Shown: positions 1 through 64,000 of the stretch, piece by piece
Numbering within the stretch: position 1 is the first letter of the stretch
Layout of the letters: every line of letters begins with the position of its first letter
Assembly (NCBI GenBank): GCA_002862205.1
Contig: PKCN01000249.1
Span: 1 to 64,000, forward strand
Source of the DNA: Planctomycetaceae bacterium
Lineage (GTDB): Bacteria; Planctomycetota; Planctomycetia; Pirellulales; Pirellulaceae
Reading direction: 5' to 3'
DNA length: 64,000 bases
Translations under genes and position numbers: made by a program
The notes under the pieces: generated by a model
What the model was told of the DNA's origin: nothing
The model's input: the letters and a program-made list of their open reading frames with translations, nothing else
Database searches by the model: none

Positions 1-164
1 GCCTCTTCCAAATCTGTTGGATGTTCTTTCGCTACTGCCAGCAAAGGATGGGCTTCCATTGCCACAAGCCCGGCAGCACCGAGTTGCATAAAGAATCGGC
101 GAGTCCTGCGACGGTGCTCGGCCACAAGTTCGTCATTCAACGTCACGCCCGGTTTCTGATTCAT
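1..164 (-). CDS. Partial CDS (5' end only), Tat-signal-bearing exported protein, possibly a molybdopterin/oxidoreductase type
   Basis: Reverse strand from ATG at 164 reads MNQKPGVTLNDELVAEHRRRTRRFFMQLGAAGLVAMEAHPLLAVAKEHPTDLEE, a twin-arginine-like signal; truncated by the window edge. Confidence 0.6.
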   Translation of the reverse strand, partial: MNQKPGVTLNDELVAEHRRRTRRFFMQLGAAGLVAMEAHPLLAVAKEHPTDLEE

Positions 165-1204
165 GAGTCCAAACCATCTAAATGAGTGATCAACGCAACC
201 GCTACAAAGTTGTCCTTGGCTCTATGCTAGAGGATATTTGCCCTCGATAGGCAATCAACTTCGCTGACAGAACCGTCATTCAACGAAAAGACGCAATGGT
301 GGTTTTATGGCACAAACGCGTGTCCTCGCCGGCCTGACTACAAACTCTGCGACGCTCTTGCGGATCGCTGGATTTTTTCAGGTAATCAGCCAGAGTCAGG
401 ATCTGGACCGAGTCGTATCTGAACATCAGAAATACACCTCCCCAAAGACAACACCACTCGCTGCAGATACTGCGAGTTGTCCGACCGACCTACGTAACAC
501 GGGGAATTGTGAGAGGGTGACACCTCATCCCATACCGGGCGACACAATCAACCTAAGTGTGCAGCACTCGATTGCACAATTTAACTTTAGCGCACAGAAA
601 GACTTTGGATCACTGACGCCTGTTGTGGCGGAAAACCAAGTGCTGCATCAGCAATCAACGATTTTGTATAAATCTCGCACACTACAACTACTGAGTTGGG
701 AAAAACGGCCCATCCACAGAAAGACACACTCGGCTTGAGAAGTGGCCTTCGTGCAGACAGCGAATGCGGTGTACCGCATTTACCTGGTTAGTAGCGATTG
801 TTCATATGCCGTAATTCATCACGACCGGAGAGTCAGAGTCTTCCCCGAATCCTTGTTACTTCGCTACAGAGAGCTCAACGGTGAGGGCAAACGTCGAACA
901 CCCTACGCCGTGGTTCTTGGCCTGTTCTCATCCGAATCGCCTTTCATTAATGTTGGCTTTCCTGCGCCGCGTGGGACAGTGACGCCAAGTTGAATGAATG
1001 CGGCATGAATCAGACAGAAACTCGTAACTTCCGAGTAATCTCATCCAATCAACGTTGGTTCAGATATCGGGTCAATCACCGGGTGAGGGTTGTTGAGCGG
1101 TCAATTTTGAAACACGTTGGTGCTGCCGGTTTTTGAAATGCATCGGTTGGGCAATTCTCAAAACCTGTTCACAGAAACGGATTGGTGCCTGACTCGGTTG
1201 ATCA

Positions 1205-2779
1205 TTACCGCTCTTTCCGCGTTTTCCTGCCTGCACGTTTCTTGCGTTTCGGTGCAGACTTCTCCCGACTTTTCCAGAGTTCAATGTTGGCGACATCATT
1301 ATTGGATTTGGGTCCTTGCGTGCTTCGTCCATGCTCGACGTCGTTTTGGAGCATGACAAGTAAGTCTTGCACGATCTGCGGGTGTTTGCTGCTGAGATTT
1401 TCTTGTTCTGCGAGATCGACGCGCATGTCGTAAAGTTGCATCTCCGGTTGTGCGCTGGAGATTTCATTTTCTTTGGGAGAACTCCACCCCCCAGAACCCT
1501 TCGCGAGCAATAACTTCCATCGACCGTGACGGTAGGCAAAGTGCCCACTGACGGAATGATGAATCACTCCATTTCTTGAAGAGACAATCTTTTGTCCGAG
1601 GAGAGTGGGCATGAAGCTGACACTGTCTTCGGCGGCCCCGTTTGGCAAAGGTTTTTTGGTCAGTGTTGCGAGCGTTGCGAACAAATCTGTATGGCAGATC
1701 AGTTGATCTGACTGAGTTCCGGGGAGAATTGTGCCCGGCCATCTAACAATGAAAGGCAAACGATGCCCGCCATCCCACAAATCCGCTTTTGAACCTCGCA
1801 GTTTGCCACTGACGAGGTGTCCTTGCTCCGCAAGTTTCTTGATGTTTGCAGCCTTGGAGCATCCGTTGTCACTGGTAAAAATAAGGATGGTATTATTGAG
1901 TTGGCCAATGTCTTTTAAAGCTGTGTTGATTTCTCCCAACACATTATCTGTTTGCATGACGAAATCGCCGTAGGAACCGAGGCCACTTTTTCCTTGCCAT
2001 TCGGGAGTTGGGACGATGGGCGTGTGTGGAGAACCCAGAGGAACGTAAAGGAAAAAGGGCTTCGGATTGTTTTTCCGTGACTCAAGATAATCCACAGACT
2101 TTTGGGTCAACCGTGGCAACATGTTGATCACCGCATCATGCTGAATCACACGATCGCCTTCGATCACGGCTTCCATATTACGGGCATGGTGAAAACCGTG
2201 AAAAAAATCAAATCCCCTGTGGATAGGACCATCAGGGATGGTGGCTCCCACGGGCGGAGTCTTGTGTTGCTGTTGCTTGTAAGGCTCGCCATTGGCGGGA
2301 TTCAAGTATTGGAAATCGAGGTGCCATTTACCAATGATTGCGGTGTCATAGCCCGCGCTGCTCAGGAACGTAGCAACGGTTGGCCGGTTGGCGTCAATCA
2401 AACAGGGCGCGAAACCTGTCACAACTCCCTTCTGCAGCCGAGTCCGCCAACTATAGCGGCCAGTTAACAGCCCATAACGTGTCGGAGTACAAACCGATGA
2501 TCCTGAGTGTGCATCGGTAAACACCATTCCTTCAGTAGCCAATTTGTCAGCATGTGGCGTTGGAATCCGGCTGGTTGCAGGGGCCAAGCATTGAATGTCC
2601 CCGTAACCAAGGTCATCACACATGATATAGATGATGTTCGGGGGTCTGCTGCTGGAGTCATTCGGATCCTCAGCCAACGCCGAGAAACTTGCCAATGCTA
2701 GTGCCGAGTAAACAACGAACGCCATGACGGACATACTGCGCATGACTCTCTGGTGACTGACCGAATGAATGCGTTTCAT
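1205..2779 (-). CDS. Secreted sulfatase (arylsulfatase family, S1)
   Basis: PNIIYIMCDDLGYGD N-terminal metal site; CTPTR formylglycine motif; GKWHL; TSDNG; N-terminal signal peptide. Confidence 0.93.
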   Translation of the reverse strand: MKRIHSVSHQRVMRSMSVMAFVVYSALALASFSALAEDPNDSSSRPPNIIYIMCDDLGYGDIQCLAPATSRIPTPHADKLATEGMVFTDAHSGSSVCTPTRYGLLTGRYSWRTRLQKGVVTGFAPCLIDANRPTVATFLSSAGYDTAIIGKWHLDFQYLNPANGEPYKQQQHKTPPVGATIPDGPIHRGFDFFHGFHHARNMEAVIEGDRVIQHDAVINMLPRLTQKSVDYLESRKNNPKPFFLYVPLGSPHTPIVPTPEWQGKSGLGSYGDFVMQTDNVLGEINTALKDIGQLNNTILIFTSDNGCSKAANIKKLAEQGHLVSGKLRGSKADLWDGGHRLPFIVRWPGTILPGTQSDQLICHTDLFATLATLTKKPLPNGAAEDSVSFMPTLLGQKIVSSRNGVIHHSVSGHFAYRHGRWKLLLAKGSGGWSSPKENEISSAQPEMQLYDMRVDLAEQENLSSKHPQIVQDLLVMLQNDVEHGRSTQGPKSNNDVANIELWKSREKSAPKRKKRAGRKTRKER

Positions 2780-2828
2780 CTGTTCCTCAAATCTCAGTTT
2801 GCGATTTCCGCGACTGGTGGAAAGTAAC

Positions 2829-3734
2829 TCAGTTGCCAGCGGGTTGCTTAAGCAGTGAATTCAACTTGCTGTCATCAACGGGACCATCGAGCCATTCGAG
2901 TTTCTGAAGGAATTTATCCATCTTTTTGACAGTGTCAATGAACGCTTTCTGGTTCTTTTGCTCGTTAAAAAATCCATGTGGCTGACCATCATAGACCCAC
3001 AGTTCTGAGCGGACGCCAACTGCTTTCAAGTCACCGTCAAATTTTTCGGCGGTGGAAACAGGAATGAGACTGTCTTCGGAGCCGAGGAAGACAATGGTGG
3101 GAGGGTCATCCTTGCTAATGTTGTGTGCTGGTGAGATTGCTGGAAACCAAGGTTTAGCCCGGTTGTGGCCGTAGCCTTTGGGCCCATTGTCATAGACTGG
3201 ATTGAACAGCAGCAACGCATTTGACTTTGAACTGATAGTCGACCCCTTTTCGGCGGAATCATCCAACCCATCGCAGATTCCGGTGGCCGCAGCAACGTGT
3301 CCACCGGCCGAGCCACCACCTGCAGCGATCCGCGACGGATCGATTCCCAATCGTCCCGAATTCTTTCGAATCCAACGGATGGCAGATTTTCCGTCTGCAA
3401 CGCATGCATCAGGCCCGGTCTTTTGTCGACTGTTTACCCGGTAGTCGGCAACGAAACTCACAATGCCACGCGATGCAAGGTAACGAGCATGCTGCTCAAA
3501 CTGGGCCACACTTCCACCATTCCAACCCCCGCCAAAGAAAAATACTACCGCTGGTTTTGCGGTTGCGTCTTTTTCGGAGGGATCAAAACGGTAGATCCAA
3601 AGTTTGTCACCCGAGGCCTCCTTGTATACCTCAGCAACGAAATTACTTTTGAAATCGTGCTTCGTCGTCTTTGCCAAAACGCTTGAAGCGAGTGCGACGA
3701 CAATTAACAATGTGGTGGGCAGTCTCTCAATCAT
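2829..3734 (-). CDS. Alpha/beta hydrolase (esterase/lipase)
   Basis: HGGG-like VVFFFGGGWNGG, nucleophile elbow GGGSAGGH, C-terminal PHGFF; signal peptide. Confidence 0.85.
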   Translation of the reverse strand: MIERLPTTLLIVVALASSVLAKTTKHDFKSNFVAEVYKEASGDKLWIYRFDPSEKDATAKPAVVFFFGGGWNGGSVAQFEQHARYLASRGIVSFVADYRVNSRQKTGPDACVADGKSAIRWIRKNSGRLGIDPSRIAAGGGSAGGHVAAATGICDGLDDSAEKGSTISSKSNALLLFNPVYDNGPKGYGHNRAKPWFPAISPAHNISKDDPPTIVFLGSEDSLIPVSTAEKFDGDLKAVGVRSELWVYDGQPHGFFNEQKNQKAFIDTVKKMDKFLQKLEWLDGPVDDSKLNSLLKQPAGN

Positions 3735-3918
3735 GGATTTTTACCGGATAGGAATCAATTCGTGGGGACGCGGGGCGGCTGCAATGAACCTAGCTAAGAC
3801 TTCAATATAATCTACTAAGAATAGACGCAGGTATCGGCGCCGTCTATTCAGATAAAGAAGTGACTCGACCGCCGTAGGTCGCAAGCCGATTGGATAAGCG
3901 AAAGGTAACTTGCGTTCG

Positions 3919-5709
3919 CTAGGGTTTCTCAACAGAGTGTGCAAGGGTCCAACTGGTCATGCGTTGCAAAGGAACGACATTGAATGTTTCTTCAATGGTT
4001 CCATATTCTGCGGGGAGCCCCGTTCGGCACGCCTGAAACAGGTGATTCAAGCCCGGATACACATTGATCTCTACATTACGGTTACCAGACTCAGCCAAGG
4101 TGTCACGTATCGCAGGGAGATTCAGTACCGGGTCAACCTGTAAATCTTTGGTGCCGTTGATAGCCAGCACAGGGCACTTTACTTTTGCGAGTGCTACCTT
4201 GGGGTCAAGCTTTAGGAATTCTCTTAGCCAAGGCGTCCCTTGTTGACTCAGGCCGGCCTGCACTTTCTGGACCAATTGAGGCATCTCATCAAGGTCATCA
4301 CCTAACGCCTCACGGAGCAAGTTGGCAAGCAAATCGTCGTCAGCTTGCTGATCATCACGAATCATCTTCAGAACTATTTTTTGGATCGCTTGCTGAGTTG
4401 TGATATCTGCTTCAGAAATGCCTCGAGCTCGCATGAGTAACGGCCCCTGGCTGAGGATGATTTCCTCACCATTGACACCTGGAGCGGCCAGCAGAACCAG
4501 AAAACCGACTCTCGGATTTCGTGCTGCGATCAGTGGCGCTAGCAGACCGCCCTCGCTGTGACCGCAGATACCGATCATCGTGTGCTGGAACTCGCCGCGC
4601 CGCGCAACAAAGTCGAATGCAGCCTCTGCATCTTCGGCAAGATCATATGAGGTTGCCGTTGAAAAGGTTCCCGTCGATTTGGCAACACCACGATCATCAT
4701 ACCTCAATGTAGCGATCCCATTTCTTGCAAAATGATCAGCAATAACCCAGAAAGGCTTGTGCTCGAAGATCGTTTCATCTCGATCTTGTGGACCGGAACC
4801 AGAGATGAGGACCACTGCGGATTTGATTTCACCCTCAGGGATGGTCAGAGTACCGGCCAGCGTCACATTACAATTCGGGACCTCCACTTTTACCTGTTCA
4901 CGCTTGTATCGAAATGGCGGCTGGGGCGTCTGTGGGCGGGCTACTTTCTTTTCGACCACGCCCAACTTGTCAGACCCTGCCTTTTGCGAGGTGAGTTCCA
5001 AATCGAGACTCACCAATCCCTGTGTCCACTTACCTTTCAACCTGGTGTTCTGGCCATTTTGATATCGTCCGTGGAAGGTGCCATCCACTGCGGGCACACG
5101 GAACGTGATTTCACCATCCTTGTTGACTTCTTTCGATGCCACGAATCCTCCAACCTTTTGGGAAATGCTATTGAAATAGATTTCCCCCGTCTCGAGTTCG
5201 ACAAACGAAACCTCAATCCTTTGAACGATTGCATTGACGGTGCCGATGTAGGTTAATTTGATGTCGGGCTTGGGTACCGTCTTCACCTTTGTCAAAGAGA
5301 GCGGCAGCTTGACGCCACGCTGTATCCAATGACCCGTAGCACGGGTCGCATTCTCGCTTAATTCCCCTTCGTAGGTTGCAAGGGTCACTGGCAAGCTGAA
5401 CTTGAGGGTATGATCGTCAGTGGTCACTCGACTGAGCTCGAAAAGCTGATTTCCTTCGTCAAGGCTTCTTAATGTCCCTGACGACGCACCCTCCGCTGGA
5501 TCCAACTCAATCACAAACCGGAATTCACGAGTGGTGGTTTTGAGAACCCCATACCACAATTTATATTCTGCTGCAGGATTGGTGGCGGTTTGCGACTCTG
5601 GTTCAGGGATTGGGCGACTTGGCGGTGACTGTCCCCAGGCCATTGGATTCAATGCCAGCAAAGAGGCAACCAGGGTGGCGTAGGTCCGGTAACTCAGTGT
5701 CCGAGACAT
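3919..5709 (-). CDS. Alpha/beta hydrolase with N-terminal beta-rich region, secreted
   Basis: ISGSGPQDRDE, GHSEGG nucleophile elbow, C-terminal GLNHLF; signal peptide. Confidence 0.85.
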   Translation of the reverse strand: MSRTLSYRTYATLVASLLALNPMAWGQSPPSRPIPEPESQTATNPAAEYKLWYGVLKTTTREFRFVIELDPAEGASSGTLRSLDEGNQLFELSRVTTDDHTLKFSLPVTLATYEGELSENATRATGHWIQRGVKLPLSLTKVKTVPKPDIKLTYIGTVNAIVQRIEVSFVELETGEIYFNSISQKVGGFVASKEVNKDGEITFRVPAVDGTFHGRYQNGQNTRLKGKWTQGLVSLDLELTSQKAGSDKLGVVEKKVARPQTPQPPFRYKREQVKVEVPNCNVTLAGTLTIPEGEIKSAVVLISGSGPQDRDETIFEHKPFWVIADHFARNGIATLRYDDRGVAKSTGTFSTATSYDLAEDAEAAFDFVARRGEFQHTMIGICGHSEGGLLAPLIAARNPRVGFLVLLAAPGVNGEEIILSQGPLLMRARGISEADITTQQAIQKIVLKMIRDDQQADDDLLANLLREALGDDLDEMPQLVQKVQAGLSQQGTPWLREFLKLDPKVALAKVKCPVLAINGTKDLQVDPVLNLPAIRDTLAESGNRNVEINVYPGLNHLFQACRTGLPAEYGTIEETFNVVPLQRMTSWTLAHSVEKP

Positions 5710-5814
5710 GCTTGTTGCAGCCCAAAGAGTAAATGTTCCAGTGTGGACTTTTCAGTGTCTGTTATGCGGGGGAGCAATGCAAACACGTACACATACAACA
5801 CCTTGAATAGTGCA

Positions 5815-5842
5815 TAAAAAAAGGGAAGCAACAGCTTCCCTT
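5815..5842 (-). terminator. Rho-independent terminator downstream of the DUF1559 gene
   Basis: Perfect 9-bp stem aagggaagc/gcttccctt with a 4-nt loop, followed on the minus strand by a T-tract (plus-strand aaaaaa at 5815-5820); 46 bp after the stop at 5889. Confidence 0.85.
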
Positions 5843-5888
5843 GGTAAACCGATCACTTGACGATCGCCATGTCTAGAAACGAGGTTCG

Positions 5889-6812
5889 TTAAAATTCCTC
5901 GACGACCTCTCGTCCGTTTCGCGTCGCCAACGAATCGTAGACTTCCGCGTCGATGTGTTCCGTGATCGCCCGCACCGAACCGTCACACAACGCGAACTGG
6001 CAAAGACCCGAGTGTGGTGCCGCCAACCCTTTGTCATCACCATCTTGTTGGTTCGGGCGAAACTGCGTTTCGAATAAGACCATGTGCGCATGATCGTCAG
6101 CGGGCTCATCTACATCGCGAACAGCACCGATCCAGGCATTTTCGAAGACGGTGTGTCCACCCGCCGTGGAACGACTTTGGGGGATGGGACCGTTGTGTCG
6201 CTCTCCGAACGCAAGCGTGTTGGACAATCCATCCAACAATGCCGACACTCGTAGTCTGCTGTTGCGAAAAAACACGCCGCGGCTCGCGAGAGGTGTGGCG
6301 TCCAGATTGGTATTCGCATCCGCTGGTCCCCAGTTCGCTGCATAACTTGCAGCTGCGTATCGTTCTTCTGGGGCACGATAAACGAACGAGGAGTCCGAGT
6401 AGGTATCACTGGGACAAAGAAATACGGGCAGGCTGATGTCGCGAGCAGCACGATTGGATTTCGCCCATAGCGGAACGTCATAATTTATCCTCCGTGCGAC
6501 CGCACCCTGCTCCAGTTGGGGCAACATCGCTGCCGCCCAAGACAGACCCATGTGGTTGGCTGCTTCGTCCCCGCTCCCCGCTGGACCGAACTTGTGCAGA
6601 TAACCCGACGGGAGATGTCGAAATGTGGATTCGTAGTTGTGGAGCGCCAGCGACAACTGCGAAAGGTTGTTCTGGCAGGACATCCGCCGAGCTGCCTCGC
6701 GGGCAGCCTGTATTGCGGGCATCATGAGCCCAATGAGAATCCCGATCACAGCAAGCACGACGAGCAACTCGACTAGTGTGAAACCGTTCTCTTTCTCGTT
6801 TCTTCTTGTCAT
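5889..6812 (-). CDS. DUF1559 domain-containing prepilin-like protein
   Basis: GFTLVELLVVLAVIGILIGLMMPAIQAAREAARRMSCQNNLSQLSLALHNYE N-terminus and C-terminal CDGSVRAI; start chosen at MTRRNEKENGFTLVE. Confidence 0.93.
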   Translation of the reverse strand: MTRRNEKENGFTLVELLVVLAVIGILIGLMMPAIQAAREAARRMSCQNNLSQLSLALHNYESTFRHLPSGYLHKFGPAGSGDEAANHMGLSWAAAMLPQLEQGAVARRINYDVPLWAKSNRAARDISLPVFLCPSDTYSDSSFVYRAPEERYAAASYAANWGPADANTNLDATPLASRGVFFRNSRLRVSALLDGLSNTLAFGERHNGPIPQSRSTAGGHTVFENAWIGAVRDVDEPADDHAHMVLFETQFRPNQQDGDDKGLAAPHSGLCQFALCDGSVRAITEHIDAEVYDSLATRNGREVVEEF

Positions 6813-6873
6813 CCTGCCGCGACCGCATTGAAGTGAACTGAGGTTGGAATTCATCCGCTGAGACTTCCTGCAT

Positions 6874-7563
6874 TTACTGTAGAGACAAGGACAGTTCTTT
6901 GTTCTGAAAGTATAGCCGCTCCCGCGGTAAAAAGCGCGAATTACCGATGTTAATCGAAAATTCGGAGATCCGCAGGCGGCTGTTTCCCGTGGTCAGCACA
7001 TGGCGAAGGGAGAGCGGGATCTGTTGCTTGAAGCCGTGAATTGCGACCCCAGCCCCTTCCCCAGCTCGAACCTGCTGGTTGAGGCATCTCAATGAAAAGC
7101 GATTTTCGGCGGCTTGGATCACAATCGTAATCTCCGGCACGTCATTCCCCCAATAGGACCAACCGGATTCAGCCTTTTCTGTGAGTAGACACACAGTCAA
7201 TGTATCGGGAAGTCCTGAGAGCACCTCCAAATGCAGACGGGGAGGTATTTTGAGCGTATCACCCTGAACCTGACCGGCTGTGGCAACGCGGTACAAACTG
7301 ACCACGGTACCGCTGAGCGATGTCTCAGCGTGGCGGTGGGTGTGTCCGTGCGGATGATCGTGTCCGCCAACGAATCCAGAATCGTGCTCATGGTCGTGTA
7401 GTTGGATCTCGTCGTGGACATGCCGATGACCATGCCACAAATCACTTTGTAGGTCCGTCGACACAGGAACTGCCGGAACATCGCTCGACGGCGCACCATC
7501 TCCACCATCGCCGCAACCGACGAATATCACCAGACTGACAAGCACTGTTTTCAAGTGTTTCAT
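6874..7563 (-). CDS. His-rich putative lipoprotein
   Basis: Lipobox-like LVIFVGC; HGHRHVHDEIQLHDHEHDSGFVGGHDHPHGHTHRH stretch. Confidence 0.7.
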   Translation of the reverse strand: MKHLKTVLVSLVIFVGCGDGGDGAPSSDVPAVPVSTDLQSDLWHGHRHVHDEIQLHDHEHDSGFVGGHDHPHGHTHRHAETSLSGTVVSLYRVATAGQVQGDTLKIPPRLHLEVLSGLPDTLTVCLLTEKAESGWSYWGNDVPEITIVIQAAENRFSLRCLNQQVRAGEGAGVAIHGFKQQIPLSLRHVLTTGNSRLRISEFSINIGNSRFLPRERLYFQNKELSLSLQ

Positions 7564-7637
7564 GTGTGATACTACCGCAAGATCAAGTGGTGAACGTACC
7601 TGACTCCCGAGGTGCCAAAGGTCGTTTCAGATCAGAA

Positions 7638-8312
7638 CTAAGAAGGCTTCATTCTAGCCGATCTCCAAAAACAACTCCACAAACCGATCGTCATGGTGAC
7701 ATATGCAGGGACAAATAGCCACCACCAGAAACCATGCGGAACAAATTCCACAACACCAGTGATACCTCTTGCCCACCAGGCCGGAATTGCTGGTTGAATG
7801 AAAGTGACGAGGCCTGCTACCGAACCACATGTAAACGTAAGAACACCTCTTTTCCCCAGGAATCGTTCCTCTCGACTTAGCAGTACGGCAGTTCCCCAAA
7901 TTGAAAACAACACAGCGATCATGGCTGGACAGATCCAGGGGCCAAGCCAGATGGTCGGAATCAGGAACAATACATCCCACTCGAACCAGTCCTGAGGCCA
8001 CCCAATCAATATTTTTAGCCACGCGTAATACATCAGGTCCCACAATCCGAACGTGAACACAAACGCTGCAAATGTTCGCGTCAGGCTCGTCCGCTCAGCC
8101 AAGAAAGCAACTGCAAGCAACATCACGATGGTGGAGACTTCGCGAGCAAACTCAAGATACGGGTCGTAGCTGAGTAAGAATCGTAGAGGAAAAAGCTCAA
8201 GCGGATTTTCGGGATAATGCAACCGTCGCATGTAAATAACGACAGTCGCCTCCAGCAATGCCATCGCTACCGCAAAAATCACCAACGTAGAATAAGTGAA
8301 CCTCCGTTCCAT
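7638..8312 (-). CDS. Multi-pass membrane protein of unknown function
   Basis: Long ORF with several hydrophobic segments. Confidence 0.7.
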   Translation of the reverse strand: MERRFTYSTLVIFAVAMALLEATVVIYMRRLHYPENPLELFPLRFLLSYDPYLEFAREVSTIVMLLAVAFLAERTSLTRTFAAFVFTFGLWDLMYYAWLKILIGWPQDWFEWDVLFLIPTIWLGPWICPAMIAVLFSIWGTAVLLSREERFLGKRGVLTFTCGSVAGLVTFIQPAIPAWWARGITGVVEFVPHGFWWWLFVPAYVTMTIGLWSCFWRSARMKPS

Positions 8313-9040
8313 GGGTCTATTCTTGGTATCAAGCAGTTCGAAGGTTCCGATATCCGCAAATAAGATTGTTGTGGGCCAACGAGTTTGCCAAACTTCTGCG
8401 TTCTGAACAAGGAGCTTTCATTCGACATTCATGGATCCAAAGGATGCCCTAGATCCGACGGTGCTGGCTCCAATGTAGGATTTCAATCGATTCAGGATAT
8501 CACTGGCTCACTCATTAATCCGAAAAAGTAATTTACACCATGCTCCGAATAGGAATTTCGCAAGACAGAGTTGCTCGGTCCCAAAAAGCCCTTTAACTAT
8601 GATCATCACTGGGAAACTGTGCCTTGGTGATCCACATGGAACCCCAACACCATCCGAAAACAACGTACTCATAGCATTTGTCATTCTTCGTTTGAACGCA
8701 GATCTCAAAGTGGGAATATTTCACATCAAATTGCGAACATCATTTTTAAAGGTGTCATGAGCGTACGAAAGCTTGCCTGCCGTAGCGGCAAAATGTTGGC
8801 GCAATCCGACCAATCGTTGCAATCCCACCCACCTTTGCAGATGCTCTGCCGGATCGCTTGACATGCGAGTCGCTTGAGCTACGTTTCCAACAGATAGTGC
8901 AAGCTAATGAGCCGTTTCAATTTTACTTTGAAGCCGTTGTTGACTCCTTGTATTGCTCTACTCTTGCCACCCTCGGCCTGTCGGTTCACAACGGCAACCA
9001 GCGTGGTGCTTGTCAACACTTTCACACGAATGGGCAACGG

Positions 9041-9217
9041 ATGAAAAAGGACACTGGTGCGATAGTTGAGTTCCTACGGGAAGAAGACGGTCCTACTTCA
9101 GTCGAGTATGCGGTAATGCTTGCCCTGATCGTCGTGGTGTGCCTGACCGCCGTAGGTACGGTTGGCACAGAAGCGTTTGCAAAATTCTGTGATGTCGCAG
9201 ACGCCCTTGCCAATTGA
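9041..9217 (+). CDS. Flp family type IVb pilin
   Basis: MKKDTGAIVEFLREEDGPTSVEYAVMLALIVVVCLTAVGTVG, canonical Flp pilin motif; internal start preferred over the ORF start at 8858. Confidence 0.85.
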   Translation: MKKDTGAIVEFLREEDGPTSVEYAVMLALIVVVCLTAVGTVGTEAFAKFCDVADALAN

Positions 9218-9683
9218 CGCGGCGATGATGGGTCCCGCAACGCAACCAAGCCGTCAAGAAAAATTGCCAGAGACTGTGCGCGAATTCATCTGATTTTCCG
9301 CGTCCCACCATCTCAACCAATCGATTATGTTTGCATAACTTAACGTAAATCCGGACGACCTTTGTCCATATCACATTCCTTGCTTGGATTCTTCCAACGA
9401 ACTTAAACGCACAAACGTGTATCCAATGGCTTCCTATCTCTGGAACGCCTCAAAAATGCTTCCCAATGTCGGGAACATAGCATTCAATCACCTTGATCCT
9501 TCGGTTCAAGCATTCCCCAATGACGAAATCGTCATCTCGCATGGCAGCGGATACCTTCCAAAGAATCAATTGACCTCGGTATCATGCTTAGCATCTCTTC
9601 GCAGAGGGACTACCGGGTCATAGTGCTCATTCGGTTTGGCCTTCAACAATGCGGTTTAAAAACCATGAACGCCTGGACAAAGT

Positions 9684-10310
9684 GTGATGTCATCTCAACA
9701 AGCAGTGGTAGATCATGTAGCTACAATCGTCTGTTCACGGCTAGAAGGACAAGGAGCGGGGCATGGTTTTGACCATATTCAACGGGTTTGGAACACGGCT
9801 CGTGTGCTCCAAAAGAAAGTAGGAGGCGACTCGTTCGTCATCGAACTTGCTGCGTTGTTACATGACATTGGTGATGCAAAGTTTCATGATGGAGAGGAGC
9901 GAAGCAAAGAGTTCTCAACCGAAATCCTTCAGACTCTCGGCGTTGCTGTGGATGTCATCCAACACGTGGGAATGATTGTAGATAACATTTCGTTCCGAAA
10001 GCGGCAATCCGCTGAGCCGCTATCGATTGAGGGACAGATTGTTCAGGACGCCGACCGTTTAGATGCACTAGGAGCGATTGGTATTGTCCGCACGATTGAG
10101 TTTGGCGTTGCCTTCAATCAGCCCTTCTATTCAGATGACGCTGAAGACAAGAAAACTGGCATTGGACATTTCTACGAGAAGTTATTCAAATTGCGTGATT
10201 TGATGAATACCGATGCAGGACGAGAGCTAGCCAAAGTTCGAGAAGAGTTCATGCATGCATTCGTTGCACAATTCAAAGAGGAATGGACAGGGACGAGCGA
10301 AAAACAGTAA
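9684..10310 (+). CDS. HD domain-containing phosphohydrolase
   Basis: GHGFDHIQRVWNTA ... ELAALLHDIGDAKFHDG ... VQDADRLDALGAIGIVRT; H..HD..D motif. Confidence 0.9.
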   Translation: MMSSQQAVVDHVATIVCSRLEGQGAGHGFDHIQRVWNTARVLQKKVGGDSFVIELAALLHDIGDAKFHDGEERSKEFSTEILQTLGVAVDVIQHVGMIVDNISFRKRQSAEPLSIEGQIVQDADRLDALGAIGIVRTIEFGVAFNQPFYSDDAEDKKTGIGHFYEKLFKLRDLMNTDAGRELAKVREEFMHAFVAQFKEEWTGTSEKQ

Positions 10311-10372
10311 CCCGAGCTTTGAACATCCGCAGCTTCAACACCTGAAGTTTGGCATAAGCAAATGCAATTGAT

Positions 10373-12007
10373 TTAGCGTTGGCTAGCGACTTGTTGGATC
10401 CTTTTTATCCCGATCGGCCGTCGATTCAGGGGCGCACTGCGGCCCGAGCTTTTAAGTCTGCTCAACAGCGTTTGCAACTCCGTTCTTTTATCAGCCTGTT
10501 CGAAATAGAGATTTCGAGTCTCGCCCGGATCATCATCCAGATTGTAAAGCTGCCCTGGGGCATCAGGTGCCGTTTCGGTTAAGGCATAGGGTTTGAGCGG
10601 TAAGCGATCATAATTATTCCCACCCGATCCGACGTGGTCGAGGTACTTCCAGTTGCCTTGGCGAATCTGGAACTCTCCGCGAAAACTTTGCGTCAACATG
10701 TGCGGGCGTACTTGCTGAGAGGAGTCATGTGTTCCCAGCAACACAGGCATCAAGTCAAAACTGTCGGTAGCGTCTTTGTTTTGCAATTCGTATCCTGTCA
10801 GCGACGCCAGAGTCGCAAAGAGATCTGTGGTGTTGGCCATTTGTGCTGAGACCTGACCCGGCGGGATAATTTCAGGCCATCTCGCGAGCATCGGTACGCG
10901 GTGCCCACCTTCCCAACCGTCACGTTTCATTCCGCGATATCCACCGGAAGCATCGTGCTGATGGTCCCGCCGCATCCAGTCCACGTGAAGCGTCTCGGCT
11001 CCATTGTCAGCGTTGAAAATCACCAATGTATTCTCGTCAATTCCCAAATTCTCAACCAAATCGAGAACACGTCCCACGAGCACATCGAGCTCCCACACAA
11101 AGTCGCCTCTCGGACCTGCCTTGGTTGCGTTATTGAATTCCGCGGCCGGGAGCACCGGCGCATGGGCGATTTGGGTTGACAACACTGCAAAAAACGGCAT
11201 CTCCGCATTTTCAGCGCGGTGTTCTTCAATGAATTGTTTGGTCTTCTGATAGAACAGCAGATCAGCATTCATGAAGTCGTAGCCGGGTGCTTTCCAGCCC
11301 TCATCATTGTCCCAGAGCCATTTCCCACCGAGGTTGGGCAAGGTACTCCGTTTGTGTCTCTGATTCGCGGGCTGATGAACCATTCCGTTTTCGATGTAAA
11401 CATACAGTGGATCAGTGTTGGGGCAGTTTGGAGTCACAAATGACTCGTCGAACCCTCGGGCGTTTGGACCATCGACCAGGGGAGTACTTTTGGCGTAGTC
11501 AATCAGGAGTGAATTCTCAAACCCACCTCCAAGGCGTTTGTTGTCGCCATCAACCCAAGTCAGGCCCACGTGCCACTTGCCAAAGACGCCTGTCCGATAA
11601 CCTTGAGCCTTCAGCATTTGTGGTAGGGTCAGCGTTTGGGGTTTCAAATAGCTTGGCCCGCCCGGCCCCTCAAAGGCCCCACCACCTCGCCCTGTTGAAC
11701 GATAGATTTGTTGCCCTGAAAAAAGGCCATAACGTGATGGTGAACAGATCGTCGAAGGGCTATGTGCGTCGGTGAACCGAATTCCTTCAGTCGCCATCTG
11801 GTCCAGTCGCGGTGTTCGATAAGCTGCTTTGGGGTTGTAGCAGGACAGGTCCCCGTACCCCAAGTCATCTGCATAAATGATAATGATATTGGGAAGAGAT
11901 TGAGCCTTTCCTGACGGGCTCAGAGTGACCTGTAGTAGCAGTGCAGTCAAAACGCCAAAACACACTGGCGCTGTTAGTTTCTGTGGTGACAAGATGCTGG
12001 GACTCAT
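10373..12007 (-). CDS. Secreted sulfatase (arylsulfatase)
   Basis: NIIIIYADDLGYGDLSCY; CSPSR motif; GKWHVG; NADNG; start placed at MSPSIL. Confidence 0.92.
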   Translation of the reverse strand: MSPSILSPQKLTAPVCFGVLTALLLQVTLSPSGKAQSLPNIIIIYADDLGYGDLSCYNPKAAYRTPRLDQMATEGIRFTDAHSPSTICSPSRYGLFSGQQIYRSTGRGGGAFEGPGGPSYLKPQTLTLPQMLKAQGYRTGVFGKWHVGLTWVDGDNKRLGGGFENSLLIDYAKSTPLVDGPNARGFDESFVTPNCPNTDPLYVYIENGMVHQPANQRHKRSTLPNLGGKWLWDNDEGWKAPGYDFMNADLLFYQKTKQFIEEHRAENAEMPFFAVLSTQIAHAPVLPAAEFNNATKAGPRGDFVWELDVLVGRVLDLVENLGIDENTLVIFNADNGAETLHVDWMRRDHQHDASGGYRGMKRDGWEGGHRVPMLARWPEIIPPGQVSAQMANTTDLFATLASLTGYELQNKDATDSFDLMPVLLGTHDSSQQVRPHMLTQSFRGEFQIRQGNWKYLDHVGSGGNNYDRLPLKPYALTETAPDAPGQLYNLDDDPGETRNLYFEQADKRTELQTLLSRLKSSGRSAPLNRRPIGIKRIQQVASQR

Positions 12008-12153
12008 TTTCACAAGCAGGTAGAGTTGGGCGTAGGAGCGGCCCCACGACTTTCGAGAACTGAGAATCCAACTCAACATACCTCAGAATAGCGTCTGCTG
12101 CAGGTGCATGGCAGGCAATGTCGCGTCAGCACTCGGGAAAGCCTGCCGTGCTG

Positions 12154-13674
12154 CTATTTACCGTCCCGTTGCCATTGTTTCATTAGCGATATGTTGTCTT
12201 CCAGTACCTTTGCTTTTGCTGGGTCTCTGCGACCCGTCCTGTCCAGATAAGGCTTCATGTCACTATCATACCTATCCATGCTTTCGAACTGCTGGCCTTG
12301 GTCACCAGACTGCTGCTCCCAGTCATGCAGGAGCCCTCGAAAGGCAATCAACCGTTTCTTCTGAGCGTCCTTCCTGGCTAGATTATTGAGTTCCCATGGG
12401 TCGTCGTCCAGGTTGTAAAGTTCTTCGGGCGGGCGTGTCTCTGCCATGATTAACGCTTCCGCTGTCGAAAGCTTACCTTCAGCATGCAGTTGCCGCAAAA
12501 CTGGCATGAAGGGTTTCGAGTCTTTGTAGCTGCACGGCTGAAGGTAGGGACGCTGCGGCAAATAGTTTCTGATGTATTTGTAGTTGTTCTTGCGAATACT
12601 GCGGATGTGATCAACCGTTTCGTCACAGCGATCGCGCGCAGAAACCACGAATTCTCTTGCCTTTCGTTGCGGTTTGAATAGTGGACGTCCTTCCATCGTG
12701 CTTGGCACTTCGATGCCCGCCAAATGAAGACTGGTTGCTGCAAGATCGATGTGTGCAATCAGATCCGAGCGTTTCGAGCGATCTCGGGGAAGCCCGGCGC
12801 CCCATGCCAGAAAGGGAATCTTTAACCCCTCCTCGTACAGAAACTGCTTTCCGCGGGCATGACTGATGCCATGGTCGGTGAGAAAAAAGACAATCGTATT
12901 CTCGAGGCACCCATCCTGTTCGAGCCTGCCGAAAATGCGTCCTACTTCGATATCGGTGTAGTTGACTGAATCAAGGTAGGCAGCCCAATCCTCTCGCAGC
13001 ACAGGATGATCGGGATAATACGGCGGGAGTGCAACGCTGGATGGATCGATGGTGCGGGGTAATTCGGAGCATATTTTCTGATACGCCGTGGCGATATTCC
13101 TGTGTTTGCCACCACTCAATTGAACCTGCGCAAAGAATGGCTGATTCGCAGCTCGCCCCTGCCAATTGATTCCGTCGTAAAAGTCGGTGGGTTTATACTC
13201 GAAATTATAATCCTCTTTTCCGCGCCGTGACCCGTCAGCGTTACTGTTGCAGGTGTAGTAGCCCGCATTACGGAACAACGTTGGAATGGGCGTCACCGCC
13301 TCGGGTAACTTGATCTTTAACGCACCGCGTGAACTACGGTGATGATGGGCACCGATGCTGGTCTGATACATGCCTGTGATCAAAGCCGACCGAAAGGTTG
13401 AGCACACGGGAGCAGTGGCGTAGGCATTTGAAAAGACAATGCCTTCCTTGGCGAGACGGTCGACATGCGGTGTTGAAACAAGTTTCTCACCCTGATAGCC
13501 AAAATGCCCCGACATGTCATCGACAAGAATCCAAACAATGTTCGGACGTCCATTAACCCGGGCTTGCTGGGGAGCATCCGGTTGCTGTGACTGTGTTAGC
13601 GTTGCCTGTGAGACGAGCATGCTTAGCGACAACGCCATGATTGTGATGGCGGAACGATAGCTTTGTTGGGGCAT
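12154..13674 (-). CDS. Secreted sulfatase family protein with atypical CSTFR active-site motif
   Basis: [58 protein letters not shown]. Confidence 0.88.
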
Positions 13675-13744
13675 GGGATACGATACAAACGTGGGTATTG
13701 GAATGTCAGTAGGAACGTGTGTGTGTCAGACTGAGATCATGAGT

Positions 13745-15367
13745 TCAGTCAGGTTTCAAGTATTTGACCTTCAAATCTTTGGGAAGCGGCGTGACATGAT
13801 TGCGATCGGCCCACGCTATCCACGCAGTGTCCAACTCTTTGACCTTATTAGGCAGTCTCGCTGCTAAGTCTATCGACTCAATACGATCGACCCGGAGGTC
13901 ATAAAGTTCCCAAGGAGCGTCATCCAAGGCCACGAGTTTCCAATGCCCCTGACGAACAGCACGATTTCCCTGATGCTCAAAAAAGAGCATGCGGTCAGCG
14001 GACGGTTCCTGAAGCTGCAAAATCAAATCCCTGCCGGGAAGCGGCTGACCACCACTGTACTGCGCTTGGGCGGCTGCTAATGCCGTAGGAAAAACGTCAA
14101 TCAAGTGGGTCGGCTGTGTCTGAATGCTGCCGCCAGTAAGAGCCAACCCTTTTGGCCAGTGGATGATGGCCGGGGATGCTATTCCTCCCTCATGATTGAA
14201 ATGCTTGTAAAGTCGCCACGGAGTATTGCAAGCATTCGCCCAGCCCGAACCAAGGCTGTGAAACGTACCGATACTGCCCATTTTTTCTATCGCGGGCCCT
14301 TCATGCAAAATGTTCTGGTTGCTCGAAACAATATCAAACCCAAAAGGATCCCATTCAAAACATGCACCGTTGTCCGACGTGAACAGGATGAGGGTATTCG
14401 AAAGTTGGTTCGAGTCTTTCAAGCGTTTGATGATGCGGCCAATTTGTTGGTCCATGCGATCTACCATCGCAGCATAGATTGCCATACGACGCGCAAGATC
14501 CTCACGTCGCTTTTGTGGCAAACTGTCCCACTCGGGATTAGAGCCAGATGCTGTCTCACCGTAGTTGGTCCACCTGGAACGCTGACTAAGTTGTGTTTGG
14601 TCAGGGATGATTCGCTTGCGTTTCATCTGCTCAAGCCGCTGTACTCGTAACTGATCCCATCCGGCAGCGTATCGCTTGCTGTATTTCTCAATCAAATCAG
14701 GTGGGGCTTGGAGTGGAAAATGAGGCGCGTTGTAAGCGACGTAAAGAAAGAATGGTCGAGTCGGTGTGAGACGTGCCATTTCAAGAAAATCCAGAGCATG
14801 ATCGGTAACCGCATCGGTGGCATAGAACGAACCTTGGGTGTAGGAACGTGACTTTTCGCCGTCGGGCTTGCGCAACAAGTGGTTGGGATCAAAAAACCGT
14901 TTGGCACTCACCAGAGTTCCGTAAAACTGCTCAAAGCCATGTTGAGTTGGGTCGTCGGTGCCTAAATGCCACTTTCCCGCCATGAACGTCCGGTAACCCG
15001 ACTGGGAAAGATTTTCGGCGATGGTGATGGCTTGCTCAGAAATACGTCCCTGGTAGCCAGGCTGGCCAAGGTTATTCCCCGCCATATGTCCCAATCCCAC
15101 CCGATGTGGGTATTGGCCCGTGAGCAGTGACGCTCGAGACGGACAGCATCGGCCAGTGTTGTAAAAATGGGTGAGTCGCACTCCATCCGCTGCCAATGAA
15201 TCCAGAACCGGAGTTTCAATCTCTCCTCCGAAACACCCCAAATCGCTGTATCCGAGATCGTCTGCTAACAGTACTAGTATGTTGGGACGCGTTGAAGTTT
15301 CGGCCATGCAGGCAGTGGCAATGATCAAAGTTAGAAGAACGCCGAGCCAATGAACTCGCATGATCAT
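13745..15367 (-). CDS. Secreted sulfatase (arylsulfatase)
   Basis: NILVLLADDLGYSDLGCFGGEI; CCPSR motif; GKWHLG; TSDNGACFEWDP. Confidence 0.93.
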   Translation of the reverse strand: MIMRVHWLGVLLTLIIATACMAETSTRPNILVLLADDLGYSDLGCFGGEIETPVLDSLAADGVRLTHFYNTGRCCPSRASLLTGQYPHRVGLGHMAGNNLGQPGYQGRISEQAITIAENLSQSGYRTFMAGKWHLGTDDPTQHGFEQFYGTLVSAKRFFDPNHLLRKPDGEKSRSYTQGSFYATDAVTDHALDFLEMARLTPTRPFFLYVAYNAPHFPLQAPPDLIEKYSKRYAAGWDQLRVQRLEQMKRKRIIPDQTQLSQRSRWTNYGETASGSNPEWDSLPQKRREDLARRMAIYAAMVDRMDQQIGRIIKRLKDSNQLSNTLILFTSDNGACFEWDPFGFDIVSSNQNILHEGPAIEKMGSIGTFHSLGSGWANACNTPWRLYKHFNHEGGIASPAIIHWPKGLALTGGSIQTQPTHLIDVFPTALAAAQAQYSGGQPLPGRDLILQLQEPSADRMLFFEHQGNRAVRQGHWKLVALDDAPWELYDLRVDRIESIDLAARLPNKVKELDTAWIAWADRNHVTPLPKDLKVKYLKPD

Positions 15368-15589
15368 AATTTTTTCTCCTCAACGGTGAGTGACGGGGTG
15401 CAACGGTGGGGAGGCCAGTTGAGTCTCACATCAATCAACCAATTCTCCTGACTCGAATATGTGACGATGCCTTCCTCGATGCCAGCCACTGCATCAGGCT
15501 TTGACGCCAGCGGTTCAAAACAGATCAGGCAATTTTGCAGCGGCAGCAAGTCTGGAGATTTATCAGGGGGCCTGATTGCGTATCTCCAC

Positions 15590-16669
15590 TCATCGTTTTT
15601 GCCCCGTCAAGGATTGAATCAAAAAGTCGGTGGGGGTGGGGTACTGAGGACTGGGCGCCTCGGCGTGAATCAGCACACACTTGGTTCCTGTTGCTAAGCA
15701 GTGTTCCTGCAATTTAACGCCAAAGTTTGAAGTGTGAGTCGGGTCTTTTTGTGGTTTTCCGACGCCGGGTTTGCCTTGGTAGTACAACGCGACAGGCGGA
15801 TCGTCACTGGTAACCAACGCATAAGGAGAATATTCCCGAATCCACGGCAAAAGTTTGGTGCGTGCGTCGTAGAACGCGTCAAACCGATTACCCGGGATCC
15901 CAAACGCATGTCCACCGTACTTACTGTTGGGTGTCCATTCACGCATCTGTTTCGGATCAAGCGTCGTTTGAGCCCCCATGACAGCGGCGGCTTGAAGCCG
16001 AGTGGATTGCTGCGACACCGGGTCGCTGCTGGTGACGTCCTTCATGTCGTCATGAAACGCCAGCCATAGGCTTGAGCATGCACCTGCCGAACCGCCGGCG
16101 GCGCCAACGCTATCTTTGTCAAGTTTCCAATCCCCTGCCTTCATACGCACAAACTGGAGGGCTCGGGCCGCGTCATGGAGCGGCGCGTGGACCGGTGGCT
16201 CGCCGTTGTTGACATCAGCCTGGGTGACATACCGATAGTTGATCGCGACCACAGAGATGCCCGCTTTGAGAAGACGGTTGATGTCCACAAAACGATCCAA
16301 CCTCTCCTTGGAGCCCCCTTTCCAACCCCCACCATGAATCACAAACACAACTGGGGTTGGCGTGGACGAAGCCGCTTTCCAGAAGTCAAGCCTCTGACGT
16401 GGATGAGCCCCATAGGCAATTTCCGATACGGTTGCGGTAGGGACGGTGCCCGCGTACTGCGGCGAGGATCCAACCAGCTTTGCCCGCGGGGCAAGACCGC
16501 CACCGCTTTGCGGTCCCGCGGCCCTTGGATTCCCACCTTCCTGAGCCGCCACACGCGGTAGTGAGCCGGAACTGTACACTCCAATCCACCAAAGACTGAT
16601 CAACAAAAAACTGAGCAACAAGGCAGAATTGGAGCCAACGAGTTTAGCCATCATGTTTGCCTGTTCCAT
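15590..16669 (-). CDS. Alpha/beta hydrolase (BD-FAE/esterase-like)
   Basis: VFVIHGGGWKGGSK; GAAGGSAGACSSLWLAF nucleophile elbow; N-terminal membrane/signal segment. Confidence 0.85.
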   Translation of the reverse strand: MEQANMMAKLVGSNSALLLSFLLISLWWIGVYSSGSLPRVAAQEGGNPRAAGPQSGGGLAPRAKLVGSSPQYAGTVPTATVSEIAYGAHPRQRLDFWKAASSTPTPVVFVIHGGGWKGGSKERLDRFVDINRLLKAGISVVAINYRYVTQADVNNGEPPVHAPLHDAARALQFVRMKAGDWKLDKDSVGAAGGSAGACSSLWLAFHDDMKDVTSSDPVSQQSTRLQAAAVMGAQTTLDPKQMREWTPNSKYGGHAFGIPGNRFDAFYDARTKLLPWIREYSPYALVTSDDPPVALYYQGKPGVGKPQKDPTHTSNFGVKLQEHCLATGTKCVLIHAEAPSPQYPTPTDFLIQSLTGQKR

Positions 16670-16729
16670 TCATCTTGCGCATCAGTAAACGAGTCAATCG
16701 ATCAACAGATAGATCACTTGCCGGGCATC

Positions 16730-17449
16730 CTATTTCTCTTTGGCAGCTTCAAGTACCTTTTTCGCCTCTTGGCCAGAGAGAGGGCGGTATCTGATGTCTT
16801 GAAACTCAACACGCATCGGGGCACCTGCGTGCAACTGCAATCCAAGAACTCCCTTGCTGAACGCTTCAGGGTGGTTGTCCTTCAATTCCATGGTGTTGAC
16901 ACCATTGACTTGGTGCACCAGTTCATTGCCCACCGCCACAATGCGAAGAGTGTTCCACTCCCAGTCCACGAGTTTTTGCTTGGGATCTCCAATTGCGGCG
17001 ATGACTTCAGGTTTCCCCTTCTCGCCCGCAACCGCCCGCTGAAAACGTTGAGCAATAATGCCACGACCCGTCTTTTCGCCGTACATCATCCCAAAGTATT
17101 CAGGTTTTGGATGCAGGTCCGCCTGATAGCCCTTCAATGCGAACTTTTCAGGATCCGTCAATTCACTACGATATTGAACCCCCGAGTTGTTGCCGCGAAA
17201 GCGAACCTTGCAGGTCAATTCAAAGTCTGACACGTCACCCCCTTGCCAAACCAGGAACGTGTTCGGTTTGGCCGGTTTATCTTTTGTGGTTTCCCCAACG
17301 ATCGAGCCATCGTTGACGCTCCAAAATCCAGCCTGTCCGGCCCACCCGTCGAGATCCTTCCCGTTAAAAAGACTTTTGAATTCCTCGGCTGATGCGTAGG
17401 GCAAATAGCTCAGGCAAAAACACAAAATCAACGATTGAAAAATTCTCAT
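16730..17449 (-). CDS. DUF1080 (3-keto-disaccharide hydrolase-like) protein
   Basis: FKSLFNGKDLDGWAG ... FELTCKVRFRGNNSGVQYRS ... VEFQDIRYRPL; signal peptide. Confidence 0.9.
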   Translation of the reverse strand: MRIFQSLILCFCLSYLPYASAEEFKSLFNGKDLDGWAGQAGFWSVNDGSIVGETTKDKPAKPNTFLVWQGGDVSDFELTCKVRFRGNNSGVQYRSELTDPEKFALKGYQADLHPKPEYFGMMYGEKTGRGIIAQRFQRAVAGEKGKPEVIAAIGDPKQKLVDWEWNTLRIVAVGNELVHQVNGVNTMELKDNHPEAFSKGVLGLQLHAGAPMRVEFQDIRYRPLSGQEAKKVLEAAKEK

Positions 17450-17850
17450 GGTGCTCTAGTTCAAGTGGTTGGATGGGGAGTTGGTCACAACGCTCGCGGC
17501 AATCGCATTAGTTCATCTTCGATTTTCTAAAATCTGACTCATGACCTTTGTTATTCTAACGCAAATTCTGTGCGTTGGAGATAAGGGTGTCCACCACTGG
17601 GGCGGCTGTGAGCGATTTTACAACCATGATAGGTGTAGACCCTGTCATTCGTAGCTCGCCGAAAGCCTGCCCCTGTGGGCCTGCAGCGTTAGGCCCTTCG
17701 CCCTTCAATGTTTTCATCAGTGGGTTGAATCAACGCGGTGTTTGTTTGGCCCAAGTGGCTTTTTAGGTCGCTGACGCAATCAGAGCCCAAGGACGACTGG
17801 TATAATCGGCCTCGTTCATAATCGTAACCCGCGCAGTGATTCGACAACCT

Positions 17851-20800
17851 ATGGCCAATCATTCACCTTCGCTCAACCATCGGCTGGCTAGCTATTTCCA
17901 TGATTGTCTTGCCGCGCAGACTGATTGGGCAGGATCGGTCAATGTGGTGGGGCAGAAGGATGTGGCATTGTTGCCACTGAGTTGCGATGAACAGCGGAGT
18001 CTGAATGTTCAAGGTGTTCTCACGCTTGATGATGACGAATCGCTTGACTTTGGAAAGCGTGCTGCACTGATGAGTTCGGATTCGTCGCTCACCTTGGGTG
18101 CTCTATTTCTGGTGGGGCGTTTGCCAACACAAGAGTCACAGAAGTTCAAGCAGTTTTGCGCTCCGATCCTTGAGGTCCCACTTGAACTGACTCAGGGAGA
18201 AAGCGGAGGCATCCACATCCAAGTGATCGAAGCCGAGTTCAGCGTCAACCACAGCTTGTTAGCTGAAATTCTGCAAGGCGAGGATGATGATCTTCAGGAT
18301 CGTCTCGCCGAACTTTCGGACATCGTGCCTGACTTTCCCATTGATGATGACGAAATCGAATCATTTTGGGAACGGTTTCAGGTGATTGCCCCGGAATTGC
18401 CATTGAAACATGATTTGCCACGCCCGCGGCGCAATCAGTCCCAACGCATACCCAAACCCTCAGCACCATCGTCCGCCTCAGCACCATCGTCCGCCTCAGC
18501 ACCAAAGAGCGGCGAGGAGGAGGTGAGCGATTCTGCGGCTGAAGACAACGCACGAACGAGTGAAACTGAGCTGTTGGACTTTTATGTACCCCAAGCCGCG
18601 AAGGATGATTTCTTCCGAGTCCTGCCCGCGACCGCCATCGTCTTGGGCAAGAAAACTGGTCATGCCATGTCGGCGCTGAATGAACTGCGGATGATGCAGG
18701 AAATGCCTTTGGAAAAAACAGCCTTTGGTTGCTTATTCGATCCTGACACTGCAATTCCTTGGAAACTGAAACCGCATGAGCGAGAATTCCCTGACGAAGT
18801 CAGACCGCTGCCATTGACCCCGGCACAAAGCGCGATTGTTGATAGCGCTCGCTCGGCACCGCTGACAGTGGTCACTGGTCCACCGGGAACCGGCAAGTCG
18901 TACACGATCGCGGCAATCATGCTCGACGCAATGCTCAATGGTCAAACGGTTTTATTAGCTTCGCAAATGGAAAAAGCGGTCGAAGTGGTAGCGACCAAGG
19001 TAGAGCAGCAAGCCGGACCGTTGTCCGTGGCACGATCGGGTGGCCGAAAAACACAGCGGGAATTGGCTGCAAAAATTGCAAAACTGACGGGACCAAAGAA
19101 CAACCTGGGCTATGCAACTCAGGGAACCGTTCAGGAGTGTGCGGAACATCATTTTTCCATGACGCGTCAAACTCAGGAACTCAATGATTCATTCGAGATA
19201 GCGATTCGTGCAGAGGAACAGTGGAGCAAGCTGCACAAGGAATGCACCCGCAGTGAACCCCTTTTGCCATTTCAATCGATGCAGTTTCCAAAGAAATTGA
19301 CGCAAAAAACTGCGGCGATCTTCGAACGCATGCAGCGTTACCAGGCAAAAAGTAGCGGCATCCTGAAAAGATGGTGGAGCCGTCTGGATCGAGCCAGAGT
19401 GATCAGGCTGCTGAAGATCTCCAAAGGCTACTCAGATGTGACTGATCGGGATCTAGAACTCATGATCGAGTTTTATAAGCTTCGGATTGAATTGGAAGAA
19501 GTCGAAGCTCGTTTGAAGCACCCGTTTGTGGTGGATCTTGTTTGGGATCAAATCCTTGAACTCAAGACGAAGCGTCATCAGTGTGCGCTCGACTTACTAA
19601 AATTGAAGCGGGAACGGCAGTTGAAACAGTTGGTTGACAACCAGAAAAACCGAACTGCATTGAGAAATCTCAGTAAGTTGTTACGTCGCCGTGATCGCAA
19701 ACTGAAGTCAGAGTTGAAGCGTGACATGGATGAACGTGTTCTGACCGACGCGTTTCCCGGGTGGGCGTCAACCAATCGCGCCCTCTGCGAGGTTTTGCCG
19801 GCAGAACCCGGGTTGTTTGACATTGTTGTGATTGATGAGGCTTCGCAATGCGATCTCGCTTTGGCGGGCGTTGCATTGATGCGCGGCAAGCGTGCTGTGG
19901 TGGTGGGCGACCCCAATCAGTTGCGGCATGTATGTTTCCTCAGTCGAACGCGTGAGCAGGCATACTGTGTAAAGAACGACATGGACGAGAGCGAACAAAG
20001 GAACTTTCACTTTCGTCGCAGTGTGTTTGATGTCGCCGCCGATGCAGTTGAGCAGCAACATTTCTATCTGCTTGATGAACATTTTCGCTCTCATCCGCAC
20101 ATAATCAATTTCTCCAATCAAAAATTCTACGATGGTGATCTGAAGATCATGACGGGCCGACCTGGAACGTCAGCCGATTCAGCAATCGAGCTTCACGAAA
20201 TTCAGGGGCAACGCGAGAAAGACAGCAGTGTGAATCTTGCCGAGGCCGAAGCGACCTTGGATCAGGTTGCGAGGTTTGTTGATTCGCAACGCTCCGGCAA
20301 GCCGTTATCCATCGGAGTGGTGAGCCCCTTTCGTGATCATGCCGATGAAATTCAACGGCGGATCATGGATACATTCAGCTCGGAAACCATCTTGAGGCAC
20401 GAATTGACCGTAGGTACGGCTCATGCGTTGCAAGGGGATGAGAAGGATGTGGTGGTCATGACCACATCCATCGATCAAAACTCCCATCGCGCATCGCTAC
20501 AGTTCCTCGAAACCCCGAATCTGTTCAATGTGGCAATCACACGAGCTAGAAAAACATTGGTAATCGTGACGTCTGTGACTGCCAACAAATTGCCCACGGG
20601 ACTTCTAAGAGACTTTTTAGTGCATGCCGCAAAACCTGCAGACTCCGTGTGGCGTGACACACCAACCCAGACCCGAGTCGAACGTGACCTTGCAGCCAGC
20701 CTGAGAGAAGAGGGGATGGAGGTCTGGAAAAATTTTGATGCCACCGGAACCATCGTGCCCCTGATTGCGGGTGCTGCTGACTCGAGGTTGGCCGTGATGT

Positions 20801-20970
20801 GCGACCTGCACCGGGACGAACAGTCCACGACCTGGCAGATACTTGAGCAACAACTGAGGCTAGCAAGGGCCGGATGGAAAACGACACGCATCTCACACCG
20901 TACGCTGGTTCGCGATCCTGCCGCCGTCGCCGGATATATTTCCGACCGCATCTACGAGCCGTTGGCCTGA
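17851..20970 (+). CDS. SF1 (UPF1/Dna2-like) helicase with a C-terminal nuclease-like region
   Basis: Walker A VVTGPPGTGKSYTI; motif II VVIDEASQCD; VVVGDPNQLRH; GTAHALQGDEKDVVV; FNVAITRARKTLVIV; start at MANHSPSL. Confidence 0.9.
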   Translation: MANHSPSLNHRLASYFHDCLAAQTDWAGSVNVVGQKDVALLPLSCDEQRSLNVQGVLTLDDDESLDFGKRAALMSSDSSLTLGALFLVGRLPTQESQKFKQFCAPILEVPLELTQGESGGIHIQVIEAEFSVNHSLLAEILQGEDDDLQDRLAELSDIVPDFPIDDDEIESFWERFQVIAPELPLKHDLPRPRRNQSQRIPKPSAPSSASAPSSASAPKSGEEEVSDSAAEDNARTSETELLDFYVPQAAKDDFFRVLPATAIVLGKKTGHAMSALNELRMMQEMPLEKTAFGCLFDPDTAIPWKLKPHEREFPDEVRPLPLTPAQSAIVDSARSAPLTVVTGPPGTGKSYTIAAIMLDAMLNGQTVLLASQMEKAVEVVATKVEQQAGPLSVARSGGRKTQRELAAKIAKLTGPKNNLGYATQGTVQECAEHHFSMTRQTQELNDSFEIAIRAEEQWSKLHKECTRSEPLLPFQSMQFPKKLTQKTAAIFERMQRYQAKSSGILKRWWSRLDRARVIRLLKISKGYSDVTDRDLELMIEFYKLRIELEEVEARLKHPFVVDLVWDQILELKTKRHQCALDLLKLKRERQLKQLVDNQKNRTALRNLSKLLRRRDRKLKSELKRDMDERVLTDAFPGWASTNRALCEVLPAEPGLFDIVVIDEASQCDLALAGVALMRGKRAVVVGDPNQLRHVCFLSRTREQAYCVKNDMDESEQRNFHFRRSVFDVAADAVEQQHFYLLDEHFRSHPHIINFSNQKFYDGDLKIMTGRPGTSADSAIELHEIQGQREKDSSVNLAEAEATLDQVARFVDSQRSGKPLSIGVVSPFRDHADEIQRRIMDTFSSETILRHELTVGTAHALQGDEKDVVVMTTSIDQNSHRASLQFLETPNLFNVAITRARKTLVIVTSVTANKLPTGLLRDFLVHAAKPADSVWRDTPTQTRVERDLAASLREEGMEVWKNFDATGTIVPLIAGAADSRLAVMCDLHRDEQSTTWQILEQQLRLARAGWKTTRISHRTLVRDPAAVAGYISDRIYEPLA

Positions 20971-21021
20971 GGGATAAGGGCCCGAGGCCTGAGGGATAAG
21001 GGCCTGAGGGTTAAGGGCCTG
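20964..21021. repeat. Short direct repeat, 15-bp unit GGCCTGAGGGATAAG
   Basis: Copies at 20964-20978, 20986-21000, variant 21001-21015 (GGTTAAG), partial 21016-21021; overlaps the helicase stop codon. Confidence 0.85.
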
Positions 21022-21121
21022 TTTCAACGCCAGACTGTCGTTGCTCAAATAAGAACATCAAGCGCGTTCGCGGCGGCAGCACGTTCATCGGCACCCTCGG
21101 CTGCACAGTACAAAGCAGGTT

Positions 21122-23002
21122 CTACCAGCCATTGAGTTGTGCGATGCGTCCGAGGACTCCAATCCCGTATCGGCCCTGACGGTTCCCGCCTTGGTCAATG
21201 TACTTTTTGACAAGTGGCAAGGCTGGTTCACCCATCCAATCAAGCACGTTATGCAGCATCGTAGTGTTGGCAGCTTTTTCTGGCTTTTGAAACAACAGTG
21301 TGTCAAGGGTCGCCATGGCAGGCTGCTGATCTCCCAGCTTCACAAGGGTCCAAGCCGCCATGATTTTCACCTCATCGGTCGGATCATTTAAGGCTTTCGT
21401 GAGTGAGACCTTAGCCTTCTCTGCATCAGGCCCCAGCAAATGGAGCCCCACAATCCCCCACCACCGCATGCCCTCGTCCTCGTCTTGCAACCAAAGCACA
21501 AATTTATCTCGATTGCGGGTATCGCGTGACAGGGCCAGATCCGCAGCATCAAGGTATTGCGCCAGAGGATACAGCTTTTCATCACGAACCATCTCGTAGA
21601 TCGTGATATTGTTGTCGGCCGCTCGCCTTTCACGCATTTTTTCCGGCAATAAACCCGAATCACGCAATTCCAATTGACGTTTGCGTAATGCGAGCTTCAA
21701 CTCATCGATCTTCTCTTGATGTTCAGACGCGTTGATGAGGTTGTTCACGTTATCGAAATCAACTTTGTTATCGTAGAACTCCTCTGAAACTCTTGGTTCG
21801 AAAAACCGGCCGGTGACCTCGTCGGTTTTTCCTTCAAGGTGATGCTTTTCCCAAGCAGGCGTCAAAGGTGCCTTCCATAAGTAAGCGAGATGTTGCCCCG
21901 CTGGTGCGTAGGGCATGTAATTTTTGTGATACGCGAAACGAGCATCACGCATCAGGCGGACATGGTCCAGACGCCCATCAGCACGCTCACGGAACCCGAG
22001 GTGATGTTTCGGCGCAGATTCGGTATCCGGACCCAGGAAAATCGTGCCTTGATAGGTGTCGGGAATATCCGCACTCGCCAGACTCAGCCAGGTTTTCGGC
22101 ATATCGACGAAACTCACGATTCTGCCCACGGTATCGCCAGGTGCGTCGGCGGGGTAGAGATGCTTGTACTTCTCGGGGATGCGGACAATCAAGGGGCAAT
22201 GCACGCCACTGGAGTACAGGAAACGCTTGCTACGAGCCATCACGCCTCCATGGTCAGAGTTGTAGACGATGATCGTGTCGTCGTACAAACCGTCCTGCTT
22301 CAAAGCATCGATCGTTACTTTGACCTTGCTGTCCATATTCTCAACAGCGTCCGCATACTTGGCGTAATTCCTGCGTACCGCGGGCAGGTCAGGATGATAG
22401 GAAAACAATTTCATCTTGGCAGGATCGTTGCGGACCTTTCCACCAGCGCCATGGGCACGACTCTCGTGACTATCACCTATGTTGACTATGGCAAAGAACG
22501 GTTGCCCCTCTGCTCGATAACGCCAGCCGTATTGAGATTGTTTTTTTCCGCCCTTGTAGTCCCAGCACTGCTTGTCCTCACGCCCACCAATGTTGTAATC
22601 CGTTTTGCCTGGATTTGAGGTGTGGTAGCCAACTTGCTTGAGTAAATCAGGGTAGTAACTGATTTTGTCGTGTGGGATTACGTTCCTGCTTCTCATTGGC
22701 TGTGTTCCGTTTGAAATCCCGTACATGCCGGTAATCCAACACGATCTCGTCGGCGCACAAACAGCAGCGTTATCAAAACAGTTCAGGTATCGAAACCCTT
22801 CCTTGGCAAGTTGATCGATGGCCGGAGTTTTCGCATTTGTGCCCCCATAACATCCGACCCACGCAACGCCGTTGTCCTCACTGGTAATCCAGAGGATGTT
22901 CGGCTTGACAGTTTGAGCCCACAAAGTCTGGCTGGAGAACGCCAGGCAAAGGCTGAAACACAGGGCAACTTGACGGATGGAAAGGCGGCGGAAAATGATC
23001 AT
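21122..23002 (-). CDS. Secreted sulfatase with C-terminal HEAT-like extension
   Basis: PNILWITSEDNG; AAVCAPTRSCWITGMYGIS (CAPTR); YNSDHGG; C-terminal LQDEDEGMRWWGIVGLHLL ... LNDPTDEVKIMAAWTLVKLGD; start at MIIFRRL. Confidence 0.9.
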   Translation of the reverse strand: MIIFRRLSIRQVALCFSLCLAFSSQTLWAQTVKPNILWITSEDNGVAWVGCYGGTNAKTPAIDQLAKEGFRYLNCFDNAAVCAPTRSCWITGMYGISNGTQPMRSRNVIPHDKISYYPDLLKQVGYHTSNPGKTDYNIGGREDKQCWDYKGGKKQSQYGWRYRAEGQPFFAIVNIGDSHESRAHGAGGKVRNDPAKMKLFSYHPDLPAVRRNYAKYADAVENMDSKVKVTIDALKQDGLYDDTIIVYNSDHGGVMARSKRFLYSSGVHCPLIVRIPEKYKHLYPADAPGDTVGRIVSFVDMPKTWLSLASADIPDTYQGTIFLGPDTESAPKHHLGFRERADGRLDHVRLMRDARFAYHKNYMPYAPAGQHLAYLWKAPLTPAWEKHHLEGKTDEVTGRFFEPRVSEEFYDNKVDFDNVNNLINASEHQEKIDELKLALRKRQLELRDSGLLPEKMRERRAADNNITIYEMVRDEKLYPLAQYLDAADLALSRDTRNRDKFVLWLQDEDEGMRWWGIVGLHLLGPDAEKAKVSLTKALNDPTDEVKIMAAWTLVKLGDQQPAMATLDTLLFQKPEKAANTTMLHNVLDWMGEPALPLVKKYIDQGGNRQGRYGIGVLGRIAQLNGW

Positions 23003-23927
23003 GGCGATAAAGTTCTTGCGATGGCTTGCGATACGTGAAGGGATTTTTTGTGAGCGGTCGGACGGCTGGCGATTGGCTAATCCGTGTCTCGCGAACCCAT
23101 AGAATACCATGATTGTCGTTTTAGGTCCCGTCATCGCATGTAACGAGTGCTCAGGACTCGTCAGAGCGTCGCTCGCCGCGTGTCATCTTCCGTTTCCCTA
23201 CGGTGAATCAGCGTCACGACAAACACACCACGCGTCATTATGGCAGTGGCGATGGGAGAACGACTGAGCTGGGAAGTTGGAATCAAGAACCAGCGGATCG
23301 GACCATAGCGCTGTGATTTCAGCACCATCGCAGTTGTGTCGTGGGTGCTGGGAACGAATTGTCGCACGTACACTTTCTTCCCTGCACTGATCAAATCAGG
23401 CCCGCAGGACCGGGGAACGTCGGACCGTATCGTTCTAGGTCAAGGATCAACATCCGACTCAGTCGCCTTGCCAATGGGTGGATCTATTTGAAGTTGTTGT
23501 CGCTCAAATTCTGATTTTCGATTATACTCAGCGGTCCGGAAAACCAAGTCATGGTGGTTGGATCCCGATGCCCGCTTTTGATTGTACGCGAAGCCACAAT
23601 CGAGCTAAGGCGGGCAACGCTTTGAGCGTGATCCAGTACGAACAGTCTGTGGTTTTGACGGCCGTTTTAGCGAATCGTTCCTCCTGTAAATTACCAGGAC
23701 TCTGGTGCTGCCTATCCATTTCTGCTTGCCGTGTGCAAGATTGGTCATCATCATTAGCCTTGTACGCTGGAGTGAACTGAAAGCGAAATTGGAACTGAAT
23801 CACCCAGACCCACCCGTGGATGCTCCTCAGCAATCCAGACCCATAGCCATCACGATCACCTACGATTGGGCCGCTGGCACCGACCTAAATTTTGAAGTCA
23901 TTCCCGAATCCTTTTGATGGAAGAAGC

Positions 23928-26561
23928 ATGTTGAACGAAGTAAAACGCCCATCGATGTTGGCCAAGTTGCTAACGATTTGCATGATTTGCATATTCAGCT
24001 CGACAGGTTTCGCGCAGACGCAAAAGAAGAAAAAAGGTAACGATCGCAAAGGAAAATCCAAGGCAGCAGGAGCAGCAGTTGGAGGTAACACCGCAACACC
24101 TGTCGATCTGATCAGTGCTGCTGAAGGTTTTCAGGTCGAACTGCTCTATTCGGTTCCAAGTCAAGAGCAGGGGTCCTGGGTGAACCTCTGCACTGACGAT
24201 CAAGGACGCCTTCTGGTGAGTGATCAATTTGGCGGACTTTACAGGATTACCCCTCCGCCAGCTGGTAAACCTGTCACGGCAGGCAGCGTGGAAAAAGTGC
24301 CTGCTGATATCCGGGCAGTCAACGGAATGATTTGGTCCAATGGAGCCCTGTACGTTGGTGTCAATGACTATGAACGCAAGATCCCCTCTGGCCTTTATCG
24401 CATTTCCGATAGCAACGGGGATGATCAACTCGACAAAGTAGAAACACTCCGTGAAGTGAGTTCCAAGAGTGATCATGGTGTTCATGCACTTGTACCTACT
24501 CCCGACGGGGAGGGGTTTTATATGATCACCGGAAACAACACTTTGCCACCAGACTTGGCAGGCTCATCGCAGGTGGCACAGATATGGGGAGAGGATCACC
24601 TGCTACCCAGCATGCCGGATGGACGTGGGCATAACCGTGGAGTGTTGGCTCCAGGTGGAATCGTCTACCGCGTCACTGAAGATGGAAAGAAGTTTGAAGC
24701 CTATGCGTCGGGCTTCCGCAATATTTTTGATGCCGCAGTCAATCGTGATGGTGAGCTATTCACCTATGACGCTGACATGGAATATGACTTCAATACTCCC
24801 TGGTATCGCCCCACCCGGATCTGTCACGTGGTAAGCGGCGGGGAATTCGGATGGAGAAATGGTGCTGGCAAAAGGATGCCATTCTACGCGGACAACTTGC
24901 CGCCAACCCTTGATATTGGACCTGGTTCCCCCACGGGTGTCACTTTTGGCTACGGCGCCAAGTTTCCATCCAAGTATCAGAACGCTTTGTACGCACTGGA
25001 CTGGAGTTGGGGCAAACTCTATGCCGTCCACTTGGAAGAAGACGGTTCGTCTTACAAGGCGACCAAAGAGGAGTTCGTGACGGGCGCACCGTTGCCAATC
25101 ACAGATGCAATCATTCATCCAGGAGATGGCGCGATGTACTTTACAATCGGAGGACGCCGAGTTCAGTCCGGTTTGTATCGTGTCACTTACGTGGGGAAGG
25201 AATCGACTGCTCCGGCAACTGATGTTGCGACGGACAATCCATTGCGCAACCTGCGCCATGAATTAGAGAAATATCATGGTAATTCCAACCCGGCTGGTGT
25301 CGAGGCAGCATGGAAGCATCTGGGCCATGAGGATCGTTTTGTACGATTCGCGGCCAGAACCGTCTTGGAGCACCAACCTCTGGAACGGTGGCTGGAAAAA
25401 GCTCTCGCGGAAAAAGATTCTGCCAAACAGGTTGTTGCGTTGCTTGCACTATCAAGGGCTGCAGGAGTCTGTCCACAGCACAGAAAAGGTGACTCACCCG
25501 CGGTCGATGTCGAATTGCGAGACAGAATGTTGGCCGCCATGTTGCGGATCGACGCATCCAAACTTAGTGAAGAACAGCGCCAGACATTGGTTCGTGGCGT
25601 GCAAATCATCCTGAACCGGTTCGGCATGCCCGAAACGGAAATGGTTGAGCAGTTACGGGCAGGTCTGGAGCCGTTGTTTCCAGCGTCGACTGCCGAAACC
25701 AACTGGCTGTTGTGCGAAACCCTCGCCTTTCTGCAATCACCCGTGACAGCAGAGGTTGCAATGGATTTGATTTCCCAGGCCCCAGCTCAGGAAGAGCAAA
25801 TGCAATACGCCCGATCCATCCGCATGTTGAAGGCGGGATGGACTCCGGAACTGCGTGCTGCCTATTTCGAATGGTTTCTCAAAGCCGCTAATTATCGAGG
25901 GGGAGCGAGCTTCGCCAAATTCATTCAATTTATCCGTGATGACGCGGTCGCTTCGTTGACTGATCAGGAAAAGGAATCGATGGCGGATCTGTTGGCTCGC
26001 AAACCCAAAGTGAAGTCAGCATTGGAAAATCTTGGCGAGGTATTCGTCGGACGCACACCAACCGAGTGGAGTTTAGAGGACCTTTCCAACGCAGCAAAAA
26101 CCGGCTTGGTCAAACGTGATTTCACCAATGGAAAAAAGATGTTCGCGGCATCGGGTTGTTATGCCTGCCACCGTTTCGGCAATCAGGGTGGGATGACGGG
26201 CCCGGATCTGACATCCGCGGGCAGACGATACTCGCCCCATGACCTGCTCGATCAAGTGGTCCATCCGAGCAAGGTGATCAATGAGCAATTCTCGGCAGTA
26301 AAAGTGCTGACCCTCGATGGGGTCGTCCATACGGGAGTCGTCGTCAACCTGAATGGCGACCGTATGACATTGAATACAGACTTGACTGATCCCAACAAGC
26401 GAGTCGCTATCGATCGCAAGGAAATTGATTTACTTGAGGTTTCGGACGTCTCAGCGATGCCCTCAGGTTTGCTGAATCCCATGACCACCGAAGAAGTACT
26501 GGATTTGGTCGCCTATCTGTTGAGCGGAGGAGAGGAATCTCACCGCTATTTCACTGACTGA
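23928..26561 (+). CDS. Secreted PVC-type dehydrogenase-like protein with C-terminal c-type cytochrome domain
   Basis: beta-propeller-like N-terminal region (FQVELLYSVP ... GDGAMYFTIGGRRVQSGLYRVTYVG); HEAT-like middle; heme motif CYACH; C-terminal TGVVVNLNGDRMTLNTDL. Confidence 0.88.
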   Translation: MLNEVKRPSMLAKLLTICMICIFSSTGFAQTQKKKKGNDRKGKSKAAGAAVGGNTATPVDLISAAEGFQVELLYSVPSQEQGSWVNLCTDDQGRLLVSDQFGGLYRITPPPAGKPVTAGSVEKVPADIRAVNGMIWSNGALYVGVNDYERKIPSGLYRISDSNGDDQLDKVETLREVSSKSDHGVHALVPTPDGEGFYMITGNNTLPPDLAGSSQVAQIWGEDHLLPSMPDGRGHNRGVLAPGGIVYRVTEDGKKFEAYASGFRNIFDAAVNRDGELFTYDADMEYDFNTPWYRPTRICHVVSGGEFGWRNGAGKRMPFYADNLPPTLDIGPGSPTGVTFGYGAKFPSKYQNALYALDWSWGKLYAVHLEEDGSSYKATKEEFVTGAPLPITDAIIHPGDGAMYFTIGGRRVQSGLYRVTYVGKESTAPATDVATDNPLRNLRHELEKYHGNSNPAGVEAAWKHLGHEDRFVRFAARTVLEHQPLERWLEKALAEKDSAKQVVALLALSRAAGVCPQHRKGDSPAVDVELRDRMLAAMLRIDASKLSEEQRQTLVRGVQIILNRFGMPETEMVEQLRAGLEPLFPASTAETNWLLCETLAFLQSPVTAEVAMDLISQAPAQEEQMQYARSIRMLKAGWTPELRAAYFEWFLKAANYRGGASFAKFIQFIRDDAVASLTDQEKESMADLLARKPKVKSALENLGEVFVGRTPTEWSLEDLSNAAKTGLVKRDFTNGKKMFAASGCYACHRFGNQGGMTGPDLTSAGRRYSPHDLLDQVVHPSKVINEQFSAVKVLTLDGVVHTGVVVNLNGDRMTLNTDLTDPNKRVAIDRKEIDLLEVSDVSAMPSGLLNPMTTEEVLDLVAYLLSGGEESHRYFTD

Positions 26562-26597
26562 GTGAACAGCAAGTGGGCATCGCTTGAATTGCGTCCA

Positions 26598-26733
26598 ACC
26601 CGGTGTTTGCCGAAACCCGGTGTTTGCCGAAACCCGGTGTTTGCCGAAACCCGGTGTTTGCCGAAACCCGGTGTTTGCCGAAACCCGGTGTTTGCCGAAA
26701 CCCGGTGTTTGCCGAAACCCGGTGTTTGCCGAA
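26598..26733. repeat. 17-bp perfect tandem repeat, 8 copies (ACCCGGTGTTTGCCGAA)
   Basis: Read directly: identical units start at 26598, 26615, 26632, 26649, 26666, 26683, 26700, 26717. Confidence 0.97.
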
Positions 26734-26861
26734 ACGTCGAGGCGCAGATCCAACAACCTGCCACCAATCGCTTCCGCATGTTTATACTTTCGGATCGGTT
26801 GCGGCGCGGGGTGTGCTCAGCGTGCCGAGCCAGTCACCATCTCATTCATGGACTCTGTTTT

Positions 26862-28517
26862 ATGCTGCAGCGAACCAGTTTGCCCTCCGCATTGACGGCT
26901 TTGGCAACCGTGTTAGTAATCACGGTTTTAAATTACTTGCCGGTTCACGCTCAGGACGATGACGTGGTCAGGGTCTTTGTGTTCGCGGGGCAGTCGAACA
27001 TGGTCGGATCTGATTCCAAGGTTGCAGACATTCAACGTTTTCCACCCTTTCGCGGCCTCGGTGAACCGCAACCTGAGGTCCGCTTTTCCTATTGCATCGG
27101 ACGTGAAAACAAATCCCGGTCGGAGGGCTGGGTACCGCTGGCACCGGTCAACGGTGTCGTAGGCCCCGAATTGAGTTTTGCTCGTCGAGTGACGAGGCAG
27201 ACTACCGCGCCCGTTGCGATCATCAAGTGTGCCGCAGGCGGTACTCATTTGGGAGGTGACTGGAACCCGGATAGCCCCGAGGGTTTTAAAATGTACCCTC
27301 TCACCCTGAAACTGATTCAGGACTCACTCAAACAATTGAGTGATGCTGGAACCAGATATCGCATTGAGGGCTTCATGTGGCATCAGGGTGAAAATGACAT
27401 GTTCAATGAAGGTTACATGGCTGATTACGGAAAAAATCTTAAGCGTTTTTTTCAGTGTTGGCGGCGTGATCTGAACCAACCTGATTTGAAATTCTACGTG
27501 GGGGAACTGTGCACCAAGACCATTTGGGGCATGGATCTTCGGCCACGCATGTACGCGATCAGTTTGGGTCAGAAACAAGTCACCCAAGCAGACCCAAAGG
27601 CCGAGTACGTGCCCACTTCACATGTAGGGGTTGAGATCGGGTCAGGCGTTGGGCTCCATTATCACTATGGAACGTTAGGCCAGCTTGAGCATGGAATCAA
27701 CTATGCGGACGCTTACCTTCGAACCATTGGTCACAAGAGCGAGGAGAGACCCAAACTCGCTGCCTGGCCTTACCGCAAAAACAGTACCGTACAACTGTAT
27801 GTTCTCGCTGGCCACCGCAACATGGAAGGAGAACGTGCGTTCACGCAGGACTTGGAATTGCGACATGGGCACCTGCTCAATCCAAATCAAACCGTGGCGT
27901 ACAAATACAACCTTGCCGGCGGTCAACGAGTTTCGCAAGGCTGGGAGCCTCTATCGCCTGCTGGACTGTACGACACCTTTGGTCCAGAGTTGTCTTTTGC
28001 TAACCACCTCCAGTCACAGGGTCATCAACAATTCGCAGTCGCCAAGTTCACGCACAGCGGGTCACAGATGAATGACTGGACTCCGGCAGGCAGCATGGCA
28101 AAATCAAGAAACCTATACCCCAAATTTCTCGCCTTTATACAAGAATCGCTGCAAGATCTCAGAGATCAGGGGAATGAGGTTGAATTGGCGGGGATTGTTT
28201 ACCACGTGGGTGAAAACGATATGTCGATGCCGCCTTATCGGCGCGACGCGCCGAGTCGGCTCAATGAAATGATTGTGCAAAGCCGAACGGACCTCGAACT
28301 ACCATCCCTTGCCTGGTATGTGAGTCAGCAACCGCCGACGAGGAACGAACGCGTGGATGCGATCGATGTTCGCTCGGCGATCGCAAAAGTGTGCTCCGAA
28401 GACCCAAATACGCACCTCAATTTTGTTGAAGGTTTTCCTGAACAGGAAAAACAGTTGGTTCTGGACAGCGAAGGGATCCTGTTTTTAGGCGTACAGATGG
28501 CTCAGCAGTTCAAATGA
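26862..28517 (+). CDS. Tandem SASA (sialate O-acetylesterase-like) carbohydrate esterase domain protein, secreted
   Basis: First domain VFVFAGQSNMVG ... MWHQGENDM; second domain LYVLAGHRNMEG ... VYHVGENDM; signal peptide MLQRTSLPSALTALATVLVITVLNYLPVHAQ; ORF extension through the upstream repeat considered artefactual. Confidence 0.85.
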   Translation: MLQRTSLPSALTALATVLVITVLNYLPVHAQDDDVVRVFVFAGQSNMVGSDSKVADIQRFPPFRGLGEPQPEVRFSYCIGRENKSRSEGWVPLAPVNGVVGPELSFARRVTRQTTAPVAIIKCAAGGTHLGGDWNPDSPEGFKMYPLTLKLIQDSLKQLSDAGTRYRIEGFMWHQGENDMFNEGYMADYGKNLKRFFQCWRRDLNQPDLKFYVGELCTKTIWGMDLRPRMYAISLGQKQVTQADPKAEYVPTSHVGVEIGSGVGLHYHYGTLGQLEHGINYADAYLRTIGHKSEERPKLAAWPYRKNSTVQLYVLAGHRNMEGERAFTQDLELRHGHLLNPNQTVAYKYNLAGGQRVSQGWEPLSPAGLYDTFGPELSFANHLQSQGHQQFAVAKFTHSGSQMNDWTPAGSMAKSRNLYPKFLAFIQESLQDLRDQGNEVELAGIVYHVGENDMSMPPYRRDAPSRLNEMIVQSRTDLELPSLAWYVSQQPPTRNERVDAIDVRSAIAKVCSEDPNTHLNFVEGFPEQEKQLVLDSEGILFLGVQMAQQFK

Positions 28518-28733
28518 TCTATAGTTTTGTTAGCAGATACTGAAACGCAATTCGTGGCGTCAGGCAAAGCCAGAAGCAATCCCCCTCCCGCTTGCCGGAC
28601 TCATCGAACTATTTGTTTTGCCAGCGAACTGAGTGACCGTACCAGGAATTCGAGTTCCCCACCGAGTGCTACACCGAATTCAACACCGAGCATCAGTAGA
28701 TGATGCGACTCACCCACTTGATCGAGGCCGCAG

Positions 28734-30116
28734 ATGTCTTTCTTTAACCGCATGAGCCGTCGACGCTTTGTGGCTGGTTCTGGTTCTCTGTTGGCAAGTT
28801 CCGTCGGGATCAGCAGAGGTCGCATGGCGTACGGCTTCGTGTCGCCAAATGAACGTCCTACCGTTGGAGTGATTGGATGCGGACTGCGTTGGGATAAACG
28901 CGTCATGGTCGAGAATGCCAATTACGGACTGGGGAAACAGTTTCCCCGATTTGCAGATGTCGTTGCGGTGTGTGACGTCGACAGCGAGCGGGTGCAGCGT
29001 GCTGGTCTGATTGTCAAGGATTGGACGAGCAGGAATCCTCAGCAATTCGCCGATTACCGCAAAGTCATTGACGATAAGGCGATTGACATCGTGCACATCG
29101 TCACACCCGATCACTGGCATGCGAAAATAGCGATCGAAGCGATGCTCGCGGGCAAAGATGTCTACTGCGAAAAGCCCATGACTCTGACGATTCAGGAAGG
29201 AAAGTTAATACGAGACATTCAGCGGCAGACGGGCGCGGTGTTTCAGGTAGGAACACAGCAACGCAGCACTGGACAGTTCATCAAGGCCGTTGCCATGATC
29301 CGTGACGGAAGAATCGGCAAGGTCAAGAAGGTTGTGTGTGGGATTGATTCAAGCCCACAAAGTCCACGTCTGAAAGTCGCGGCCCCGCCAACCACGCTCA
29401 ACTGGGATCAGTGGCTTGGTCCTGCACCCGCGACAGAGTATCGGTTTCAGGATGGCGCAAAAAACATCATGAAAAACTGGTCCAACGGGCACTACGAATT
29501 TCGTTGGTGGTACGATTTTTCCGGTGGCAAACTGACGGATTGGGGAGCCCATCATGTTGACATCGCCACTTGGGGGATGGGAAAGACCGAAACAGGTCCC
29601 ATCAAGGTTGACCCGGTGATGGTCGAACATCCGGTTGATTTTAAAAATGGTTATCCCGTTCGCAATGATTGCTACAACACAGCAACACGGTTTCTGATCA
29701 ACGCGAGTTACGCCGATGGAATGGAACTTTCGATCCGCCACGATACTGATAACGGAATTCTGTTTGAGGGAACGACAGGGCGTATTTTCGTCAATCGGGG
29801 ACGGTTGACCGGAAGACCTGTTGAGGATCTGAAACAGAATCCGTTACCTGATGGAGCGTTGCAGGAGGCATACAAAGGGCAGCCACTCACTGATCACGTC
29901 GCAAACTTTTTTGCTGCCGTCAAAGCGCGGAGAGACCCGATTTCAGACGTTGCAAGCCACCATAGGGCGCTCACAACGTGTCATCTCGCGGGAATTGCAG
30001 CGAGGTTGGGGCAGCCAGTGAACTGGGATCCCAACAACGAGAAGGTGATTGGAAACCCACAGGCTCAGGCGTTGGTTGAACGTCCCAAACGTGCCGGCTA
30101 TCACATTGAGATGTGA
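28734..30116 (+). CDS. Gfo/Idh/MocA family oxidoreductase with Tat signal
   Basis: MSRRRFVAGSGSLLASSVG; VGVIGCGLRWDK; EKPMTLTIQEGKL; GGKLTDWGAHHVDIA. Confidence 0.93.
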   Translation: MSFFNRMSRRRFVAGSGSLLASSVGISRGRMAYGFVSPNERPTVGVIGCGLRWDKRVMVENANYGLGKQFPRFADVVAVCDVDSERVQRAGLIVKDWTSRNPQQFADYRKVIDDKAIDIVHIVTPDHWHAKIAIEAMLAGKDVYCEKPMTLTIQEGKLIRDIQRQTGAVFQVGTQQRSTGQFIKAVAMIRDGRIGKVKKVVCGIDSSPQSPRLKVAAPPTTLNWDQWLGPAPATEYRFQDGAKNIMKNWSNGHYEFRWWYDFSGGKLTDWGAHHVDIATWGMGKTETGPIKVDPVMVEHPVDFKNGYPVRNDCYNTATRFLINASYADGMELSIRHDTDNGILFEGTTGRIFVNRGRLTGRPVEDLKQNPLPDGALQEAYKGQPLTDHVANFFAAVKARRDPISDVASHHRALTTCHLAGIAARLGQPVNWDPNNEKVIGNPQAQALVERPKRAGYHIEM

Positions 30117-30199
30117 GGTGAACCAGACTCGCAACCGCGGTGTCTCGGTCCACGGCAGCGGCCTTGAGGAGGGCAGTAAAAGCACCGTTGTTGGCAGAT

Positions 30200-30859
30200 C
30201 TAGAACTCGGCAATCAACGAGTAGCCCAACTGCAAAATTCTTTTGAGAGAGACTGCGGCTGTTTCTGTATCTGAAAGCCACGCTGAGTCCGGCATCGTGA
30301 TCACTGCGCGGCGTTTTGTGAAGCGGAGATCGTAACCTTCTGACAAGACCAACTGGACGCCTTGATTGAACAAGGGGTCCAAAAGATATTCACGGCAAGC
30401 CTCCGGATTGTCTGTAATCAAACGATAGCGTTCATCAAATTTCCTGTCTTCCAGCAGAGTGTCACCGGCCTCGCTGGCTGCATGTGGATCAAACGAGCCT
30501 TTTCTGTGCTCGACCTGGAGCGAGAATGGCAGTGCTTTTTCGAACGTTAAGTCGACTCGTTCAGGTAAATTTTCGACCGCCGGTTCATACTTGACTTTGA
30601 ACGGTACATCATCGATTTTCCCACTGATACTGCGTCCCCCGGGATCGACCGAGGTATTGAGGATGGGCGCTAAAGCCAGCAGCTTCGCTTGTATTTGTTT
30701 CGTTTTCCGTCCTTTGATAAAACGAAAAACGGAAGTCCCGACTACCACCAGGAACATCAGCAGTTCAAAAATATTGTCCATTCCAGTTGTCCACCCTGTT
30801 TTGGTTGCTACCTCAGTCGCAGTCGCGGGTGAATCCGCTGTGCTGCCATAAAGTTGCAA
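30200..30859 (-). CDS. Hypothetical membrane-anchored protein
   Basis: Hydrophobic IFELLMFLVVVGTSVFRFI followed by a soluble region; no family recognised. Confidence 0.6.
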   Translation of the reverse strand: MQLYGSTADSPATATEVATKTGWTTGMDNIFELLMFLVVVGTSVFRFIKGRKTKQIQAKLLALAPILNTSVDPGGRSISGKIDDVPFKVKYEPAVENLPERVDLTFEKALPFSLQVEHRKGSFDPHAASEAGDTLLEDRKFDERYRLITDNPEACREYLLDPLFNQGVQLVLSEGYDLRFTKRRAVITMPDSAWLSDTETAAVSLKRILQLGYSLIAEF

Positions 30860-31048
30860 TCATCCAGAAGGTGTGTTTTTCCTCATTCAGTATTTTGAGT
30901 GCAGAGCAGTTCTTGACATTGTTGCAGGTGTTCAAGCGTTGTGAGCGGGATTTTCAAGTCATACCTGTAGGGCGACCAGAGTACGACCGATTGCTCAGGG
31001 TGATCGTTCTCATCGTAAACAAAACGAAACGGCGAGGATCTGCCGGCG

Positions 31049-32008
31049 TTAGCGGCCATGCTCGCGTGCTTTGCGAGCTGCCTTCTGTTTATCACGAAAC
31101 CGCTTCTTTCGCTTGGCATCTTTCTCACGATCGCGTTCTGCTTTTTCAGCAACCGCAATTGCGGTACGTTTTCTCTCGTGTTTCATGGACTCAGGTGTCT
31201 CCAAGGTCAGTCGTCCCATCCCTCCAGAACGCAATTCGGTAACTAGAATTCGCGAGGCCCTGTCCAGATCCACCGTGTTATGTTTGCCGAGACATCCCCG
31301 CTTGCGGCCAATTGCCTCGATCAATTCCAGTTCCGAGTCCGGAATCTGCTCCAGATGGTATCGTTCCCGGAGCCGCTCGGGAAAATCCTGTGCCATGCAC
31401 TTGGCAGCGAAAAAACCGATGTCGGCGTAATCCATCGCGGTTTCCTTGATCGAGCCAAGAATGGCCAATCGATAGCCACTATTGGGGTTCTCGACGTTCG
31501 GCCACATAACGCCGGGCGTGTCCAGCAGTGTGACGCTGTCACCAATGGGGACGCGTTGTTGCTGTTTTGTCACGGCTGGAGTGTTACCTGTCTTGGCGAT
31601 CTTTCTGCCCGCAAGGACGTTGATCAGCGTTGACTTTCCGACGTTGGGAATGCCGGCAACCATCACGGTCACAGTACGTCCTTCGCGATGCGGCACCATG
31701 CGGGCAGCCGTATGCTTCAATCTTCGAATGGTGGGAATGTCCTCGGTTGTTACCGCGCGCGCTCGAACATTTTCCATCTGATCCAGAAATTCAACCCACT
31801 GCTTCGTTCTTGCTTCATCTGCAAGATCGCTCTTGGCCAACACCTTCAAACAGGGCTTATTACCCCTCAACTCCTGCAACATCGGATTCTCGCTTGAATA
31901 AGGAATCCTTGCATCGAGTACCTCAATCAGAACATCGACCTTTGGCAGCGTAGCCTGCATTTCGAGGCGGGCTTTGTGCATGTGCCCTGGGAACCACTGG
32001 ATAGCCAT
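31049..32008 (-). CDS. ylqF: Ribosome biogenesis GTPase YlqF/RbgA (circularly permuted)
   Basis: MAIQWFPGHMHKARLEM; VLIEVLDARIPYSSENPML; AKSDLAD (G4) before GIPNVGKSTLIN (G1) and LLDTPGVMWP (G3). Confidence 0.95.
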   Translation of the reverse strand: MAIQWFPGHMHKARLEMQATLPKVDVLIEVLDARIPYSSENPMLQELRGNKPCLKVLAKSDLADEARTKQWVEFLDQMENVRARAVTTEDIPTIRRLKHTAARMVPHREGRTVTVMVAGIPNVGKSTLINVLAGRKIAKTGNTPAVTKQQQRVPIGDSVTLLDTPGVMWPNVENPNSGYRLAILGSIKETAMDYADIGFFAAKCMAQDFPERLRERYHLEQIPDSELELIEAIGRKRGCLGKHNTVDLDRASRILVTELRSGGMGRLTLETPESMKHERKRTAIAVAEKAERDREKDAKRKKRFRDKQKAARKAREHGR

Positions 32009-32173
32009 TTGATCTGCGACGGGTTGTATGAGTGTGGAGCGTGGGGTGCGCCGATAGTGTCTCTGGTGGAGAGGATCCTGCGAACCCCCTCAGGCAGCCG
32101 CTGACTGGGATTTTGAAGAAGAGGTGTTTACCCGATGCATCATTTCTAACGGGATGGGCACTTGCTGTGGTTC

Positions 32174-33154
32174 TCAAATTCCCTTGATTTGCATCCCAGC
32201 AATCTGGGTTTTGATTTTCCATAAACTGCCACCAGCAGTCACAAAAAGAGTCTTTCCGTCATCCTCGCCGAATGCACAGTTGGTTGTTTCGTCTCGCGGA
32301 ATGGAGCAAAAGGTGATCAGCTTTCCACTTGGGCCGAACACATAGATTCCGGCAGTGGGTCTGATCGCTGTTTCCTGCGGCAAATTCGGGCGATTCAAAC
32401 CAGCCGCTACGTACAAGCGTCCCTGCTGATCAAGTTTCATTCCGTCCGGGCCCCGTGTGGTTCCCCAGTCGTGAATCAATTTTTGTGTATCGTGGTCAAC
32501 GGAACCGTCGCTTTTCAGATCAAACCGCCATAATTTCCGACTGCCTCCTGGACCATTATTGTTATCCGCCACAAATAAAAACCGGTCGTCGGGGGTGATG
32601 ATCAGACCGTTAGGACGATCAACTTCGTGAGTGATGATTCGGCTGACCGTCCCATCGAGATCAATCCGATAAACGCCCTCGATCTGTTTTCCAGTCGGGT
32701 CACGCATCTCCATCTCAGAGCGGTTCCCATATTGTGGGTCGGTAAAATAGATCCGGTTTTGGGAGTCAATCGCCAAGTCGTTTGGCTGGTTGTATCTGCT
32801 GCCAGCATAGGAGTGGCTAAGAACGGTAACCGTACCGTCTGAATTGGTTCGTGTGATACGGCGTTTGCGGTTCTCGCAGACCACCAGACGTCCTGCTCGA
32901 TCGAATAGAAGACCGTTGGACCCTGCCCCTTCTCGGAAAACCGAAGTCTTACCATCTCGAGCCATTCGATTGATGTTGCCGTCACCACTGGTCAATAGGC
33001 CCAGTTCAGGATGCCACACCGGCCCTTCGCCCGCGCCCGACTCCAGCACAAGCTCTGGTTGGGAGGTAAACACGGGGTCCTGGCCATGCGTGTGTTCGAT
33101 CCTGACGAACAAGGTCAGCAACAGTGTCAGAACGGTAAGAAGATGGATGGACAT
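32174..33154 (-). CDS. SMP-30/gluconolactonase family protein, secreted
   Basis: ASGAGEGPVWHPE-type motif (LESGAGEGPVWHPELG), YNQPNDLAIDSQNRIYFTDPQYG, VDRPNGLIITPDDRFLFVADN; start at MSIHLLTVL. Confidence 0.9.
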   Translation of the reverse strand: MSIHLLTVLTLLLTLFVRIEHTHGQDPVFTSQPELVLESGAGEGPVWHPELGLLTSGDGNINRMARDGKTSVFREGAGSNGLLFDRAGRLVVCENRKRRITRTNSDGTVTVLSHSYAGSRYNQPNDLAIDSQNRIYFTDPQYGNRSEMEMRDPTGKQIEGVYRIDLDGTVSRIITHEVDRPNGLIITPDDRFLFVADNNNGPGGSRKLWRFDLKSDGSVDHDTQKLIHDWGTTRGPDGMKLDQQGRLYVAAGLNRPNLPQETAIRPTAGIYVFGPSGKLITFCSIPRDETTNCAFGEDDGKTLFVTAGGSLWKIKTQIAGMQIKGI

Positions 33155-33352
33155 GGGCAGGCAGGATTCCACTGGCGGATTGCGACGTGATCTTGAAACT
33201 GGACTACAGTTTACTTGCTTTTGACAACAACGGAGACAGCTGTTCGCGGGACCGGTGGAGTATCCGATTCGGGTAGTGTGCTCTATGTTGATCATCCAAC
33301 ACGGGTGGGGATTGCATGCCGTCGTTGGAGCGGAAAAACAGATAGCAACGAC

Positions 33353-33766
33353 ATGGTGGGTGAGTACATGGGAGAAGAAACGCTTTACAGTCAATTGGGT
33401 GGCGAAAAAGGCGTACGCATGTTGGTGGATCGATTCTATCAACTGATGGACGAACTTCCTGAGGCAAAGGGAATTCGCGAGCTACATCCACCCGATCTGA
33501 CGGTTTCGGCAGACAAACTATTCATGTTCTTGAGTGGTTTTTTTGGGGGACCCGCGTTGTATGTGACCGAATTTGGTCACCCCCGGTTGAGAGCCCGACA
33601 TTTGCCTTTTCCCATTGGGGTTAGCGAACGTGACCAGTGGGTGCTGTGCATGGAGACGGCACTTCAGGAAGTAGATGTCTCGGATCCGCTGCGATTAACT
33701 CTATTGGGCTATTTCAGACGGACAGCGGACCACATGCGGAACCTTCATCCTGAGCCAGAGATTTAA
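33353..33766 (+). CDS. Group II-like truncated hemoglobin
   Basis: ETLYSQLGGEKGVRMLVDRFYQLMDELPEAKGIRELHP ... FLSGFFGGPALYVTEFGHPRLRARHLPFPIG ... WVLCMETAL. Confidence 0.92.
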   Translation: MVGEYMGEETLYSQLGGEKGVRMLVDRFYQLMDELPEAKGIRELHPPDLTVSADKLFMFLSGFFGGPALYVTEFGHPRLRARHLPFPIGVSERDQWVLCMETALQEVDVSDPLRLTLLGYFRRTADHMRNLHPEPEI

Positions 33767-33797
33767 GTTCGTCCCGCACGAACCGCACAGGAGCAGG

Positions 33798-34220
33798 TCA
33801 TTTCCCTGCCGCTTGCACCAATTTTGTCAGCTCACCGGCGTCGAGAAAAATCACACCACACGGAAAGCATGTATCGATTATCGCATTTCCAGGTCCACAA
33901 AATGCATGCGTTTCAAGACGCCCACCGCAAGTGGGACATCGTCGACGTACTTTAAGTTCCCTCGCGTCCATGGGCGAGGGAATCAACTTCGGAAGCTGTG
34001 CTTGATTCCTCAAACGCTGACTAACGCGTGCAAAGACGGGTTGCTGGAACATCATGCCTTTGCAACTCACACAGCCCGCAAATTCATTCGTTCCCAGTTC
34101 GCAGAACACCATCTCCGCTCGACATGCCGGACAAGGAATTCCACATTGACGCAGTTGGCTTGTTCCCCCCAGTTCAAATGCCTGTGGGTCGGAAGTGGCG
34201 GGTACGCGTGAGTCGGGCAT
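33798..34220 (-). CDS. zf-TFIIB-like zinc-ribbon protein
   Basis: CPACRAEMVFCELGTNEFAGCVSCKGMMF and CPTCGGRLETHAFCGPGNAIIDTCFPCGVIFLDAGEL. Confidence 0.75.
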   Translation of the reverse strand: MPDSRVPATSDPQAFELGGTSQLRQCGIPCPACRAEMVFCELGTNEFAGCVSCKGMMFQQPVFARVSQRLRNQAQLPKLIPSPMDARELKVRRRCPTCGGRLETHAFCGPGNAIIDTCFPCGVIFLDAGELTKLVQAAGK

Positions 34221-34751
34221 TGAACAGTGCTGGCATGCGGGAACGGTATCGTTTTAAAACTGGCTTGGAGCGTTGTGGGAAACGCCATTTTCCGATGAAG
34301 CCCTGATGGCGCGGCTCCCGCCGGTTGGCATAGATCCGACAAGCTCCTGCAACGTTGCCAGCCTAGTTCCGTTCACCAGAGGAACGGCGTACGCCGAGGG
34401 AATCGGCAAAAAACTCGACGTATGAAATCGGCGTAGTCATTACACCTTGCACAACCCTCGTTAGGGAGAGACGGGCCCTTCGGGGGTGATTCCACAAAGC
34501 ACAGCAGAGCCAAGACTGATTGAGATTGTATTTTGACTTGTTGAAAACGTTCATCTCGCGGTTCAGGATTCGCCGAACAGAAAATCCACTTGCCAACTGC
34601 CAGCGAGACCTGTTAACAGAAATCCAGCGAACAAGGGCCTTGAACGTCGTTTGCGCGGTGTTATCGGCCCTGAAGGGTGTCCCGTTCCCAGCGATGAGAC
34701 ACCAGAGAGACAATAGGTTATGCTGCTTTTCGTACAACTTTCTTTGGAACC

Positions 34752-35435
34752 ATGATTTCACAGACCATCAATATGTTGCACCGATTCCTGACTCCGAGCG
34801 TCTTCGTTCTTGTATGCGGTATTGCGTCCCTGCTCGCAACCACGTCACGCGCGAAAGAACGAACTGTCGAGGAGTTCATCGACTACTCCACTCGCCGAAT
34901 CGGATCGCCGGATTTGGATTTGATTGCCAAATTTGCAGAGGCGGTGGACGTCGACAAGAATGGGAAGATCTCTGACGAGGAATTCTCGCGACGCATCGAA
35001 GCATATCAGGCAGTTTTTCTGACAGTTCAGCCCACGCGGCGGCAAGCTGAACACGCTTTACCTGACAATTGGTTCAACGACTTCCAGAAGGCAACTGCCG
35101 AAGCAAAGAAAACGAACCGGCCCATGTTGGTCATGTTTTCAGCATCGTGGTGTGCACCCTGCAAAATGATGATCGCACAGGTTTTTCCTGACGACAAAGT
35201 CAAGGCTGCTCTGAAAGATGTGGTGCCTGTTTACGTAGATTCCGAGGTTGATGTCGCACTTGCGACCGAGAACGGAATCCGCGCTTACCCAACGTTCGTG
35301 TGTCTCTCGGCAACCGGGCAAGCGGTCACCAGTCGTGTCGGGGGTGGTGACGTGCCAAAATTCATTGAGATGATCGATACATTCAAACTTGCTGCTGAGG
35401 CAGCGCAGATCGATGCAGCTCAGGCCACAGAATAG
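34752..35435 (+). CDS. Secreted thioredoxin-family protein with EF-hand-like motif
   Basis: FSASWCAPCKMMIAQ; EF-hand loop DVDKNGKISDEEF; signal peptide. Confidence 0.9.
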   Translation: MISQTINMLHRFLTPSVFVLVCGIASLLATTSRAKERTVEEFIDYSTRRIGSPDLDLIAKFAEAVDVDKNGKISDEEFSRRIEAYQAVFLTVQPTRRQAEHALPDNWFNDFQKATAEAKKTNRPMLVMFSASWCAPCKMMIAQVFPDDKVKAALKDVVPVYVDSEVDVALATENGIRAYPTFVCLSATGQAVTSRVGGGDVPKFIEMIDTFKLAAEAAQIDAAQATE

Positions 35436-35897
35436 ATCATTTGGCCGGCAACCTGCACATGATCTCATTTGAGCTTCCCAAAGCGGAGACAGGTTGAGCA
35501 TCTTCGGCAAGGCTGTCAAACGCGAGTTGAATCAGTCGTTGCGATGGTGTTCATCAGGCAGACGCGCTGCTCATGCCGAATGTTGTCCACGCTGCCAGGT
35601 CACACAGCTCAGCAATTAAAGCAAACTGCAGGTAAGACGCTGTCAGGTTGTTTGGTGACTGTCAGGTCGCGTGGTGTTTGGGCGGCAGGAATAATCCAAC
35701 GGAAGACGGGTTCGCGTACCGTAAATTCAGGCAATCTGGGAGGATTCAACCCGATCGAGACGCATTTGTTCGGATTTGCCCCTGCGAAACGGTTTGTTTT
35801 CAACAGCAATGACCTTAAAAAGCGTGTTTTAGCGTTTCCCATGCGGTTCAGGTGGCTTAAAATTGGCGACGAACCAACACAACGAATGGAGTGTTCA

Positions 35898-36962
35898 ATG
35901 TCACGTTTGCTCATGGGGCTGCTGGCTTGTGCGGTAATGATGCCGCTATGCGAAGCAGCAGAATCCGATTCAGTCGCACTGAAATATCGAAGTTACCGTA
36001 CTTGGTCTCTCAAGTTACCGAGTGAAAAGTGGTTCCCGGTGAAAGAGGGGATACGGATTCCCCATGCTGGAGGTGATCTCTTCGCTTTTGAATTCTCGGG
36101 CGCAAGCCTCAAAGTTGATAGCAATGGCGACGGCAACTTGGACCGCACCATCAAGGCGTTGGTTGACCCCAAGACCATGGTTTCTACGACGCGGGTGATC
36201 CTGACTGGCAAAGATTCGTCGGGAAAAACGTTCCGCTATGCGGCACGCCTTCGCAACGATGCTGATGGTTGGGAATGGGCACCGGGAGGTGCCATGGTGG
36301 GTTCGATCCCAACAACTGCTGGACCGGTCCCAGTCAAACTGATCGATCAAAATGGAAACGGCAAATTCAACGACATCGGTCTTGATGCGATGATCGTGGG
36401 AAATACGGACCATGCGATGATGCTTTCCAGCACGATCTTTGTTGATGACAAATTGCAGCAGATTCGTTTTGAAGACGATGGTCAATCGTTCCAGCTGTCG
36501 CCATATCAAGGAGACACGTCTCAAATCGACATGTCCACCTCGTTCAATTCAAAAGCTGTGTTATTGTCCTCCGTCATTCTTTCGTCTGACCGACAACACT
36601 CGTTCGATATAGGAGCGATTGAAGGTCCGGTGCAAGTACCTGCAGGCAAGTACAACGTGGTGTCTGGAGTGGTTGGCCTCGGGCAGCATCGCGTGAAAAT
36701 CAAAGCCGGAAAAATGAAGCCCCTTACGCTCAAGGCGGATCGCTCCAGAAGCTTCGACTGGGGTGGCCCAGTTTCCTCAGAATTCCAATTTGCCAGGGTC
36801 GGCAATCAGGTCCAGTTCTCGCCCGACGCCATTTGGTATTTTGGAAAGGCGGGTGAGCAATACACAGGCTGGCATCCCATCGGCAAGTCGCCCGAGTTCA
36901 AGGTCGTGGACGCCGAGACGCAGGTGGTGCTCGAGGTGGCGATCTTGCCAGGATCCTGCTGA
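35898..36962 (+). CDS. Secreted protein of unknown function
   Basis: Signal peptide MSRLLMGLLACAVMMPLCEAAES; Ca-binding-like DSNGDGNLDRT and DQNGNGKFND. Confidence 0.75.
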   Translation: MSRLLMGLLACAVMMPLCEAAESDSVALKYRSYRTWSLKLPSEKWFPVKEGIRIPHAGGDLFAFEFSGASLKVDSNGDGNLDRTIKALVDPKTMVSTTRVILTGKDSSGKTFRYAARLRNDADGWEWAPGGAMVGSIPTTAGPVPVKLIDQNGNGKFNDIGLDAMIVGNTDHAMMLSSTIFVDDKLQQIRFEDDGQSFQLSPYQGDTSQIDMSTSFNSKAVLLSSVILSSDRQHSFDIGAIEGPVQVPAGKYNVVSGVVGLGQHRVKIKAGKMKPLTLKADRSRSFDWGGPVSSEFQFARVGNQVQFSPDAIWYFGKAGEQYTGWHPIGKSPEFKVVDAETQVVLEVAILPGSC

Positions 36963-37163
36963 GGACGCGGCTTTGATCCGGTCGCCGTGAGCGTACCATC
37001 CACTACCAACATCAATGTAGAAATGATTGCCGACACTTTTGCTTTCGGTAAAATCGAAGGAAAGCCAAAAAATTGACCTCTGTCGCGGCGTCTTTCGCTT
37101 GCTAGCTGATGATTGACCTTCCTTCAAACCGGCGCGGAAAAGTTTCGTTGCCGGTCCCTCCCA

Positions 37164-37236
37164 TGGGGCTTGCCCACCTCGGGGCTTGCCCACCATGGGG
37201 CTTGCCTACCAAGGGGCTTGCCTACCAAGGGGCCTG
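37164..37236. repeat. ~16-bp tandem repeat (CTTGCCYACCWWGGGG), ~4-5 units
   Basis: cttgcc starts at 37170, 37186, 37201, 37217 with a degenerate unit at 37233. Confidence 0.88.
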
Positions 37237-37256
37237 GATCGCCGCCTGGTGAACCG

Positions 37257-37320
37257 TTGGATCGCTGAACACTTGAACTACCAAACCCTTGAATCACTGA
37301 ACCCTTGAATCACTGATCAT
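37257..37320. repeat. Degenerate 16-bp tandem repeat, 4 units (TTGAATCACTGAACCC-like)
   Basis: Units 37257-37272, 37273-37288, 37289-37304, 37305-37320. Confidence 0.8.
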
Positions 37321-37586
37321 TTGGATCCATACGTGTGTCCGGCGTCCTGCTCCCTGGCAGTTCATTTTGAGAACGGGCAGGATTTTTTTGAGCGATCCTG
37401 CTGTGTTCCAAACGGTCAGCGTTTGTCATCTTACTAGCCCCCAAAACATAGCGGGGAACCGACTCGTTCTCCGATTGTGCCAACATCCGTGGCCATCGAC
37501 TGGGACAGCTCATGAAAACTGCCGGTTTCTGTGTGCATGAAAGGGTTTCCTCAGCTAATATGCGTTTTTCGAAAACGGTTTAATTG

Positions 37587-40016
37587 ATGCTCCGAAATTG
37601 TTCTTTTCCAAGCTGCGTCCGATCCTGCTTCCTGTTGGTGGCGGTGTTGCTGTGGGCGCCTATATCCCTGTTTGGGCAATCCAGCAATTCAGTCGATCGC
37701 CCTCCTGTGATCAGCGATGACGGCGGCTCGATCCCGGTGAAGGTCATTGACGGGCGATTGATCGTGGGATGTGATATCTCGGGACCAAAACTTCGGGTAC
37801 CCGTCAACCTCTGGTTGGATTTTGATGGGGCCTATGGTTTGCAACTGCACAATCGAGCAGCAGACCCATTGCCGGCAGAGACTCGGGCAGGCAAACCCAA
37901 CCCTTTGACTCTTCACTTTGGCGACTTCACACTTGATGTGGCCCGTCGAGAGTTGGGGCCTGAAGAAGATTTCGAGGAGTTCACGAAATACCATTCAAAG
38001 GAAATTGGCGAGAACGCTCTGACCGGTGCGATTGGAGCGCACCTATTGAAGCACTTTGACGTGATTTTCGACTTGCCACAGGACCGCATCACATTGGCTC
38101 CCCCTGGCCAACTCGCAAACTATCAGGCAGAGGTTGATGGGGGGGAAATGCTGACACCGATCACGCTGCAGAATGACCTGGTTTGGCTTCCTGTGAGCCT
38201 TCCAGGTCCCGAAACGGCGAAGCCCCAAGAGCTCCAGGACAAGACGAAGGTATTGACCCGTGCTCTCGCAATTGGTTCCTCAAGATACGACACTGCTCTC
38301 GAACGACGTTTGTGCAACTCCTTAAGGCGACCGGCTGGAAATGTAGGCCCCTTGTTGTGCGAGACAATTGATTTCTCTCCCTACGTTGCATTTCGACCTT
38401 CGGAGGTGGTGCAGGTACATCCCGACGGTGTTGCTGGGGTCATGGGAATCAACTTGTTGGAGAAGTTCCGCATTCACGTGGATCGCCAATCTCTGCTGGC
38501 CACCCTACGCGCCGCAGGTTCACCGCAATTTCCTGATGAGGACTTGAAGTGGTTTCAGGCGATGGTGGCAGAGAATCGCGATTTGGTTCTGGCGTGGCTT
38601 GATGAACACGCCAATACACGACTTGGCCGTGAGGCTGCAGAATTTCTACTCACACTCATGCTGGATGAAGGAGCCGAAACCGACGAGCTTGCGTCCGCGA
38701 TTCAATGGGTCAATGACACCATGGTTGCTGACCTAAGGGCGACTCGGCTTTTCGATCTGATGGAAGAGTTGGTCAACGAGGGTGAGGTTGATCACGGTAT
38801 TGCGGCGGGAGAAATGGGCGTCAAGAGCGCCCGCAAGGATCGCTACCCGGAGGCAAGTTACAAACTGCACGGTCGATTGGGGGAGCTTCTTTTACCGCGA
38901 GACACACGCGAGGCATGGCGGCACCTCTTGTCTGCCGCCTTTGGTCTCCCCGATGACGGCATGATCAACTTGAACTTGGCGCGGGTTTACGAAGCCGATG
39001 GAAAATCAAAACGAGCCTTCAGTCGGTACATTCAAGCATTAGTCAAAGAAGAAAGTAGCGAGCTGGCAATGCAGGCTCTCGTCCGTATGGACAAGGATCT
39101 TCCGCCTGAGGACCGGATGACCATCGAATCCATTGACCGAATGATCAGCGGGCGTGTGCGAAATTTCTCTGCACCCGATGTCTATCAGAGCCCCCCTGAT
39201 CAACGCACCAATCGAACGAGTGTCGTTGAATTTTTTACCAACGCGTACATCGGTACCGAGCAGCGGGGAGGCGCAATCGGTGGAGCATTGGGGAACCAGG
39301 GGGTGCAATCACACTTCAATGATACCGAGTGCGTTTTCCTTTCGTACCATCTGCCGGTACCCCGAATTGAACCGCTTGTCACACCGCTGGGGCAATACAT
39401 GGCTGGTTGGCTTGGGGTACGAGGCCCTGTGGTGCAGGTTGTTGATGGCGTGCGTACGGCACCCGGTGCGGGCAAGCATCGCCAAGCGGCGGAAATTTAT
39501 GAGACGACCCGTGACGCTGTAGCCAACCGCCTTGCGCGGAGCAGCCCTGTTGAATTGAACGCAAACGCAATCCTCAAGGGTAACCAGTTAACAGGTAGCG
39601 TCACTGTGATTGGCCCAAAGATCGGCAGCGATGAGGATCTAGCACTGAAACCACTGGTGATTCAGGTGGTGGTGGCAGAGCGGGGAGTGGTGTTCCATGG
39701 ATCAAGCGGAGTGGTGATCCATCGTATGCTCGCTCGTGGCTTGGCGACTCGTGGGTCGCTATCAGGCGTTGCGTTTCTACCCGATGATGAGGGAGTTCTG
39801 GAATTCAGTTTTAATAGGGATCTGACGGATCTTGAGAATGAAAACCGCGAATTCATCGATCAACTCGAAGCGGAAGAAACCAAGGGTGGAGCACGGATGG
39901 GGCTACGAATTGAACCCAAGAGTGTTGAACTGATTGTGTTGGTGCGAAACGCTGAGACGGGTGAGGTCCTGCAGTCGACACATTGCGATCTGATACGTGA
40001 GGATCGACAGAAATGA
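37587..40016 (+). CDS. Retropepsin-fold-like plus TPR-like protein, first gene of the MoxR/VWA operon
   Basis: VNLWLDFDGAYGLQLHNR and GVMGINLLEKFRIHVDRQ resemble retropepsin-like segments; helical TPR-like middle; signal peptide. Confidence 0.7.
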   Translation: MLRNCSFPSCVRSCFLLVAVLLWAPISLFGQSSNSVDRPPVISDDGGSIPVKVIDGRLIVGCDISGPKLRVPVNLWLDFDGAYGLQLHNRAADPLPAETRAGKPNPLTLHFGDFTLDVARRELGPEEDFEEFTKYHSKEIGENALTGAIGAHLLKHFDVIFDLPQDRITLAPPGQLANYQAEVDGGEMLTPITLQNDLVWLPVSLPGPETAKPQELQDKTKVLTRALAIGSSRYDTALERRLCNSLRRPAGNVGPLLCETIDFSPYVAFRPSEVVQVHPDGVAGVMGINLLEKFRIHVDRQSLLATLRAAGSPQFPDEDLKWFQAMVAENRDLVLAWLDEHANTRLGREAAEFLLTLMLDEGAETDELASAIQWVNDTMVADLRATRLFDLMEELVNEGEVDHGIAAGEMGVKSARKDRYPEASYKLHGRLGELLLPRDTREAWRHLLSAAFGLPDDGMINLNLARVYEADGKSKRAFSRYIQALVKEESSELAMQALVRMDKDLPPEDRMTIESIDRMISGRVRNFSAPDVYQSPPDQRTNRTSVVEFFTNAYIGTEQRGGAIGGALGNQGVQSHFNDTECVFLSYHLPVPRIEPLVTPLGQYMAGWLGVRGPVVQVVDGVRTAPGAGKHRQAAEIYETTRDAVANRLARSSPVELNANAILKGNQLTGSVTVIGPKIGSDEDLALKPLVIQVVVAERGVVFHGSSGVVIHRMLARGLATRGSLSGVAFLPDDEGVLEFSFNRDLTDLENENREFIDQLEAEETKGGARMGLRIEPKSVELIVLVRNAETGEVLQSTHCDLIREDRQK

Positions 40017-41608
40017 GCACTCATGATTCCGACCAACTCCAACAGGATATCAAGACGGTCGCCTGGAATGCGTCGAACCAGATCCAATCGACTGACCAAC
40101 GCGCCGCACTGGCTGCGCACGTTCCTCGAGCATTGGGTTTGCTGCTTGTCGTTCCAATCGCCGGACTGTTGTTGCAGGGGATCCGTTATCTCGAGGGTTG
40201 GCAGGCAGCCTCCATTTTTCCGCTCGTGGTTTGGGTGGGGCTGACCGTCGCAGTGCCGCTAGGCTGGTTCCTTTACAAGGCGGGTACTTTACGGATCAGT
40301 ATCGATCGTCAACGGGCGTTGCTGGCGGCAGACCGACAACTAGGTTCGGCAGACCGTATCACAACCGCTGATGAGTTCATGCAGAAGTCGACCACCAGCG
40401 GTTTTATGGAAGCGGCTGTTGACGACGCGGCAACTTGGGCAGAGCAGGGTCGTGACACCCGCCTGAGCATGAATGTCGATTCACAACCGCGTAAAATACT
40501 TGCGTGGCTAGCGGTTCCCGCCAGTGCGCTGTTATTAGGTCTGGTCTTTCTAGCTGGGCACTACACGCGACCAGTGGCAGTCCTCAATGCTGACTCGCCG
40601 GGCATGTTTACACCACTGATTGACAACCCCGAGTCGCCCAACAGTGACAACGACGTCGATCTCAAGGAACCTCAACCCGAGGACACGGATGATTCGCTGA
40701 AAAAACCCGCAAAAGAACCCCGCAAACAGCGTGCTGTGAATCGGCAAGGCGAAGCCAATGCAGCTATCCCCGACAGTGCCGAAGAATCAGACGGGAAATT
40801 GAACGAGGGTGAAACCCGGGAAAGCCAGCAAGCTTCAAACCCTTCAAGTGCGAGAGGTGCTCCGTCGGCATCTGGCCAGCCTTCGAAGTCTGATGATGAA
40901 CAAAAGCCCCGTAAGAAATCCAAAAAGAAGAGTAAACCAGAACGGGAACGAGACAAAAAAGAACGAAAGGAAGATGAAAAGCCCTCGGGTGCAAGTGCCG
41001 GACAGGGCTCGTCAAAGGGGTCTGATAATAATGCGGCGCCGAGCGATTGGGCCAGCACAAGTCAAGCTGCAACCCCCGAGGATGAAAACATTGAAGACGA
41101 AGATGACGTTGATGATGAAGAAGAAGAACAGGAATCTCGCGGAGGCGTGCAGCCCAACATGCGGGATCGTCGAACCCCTGTGAATCGTGACTTGCAAATC
41201 GGCTTTGGAAACGCCCGTCCTAACCCCGATGCCAATGGTCGCGGTGGTCCCAGTGGTCAGAAAAAATCGCGTGGAGTGGCGTCACTTGTCTTGGGCGTCC
41301 CCATTCCCGACCGCATCAATGGTCAACCCAACAAGGGAAGAATCCGTATTACGCAGCAACGTATCACTCCCGAAATCGAGGAAAGTGAACAGGTGCCCGC
41401 ACAGGGACGCACGACGCTAAACGGACCTGTGGGGCCGATGCACCACCCCAAACTCGAGCCATGGTTGCAAAACCTGGTTCGTACCTACTTTCTTAATCAG
41501 CGTGAGCAGACTCCTCTGCGTACGTCTGAAAAAGATGACGAAACAAATATTTCCGATGATTCCTTGCAGACATCAAGTAATGCAGAAAGTGACAGCCCGC
41601 AATCATGA
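40013..41608 (+). CDS. Membrane protein with highly charged low-complexity region
   Basis: Hydrophobic segments near the N-terminus; K/E/S-rich KPRKKSKKKSKPERERDKKERKEDEK and DEDDVDDEEEEQ; ATGA overlaps with both neighbours. Confidence 0.8.
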   Translation: MSTHDSDQLQQDIKTVAWNASNQIQSTDQRAALAAHVPRALGLLLVVPIAGLLLQGIRYLEGWQAASIFPLVVWVGLTVAVPLGWFLYKAGTLRISIDRQRALLAADRQLGSADRITTADEFMQKSTTSGFMEAAVDDAATWAEQGRDTRLSMNVDSQPRKILAWLAVPASALLLGLVFLAGHYTRPVAVLNADSPGMFTPLIDNPESPNSDNDVDLKEPQPEDTDDSLKKPAKEPRKQRAVNRQGEANAAIPDSAEESDGKLNEGETRESQQASNPSSARGAPSASGQPSKSDDEQKPRKKSKKKSKPERERDKKERKEDEKPSGASAGQGSSKGSDNNAAPSDWASTSQAATPEDENIEDEDDVDDEEEEQESRGGVQPNMRDRRTPVNRDLQIGFGNARPNPDANGRGGPSGQKKSRGVASLVLGVPIPDRINGQPNKGRIRITQQRITPEIEESEQVPAQGRTTLNGPVGPMHHPKLEPWLQNLVRTYFLNQREQTPLRTSEKDDETNISDDSLQTSSNAESDSPQS

Positions 41609-42603
41609 GTTCTACCTTGTCCGCTAATACCCCCGCCGAAGCCCGCGAAGCTGCTGAAGAGTTTCGCACTGTTCATAGTGCCATTCGCAAGGAAGTTGGT
41701 CGCATGATGGTGGGACAGGATGCTACCGTTGACGGGGTGCTCGCTGCTCTGTTCGCAGCGGGCCATGTCTTGCTGGAAGGTGTACCCGGTTTAGGGAAAA
41801 CGCTGCTAGTCAGCTCTCTTGGCAAAGCCATTGACCTCAGCTTCAGCCGTATACAGTTCACCCCAGACATGATGCCTGCCGATATTCGTGGCACCAATGT
41901 GCTGTCGGAAACTGAAACGGGTGGCACGAAACTGGAGTTTCAGTCCGGTCCACTCGTGGCCAACCTTGTGCTGGCTGACGAGATCAACAGGGCGACGCCA
42001 CGGACACAAGCCGCTCTGCTGGAGTCGATGCAGGAGAAACAGATCTCAGTCGGTAAAAGAACAATAAAATTGGACGACCCCTTTTGTGTGATGGCGACGC
42101 AAAACCCCGTCGAGCAGGAGGGCACCTATCCCCTGCCCGAGGCACAGTTGGATCGCTTCTTGTTCAAATTGGTTGTTGGTTACCCCGCCGAGAACGACTA
42201 TCGAACGATTCTCAGACGCACAACCTCCAATGAAGAGATAGATCTTAAACCTGTCTCCGATGCCAACACGGTGATTCGCATGAGGCAAGTGGTGCGAGCA
42301 GTGCCGGTGCCCGAACATGTTGAGACCGATGCCATCCGTCTGGTGATGGCAACCCAACCGGGTAACGAGTACACCGCGTCGATGGTAAATGAAGTGGTAG
42401 CACTTGGGGCATCACCTCGTGGTGTTCAGGCGTTGATTCTTGCAGGGAAGGTCCGTGCCTTGCTGGAGGGGAGATTTGCCGTCGCGACGGAAGATCTCAA
42501 AGCCGTAGCCCCGGATGTCTTGCGACATCGTGTTCTGGTCAACTTTCAAGGCATGTCCGAGGGCATTACTTCGGATGATGTCATTGCTGAAGTTCTGAAG
42601 TAG
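41605..42603 (+). CDS. MoxR family AAA+ ATPase
   Basis: LLEGVPGLGKTLLV Walker A; LVLADEINRATPRTQAALLESMQE; FCVMATQNPVEQEGTYPLPEAQLDRF. Confidence 0.97.
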   Translation: MSSTLSANTPAEAREAAEEFRTVHSAIRKEVGRMMVGQDATVDGVLAALFAAGHVLLEGVPGLGKTLLVSSLGKAIDLSFSRIQFTPDMMPADIRGTNVLSETETGGTKLEFQSGPLVANLVLADEINRATPRTQAALLESMQEKQISVGKRTIKLDDPFCVMATQNPVEQEGTYPLPEAQLDRFLFKLVVGYPAENDYRTILRRTTSNEEIDLKPVSDANTVIRMRQVVRAVPVPEHVETDAIRLVMATQPGNEYTASMVNEVVALGASPRGVQALILAGKVRALLEGRFAVATEDLKAVAPDVLRHRVLVNFQGMSEGITSDDVIAEVLK

Positions 42604-42698
42604 AACTTTGTTTCGCACCGGCGGCACATCAAATCGTTGTTCCAATCCGTCTGTGTTTATCGACTTCACTCCTTCACGCTTCCCAACCCAGTTCCGAA

Positions 42699-43600
42699 TG
42701 AACGATCCTTTCAATCTGCTTGATCCTGACTTCCTGCAACAGGCAAACGCAATGCGCGTTGTGGCAAGGCGAGTCGCACCAGCTGGTCGCTGGGCCGAGC
42801 ATCGGTCACGAGATCGGGGTCAGGGCATGGAGTTCCGCGATTACCGACCGTATTCTCCTGGTGACGAATTGAAGTCGATTGACTGGAATGTCTACCAGCG
42901 ACTTGGCCGTTTTGTCGTTCGGCTTTTTGAAGAGATGGAAGATTTACCCATCTATTTGATGCCGGATCTGTCAAAGAGCATGTGGCATGAGGATCCACCA
43001 CGCGCGATCACTGCGATGAAAGTGGCCGTCGCATTTGCCTCGATCGGCTTGGATCAGCACGATCGTGTTGGTGTTCTGCCTTTCAGTGATGCTCTGGACA
43101 GCACTGTCCGACCGACGTCAGGACGCGGTCGACTGAGTCTGATTGCAGATACCATGAGTCGCGCCGCAGAGAAGGCCCGTGATAACCCAGGCGGCACCGA
43201 TCTTGCAGCCGCGCTGGCGAAACTCAGGGGGCTACGAATGCGTGAAGGTCTGCTCGTGATCGTATCCGACTTCCTTGATCCTCACGGGATTGAAGTCATG
43301 ACATCCGAGTTGAAGAAAACGCGACATCGTCCGTTGCTTGTGTCAATCACTCGCCACAGTGACCGCGAACCAGACGTGCACGGCGATATCCGCGTGCGGG
43401 ATTGTGAGACAGGCGATATGCAGGATGTTTCGGTCACCACCCATGTCATGGAACAGTACCGCGAAGCATACGACGCCCATTTCCAGAAACTGCAGGATTT
43501 TGCTCGCAGCCGGCAGGGAAACTTCCTGTTTCTGGACCATGAGCTTGATGTCATGAAACAGTTGGCCCAACTATTTGAGGGTGGGAGTTTCGTCGCATGA
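42699..43600 (+). CDS. DUF58 domain-containing protein
   Basis: GRWAEHRSRDRGQGMEFRDYRPYSPGDELKSIDWNVYQRLGRFVVRLFEEMEDLPIYLMPDLSKSM; start at MNDPFNLLDPDFL. Confidence 0.95.
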
Positions 43601-45180
43601 CTTTCACTTTCCTGTCTACTATCGCGACCCTTGCTGGAATTCTGAGTCTGGCGTTGGCATTGGTACTGTTGCAGCGTTTGCGTGTACAACACCGCGAGAT
43701 CGAAGTCGTCAGTACGCTCTTTTGGCAGGCAGCCGTGAAAGAGACGCGTGCACGGGTCTTTATCAAGGAGTTCCGACATTGGCCGGCATGGCTACTTCTC
43801 GTGCTGATCGCATCGGCTCTATGGGTGTTGTTGGCCGGGCCACGTTGGTCAGGCAACGACCAGATGCAGCATGTCGTGTTACTGGACGGCAGTATATCGG
43901 ACCCTTCCGTGTCGAACTCAGATCTTGCCTTGGCAACGGAAAAAGCGTCCAAACTACCAATCATGAATCGCGAAATCATTCACGCGGGTCCACGATTGGA
44001 AACGTTGTTGCGACCCGGCGAACCGGTGCAGCTAGCGCAACTACGGTGGGAAGCAAAACGGATTCCCAGTTCAACAGGACTCGAGTGGGCTCTGGATGCG
44101 TTGTCATCGCGGGTTGCCGCGGATCAGCCACTCACTGTTCATGTCATTGGTGATGCGGAGTTCGATGATCGGTTTCTTGACGGTTTGCCTGCGGAACTTA
44201 CTGTGTATCGCATTGACCGCGGGCCAAGACCAGAGAAGCCCTTGCTGCGGTCGCTCGGTTTGTCCAGTGCGTCCTCTGGTGTCTGGCAAAATGTTGATGT
44301 GTTGTTTTCCCCGGAAAACGCAGATGCATTTCAAATCACGGACTTGGAACTGACCCTCGACACCCAACCAATCGCTAATCGCGTTGTCTCGACAAACGAC
44401 GGTAATTACATCGTGGAGGGAGTTCCTGCTCGGGGCGGGATCTTCCGTTTGAGCTACCAAAACAGTCAGGTCGGTGCGCTTACCCTCCCCAAACGCGAAC
44501 CGATCAAAATCCTGTTCGAGTCCACGACGCCGAAGACATTGAAAGATCTGGTGTTGCTGGATCCCGCATGCATCGAGGTCACAACGGATGCAGACTTGGT
44601 GGTTGGCCCAAGTGATCAAGCAGATCTTTGTTTGGTGTCCGATGCGGAAGCTGCGTTTCAAATCGATACCGAAATCGAAGATGCAGAGTCGGCTCTGAAT
44701 TCATTGATTGATGAATTGGCCTTACGACAGATTGATGCGACAGGATTAGCAGAGCAAAGCGGACGGGTTGTTGATGTACGCGTTGCGGTAGCCGATTCCA
44801 GACGTATTTCTCTCTGGAGAAATCTCTTCACATCAACCTATAACTTTCAGCAGAGCCGCGCGTGTCCGATTTTCGTGGCACGTTCGATTCGCTGGCTGGC
44901 TGGACAACCTGAGTTGGTACCGTGGGCTGAACAGGGAATGCGGCTACCGGAAGCTCGCCCCGTATTTGACCGCATTTCTGGCTCGACTGCCCAAACCAAT
45001 GACGGCCGCAACTTGCAGGTCACCCGATTGACCCGGCCCACGCAGATTCAGGGGTTGTTAGCAGATTCTCCGAGCTCAAGCGTTGTGGCGGGCGTTGGAG
45101 TGGCTGCGTGGATTGGTGCGTTTGCGATTCTGTTGCTGCTTGCTGAATGGACGCTTTTTCAGAAGGGACGCATGCCATGA
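43597..45180 (+). CDS. BatA-like membrane protein (N-terminal membrane domain, VWA-like region)
   Basis: TM segment then LRVQHREIEVVSTLFWQ; HVVLLDGSISDPSVSN; C-terminal TM; operon position between DUF58 and VWA genes. Confidence 0.8.
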   Translation: MTFTFLSTIATLAGILSLALALVLLQRLRVQHREIEVVSTLFWQAAVKETRARVFIKEFRHWPAWLLLVLIASALWVLLAGPRWSGNDQMQHVVLLDGSISDPSVSNSDLALATEKASKLPIMNREIIHAGPRLETLLRPGEPVQLAQLRWEAKRIPSSTGLEWALDALSSRVAADQPLTVHVIGDAEFDDRFLDGLPAELTVYRIDRGPRPEKPLLRSLGLSSASSGVWQNVDVLFSPENADAFQITDLELTLDTQPIANRVVSTNDGNYIVEGVPARGGIFRLSYQNSQVGALTLPKREPIKILFESTTPKTLKDLVLLDPACIEVTTDADLVVGPSDQADLCLVSDAEAAFQIDTEIEDAESALNSLIDELALRQIDATGLAEQSGRVVDVRVAVADSRRISLWRNLFTSTYNFQQSRACPIFVARSIRWLAGQPELVPWAEQGMRLPEARPVFDRISGSTAQTNDGRNLQVTRLTRPTQIQGLLADSPSSSVVAGVGVAAWIGAFAILLLLAEWTLFQKGRMP

Positions 45181-48100
45181 TACTGTTACATCCCTACATG
45201 CTGTTGTTTGCGTTGGTAGCATTCATTCCCTGGTTTGGTCCTTGGAAGGGCCCGCGCGCGACACAGAATTTGTTGCGTTCGCTTGTGTTCGTTGCAATCT
45301 CGGTGGCCATGGCCATGCCGCACCTACCATCTGGACAGACGACACCATGCAAAGTACTGATCATCGACCGTAGCCCTAGCATTTCGCAGGCTTCACGAGC
45401 ATTGGCTCTCTCGCAACTGGCAGAGTTTGCTCAAGAGCCCGACAGCCATCTGGTCACCTTTGGTGCTCCGTTGCAGTCTGCAGCGTTGTCTGGATTTTCA
45501 TCCGTAACGGCAATTCAGGACCACCCCTCGAGGGGAACTTCGCCACTCTCCGCGGCCATTGCCCGTGCTCAGACACTAATTCCAAGAGGGACTGGTGGAA
45601 GCGTGACGATAGCCAGTGACTCGCTTGCAACGCGTCCCGACGACAATCGAGCCATCGCTGCGTTGCGAGAACAGGAAATTCCCGTGCATTGGGTTCAGTT
45701 GGAAACGGTCCCGAGAACCACAACCCCGGTAGCAGTCAGTTGGTCAACGCCACTTCGCAAAGGTGCAAATTCGCGGATTGATGTACGTCTTGTTTCCACG
45801 ACAACAGCAACATCTGGCACTTTGATTCTGAGGGCAGGGGAAACCGAATTGACGCGTGCAAATTTCAGCGCTGCTGCTGAACAAACAATTCAGCTGAGTT
45901 TTGAACCGGACGAGTCAGGTTTTGTTGATGCGGTGGTTGTCGCTCAAAATTCAGACGGCAGCGAGAACGCACTTGCTGCTGTCCTGCCGATTATGCGTCC
46001 CCATCAGTTGTTGTATCTCGGTGATCGACAGACTGGCGGTAACGAAAAGTTAAGCGATATGCTGGGGCCAAGCTTCGATGTCGTGACCGTGGACCTCAGT
46101 GATACTCGTGGACTGCGGGACGCACTGAAACGCTGCGACCTTGTATTGCTGGATGATCAGCCTGCGGAGAACGTATCATCCCGGAATGAGGAAAGCATTG
46201 TTGATGCGGTGCGGGATGAAGGACTCGGCCTGGTGATGAGCGGTGGTCGTGCATCCTTTGGGGGTGGAGGCTGGCATGACCGTCCAATTGAAACGCTATT
46301 GCCCATCGAGCTTGTACAAAAGGAAGAGAAAAGAGACCCTTCGACTTCTCTGGTGATTGTGATTGATACGTCTGGCTCCATGAGTGGTGTGCGAGTGCAA
46401 CTCGCCAAAGAGGTTTCGCGATTGGCAATGAAGCGGTTGCTGCCACACGACAAAGTTGGAATCGTCGAGTTCTATGGTGCGAAACGTTGGGCTGCTCCTC
46501 TTCAACCAGCATCCAACGCGATTGAATTGCAACGGGCACTCAACCGCATGGACGCGGGCGGGGGAACCGTCATTCTGCCTGCATTGGAAGAAGCGTTTTA
46601 TGGGCTTCAGAATGTCGATACACGTTACAAACACGTGCTCGTGCTCACCGACGGAGGAGTCGAGTCAGGCGATTTTGAATCGTTGATGAGGCGGATGGCG
46701 AACGAAGGTATTAATGTATCGACCGTACTTGCAGGTGGCGGGTATCACAGCGAATTCCTCGTCAACATCGCGAACTGGGGCAAGGGGCGTTTTTACAACG
46801 TACCCAACCGCTTTAATCTGCCAGAGATTCTGCTCAAACAACCCTCAACGACCAAGCTTCCTTCCTATCGGCCAGGGCAGCACATTGTTCAGGCTCGTGG
46901 CGGTCCGGGATGGTGGGGCGAGGTCGATACGAGCAGTTTGCCGCCGCTGGCAGGATACGTTGAATCCAAGCCACGCGAGGGTAGCGAAATATTATTGGAA
47001 ACGGTTGCCGAAAAGCACCCCATACTGGCTACCTGGCGTTATGGTCTGGGACGTGTCACAACACTCAGCACCGAACCCTTGGGCGAGGGTACCGAACCCT
47101 GGCAGAAGTGGTCTGATTATGGCAATGCGTTAGCGAGAATCCTGCAACGTAGCACGGGCGACATACGTGAACCCTTCGAATTTGAGTTTGAGTTTGACGG
47201 TGGGGACGTGCTGATCCATGCAATCCGTCAGCAACCACGGAACCTCACCGCAGAAAAGATCAATCCACTTGCAAGGCTGCACGACTCAAATACCGAGATC
47301 GAATTTGTGCGACGAAGCCCGGATCGGTATTTGGCGCGACTGCCAACCCCCGCGATTGGAGAAACGATCAAACTGGAAACCTCGGCGACGAATACTCAGG
47401 ACCGTTGGAAGATCATGTCGGTAATGTCACCAGTGATGGCTGAGCATTTCGTTGACCCGGACAACGCCATGGATGCTACAACGCTTGTAACACTTACGGG
47501 AGGTCAGCGCATGTCACCCAAGTCAGTTTGGTCAAATGGATCCACTTCACAGCCAGAGGGTGACACACTGATCCCGTTGTCTCCTCTGTTGTACGGCATT
47601 GCCTTGCTGCTGTTTCTGGCCGAAATCATCTACCGCCGACTTCCTCGGCGGACGCAGGCAGTTGCAATGCAGGCCCCCTCAATCGTGCTGTTGTTCTGGT
47701 TGAGCTTGCAAGCGGCGACAGTCCACGCACAGGAACCCTTGAGTAACGAGGTGGCTGTAGCGGCAACCGAGGTTATTGACGTCGGGCTGCGAGACGGTGT
47801 CAGTGATACTGCAGTCGCTCAGCTTTTTGACCGTGCGATCCTGAAAGAGGGAAACCTGCAAAGCACGCTCGATTGGCTGTCGGAATCGACAGGGGATTTA
47901 GCCGACCCGCGGAACCGGATCATTGCTGAAATCGAAGTCAAGTTGGCAGCACGACGAGGCGATCTGCAACGCGCATCTGATCTGTTGAAGGATCTGCTTG
48001 AACAACAGCAAGTACTTGAGTCGCGGCTCGATTTGGTCCTGATTCAGGCAAAATTCCATGACGCCCTTGGTGAGACTGATGCCGCAAAAGAGCTGTACAC

Positions 48101-51100
48101 GAAACTCACTGTGTCAGAACTCGCAGAAGCCGATAGGCAGACGGTAAGCCTCCGCCTGGCGTTGATGGGCTTGTTAGGCGACGCACAGGCGAAACAGGGC
48201 AGCGATGCACAACCGTTAATCGATCTGGCGACAAAGTCGGACGATGTCGGTTTCAAAAATCGCGCAGCAAATGTCCTGGCCGTACAGAATCGACATGCCG
48301 ATGCCCTGAAATTGTTCACCATTACTGGATTGGGCACCCAGAAATTTCGAAGCGCCAGCCGCGTCACGGAGTGGGCCATCCGTGCGAAAGAGCGGGACAA
48401 AGCGATTGAGACTGCATGGCAGGCCGTTGAAACTGCGCAGTTACGGCGGGACCGCAATTACGCCCTAGCGTTACTTGTCGAAGCCTATCGCCTGAAGAAG
48501 CAGACAGCTGGAATTGAGACCTTGGTCGATGAATTCAAACGCCGGAATGATGCAGCTGAACCGATGACGGTGGAGATGCAGAGAGTGTGGATTGATCTGC
48601 TCCGCGAGTTGGGACGATACGACGACGCAATCGCACTGTTTCGGGAGAGTGCAAGTGCAGCGTCGACATTCACGGTTGAAATGCGACGTGAGTTGCTGGA
48701 ACTCGAGGGGGAAGCTGGCAATACGAAACGAATGATTTCAACTTACCGCGAGCTGATTGAAACGGAACCTGATGAACTCGCTTGGCGCGGTGGGCTCACC
48801 CAGATATTGCTCGAACGAGGTGATAACGAACAAGCAAAAGCATTATGGAGCGACTACGTTAACGAAACGGAACGTAGTACAGTGTTGATGAATGCCGCAC
48901 AGACTCTTGGTGAACTGGGTCTGGATCTGTTGGCTAAAAACACCGTTGAGCGAATGGTTAAACTGAGGGTCAATCATGGTCAAGCTTTGCTCTATTGGGC
49001 AGATTTGCAGCAACGCCGAGGCGATGTGGAGGGCGCGGAAGCCTCTTTGAATCGAGTGCAGGGGTTTGAGGATGTCGGAGACGATGTCAGGGCGGAACTG
49101 GCCAGTGCCTATGAGCGGATTGGCAGGCAGGACAAGGCGATTGAGGTCAACGAGGCAATTCGTGCTACGCGAAAAGTCGTTGCTGAGGATCTGGAAATGC
49201 GACTTGCCTGGTTGTACAGCGAAGTCGGCGACGAGGAGAAAGCGCTTGACCAATGGTTGGCTTTGTGGCGCAAAATAACCTCGATTCCACGTCGCAGGTA
49301 TGTCGAAGACCGCTTGATGACGGTGGCAAGCCGACTGGGAACCCTTGCAGACATAGCGATTGAAATTGAGGAAAAACTTGCCGATGGAACCGCCGATTCG
49401 CGTGAGGCCGGCCTACTGGTCCGTATCTACAGTCGAGTCAATGACTCGGTTGCTGCCACCGAAATCTCTGAAGAGTATATGGCACAAACCGGAAAAGACC
49501 TGGTGGACCAACTGCAGGAGAAAGGCCGGATCTACCAGATCTGCAACGACTATTGGAACTATGAGAAGGTCATTGAGGAGTTGATTGAGGTCGATCCTGA
49601 AGGGGAGACTGAGTACCTGAGACAACTGGCGCTGAGCATGTTGGAAAGAGGAAAGGCGCAGGATGCCCGCAATGTATTGATGAACTTGCGAACAGCTGAT
49701 GATGGCAAAGACTCAATTGGTGGTGAATTTGAAGCCGGTGTACTCTCACTGGTCGGGATGAAAGACGAAGCCGCAGACGCCTACCGGCAGGCCATTGCGA
49801 CGCACCCAGACCGAATTGAATCCTATCTGCTTTTGGCAAATCTGCTCAAGGAAAACAACCAGACCGAGCGTGCTGTCGGGATGTTTCAGTATCTCGCTGA
49901 AAATGCCCAACGCGATGATCTGTTTACCATTGCAATTGACGGCCTTCTGAACATGGAGGCCAAGGGTCGCAACATCCAGTGGGCACGTCGGATCACTCTC
50001 GAGCGACTCGCAGGTCGCGAGGACAAGAACTATCTCTATCAGCTATTGTCCGATCTCTCTGCCGAAGTGAACGATAAATCCGGACAGATTCGGGCCATGG
50101 AGAACTCATTGGCTGTATCTGGAACGAGGCGTTTATCCGTACTCCGCGAATGCATGGAACTCTCGTCCAGAATCCGCGGAGGAGTCTACTACTCTAGTTC
50201 ATCTCGTGGACCCTCGAATAAAGGGAACCTGCCGTTCTTTGCCTTTGGTCGAAGACTGATCGGACTGAATGAACTGATGCCCCCACAGGTATTCCTTGAT
50301 CTGGGCAAAGCGTTTCTCGATGACGGTGATACACAAAGCGCGGAACGCACGTTTGGCATGGCCAGGAATCTTGCCGATCCACGTAGTTATCAAAGGGAAG
50401 TTGCGGAGATCTTTGAGAAAGCGGGCAAAACCCCCGAAGCATTGGCGCGATATGATCGTCTACTGCGCACCAGCCCTTCAGATGTTCCGTTGATGGCTCG
50501 TGTCGCAAAGCTGAACGAAAGTGAAAAGAAAGATGCCATCGCGTTCAGGTTCTATCAGGGAGGTTTGAACCTACTATTGTCGCAAACACCGTTGACGACA
50601 AGAGAAGCAAGCAACACGGGACAACAGAGTTTTTGGAGCAACAATCGCGATGCGTATCAAACGTATTCGGATGAACTTTTGATGGGCATGTTGGTCACCG
50701 TCCCTGAAAAGGAACTTGATGCAATGGTTACCGACCAACGTGAGCGACTGTTCGCTGATCTCAAGCAAATTACTGAACTGCGCAAAGACCAAAAAGTTGC
50801 CAACACGCTATCCGAAGCGCCAAGGGTCGAAAAACGCTTCACACAATTGCAACGAATCTACCTCGCTCTTGCACAGATGGAATCGCTCGAAGCAGTCGAC
50901 GCGGTTCTGCTGAAACAATTCCCAGATGATGGAGCGTTATTCGCTAACATTACAACACTGCGTCTCAATGCCGGACGCCGTGACAGTCTGGCAAGGTTGA
51001 TGCAAAGTAACCTGATCTCGGCAACACAGCAGGCAACTATCAAAACCATGCTCGGCGAAACTGACGTGGACGTTGGAAACGCCACCCTCACCCCGACCCA

Positions 51101-54100
51101 GATGTGGAAAGCACTGTTGCCCGCATGGATCAAAGATGACCGTGAGTTAACACTTAAATTACTGAGACGGTTGAATCAACAGAGCGTGCGGGGCAGGGCG
51201 GGAACACCTTCTTACGTCGTGGTCAATGGCCGCGCCGTTCGCCAGACTCGTTCAAACCTGGGTGACGCTCGCACATGGATGCAGTTGGCGGTGACTCTGG
51301 GTGATGACAGCCTTGCACTCCAATTGGCAAGGGCCAACTGCGATCGTTTGACATACCAAAACCAGCAATCTTTCTATCAGATGTGTCGGGAGATACTCCC
51401 CGAGACACGCTTCTCCGAGTTAGTACGATACGCGACCAATCAGCAAAGTCAGAAACCGGAAAGGCTGGCTAATTATCTCTGGTTGCTGGCGGAGATGAAA
51501 GAATATGTGTCCGACTTGCAACCAAGTGACGGCGATTTGCTTGGATTGATCCAAAATGGCACCCTGCGTCTTGGTTACTCATTTCCCTTTCCCGTTGCGA
51601 TGCAGGTCTTTCCTGAATCGATTCGCGCGGATGCATTTGCCGAGACCATGGAATCCGTCACCCCGAAAATTCTGCCCCAAGAGCTGATCCGGGTTCCATT
51701 CAACTATGACAAACCCATTGATGAGGCAACGCAGAAAGTGGTTTTGGCTGCTTTTGCCGAAGGAATTGATGCCGCCTTGCAGGACAATTACTTGCGCTAT
51801 TGCTCGTACTATATGCCAAGAACTGGCACTGTTATCAAACTCAAGGAAAATCAGACGCTTGCAGTCAAAATGCTTGATCTCTTGACAGCAGACAAGGTGC
51901 AGAAAAGAGAGCCGAATATTTCAAAGATGGCTCAACTTGTCAAAGCGATGGTTTTATATCAATCCGGTGAGAAGAATGAAGGAATCAAACTTGCGCTCAA
52001 GGCAGGGTCCCCATTCGAAACTGTCTCTGATAGCTATCTCAGGATGACCCGCACGTGGGTCTACAATCAATTCCTCAGTGGGGATGATACACAGATGTTT
52101 CTCGATGCGTTGCCTGGCAAGCAAAACGGGAAAAAACTTTCAGTCGAAGATCTGGACAAGCGATTTGCCTTGCTGCAGCGGGTGCGGGCAACTGCTGCAC
52201 TGAACATGTTGTATGCACAGGCCGCAGAAATGTATCCGAACGAGTCCAAATACAAAAGAGCGAGGTCGACATCGACGGCCAAACCCGAAAACGTTTTCAA
52301 GGATATCACGCTGCAAGAAAAACGCATTCAGGAATTGCAGGGGAAGAACGTGAACGGTCCGCAGAATGCAAACCAGAAAAGCCAGGATGCAATCAGGTCC
52401 CGATTGGCTGCATTGTGGAACTCCGTTGACCATCGCGTGAACGCCATGAAGTACTGGACAGTGGTGGATGACCATCAACGACAAGCATCAGAAGCAGCGA
52501 AAAAGCAGAAAAATAATGCTGATGCTGCGAAGAGCAACCAAAAAGCTGCCGAGCGAGTGGTTAAGCCCAAAACTACACCCAGTCAGTCCAACAAGGCGAC
52601 CGCCTCTAGCGACGAGACCGAGAAAAAATACGCGAAGGGTCTGTTGGGTGTCAAAGCAGCACTTGACGCTGGTGATGAATCGGGTGTGTTACGGACTTTG
52701 CGAACTGTGTGGCGAACATTGCCTCCAGCTGTCTCGAGCCCGTATGGCTCGAGAGTTGTGGTACGGCCGTTGAGCGTTTCGTGGCCTACTTCCAAAGCCC
52801 CTAAGAAACCCAAAAACCTCCCAACAATACAAAAGAATGGGACGCGTGTAACCAATTCTGACTCGGCTCGACGTCAGAAACGCGGTGGGCTGTCGACGTT
52901 CGTCCCTCCCGCACGCGTGGCCGCAACTCCGCGTCCCAAGGCGTGGGATGTCCTTGCGGAGCATCCCTATGTATTGCCTGAGATGCATCGCATCGTACGT
53001 GCGAGCTTTCTAGCACCAGCAAATGCCCAAGCCGTTTCACTTGGTTTACTCAAGGCTGAGCGACTTGCGAACGGTGACGAGGTGGTTCTTGCAGGCTTGG
53101 TCAAAAAACTTCAGCAGGGTCAACTAACCGCGCCTGTGTTGGATGGATTTTTTGAGATCGTTCGTGAACGCCCTGAGCTGATTAATGACAGCAACAAGTG
53201 GGTGCTCGACAATTTAATGGACCAACTGGGAATTAAGAATGGTGATCAGGCCAGATTGCTTGCACCTCTTTATGCGCGAACCGGTGACCTCAACACGGCC
53301 TCGGCATTGTTTCGCGTGAGTGCATTCTTTCCATCAAAGACGGGAAGCGGTTTCGCTCGACTGATTGATCAAGCTCAACCCTTTTTTCAAGGCGCTGATC
53401 TGCTTGTACTCGCTGAGGCAATGTTTGAAACGGCATACAGCAGAAAAATGGCACTTCCCACAGTACTTGAACTGCGTCGCGACACGTTACCCGTGGCTGC
53501 AGCTGCGGAAGTAACCCGCAAGGATTTTCCAAGTATCCGTCTCATCCATGATGCGTACGACGTCAACACACTGATTGCTGGCACCAGTATTTATGCAGGT
53601 AGCGGCAACCATCAGGCAGCAATTGATTTTCTGTATACGCTTCTCAAACAACACGGAAAGCCGCTCGCTCCGCTCACAACCAGTGCGTCCCAGTATTACG
53701 TCAATCGCGGCAGCAAGCGCCCATGGTTGTTGACGCGAACCAATCTCTTGGATCTGTTCTCGGTTTCATCCTCTGCATCAACGCAGCAAAAAGATACCTG
53801 GTGGCGTGCTGCCGCTACCGCGGTTGCCACACTACGTGATGATGAAACGGTCAGCCGAGAAATTATTTGCGAGGCGCTTTTGACAATTGCGTATTGGCAA
53901 ACACAGGGAGAATTCACTGAGGCTGGCAAGATCACACTTTCAATGGTTGATGACGAATTGCTCCAAGACGCAAAGAAGCTGGAACCGCTGGCTGTGGACC
54001 TGTATCGTGAGGCTGGATTGATTGGACGCTCATTTGAACTGCAACGCCGGATGCAGCAAGAAGGAAATCTATCGTACACTCGCTTTGGAGAATTCGTCCG

Positions 54101-54446
54101 TGTTTGCGCCGGCCGTGAGGGAGCGGACAGCGGCAAGAAACTATTCAATGAGCTTGTAAAATTGAGTTTGGACGATGCTTTACTGTCGGCTGGAAAAGAG
54201 ATTGCAGCAGATGACACAGAATTCCTTGGTACGATCGAGGCCTTGGAAAAAGAGAAAAAGGCGGCCGAGCAAGCGTATCAGAAACGTGCAGCATCCGCGG
54301 CTGCAAGAAATACGCCGAAAGTGTCCCAGGCGTCCCGCACTGGGGCTTCCCAGGTTCGGGCTACCGGGAAAGGTGTCGCCCTGCCCCTGTCTGCTCCTCT
54401 GAAACTGAGAGCACTGCCACTGAAGCGAGTCTTGAAGAAGCCCTGA
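45177..54446 (+). CDS. Giant VWA + TPR fusion protein (~3090 aa)
   Basis: N-terminal TMs; MIDAS-containing LVIVIDTSGSMSGVRVQLAKE; VLVLTDGGVESGDF; glutamine-amidotransferase-like stretch before it; then >2000 aa of helical repeats. Confidence 0.92.
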   Translation: MILLHPYMLLFALVAFIPWFGPWKGPRATQNLLRSLVFVAISVAMAMPHLPSGQTTPCKVLIIDRSPSISQASRALALSQLAEFAQEPDSHLVTFGAPLQSAALSGFSSVTAIQDHPSRGTSPLSAAIARAQTLIPRGTGGSVTIASDSLATRPDDNRAIAALREQEIPVHWVQLETVPRTTTPVAVSWSTPLRKGANSRIDVRLVSTTTATSGTLILRAGETELTRANFSAAAEQTIQLSFEPDESGFVDAVVVAQNSDGSENALAAVLPIMRPHQLLYLGDRQTGGNEKLSDMLGPSFDVVTVDLSDTRGLRDALKRCDLVLLDDQPAENVSSRNEESIVDAVRDEGLGLVMSGGRASFGGGGWHDRPIETLLPIELVQKEEKRDPSTSLVIVIDTSGSMSGVRVQLAKEVSRLAMKRLLPHDKVGIVEFYGAKRWAAPLQPASNAIELQRALNRMDAGGGTVILPALEEAFYGLQNVDTRYKHVLVLTDGGVESGDFESLMRRMANEGINVSTVLAGGGYHSEFLVNIANWGKGRFYNVPNRFNLPEILLKQPSTTKLPSYRPGQHIVQARGGPGWWGEVDTSSLPPLAGYVESKPREGSEILLETVAEKHPILATWRYGLGRVTTLSTEPLGEGTEPWQKWSDYGNALARILQRSTGDIREPFEFEFEFDGGDVLIHAIRQQPRNLTAEKINPLARLHDSNTEIEFVRRSPDRYLARLPTPAIGETIKLETSATNTQDRWKIMSVMSPVMAEHFVDPDNAMDATTLVTLTGGQRMSPKSVWSNGSTSQPEGDTLIPLSPLLYGIALLLFLAEIIYRRLPRRTQAVAMQAPSIVLLFWLSLQAATVHAQEPLSNEVAVAATEVIDVGLRDGVSDTAVAQLFDRAILKEGNLQSTLDWLSESTGDLADPRNRIIAEIEVKLAARRGDLQRASDLLKDLLEQQQVLESRLDLVLIQAKFHDALGETDAAKELYTKLTVSELAEADRQTVSLRLALMGLLGDAQAKQGSDAQPLIDLATKSDDVGFKNRAANVLAVQNRHADALKLFTITGLGTQKFRSASRVTEWAIRAKERDKAIETAWQAVETAQLRRDRNYALALLVEAYRLKKQTAGIETLVDEFKRRNDAAEPMTVEMQRVWIDLLRELGRYDDAIALFRESASAASTFTVEMRRELLELEGEAGNTKRMISTYRELIETEPDELAWRGGLTQILLERGDNEQAKALWSDYVNETERSTVLMNAAQTLGELGLDLLAKNTVERMVKLRVNHGQALLYWADLQQRRGDVEGAEASLNRVQGFEDVGDDVRAELASAYERIGRQDKAIEVNEAIRATRKVVAEDLEMRLAWLYSEVGDEEKALDQWLALWRKITSIPRRRYVEDRLMTVASRLGTLADIAIEIEEKLADGTADSREAGLLVRIYSRVNDSVAATEISEEYMAQTGKDLVDQLQEKGRIYQICNDYWNYEKVIEELIEVDPEGETEYLRQLALSMLERGKAQDARNVLMNLRTADDGKDSIGGEFEAGVLSLVGMKDEAADAYRQAIATHPDRIESYLLLANLLKENNQTERAVGMFQYLAENAQRDDLFTIAIDGLLNMEAKGRNIQWARRITLERLAGREDKNYLYQLLSDLSAEVNDKSGQIRAMENSLAVSGTRRLSVLRECMELSSRIRGGVYYSSSSRGPSNKGNLPFFAFGRRLIGLNELMPPQVFLDLGKAFLDDGDTQSAERTFGMARNLADPRSYQREVAEIFEKAGKTPEALARYDRLLRTSPSDVPLMARVAKLNESEKKDAIAFRFYQGGLNLLLSQTPLTTREASNTGQQSFWSNNRDAYQTYSDELLMGMLVTVPEKELDAMVTDQRERLFADLKQITELRKDQKVANTLSEAPRVEKRFTQLQRIYLALAQMESLEAVDAVLLKQFPDDGALFANITTLRLNAGRRDSLARLMQSNLISATQQATIKTMLGETDVDVGNATLTPTQMWKALLPAWIKDDRELTLKLLRRLNQQSVRGRAGTPSYVVVNGRAVRQTRSNLGDARTWMQLAVTLGDDSLALQLARANCDRLTYQNQQSFYQMCREILPETRFSELVRYATNQQSQKPERLANYLWLLAEMKEYVSDLQPSDGDLLGLIQNGTLRLGYSFPFPVAMQVFPESIRADAFAETMESVTPKILPQELIRVPFNYDKPIDEATQKVVLAAFAEGIDAALQDNYLRYCSYYMPRTGTVIKLKENQTLAVKMLDLLTADKVQKREPNISKMAQLVKAMVLYQSGEKNEGIKLALKAGSPFETVSDSYLRMTRTWVYNQFLSGDDTQMFLDALPGKQNGKKLSVEDLDKRFALLQRVRATAALNMLYAQAAEMYPNESKYKRARSTSTAKPENVFKDITLQEKRIQELQGKNVNGPQNANQKSQDAIRSRLAALWNSVDHRVNAMKYWTVVDDHQRQASEAAKKQKNNADAAKSNQKAAERVVKPKTTPSQSNKATASSDETEKKYAKGLLGVKAALDAGDESGVLRTLRTVWRTLPPAVSSPYGSRVVVRPLSVSWPTSKAPKKPKNLPTIQKNGTRVTNSDSARRQKRGGLSTFVPPARVAATPRPKAWDVLAEHPYVLPEMHRIVRASFLAPANAQAVSLGLLKAERLANGDEVVLAGLVKKLQQGQLTAPVLDGFFEIVRERPELINDSNKWVLDNLMDQLGIKNGDQARLLAPLYARTGDLNTASALFRVSAFFPSKTGSGFARLIDQAQPFFQGADLLVLAEAMFETAYSRKMALPTVLELRRDTLPVAAAAEVTRKDFPSIRLIHDAYDVNTLIAGTSIYAGSGNHQAAIDFLYTLLKQHGKPLAPLTTSASQYYVNRGSKRPWLLTRTNLLDLFSVSSSASTQQKDTWWRAAATAVATLRDDETVSREIICEALLTIAYWQTQGEFTEAGKITLSMVDDELLQDAKKLEPLAVDLYREAGLIGRSFELQRRMQQEGNLSYTRFGEFVRVCAGREGADSGKKLFNELVKLSLDDALLSAGKEIAADDTEFLGTIEALEKEKKAAEQAYQKRAASAAARNTPKVSQASRTGASQVRATGKGVALPLSAPLKLRALPLKRVLKKP

Positions 54447-54515
54447 GAGGCGACACTACGCATGTCTGCGAAAGCGTTAAGGTTTGGCTTGGGGCTCGCA
54501 GATCGTTGACCATCC

Positions 54516-55889
54516 CTAACGCTGGGAACGGGATGCAGCTTCCCAGTCTTTCATCAACTTCAAAAGCGTGCGAGTCAACTCGGGTTTGCTGCTGGAAAGA
54601 TCATGCTCTTCTTCAGGATCGCTGGACAGGTCAAAGACGGACTCGATGGGTTGCCCTTCACCGGTCTTGGTGACGAGCTTCTGGTTGCCATCACGCACGG
54701 CTTTCCATACACGATCCCCCCGTTTCCCTCGCCAATACAAAGTGCGCCGGACATCTGGTTTGCGTTCTACGATGTGATTGATGATGTCGTATCCATCCAA
54801 TTGCACGTCGGCTCGTTCGCCATCAGCTGCGTTGAATTTTCGATTTACATTGGATGCACCAGCAACATCTAGAATCGATTTCGTCAGGTCGAACGTGATG
54901 CAAACTTGATCACTGGTTTGTCCCGCAGGGATTCTTCCCGGCCATCTGATGATCAAGGGAACTCGGATTCCACCTTCGTAGGTCATGCTTTTACTGCCAC
55001 GCAACGGTCCCATGTTCGCCGCGTTCGCAAAGCCGCCGTTGTCAGATACAAAAATAACGACCGTGTTGTTTCGTTGACCGCTGTTGTCGACAGCATCCAC
55101 GATCTTCCCAACGCTCCGGTCAAGGGACTCTATCATTGCAATGTAAGCGTCCGCATCCAGTTCCATCCAGTTTTCGCTGGTCACCTTCTTGCTCGCGTCG
55201 CTCGGGCCTTGGAATGGAAAGTGAGGTGACTCATGTGAGATAAACAGCAAATAAGGCGTTTGCGTGTTTTCGATAAAATCAACCGATTCTGCAGTAATCA
55301 GATCAGTCATATACCCTTCCCGATAAACGGGCAAATCATTGGCGAATAGCACATGCAAGTCGCTGGTTTCACGATGATTAAAGTAATGCACGTTGCCACC
55401 CAAATAGCCAAAAAACTCATTCCAGCCATGCTCGATTGGATTGAATCTGGGTTCGTATCCCAAATGCCACTTGCCGAACACCGCAGACCGGTATCCTTGG
55501 GCATTCACCATTGCCGGCAGCACGGTCTGCTCTGCCGGTAACCCCAGTTCGTGCTTTTTCGCGAGTCGCACTGCATCGTCGTAGCGGCCGACATTGCCAG
55601 TTCCGATTGCACATTCCAGTCCACCGGCATATTGCTGATACCTTCCCGTCAGGAATGCAGTACGAGTGGGACTGCACTCAGGCCCATTTGCATAGTGTTG
55701 CGTGAAACGTACTCCATCCTTTGCAAGCTGATCGATATGGGGCGTTTTAACCTGGGGATGCCCGTAGCAGCCCAAGTCACCGTATCCAAGATCGTCAGCC
55801 ATGATCAAAACAATGTTCGGTTTCGCTCCATTGGCATGGCTGGCTAAGAATATCAGGGCCATGAATGCAAAAAAGAAACGTGGTCCCAT
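54516..55889 (-). CDS. Secreted sulfatase
   Basis: PNIVLIMADDLGYGDLGCYG; CSPTR motif; GKWHLGY; VSDNGG; start at MGPRFFF. Confidence 0.94.
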   Translation of the reverse strand: MGPRFFFAFMALIFLASHANGAKPNIVLIMADDLGYGDLGCYGHPQVKTPHIDQLAKDGVRFTQHYANGPECSPTRTAFLTGRYQQYAGGLECAIGTGNVGRYDDAVRLAKKHELGLPAEQTVLPAMVNAQGYRSAVFGKWHLGYEPRFNPIEHGWNEFFGYLGGNVHYFNHRETSDLHVLFANDLPVYREGYMTDLITAESVDFIENTQTPYLLFISHESPHFPFQGPSDASKKVTSENWMELDADAYIAMIESLDRSVGKIVDAVDNSGQRNNTVVIFVSDNGGFANAANMGPLRGSKSMTYEGGIRVPLIIRWPGRIPAGQTSDQVCITFDLTKSILDVAGASNVNRKFNAADGERADVQLDGYDIINHIVERKPDVRRTLYWRGKRGDRVWKAVRDGNQKLVTKTGEGQPIESVFDLSSDPEEEHDLSSSKPELTRTLLKLMKDWEAASRSQR

Positions 55890-56112
55890 CGGCTCGTCTT
55901 TCGTGGTTTGGGTAAAATCAACAAACATCGGACCGTCAGGATGACGACGTCCAATATCACTCAAAGTTGGATTGCGTTAGTGGTCTGCAAATGGGTCGAT
56001 CGGGGAGCCAGATATCCGGAAGCGAACAAGTACCATGCAACTCGAGGACAATTCCACCAAGCGGGTCATGGTGGACTCTCTAAACCCGAGCATTGAATGG
56101 CACAAGCAACTG

Positions 56113-57918
56113 CTAGGAAGGCGGGTGAATTGGTTCCCAGTCCTCAATGGTGACCCAGCCTGATCCAACCGCTTCGACGGTGATCCGAAGATACCTTGCG
56201 GTAGCAGAGAACGAGAGTCTCTCATCTTGGATTTCGGACGATTTGTTGGATTCATGCACCTTGGTCCACTTCACGCCATCGTTTGAAACACTCACGTGGT
56301 AGCGGATATTTGTACGATTCTTAAAACGAATATTCGCACCCGACAATGATTTTTCGATTCCAAAGTCAAGTTGTATCCACTGTGGCGTGGTTCCATTTGA
56401 TGCGGCCCAGCGGGTCGCCTTGTCGCCGTCAACCGAATGATGCGGGTAGTTTCCCGATTGATGGGACGACGCCGAAATCGTTCCTTTCGGCGTCGACATC
56501 GGTTGACTGGGACGGGCTTGGGGTTTGCGACGTCGGTCAGGATCATAATCAGGGTTCGGCGTCGGCATTTGAGCCGCAACCGATGTTCTCCAGTTTTGGA
56601 GCCGTTTTGCCAGATCATCTGCGAGCTCACGCTGCTCACTCGCTAGATTACTTCGTTCAGCGGGATCCGTTTCAAGATCGTACAGCTCCAAGTTCCCCCC
56701 TTCATAAAACTCGATCAGCTTCCAATTACCTTTTCGGATCGCGCCATAAGGAGTGGTGCGATGGTAGTGTGGGTAGTGCCAATACAATTCGTCTCGCGGC
56801 CAGACGGCTTTGGAATTCTTCAACAGGGGTACAAGACTAAGTCCATCCACGTGTTGCATGGGTAGAGGTGCGCTCCCGGACATCTCCAACAGAGTTGGGA
56901 AAAAATCATTCCCGATGATAGGTACGTCGCACTCTGAGCCCGGGGCCGTGATCCCGGGCCAGTGGATCATCGTTGCGACGCGGGTGCCACCCTCATAGGC
57001 CAACGCTTTTGCCCCTCGCAAACCCGCCGATGCGAGCTCAGCGGTGCCTCCATTATCCGAGGTAAACACAATGATGGTATTCTCAGCGAGCCCCAATTCC
57101 TGCAGCTTGGCCCTCACTCGCCCCACACTTCGGTCGAGCAACTCAGTCATCGCCGCAAATGCGGGATTCACGCGCTGAGTGTAGGGTTTTGCCAACGACT
57201 CGGCTTTCTGCCGGTATTTCTGAACCAGCTTCGGCGGCGCCATGATCGGACCGTGAACTGTGTAGTAGGAGAAATAGAGAAAGAATGGTTGTTCTTGATT
57301 TGCATCGATAAATTCAATCGCCTCATCGGTGAGTGCGTCGGTCAGGAATTCGCCAGCACGTCCATCCTCCAGATTGGGCATTCCAAATGGCGAAAAGTAT
57401 TTCCCTGGACCTTTGGGTTGTCCCCACTCACGCCCCGCTATGTTTTGGTCAAAACCATGCGATGTTGGGTAATGTTGCTCGAAATCATCAGCGCCTATCG
57501 GCATCAAATGCCACTTGCCGACAAATTGGCTCTGATAGCCCTCGGTCTTTAACGCCTCTGGTAACGTTGTTTCCGACAAATTCATCCGCATGTTCCAATC
57601 GGGAATGTTGAGTGGAGCATTCCCTCGTCTGTGCCCAGCGATCCAGTCGGTCAGGTTGGTTCTGCCAGGGTATTTGCCCAATAGAATGGCCGCTCTACTT
57701 GGGGAGCACACCGTACACGCGGAGTAGGCCTGCGTAAATTTGACGCCATCGGCGCAGAGGCGATCAATATTTGGCGTTTCATGGAAGGTAGACCCAAAGC
57801 ACCCAACGTCCCCCAGCCCAAGATCATCAACAAGAAAAAATACAATGTTTGGCTTTTCGCTGCCACGCGCGGACGCGGCCACCAAGAGACAAAATAGTGT
57901 TATCAACGCAGGACGCAT
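56113..57918 (-). CDS. Secreted sulfatase with C-terminal F5/8 type C (discoidin-like) domain
   Basis: NIVFFLVDDLGLGDVGCFG; CSPSR; GKWHL; TSDNGG; C-terminal HHSVDGDKATRWAASNGTTPQWIQLDFG ... ARYLRITVEAVG. Confidence 0.94.
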   Translation of the reverse strand: MRPALITLFCLLVAASARGSEKPNIVFFLVDDLGLGDVGCFGSTFHETPNIDRLCADGVKFTQAYSACTVCSPSRAAILLGKYPGRTNLTDWIAGHRRGNAPLNIPDWNMRMNLSETTLPEALKTEGYQSQFVGKWHLMPIGADDFEQHYPTSHGFDQNIAGREWGQPKGPGKYFSPFGMPNLEDGRAGEFLTDALTDEAIEFIDANQEQPFFLYFSYYTVHGPIMAPPKLVQKYRQKAESLAKPYTQRVNPAFAAMTELLDRSVGRVRAKLQELGLAENTIIVFTSDNGGTAELASAGLRGAKALAYEGGTRVATMIHWPGITAPGSECDVPIIGNDFFPTLLEMSGSAPLPMQHVDGLSLVPLLKNSKAVWPRDELYWHYPHYHRTTPYGAIRKGNWKLIEFYEGGNLELYDLETDPAERSNLASEQRELADDLAKRLQNWRTSVAAQMPTPNPDYDPDRRRKPQARPSQPMSTPKGTISASSHQSGNYPHHSVDGDKATRWAASNGTTPQWIQLDFGIEKSLSGANIRFKNRTNIRYHVSVSNDGVKWTKVHESNKSSEIQDERLSFSATARYLRITVEAVGSGWVTIEDWEPIHPPS

Positions 57919-58080
57919 GGCAATCATGTACGCAAGTTGGGTGAGACAAAGGCGGCAGCGGCCGCTGGTAGGTGGATGAATCGATAATTGTACCACGTGC
58001 TTGCCAAACTGTATTGGAAAGCATTTCCATTCTCAAACGGAACTGCTTATCGAGCAAGCTTGTGCCGTTGGCGATACCAT

Positions 58081-58110
58081 AAAAAAAGAACGCCCCGCTG
58101 CTCACAGGGC
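58081..58110 (-). terminator. Probable Rho-independent terminator for the 58.1-61.6 kb gene pair
   Basis: Minus strand GCCCTG-TGAGCAG-CGGGGC (one G-U pair) then GTTCTTTTTTT; 15 bp after the stop at 58125. Confidence 0.7.
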
Positions 58111-58124
58111 AATGTAGTTCAAAC

Positions 58125-59237
58125 TCACTCGCCAACGACTGCGAAAATACTTTTTGCCAGTTTACGCGTGAGCACGCGAATTTCTGACTCGAGTCGCTGC
58201 GAGATGTTTTCTACCTCATGGTTCGCCGCACTCCCCATCGATGAACTCGAAATGCTTAACATACGGACAGTCAAATCTCGTGATACGCGTTCGGATCGCC
58301 AACGTTTCTGCAGAATCATCGGTTTGAATTTTTTGGTGTCGCCAAAGAACACTCGCCTATTATTCGTATTCACCCGATCAACGGAAGTCGACGAGTACTC
58401 TGGATTGAGATCTTTCAGAGTCCCTTTTCCTTTGAGTTGAATCTTGCATTCGAGCGGCAGCTTTCGAGTATCAAATGAATGGTCGATCGCAGTGGTCAGG
58501 TTTTCGCACTGTAGCTTAGGTGACTGCTGTAATTGCGATTCCCTCGTTAGCGGTTGCAAGGCATCAAGACGGGTGTACAACCGCCTCAGTCGGCGCACAT
58601 CAAGATAGAATCCTTCATCAACGTTCAGCCCACAAGAATGTTTTCGTGCAAGGGATCTGAATGACATGTTTCTCGCAGTAAGAGTAATGATTCTGGTGAT
58701 CGCATCCTCCTCCGCTTCTAATTGAGCTGATAATTGTGCCAATTGGTTCGCGAGAGCCTGGATTGCATACCGATCACTCTCAAGCCTGTCTGACAGATTG
58801 TGATATTCGGTTTTGGCAGCTTCCCATTCTTTTTTGGCATTTATGAGTGAGTGTTGAACCGCGGCCCATTGAATCTGAGAAGTGTTCGATTTCCTTGCGC
58901 GTGCTTCTACGCTGGGTTGTTGATGCAATAAACGCAAAAACACCAGTCCGATACAGTGGATCAAGCTCGTGATGTCATCACACTTCTTACAATAGTTTCC
59001 CCAGCAATCAGCTTCCTTGACGACGGCATCTTTATACACCGTCTCCGCTGCTTTCAGACGTGCTCGTGTGACTCGAAGTCTGGATTCGTGCTGATGCTCG
59101 TAATTCAGGATTCGTTCCGCGATGCTGTTGCGTTTCGCTTCAAGCTTTCCCTTGATCCCGAGCAGCCCTCGTCGAGTACGAAGATGAGTGTGAATCTGGT
59201 GCGTGTAGTCACCAAAGTAATCCGCTAATCGATTCAT
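58125..59237 (-). CDS. Coiled-coil protein of unknown function
   Basis: Start MNRLADYFGDYTH at 59237 overlaps the upstream stop (ATGA); extended heptad-like regions. Confidence 0.75.
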   Translation of the reverse strand: MNRLADYFGDYTHQIHTHLRTRRGLLGIKGKLEAKRNSIAERILNYEHQHESRLRVTRARLKAAETVYKDAVVKEADCWGNYCKKCDDITSLIHCIGLVFLRLLHQQPSVEARARKSNTSQIQWAAVQHSLINAKKEWEAAKTEYHNLSDRLESDRYAIQALANQLAQLSAQLEAEEDAITRIITLTARNMSFRSLARKHSCGLNVDEGFYLDVRRLRRLYTRLDALQPLTRESQLQQSPKLQCENLTTAIDHSFDTRKLPLECKIQLKGKGTLKDLNPEYSSTSVDRVNTNNRRVFFGDTKKFKPMILQKRWRSERVSRDLTVRMLSISSSSMGSAANHEVENISQRLESEIRVLTRKLAKSIFAVVGE

Positions 59238-61555
59238 CGCATCACTCCGAAATCTTGTTCCAGTTCGACGCGAATAAAAGAAACGCAATCGTTCAAAGAG
59301 CTGCTGGCGGCGGCAATTTCCGCCGTACGGATGGCGTGCAGTGCCTGCAAACTGCCAATTCGTGTGACGGATTTGTTCAGACCTTCAATCGACTTACGTA
59401 GTTTCTCTCCCCCTTGCCATTCAATCTGCTCAATTTGGTAGTTCACGCTCAGGTTGGCTTGGCCTTGGGCCTGCCCGATCAAGCGGTGAGTTGTACCCGT
59501 CGATGTGGATGCGGAACGGAACGCAACAGAACAGTTAACCTGTGTTTTCAACTTCCGATCCCGGGCACGATGAACAAATCCATCGGTAACAGCGTTGGCT
59601 ACCTCATTGGTTGACTTCGCAAACTGAACGACATCCTCATTTAGGGGCGATTCCAGCTCATGCATTTCACCTACCAGTAATTTCTGTTCAGCTTGATGCT
59701 GTTGAATCTCCTGACAGCATTGCCGCAACACAACGCCGCAGCTGGATTGATTCACCAAAGTATCAATGCGACGATTCAATCCATTTTGCGATGCCAAATT
59801 GATCACATTCAAGATCGCCTCATTGATCTGGATGCGGACGAGACTCAGTTCATGATTTGCTTTGGTAGACGCATCACTTGCGGACAACAGTTCCTGATCA
59901 ACGTCCTTGATTGGTGTGCTGACACTTCTTTCTTGTTCGTGTGCCGCGGCCAGTTTCTGCTTCGACTCCTCGACGCTTGATCCAACTTCACGCATCTTCG
60001 AATTCAGGTTGTTCTCAAGTGTCGTAAGGGCCTTCAGACGCATCGGCCAGAGCGTATTTGCAAGCGATGAAAGAAACCCCGCATTGCTGCGCCTTGTGAT
60101 GGATAGCGTTGCCGCGAGTGAACTCATCTCTTCCTGAAGATCAGTGTATGCATTGTCGTGCTCTTTTTGACTCTTGCGAGCAGTTTCAAGGTCATCCGCA
60201 AGGTCGGCATACACCAGGTCGTGTCGCAGGACAGCTTTCTCCAAGGCAATGTCAGCGTCCATGACATTGGCTTGCCGCTTACTTAATTCGTCATACAGAT
60301 TCGCCACGTCATTCAGATCTTCTCCAAAAAATGCGGCAAACCGCTTTGCGTTATCCCATTGAAAGTGTGCAGGGGGGGTTGGTAAGACCAGCGTTTCCCA
60401 AGCCACGGGATCCAGTTGTTGTTCGTATTTGGCAAGCTCAGGTATTGCCTGAAATGCGTTCTTGGCAGAATCTGTTTGAACAAGTTCGGCAAGCAGGACT
60501 TCCTCCTCACTCGTGGGCTCTCTTTGGATGCCTGCGCCGAACTCGTTTGATTCCAAATCGGATTCACTGCGTGCCCGTGGGGCTGGTTCGTCTGAGTTAT
60601 CCGATTGAGCTGAAACAGTTTCATGATTTGTATTATTAACATTTGACGCTGTAAATGAGGACTCATCACTGGCGACACGTTCCTCGCGTATGATTGAAGA
60701 TGAATCGTCGAAAGAACTTTTCTTGTCAGACGGGGAGTTCCCCAAACTTGCTTGCGATTCTTTTTCGGCGACGGATTTTGCATTTGTCTCACCAACCCCT
60801 GTACTGCTGGCCTCAGACCGGGTTCCGCCTTGCCGTGGTTGTTTTGGCTCATTTTCAGTGCGAATGGTCGCGTCTTGCTGGTGGTTTTTAACCGGGTGCG
60901 TTTGCTCCGACCGCGGTTCTCCTTGTGATTGATCAACGCCTGAGGGTTTGGCATCACCGGTGTTGTGTTCAGCCTCTAGCGTATCCAGGGCGGATTGAGC
61001 GGTTGGCGACTTGTTACTGTCGCTCTGAGGATCGGTGGATGCCTGGTTGGCGACAGCGGAATATTCATGCAGCACGGTGGCGTCAACCTCAATGGGTTCA
61101 ACGCCCTCTCTCTCCAGCAGTTCAATCGCTGACTCCGCAGCATGTCGTACTGCGTAACCTTTGTCCTCAAGCAGTTTCTTCAACGCAGCAATGGCGCGGC
61201 CATCGTTACGGTTCGCCAGTTCACTCGCGGCATCCCGACGGATATTGTCCGTGTCGTCGCTCAGACAATTAATCAGCGCGAGTACCGCTGCATCCGAGCG
61301 GTGCGTTCCGATGGCCTTTATGACATCTCGCCGAAGATAGCGATCATCGACGTTCAATAATTGAATCAGAGTCTTCAACGTCAACTCATCGTCCAGCTCG
61401 CCAAGTGCAGCTATCGCGTTCCGCCGTTCGTATGAAGTGGATGCATCGCCCAAAGCGACAGCAATCAGATTTTGATGATCAGCCAAATGTGAGTTTCCTT
61501 GATTGGGTGCCCGCAGGATCGCTCCGTTGTCCAGTCTAATACTGGGCTGGAGCAC
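59234..61555 (-). CDS. HEAT-repeat protein with disordered linker and C-terminal coiled coil
   Basis: ERRNAIAALGELDDELTLKTLIQLLNVDDRYLRRDVIKAIGTHRSDAAVLALINCLSDDTDNIRRDAASELANRNDGRAIAALKKLLEDKGYAVRHAAESAIELL; long S/T/E/Q-rich linker; coiled-coil C-terminal half. Confidence 0.85.
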   Translation of the reverse strand: MLQPSIRLDNGAILRAPNQGNSHLADHQNLIAVALGDASTSYERRNAIAALGELDDELTLKTLIQLLNVDDRYLRRDVIKAIGTHRSDAAVLALINCLSDDTDNIRRDAASELANRNDGRAIAALKKLLEDKGYAVRHAAESAIELLEREGVEPIEVDATVLHEYSAVANQASTDPQSDSNKSPTAQSALDTLEAEHNTGDAKPSGVDQSQGEPRSEQTHPVKNHQQDATIRTENEPKQPRQGGTRSEASSTGVGETNAKSVAEKESQASLGNSPSDKKSSFDDSSSIIREERVASDESSFTASNVNNTNHETVSAQSDNSDEPAPRARSESDLESNEFGAGIQREPTSEEEVLLAELVQTDSAKNAFQAIPELAKYEQQLDPVAWETLVLPTPPAHFQWDNAKRFAAFFGEDLNDVANLYDELSKRQANVMDADIALEKAVLRHDLVYADLADDLETARKSQKEHDNAYTDLQEEMSSLAATLSITRRSNAGFLSSLANTLWPMRLKALTTLENNLNSKMREVGSSVEESKQKLAAAHEQERSVSTPIKDVDQELLSASDASTKANHELSLVRIQINEAILNVINLASQNGLNRRIDTLVNQSSCGVVLRQCCQEIQQHQAEQKLLVGEMHELESPLNEDVVQFAKSTNEVANAVTDGFVHRARDRKLKTQVNCSVAFRSASTSTGTTHRLIGQAQGQANLSVNYQIEQIEWQGGEKLRKSIEGLNKSVTRIGSLQALHAIRTAEIAAASSSLNDCVSFIRVELEQDFGVMR

Positions 61556-61834
61556 GTCTATTATTTCCTTTCCAAAAGGGCAGTTGCGTTGATCGTAAGT
61601 GGGGCTAAAAGTCCGATTCTGGCCATTTTTCCGGTACCCGGGTTAGATTCAATCCCTGAACACACGCTCATTGAGCTCTATCAGTACGGCCCGTAATCCA
61701 TTGACTCATGGCGCAAGGAATCTGGATTTCCAGTTTTTTCGAACCCGCTTGCCTTTCCCTTGACCGTTGGGCCTTACTGCTCAATCGCTGGCTGGAGTCA
61801 TGATGGTGGTGATTTGATGTTGGAACCGATTGGC

Positions 61835-61930
61835 TGAACTGTGCCCCTGAATTGTGCCCCTGAACTGTGCCCCTGAACTGTGCCCCTGAACTGTGCCCCT
61901 CCTTGTGACGTGCACCTGTGACGTGCCCCT
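61835..61930. repeat. 13-bp tandem repeat TGAACTGTGCCCC (5 units) followed by a related 13-bp pair GTGACGTGCMCCT
   Basis: Units 61835, 61848 (one substitution), 61861, 61874, 61887; pair at 61905-61917 and 61918-61930. Confidence 0.92.
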
Positions 61931-62129
61931 AGCCGTGTTGCGGTGACATGCCACAGGATGTGTTGCAGTGATCTGGATGCACGTCCGCCAATGGAGATCC
62001 TTGGCCATCCATCTACTGCCCCTATCGGGGGCGATCTGACAGGGGTTCTGTCGAACGGCCAGCCCGATTAAAACGGGGCTCTTCTGACGCTACTTCCAGA
62101 CCGTTTCTGGCGGAGCTGTTTTCAGAGTG

Positions 62130-62762
62130 ATGACGGAAAGAATCTTCGTGGGTTTCCAACAAATCGAAATGCCTGATCACTTTGGACTCGATTCGACTGA
62201 ACCCGAGGCTGATCGCCTGATTGGGGTGGCTAATGAACAGATCGAGCGGTTCATGTTGTCAGACCAGGAGGTGATTGAGAACTTCGTCACCTGTGATTTC
62301 CATCTGACGCAGTGTGCTCTTCAGTGGATTCGTGACAACCATTTACTTACGGGTGAGCGGTTTTGCGAACTTGGTAGTGGGTACGGGGTCGTGGCAATGT
62401 TGGCTGCCAGAATGGGGATGGAGTCCATTGGCATCGAAATTGAACAGGTACTGGTTGACGAAGCCAACGCATTGGCAGCTCAACTCAGCAACGATGCAGC
62501 TTTTCATTGTGGAAGTTTCATTCCGCGTGAAACACTTGAAAATCTGGACATGGATCGCGAAATTCGAAATGTAACCATCGAAGAAGATGATGTTTATCGT
62601 GAGATTGGGCTCGCAATGAACGATTTTGACCTGTTCTTTGCCTTTCCGTGGCCTGGTGAGCAGGTGTTCTTTGAACGGGTCGTTGATAAGTGGGCTGCGT
62701 CTGGCGCGATGCTACTAACTTATCGTGGCCGTGACGGAATGCAGTTGCAGCGTAAGGATTAA
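62130..62762 (+). CDS. SAM-dependent methyltransferase-like protein
   Basis: FCELGSGYGVVAMLAARMGMESIGIEIEQVLVDEANALA motif I-like. Confidence 0.8.
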   Translation: MTERIFVGFQQIEMPDHFGLDSTEPEADRLIGVANEQIERFMLSDQEVIENFVTCDFHLTQCALQWIRDNHLLTGERFCELGSGYGVVAMLAARMGMESIGIEIEQVLVDEANALAAQLSNDAAFHCGSFIPRETLENLDMDREIRNVTIEEDDVYREIGLAMNDFDLFFAFPWPGEQVFFERVVDKWAASGAMLLTYRGRDGMQLQRKD

Positions 62763-62945
62763 TATTCAACCGCCCGCGCAAGCGATGAGTGCCCCATCCC
62801 TCTGATATGCCCCGCTGAATCCCGGTCACCTTTTGAGCGATCCGCCTGCGTTTCACGGAATTGTTGCCACGCTCGTAAACTGTCAAGCGGCGGATGTGAT
62901 GAATGATTTCACATCTGGCAGTGGTTCTTACCAGCAGAGACCAGC

Positions 62946-63209
62946 ATGACCGAGTTAACACGTGCCCAGACGGATCGCATCATACAGATGGCGTGGGAGG
63001 ATCGCACCAGCTTTGATTCTATCCGCGTACAGTTCAAACTTTCCCCCGGTGATGTGATCAAACTGATGCGTCGGGAGATGACGCCCAACTCTTTTCGGAT
63101 GTGGCGAAAACGAACTCGTGGTCGTACGACGAAACACGAACAGAAATTCGACTTGCAACACCCCGACAGCCCTACACGCCGGTTTCGATGCAGATCACAA
63201 CGAGGCTGA
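62946..63209 (+). CDS. TIGR03643 family small protein
   Basis: RIIQMAWEDRTSFDSIRVQFKLSPGDVIKLMRREMTPNSFRMWRKRTRGR. Confidence 0.85.
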   Translation: MTELTRAQTDRIIQMAWEDRTSFDSIRVQFKLSPGDVIKLMRREMTPNSFRMWRKRTRGRTTKHEQKFDLQHPDSPTRRFRCRSQRG

Positions 63210-63211
63210 GC

Positions 63212-63400
63212 ATGAAGATTAAGCGGGTCCGTATAAAATCGTGTCACGAGTGCCAACAGGAAAAGCAGACACTGTACCGGGTGCGACAATCCGCCGATGC
63301 GCCATGGCAGTTTGTCTGCAAAGTGTGTCTCCTACCCATACGCACCGGGAACCCAAGTTATCAGTACGGAGGCACTTGGAAGAGCAAGAAACGACACTGA
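63212..63400 (+). CDS. Small double-CxxC zinc-ribbon-like protein
   Basis: MKIKRVRIKSCHECQQEKQTLYRVRQSADAPWQFVCKVCLLPIRTGNPSYQYGGTWKSKKRH; starts 3 nt after the preceding stop. Confidence 0.7.
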   Translation: MKIKRVRIKSCHECQQEKQTLYRVRQSADAPWQFVCKVCLLPIRTGNPSYQYGGTWKSKKRH

Positions 63401-63504
63401 CATCCGATCTCCCTGCATTTTTAAAAACGTTTCGCGACAACCTGGCACACGATCCGATCCGTTGGTGTTGCTTTCTCGCGTACTGAGGCCAGATGACCGT
63501 TCGT

Positions 63505-64000
63505 TTAGGTTAGGTTTTCCATGTATTCCGATGCCAACGTCTGGTGCTTCTGCATACGGTCCGGATCCATCTTGCGAGCCATAGCGCACATCATGGCCCA
63601 GCGAGGATTCTTTCCCAGTTCGTCAACGTGGTTTGATATCCACCGCCAGTACAGAGCATCCCAGATTTCACACCACTCGCCCTTTCCATAGTTGCTCATT
63701 TTTTTTACGTAAGCGGAACCGGAAAAATACGGCTTTGTTGTGATGTTACCCCCATCCGCGTTTTGGCTCATGGCGTAGACGTTTGGCACCATTACCCAGT
63801 CGTAACTATCAACAAAAAGTTCCATGAACCAGCGATAAATCTCGTCGGGATCGATCTCGCAAAGGAACATGAACCCACCCAATACCATCAATCGTTCGAT
63901 GTGGTGACAGTAACCGGTTTCGAGTAATCGTTTGATAATCTCGTCGACTGGAGCAATCCCTGTGGTTCCATCATAGAAGGCTTGAGGCATTTTGCGATAA
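63505..64000 (-). CDS. Partial cryptochrome/photolyase-related protein (PhrB/FeS-BCP type), 3' part
   Basis: MPQAFYDGTTGIAPVDEIIKRLLETGYCHHIERLMVLGGFMFL ... VPNVYAMSQNADGGNITTKPYFSGSAYVKKMSNYGKGEWCEIWDALYW; frame open to the window edge. Confidence 0.88.
   Translation of the reverse strand, partial: YRKMPQAFYDGTTGIAPVDEIIKRLLETGYCHHIERLMVLGGFMFLCEIDPDEIYRWFMELFVDSYDWVMVPNVYAMSQNADGGNITTKPYFSGSAYVKKMSNYGKGEWCEIWDALYWRWISNHVDELGKNPRWAMMCAMARKMDPDRMQKHQTLASEYMENLT

What the first reader, a model, noticed from the sequence alone, without database searches (positions are those of the whole stretch)
58125..61555. Uncharacterised two-gene HEAT/coiled-coil module, possibly paralogous partners
Seen: ATGA overlap at 59234-59237 and a likely terminator just after the second gene. 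By-eye alignment shows shared blocks: AITRIITLTARNMSFRSLARKHSCGL vs AILNVINLASQNGLNRRIDTLVNQSSCGV, and AIDHSFDTRKLPLECKIQLKG vs AVTDGFVHRARDRKLKTQVNCSVAFR. The first protein adds an N-terminal HEAT array and a ~200 aa disordered linker. No known family recognised. Inference: a hetero-oligomeric coiled-coil complex with HEAT-mediated targeting.
Basis: partly seen in the sequence, partly recalled or inferred. Interest (0 to 1): 0.6.

Follow-up and report, generated by a model that had tools for sequence, protein, structure and literature searches.

The report
Paralogous HEAT/coiled-coil gene pair in planctomycetes
Two overlapping planctomycete genes of unknown function encode long rod-shaped proteins that arose from one ancestral gene by an ancient duplication and have stayed side by side ever since, which suggests the two proteins form one complex; no database tested knows either family.

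Summary
Gene H (59234-61555, minus, 773 aa) carries an N-terminal HEAT array, an acidic low-complexity linker of about 247 aa and a 376-aa C-terminal domain (CTD). Gene C (58125-59237, minus, 370 aa) starts inside H's stop codon (ATGA).

I then found two distant pairs, in another genus and in another family of the order. With these added, H-CTD and C align end to end over 353 columns (P 4.6e-11, probability 97%). Shuffles that keep helix layout and heptads give at most 44 against a real score of 81. Independent AlphaFold models show the same element order: long helical hairpin with hydrophobic apex, third helix, amphipathic beta-hairpin, fourth helix.

All ten loci have both genes, C starting at or just after H's stop. 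Seven of the eight bearers in the genus form one RpoB clade; the eighth could not be placed. No Pfam, NCBIfam, PHROGs, PADLOC, PDB or viral-structure match exists beyond HEAT and generic coiled coil.

Best reading: subunits of an obligate cytoplasmic hetero-oligomeric rod scaffold, with HEAT as a tethered client-binding arm. Paralogy is shown; complex formation and function are inferred.

The parts
59234..61555 (-). gene H: HEAT array + acidic linker + coiled-coil/beta-hairpin CTD, 773 aa (GTG start)
   Evidence: homologues in 8 same-genus genomes (the window's own included) plus G487 and G783
61118..61450 (-). HEAT repeat region of H (aa 36-146)
   Evidence: HEAT_2 E 6.1e-20, HEAT_PBS 1.6e-5; 60-65% identity to clade relatives
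60365..61105 (-). low-complexity acidic linker of H (aa 151-397)
   Evidence: net charge -26, few hydrophobics; fastest-diverging part, dN/dS 0.54-0.81
59237..60364 (-). C-terminal domain of H (H-CTD, 376 aa)
   Evidence: AlphaFold model pLDDT 86: H7-95, h97-105, H107-194, h198-206, H210-262, E263-282, E297-316, H319-372; alignments A1, A5
60044..60085 (-). hydrophobic apex of the H-CTD helical hairpin (FLSSLANTLWP)
   Evidence: among the most hydrophobic 18-residue windows of the protein in most relatives
59417..59578 (-). amphipathic beta-hairpin of H-CTD with invariant GxAxG and W316
   Evidence: beta-periodicity at the 97.5-99th percentile
58125..59237 (-). gene C: paralogue of H-CTD, 370 aa (ATG start)
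   Evidence: AlphaFold model pLDDT 75 with the same element order; profile match to H-CTD P 4.6e-11
58923..58970 (-). hydrophobic amphipathic apex helix of C (TSLIHCIGLVFLRLLH)
58299..58475 (-). amphipathic beta-hairpin of C with invariant GxG
   Evidence: low pLDDT in its loop
59234..59237 (-). ATGA overlap of H stop and C start
   Evidence: the same 4-nt overlap in all eight loci of the genus and in G487, 1-nt spacing in G783
61566..61573 (-). Shine-Dalgarno-like GGAAAGGA ahead of the GTG start of H
   Evidence: sequence read directly
58081..58111 (-). terminator-like stem-loop and T-run after C
   Evidence: number of such sites in the region is at chance level

Best explanation
H and C are the two subunits of one obligate, cytoplasmic hetero-oligomeric rod-like complex. 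Shown: their coiled-coil/beta-hairpin domains come from one ancestral gene duplicated before the split of at least two families of the order; the genes occur together in every locus found, with C starting at or just after H's stop; neither domain belongs to a known family. Inferred: translational coupling gives matched synthesis, and the two domains co-fold through their helices and amphipathic beta-hairpins into an elongated scaffold. The hydrophobic apex of each helical hairpin contacts a membrane or a further partner. The HEAT array, on a flexible acidic tether present only on H, is the arm that binds a client and brings it to the scaffold.
For: Paralogy: profile-profile P 4.6e-11, probability 97%, 353 of about 370 columns, end to end in register. 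Within-element heptad-preserving nulls reach at most 44 against 81 (z 10.8-12.3), reversed profiles 21-27. The best 12-column window lies on the structural path. Independent models share the same order of elements with boundaries within about 10 residues of each other, and both beta-hairpins are amphipathic at beta period in family means. Obligate pairing: both genes in all ten loci, with 4-nt overlap in nine and 1-nt spacing in one. Short overlaps are enriched among subunits of heteromers (PMC10666635). Stand-alone module: context differs completely in G487. Retention: the seven pair-bearing genomes with usable RpoB form one clade, 100/99 support; purifying selection with dN/dS 0.18-0.42 for the folded parts.
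Against: No interaction data and no multimer model. Apex hydrophobicity is moderate in several relatives, so membrane contact is weakly supported. No conserved partner genes across lineages point to a client or pathway. The C model is of middling confidence (pLDDT 75, below 50 in the hairpin loop).
Confidence: 0.55

Rival explanations
1. Bi-component pore-forming or membrane-disrupting module: two paralogous rods with a hydrophobic apex and a beta-tongue-like hairpin that insert into a membrane after a HEAT-sensed trigger, in the manner of ClyA/XaxAB-type alpha-pore-formers, here acting inside the cell.
For: Two structurally similar subunits in adjacent genes, long helices, hydrophobic apex and a beta-hairpin in each. 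XaxA and XaxB are also two structurally related coiled-coil subunits forming heterodimers (PMC6086661). Fast divergence and sparse distribution are typical of conflict genes.
Against: No Foldseek match to any such protein at E <= 0.001; alpha-pore-former chains appear only at E 0.3-0.4 among generic long-helix hits. The beta-hairpins are amphipathic, not uniformly hydrophobic. Kept in every sampled member of one clade, in a partly conserved chromosomal neighbourhood. PADLOC shows only HEAT and SMC-like coiled-coil noise.
Confidence: 0.12
2. The two proteins are unrelated coiled-coil proteins; the apparent similarity is heptad composition.
For: Single-sequence and genus-only profile comparisons are not significant; most other top-scoring windows are coiled-coil matches out of register.
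Against: With distant orthologues the alignment is end to end and covers the beta region; heptad- and layout-preserving nulls stay far below; the element maps coincide.
Confidence: 0.05
3. Separate homo-oligomers that merely share an operon: C is a HEAT-less isoform acting on its own, for example as a competitor or regulator of H.
For: The two folds are alike, so homotypic assembly of each is possible; no direct evidence of H-C contact.
Against: Strict co-occurrence and preserved overlap or immediate adjacency in all lineages, a pattern enriched for heteromers (PMC10666635); each subfamily keeps its own invariant residues.
Confidence: 0.2

Closest known systems
HEAT_2 / PBS-lyase HEAT-like repeat proteins (PF13646, PF03130)
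   Same: The N-terminal 110 residues of H score far above the family cut-off (71.8 vs 27.7 bits).
   Different: Only a domain match; the linker, CTD and partner gene are not part of any HEAT family.
Heteromeric complexes of paralogous subunits encoded by overlapping genes (general kind, PMC10666635)
   Same: Adjacent, co-directed, 4-nt overlap, duplicated domain, strict co-occurrence.
   Different: No sequence or fold relation to any named example found; one subunit has a HEAT arm and a long linker.
ClyA/Hbl/XaxAB-type alpha-pore-forming toxins
   Same: Long helical rod, hydrophobic apex, beta-hairpin between helices, two related subunits (by resemblance only).
   Different: No significant fold match, amphipathic rather than hydrophobic hairpin, HEAT array and acidic tether on one subunit.
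SMC/MukB-like coiled coils (JetC, DUF3584)
   Same: Weak coiled-coil scores in PADLOC and Foldseek.
   Different: No ATPase heads or hinge in either protein; scores are of the level any coiled coil gives.

Membership tests
HEAT_2 domain family (PF13646) | profile score above the curated cut-off | tested here: met
   71.8 bits vs 27.7 for H; G487 73.3 and G783 100.6. Applies to aa 36-146 of H only.
Paralogous heteromer encoded by overlapping genes | common ancestry of the two subunits | tested here: met
Paralogous heteromer encoded by overlapping genes | conserved adjacency with overlap or near-zero spacing | tested here: met
   4-nt overlap in nine loci, +1 nt in G783
Paralogous heteromer encoded by overlapping genes | physical H-C complex | not testable with these tools
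   no multimer prediction or interaction data on hand
Alpha-pore-forming toxins (ClyA/XaxAB type) | fold match to a solved member | tested here: not met
   no PDB match with E <= 0.001; MakA and AhlB only at E 0.31-0.40
Alpha-pore-forming toxins (ClyA/XaxAB type) | strongly hydrophobic insertable head element | tested here: inconclusive
   apex mean hydrophobicity 0.52-0.98, highest in C; beta-hairpins amphipathic
SMC-like proteins | ABC-type ATPase head or hinge domain | tested here: not met
   none in Pfam, NCBIfam or PADLOC scans

The most novel reading that the evidence does not exclude
H and C form an intracellular two-component conflict system: the HEAT arm senses a trigger and two paralogous rods with hydrophobic apices and amphipathic beta-hairpins assemble on or in the membrane. 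This would be a new structural class of bacterial membrane-acting complex, explaining both the fast divergence and the sparse distribution.
Probability: 0.1. Interest if true: 0.75.

Novelty: new variant of a known kind. Interest (0 to 1): 0.42.

Why it matters
Two protein families without any database match are shown to be one duplicated family and given a testable quaternary hypothesis. The case also illustrates how fast-evolving coiled-coil pairs escape detection: a profile scan of the same taxonomic family with the C model missed a true distant pair that a search with the slower-evolving HEAT domain found. If the rods prove to be a membrane-associated scaffold, they would add a component to the poorly understood cell biology of planctomycetes.

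Tried and rejected
1) Direct BLASTP of H against C: nothing. 2) Genus-only profile comparison: not significant; its one global run that looked good (P 8e-5) was not reproducible with a slightly different input and is not used. 3) First column-score null with raw BLOSUM scores: uninformative because the free-end alignment collapsed to 12 columns. 4) Weak hits of the C profile outside the genus (E 0.005-0.8): eight inspected, all unrelated (V-type ATPase A subunit and others). 5) Other HEAT hits in the family: most of the loci inspected are plain HEAT proteins without a coiled-coil partner; the only exception among non-genus hits was G487. 6) Weak A3 hits in the order: five inspected are other proteins, mostly with coiled coils. 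7) Viral contigs and viral structures: no relative. 8) Context as a clue to function: sulfatases, methyltransferase-like and photolyase-related genes flank the pair only in one clade; in G487 the neighbours are entirely different, so no functional link is drawn.

Full report
What is there. The window lies in a planctomycete draft genome; a named record with a 92% identical C gene is a MAG deposited as Rhodopirellula sp. MED661. On the minus strand, gene H (59234-61555, 773 aa) is followed by gene C (58125-59237, 370 aa) with an ATGA overlap. H consists of a HEAT array (HEAT_2 E 6.1e-20), an acidic low-complexity linker of 247 aa and a 376-aa C-terminal domain (H-CTD). Apart from HEAT, neither protein matches Pfam, NCBIfam, PHROGs, PADLOC or PDB sequences beyond generic coiled-coil noise.

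Relatives. Within the genus (22 genomes) both genes occur in exactly the same 8 genomes. In the eight loci the pair sits in a partly conserved neighbourhood, with the 4-nt overlap in every one; in G020, C is split between two contig ends. In an RpoB tree the seven bearers with usable RpoB form one clade (100/99), and no non-bearer falls inside it; the G007 fragment was unusable. A search with the HEAT domain alone led to a distant pair in another genus of the family (G487, locus L135): H 609 aa, C 378 aa, again with ATGA overlap. The H-CTD profile matches it with E 6e-20 over 361 columns; the C profile matches end to end with 2.8e-4. Adding it to the profile found a third lineage in a different family of the order (G783, locus L174; E 9.1e-72), again a complete pair, with the two genes 1 nt apart. 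The C proteins of G487 and G783 match with E 1e-35. So the module is older than the genus and sparsely distributed. Absences are weakly tested: the C-profile scan of the family included G487 and missed its true C.

Paralogy of H-CTD and C. Genus-only profiles do not show it. With G487 the profiles match with P 2.1e-6, and with G783 P 4.6e-11, probability 97%, 353 columns, H 8-369 against C 3-365. As a control I rearranged the columns of C within secondary-structure elements: by heptad multiples (mean 26.6, maximum 40.1, n 80) or in shuffled 7-column blocks (mean 26.1, maximum 44.2, n 80). I also reversed C (20.9-26.9). The real score is 80.8. Circular permutations keep high scores because they preserve most of the local alignment; they serve as a positive control. 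Independently, AlphaFold models made from separate alignments give the same element order with nearly equal positions. H-CTD: helices 7-95, 97-105, 107-194, 198-206, 210-262, strands 263-282 and 297-316, helix 319-372, pLDDT 86. C: helices 2-49 and 51-87, 92-105, 110-190, 193-201, 208-236 and 240-252, strands within 255-274 and 294-313, helix 315-369, pLDDT 75. In column-score terms the single best 12-column window of the comparison is H9-20/C4-15, exactly on the path defined by these models, and windows close to that path are enriched about six-fold among the top 0.1%. The beta strands of both families are amphipathic at beta period (97.5-99.7th percentile). H keeps an invariant GxAxG and W316, C an invariant GxG. 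H resembles H and C resembles C across lineages, so the duplication predates the split of the two taxonomic families.

Selection and rate. The pair diverges much faster than its neighbours. C is 34% and H-CTD about 40% identical between the window and G008, where the adjacent sulfatase is 77% and RpoB 97%. Yet between close pairs the folded parts are under purifying selection (dN/dS: C 0.33-0.41, H-CTD 0.18-0.26, HEAT 0.42) and only the linker approaches neutrality (0.54-0.81). These are functional, fast-evolving genes.

Mechanism. Shown: duplication, pairing in all ten loci, lack of a known family, a predicted rod with a hydrophobic apex and a beta-hairpin in each subunit. Inferred: co-translational assembly of a hetero-oligomer. 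Translational coupling needs overlaps or very short gaps, and short overlaps are enriched among subunits of heteromers (PMC10666635); the paralogous domains offer a natural heterotypic interface; and the tethered HEAT array, found on H only, is most simply a client-binding arm. The apex of each helical hairpin is among the most hydrophobic stretches of its protein, so contact with a membrane or a third partner is plausible but untested. Foldseek finds no solved structure with E <= 0.001 for either model and no viral one for H-CTD, so no known fold can be named.

Rivals. A bi-component pore-former (as XaxAB, PMC6086661) has a similar ground plan, but the fold test is negative and the hairpin is amphipathic. 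I keep it at about 0.12. Unrelated coiled coils are disfavoured by the nulls. Independent homo-oligomers cannot be excluded.

Data caveat. The G005 copy is not fully independent. Its contig jumps from about 70% to about 95% DNA identity with the window across a stretch of 92 N's in and next to the sulfatase gene, which fits merged contigs or an introgressed tract. The HEAT part of that H lies on another contig of the same assembly (L173). G008 and G010 also share an unusually similar pair (dS 0.11-0.21) compared with RpoB (synonymous difference 0.46).

Noticed in passing
L020:9888-11835 (G005:C8), corresponds to window 56000-57950: 92 N's cluster where identity to the window rises from about 70% to about 95%: a merged (chimeric) contig or a recombination tract covering sulfatase, C and H.
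   Followed up: partly
L022:4600-10496 vs L023 (G010, G008): The H-C region has dS 0.11-0.21 while RpoB differs at 46% of synonymous sites and the adjacent photolyase-related gene has dS 0.84: possible exchange of the locus between species of the clade.
   Followed up: partly
window 62127-62762 and counterparts in G005, G008, G010 (L085, L089, L081): The divergent neighbour, a methyltransferase-like gene, contains in-frame stops in three genomes beside an intact H-C pair; the window copy has no Pfam match at 1e-5.
   Followed up: partly
window 61834-61900: 13-bp tandem repeat (CTGAACTGTGCCC, 5.2 copies) in the gap between H and the methyltransferase-like gene; found in no other genome among the fetched loci.
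   Followed up: yes
window 45147-54446: A 3,099-aa open frame with a von Willebrand A domain and many TPRs at the end of a run of co-directed genes starting at 37584.
   Followed up: no
window 54516-57996: Two sulfatase genes (the second with an F5/8 type C domain) downstream of C; the close second sulfatase is largely limited to the same genomes as the pair, with G017 lacking it at the cut-off used.
   Followed up: partly
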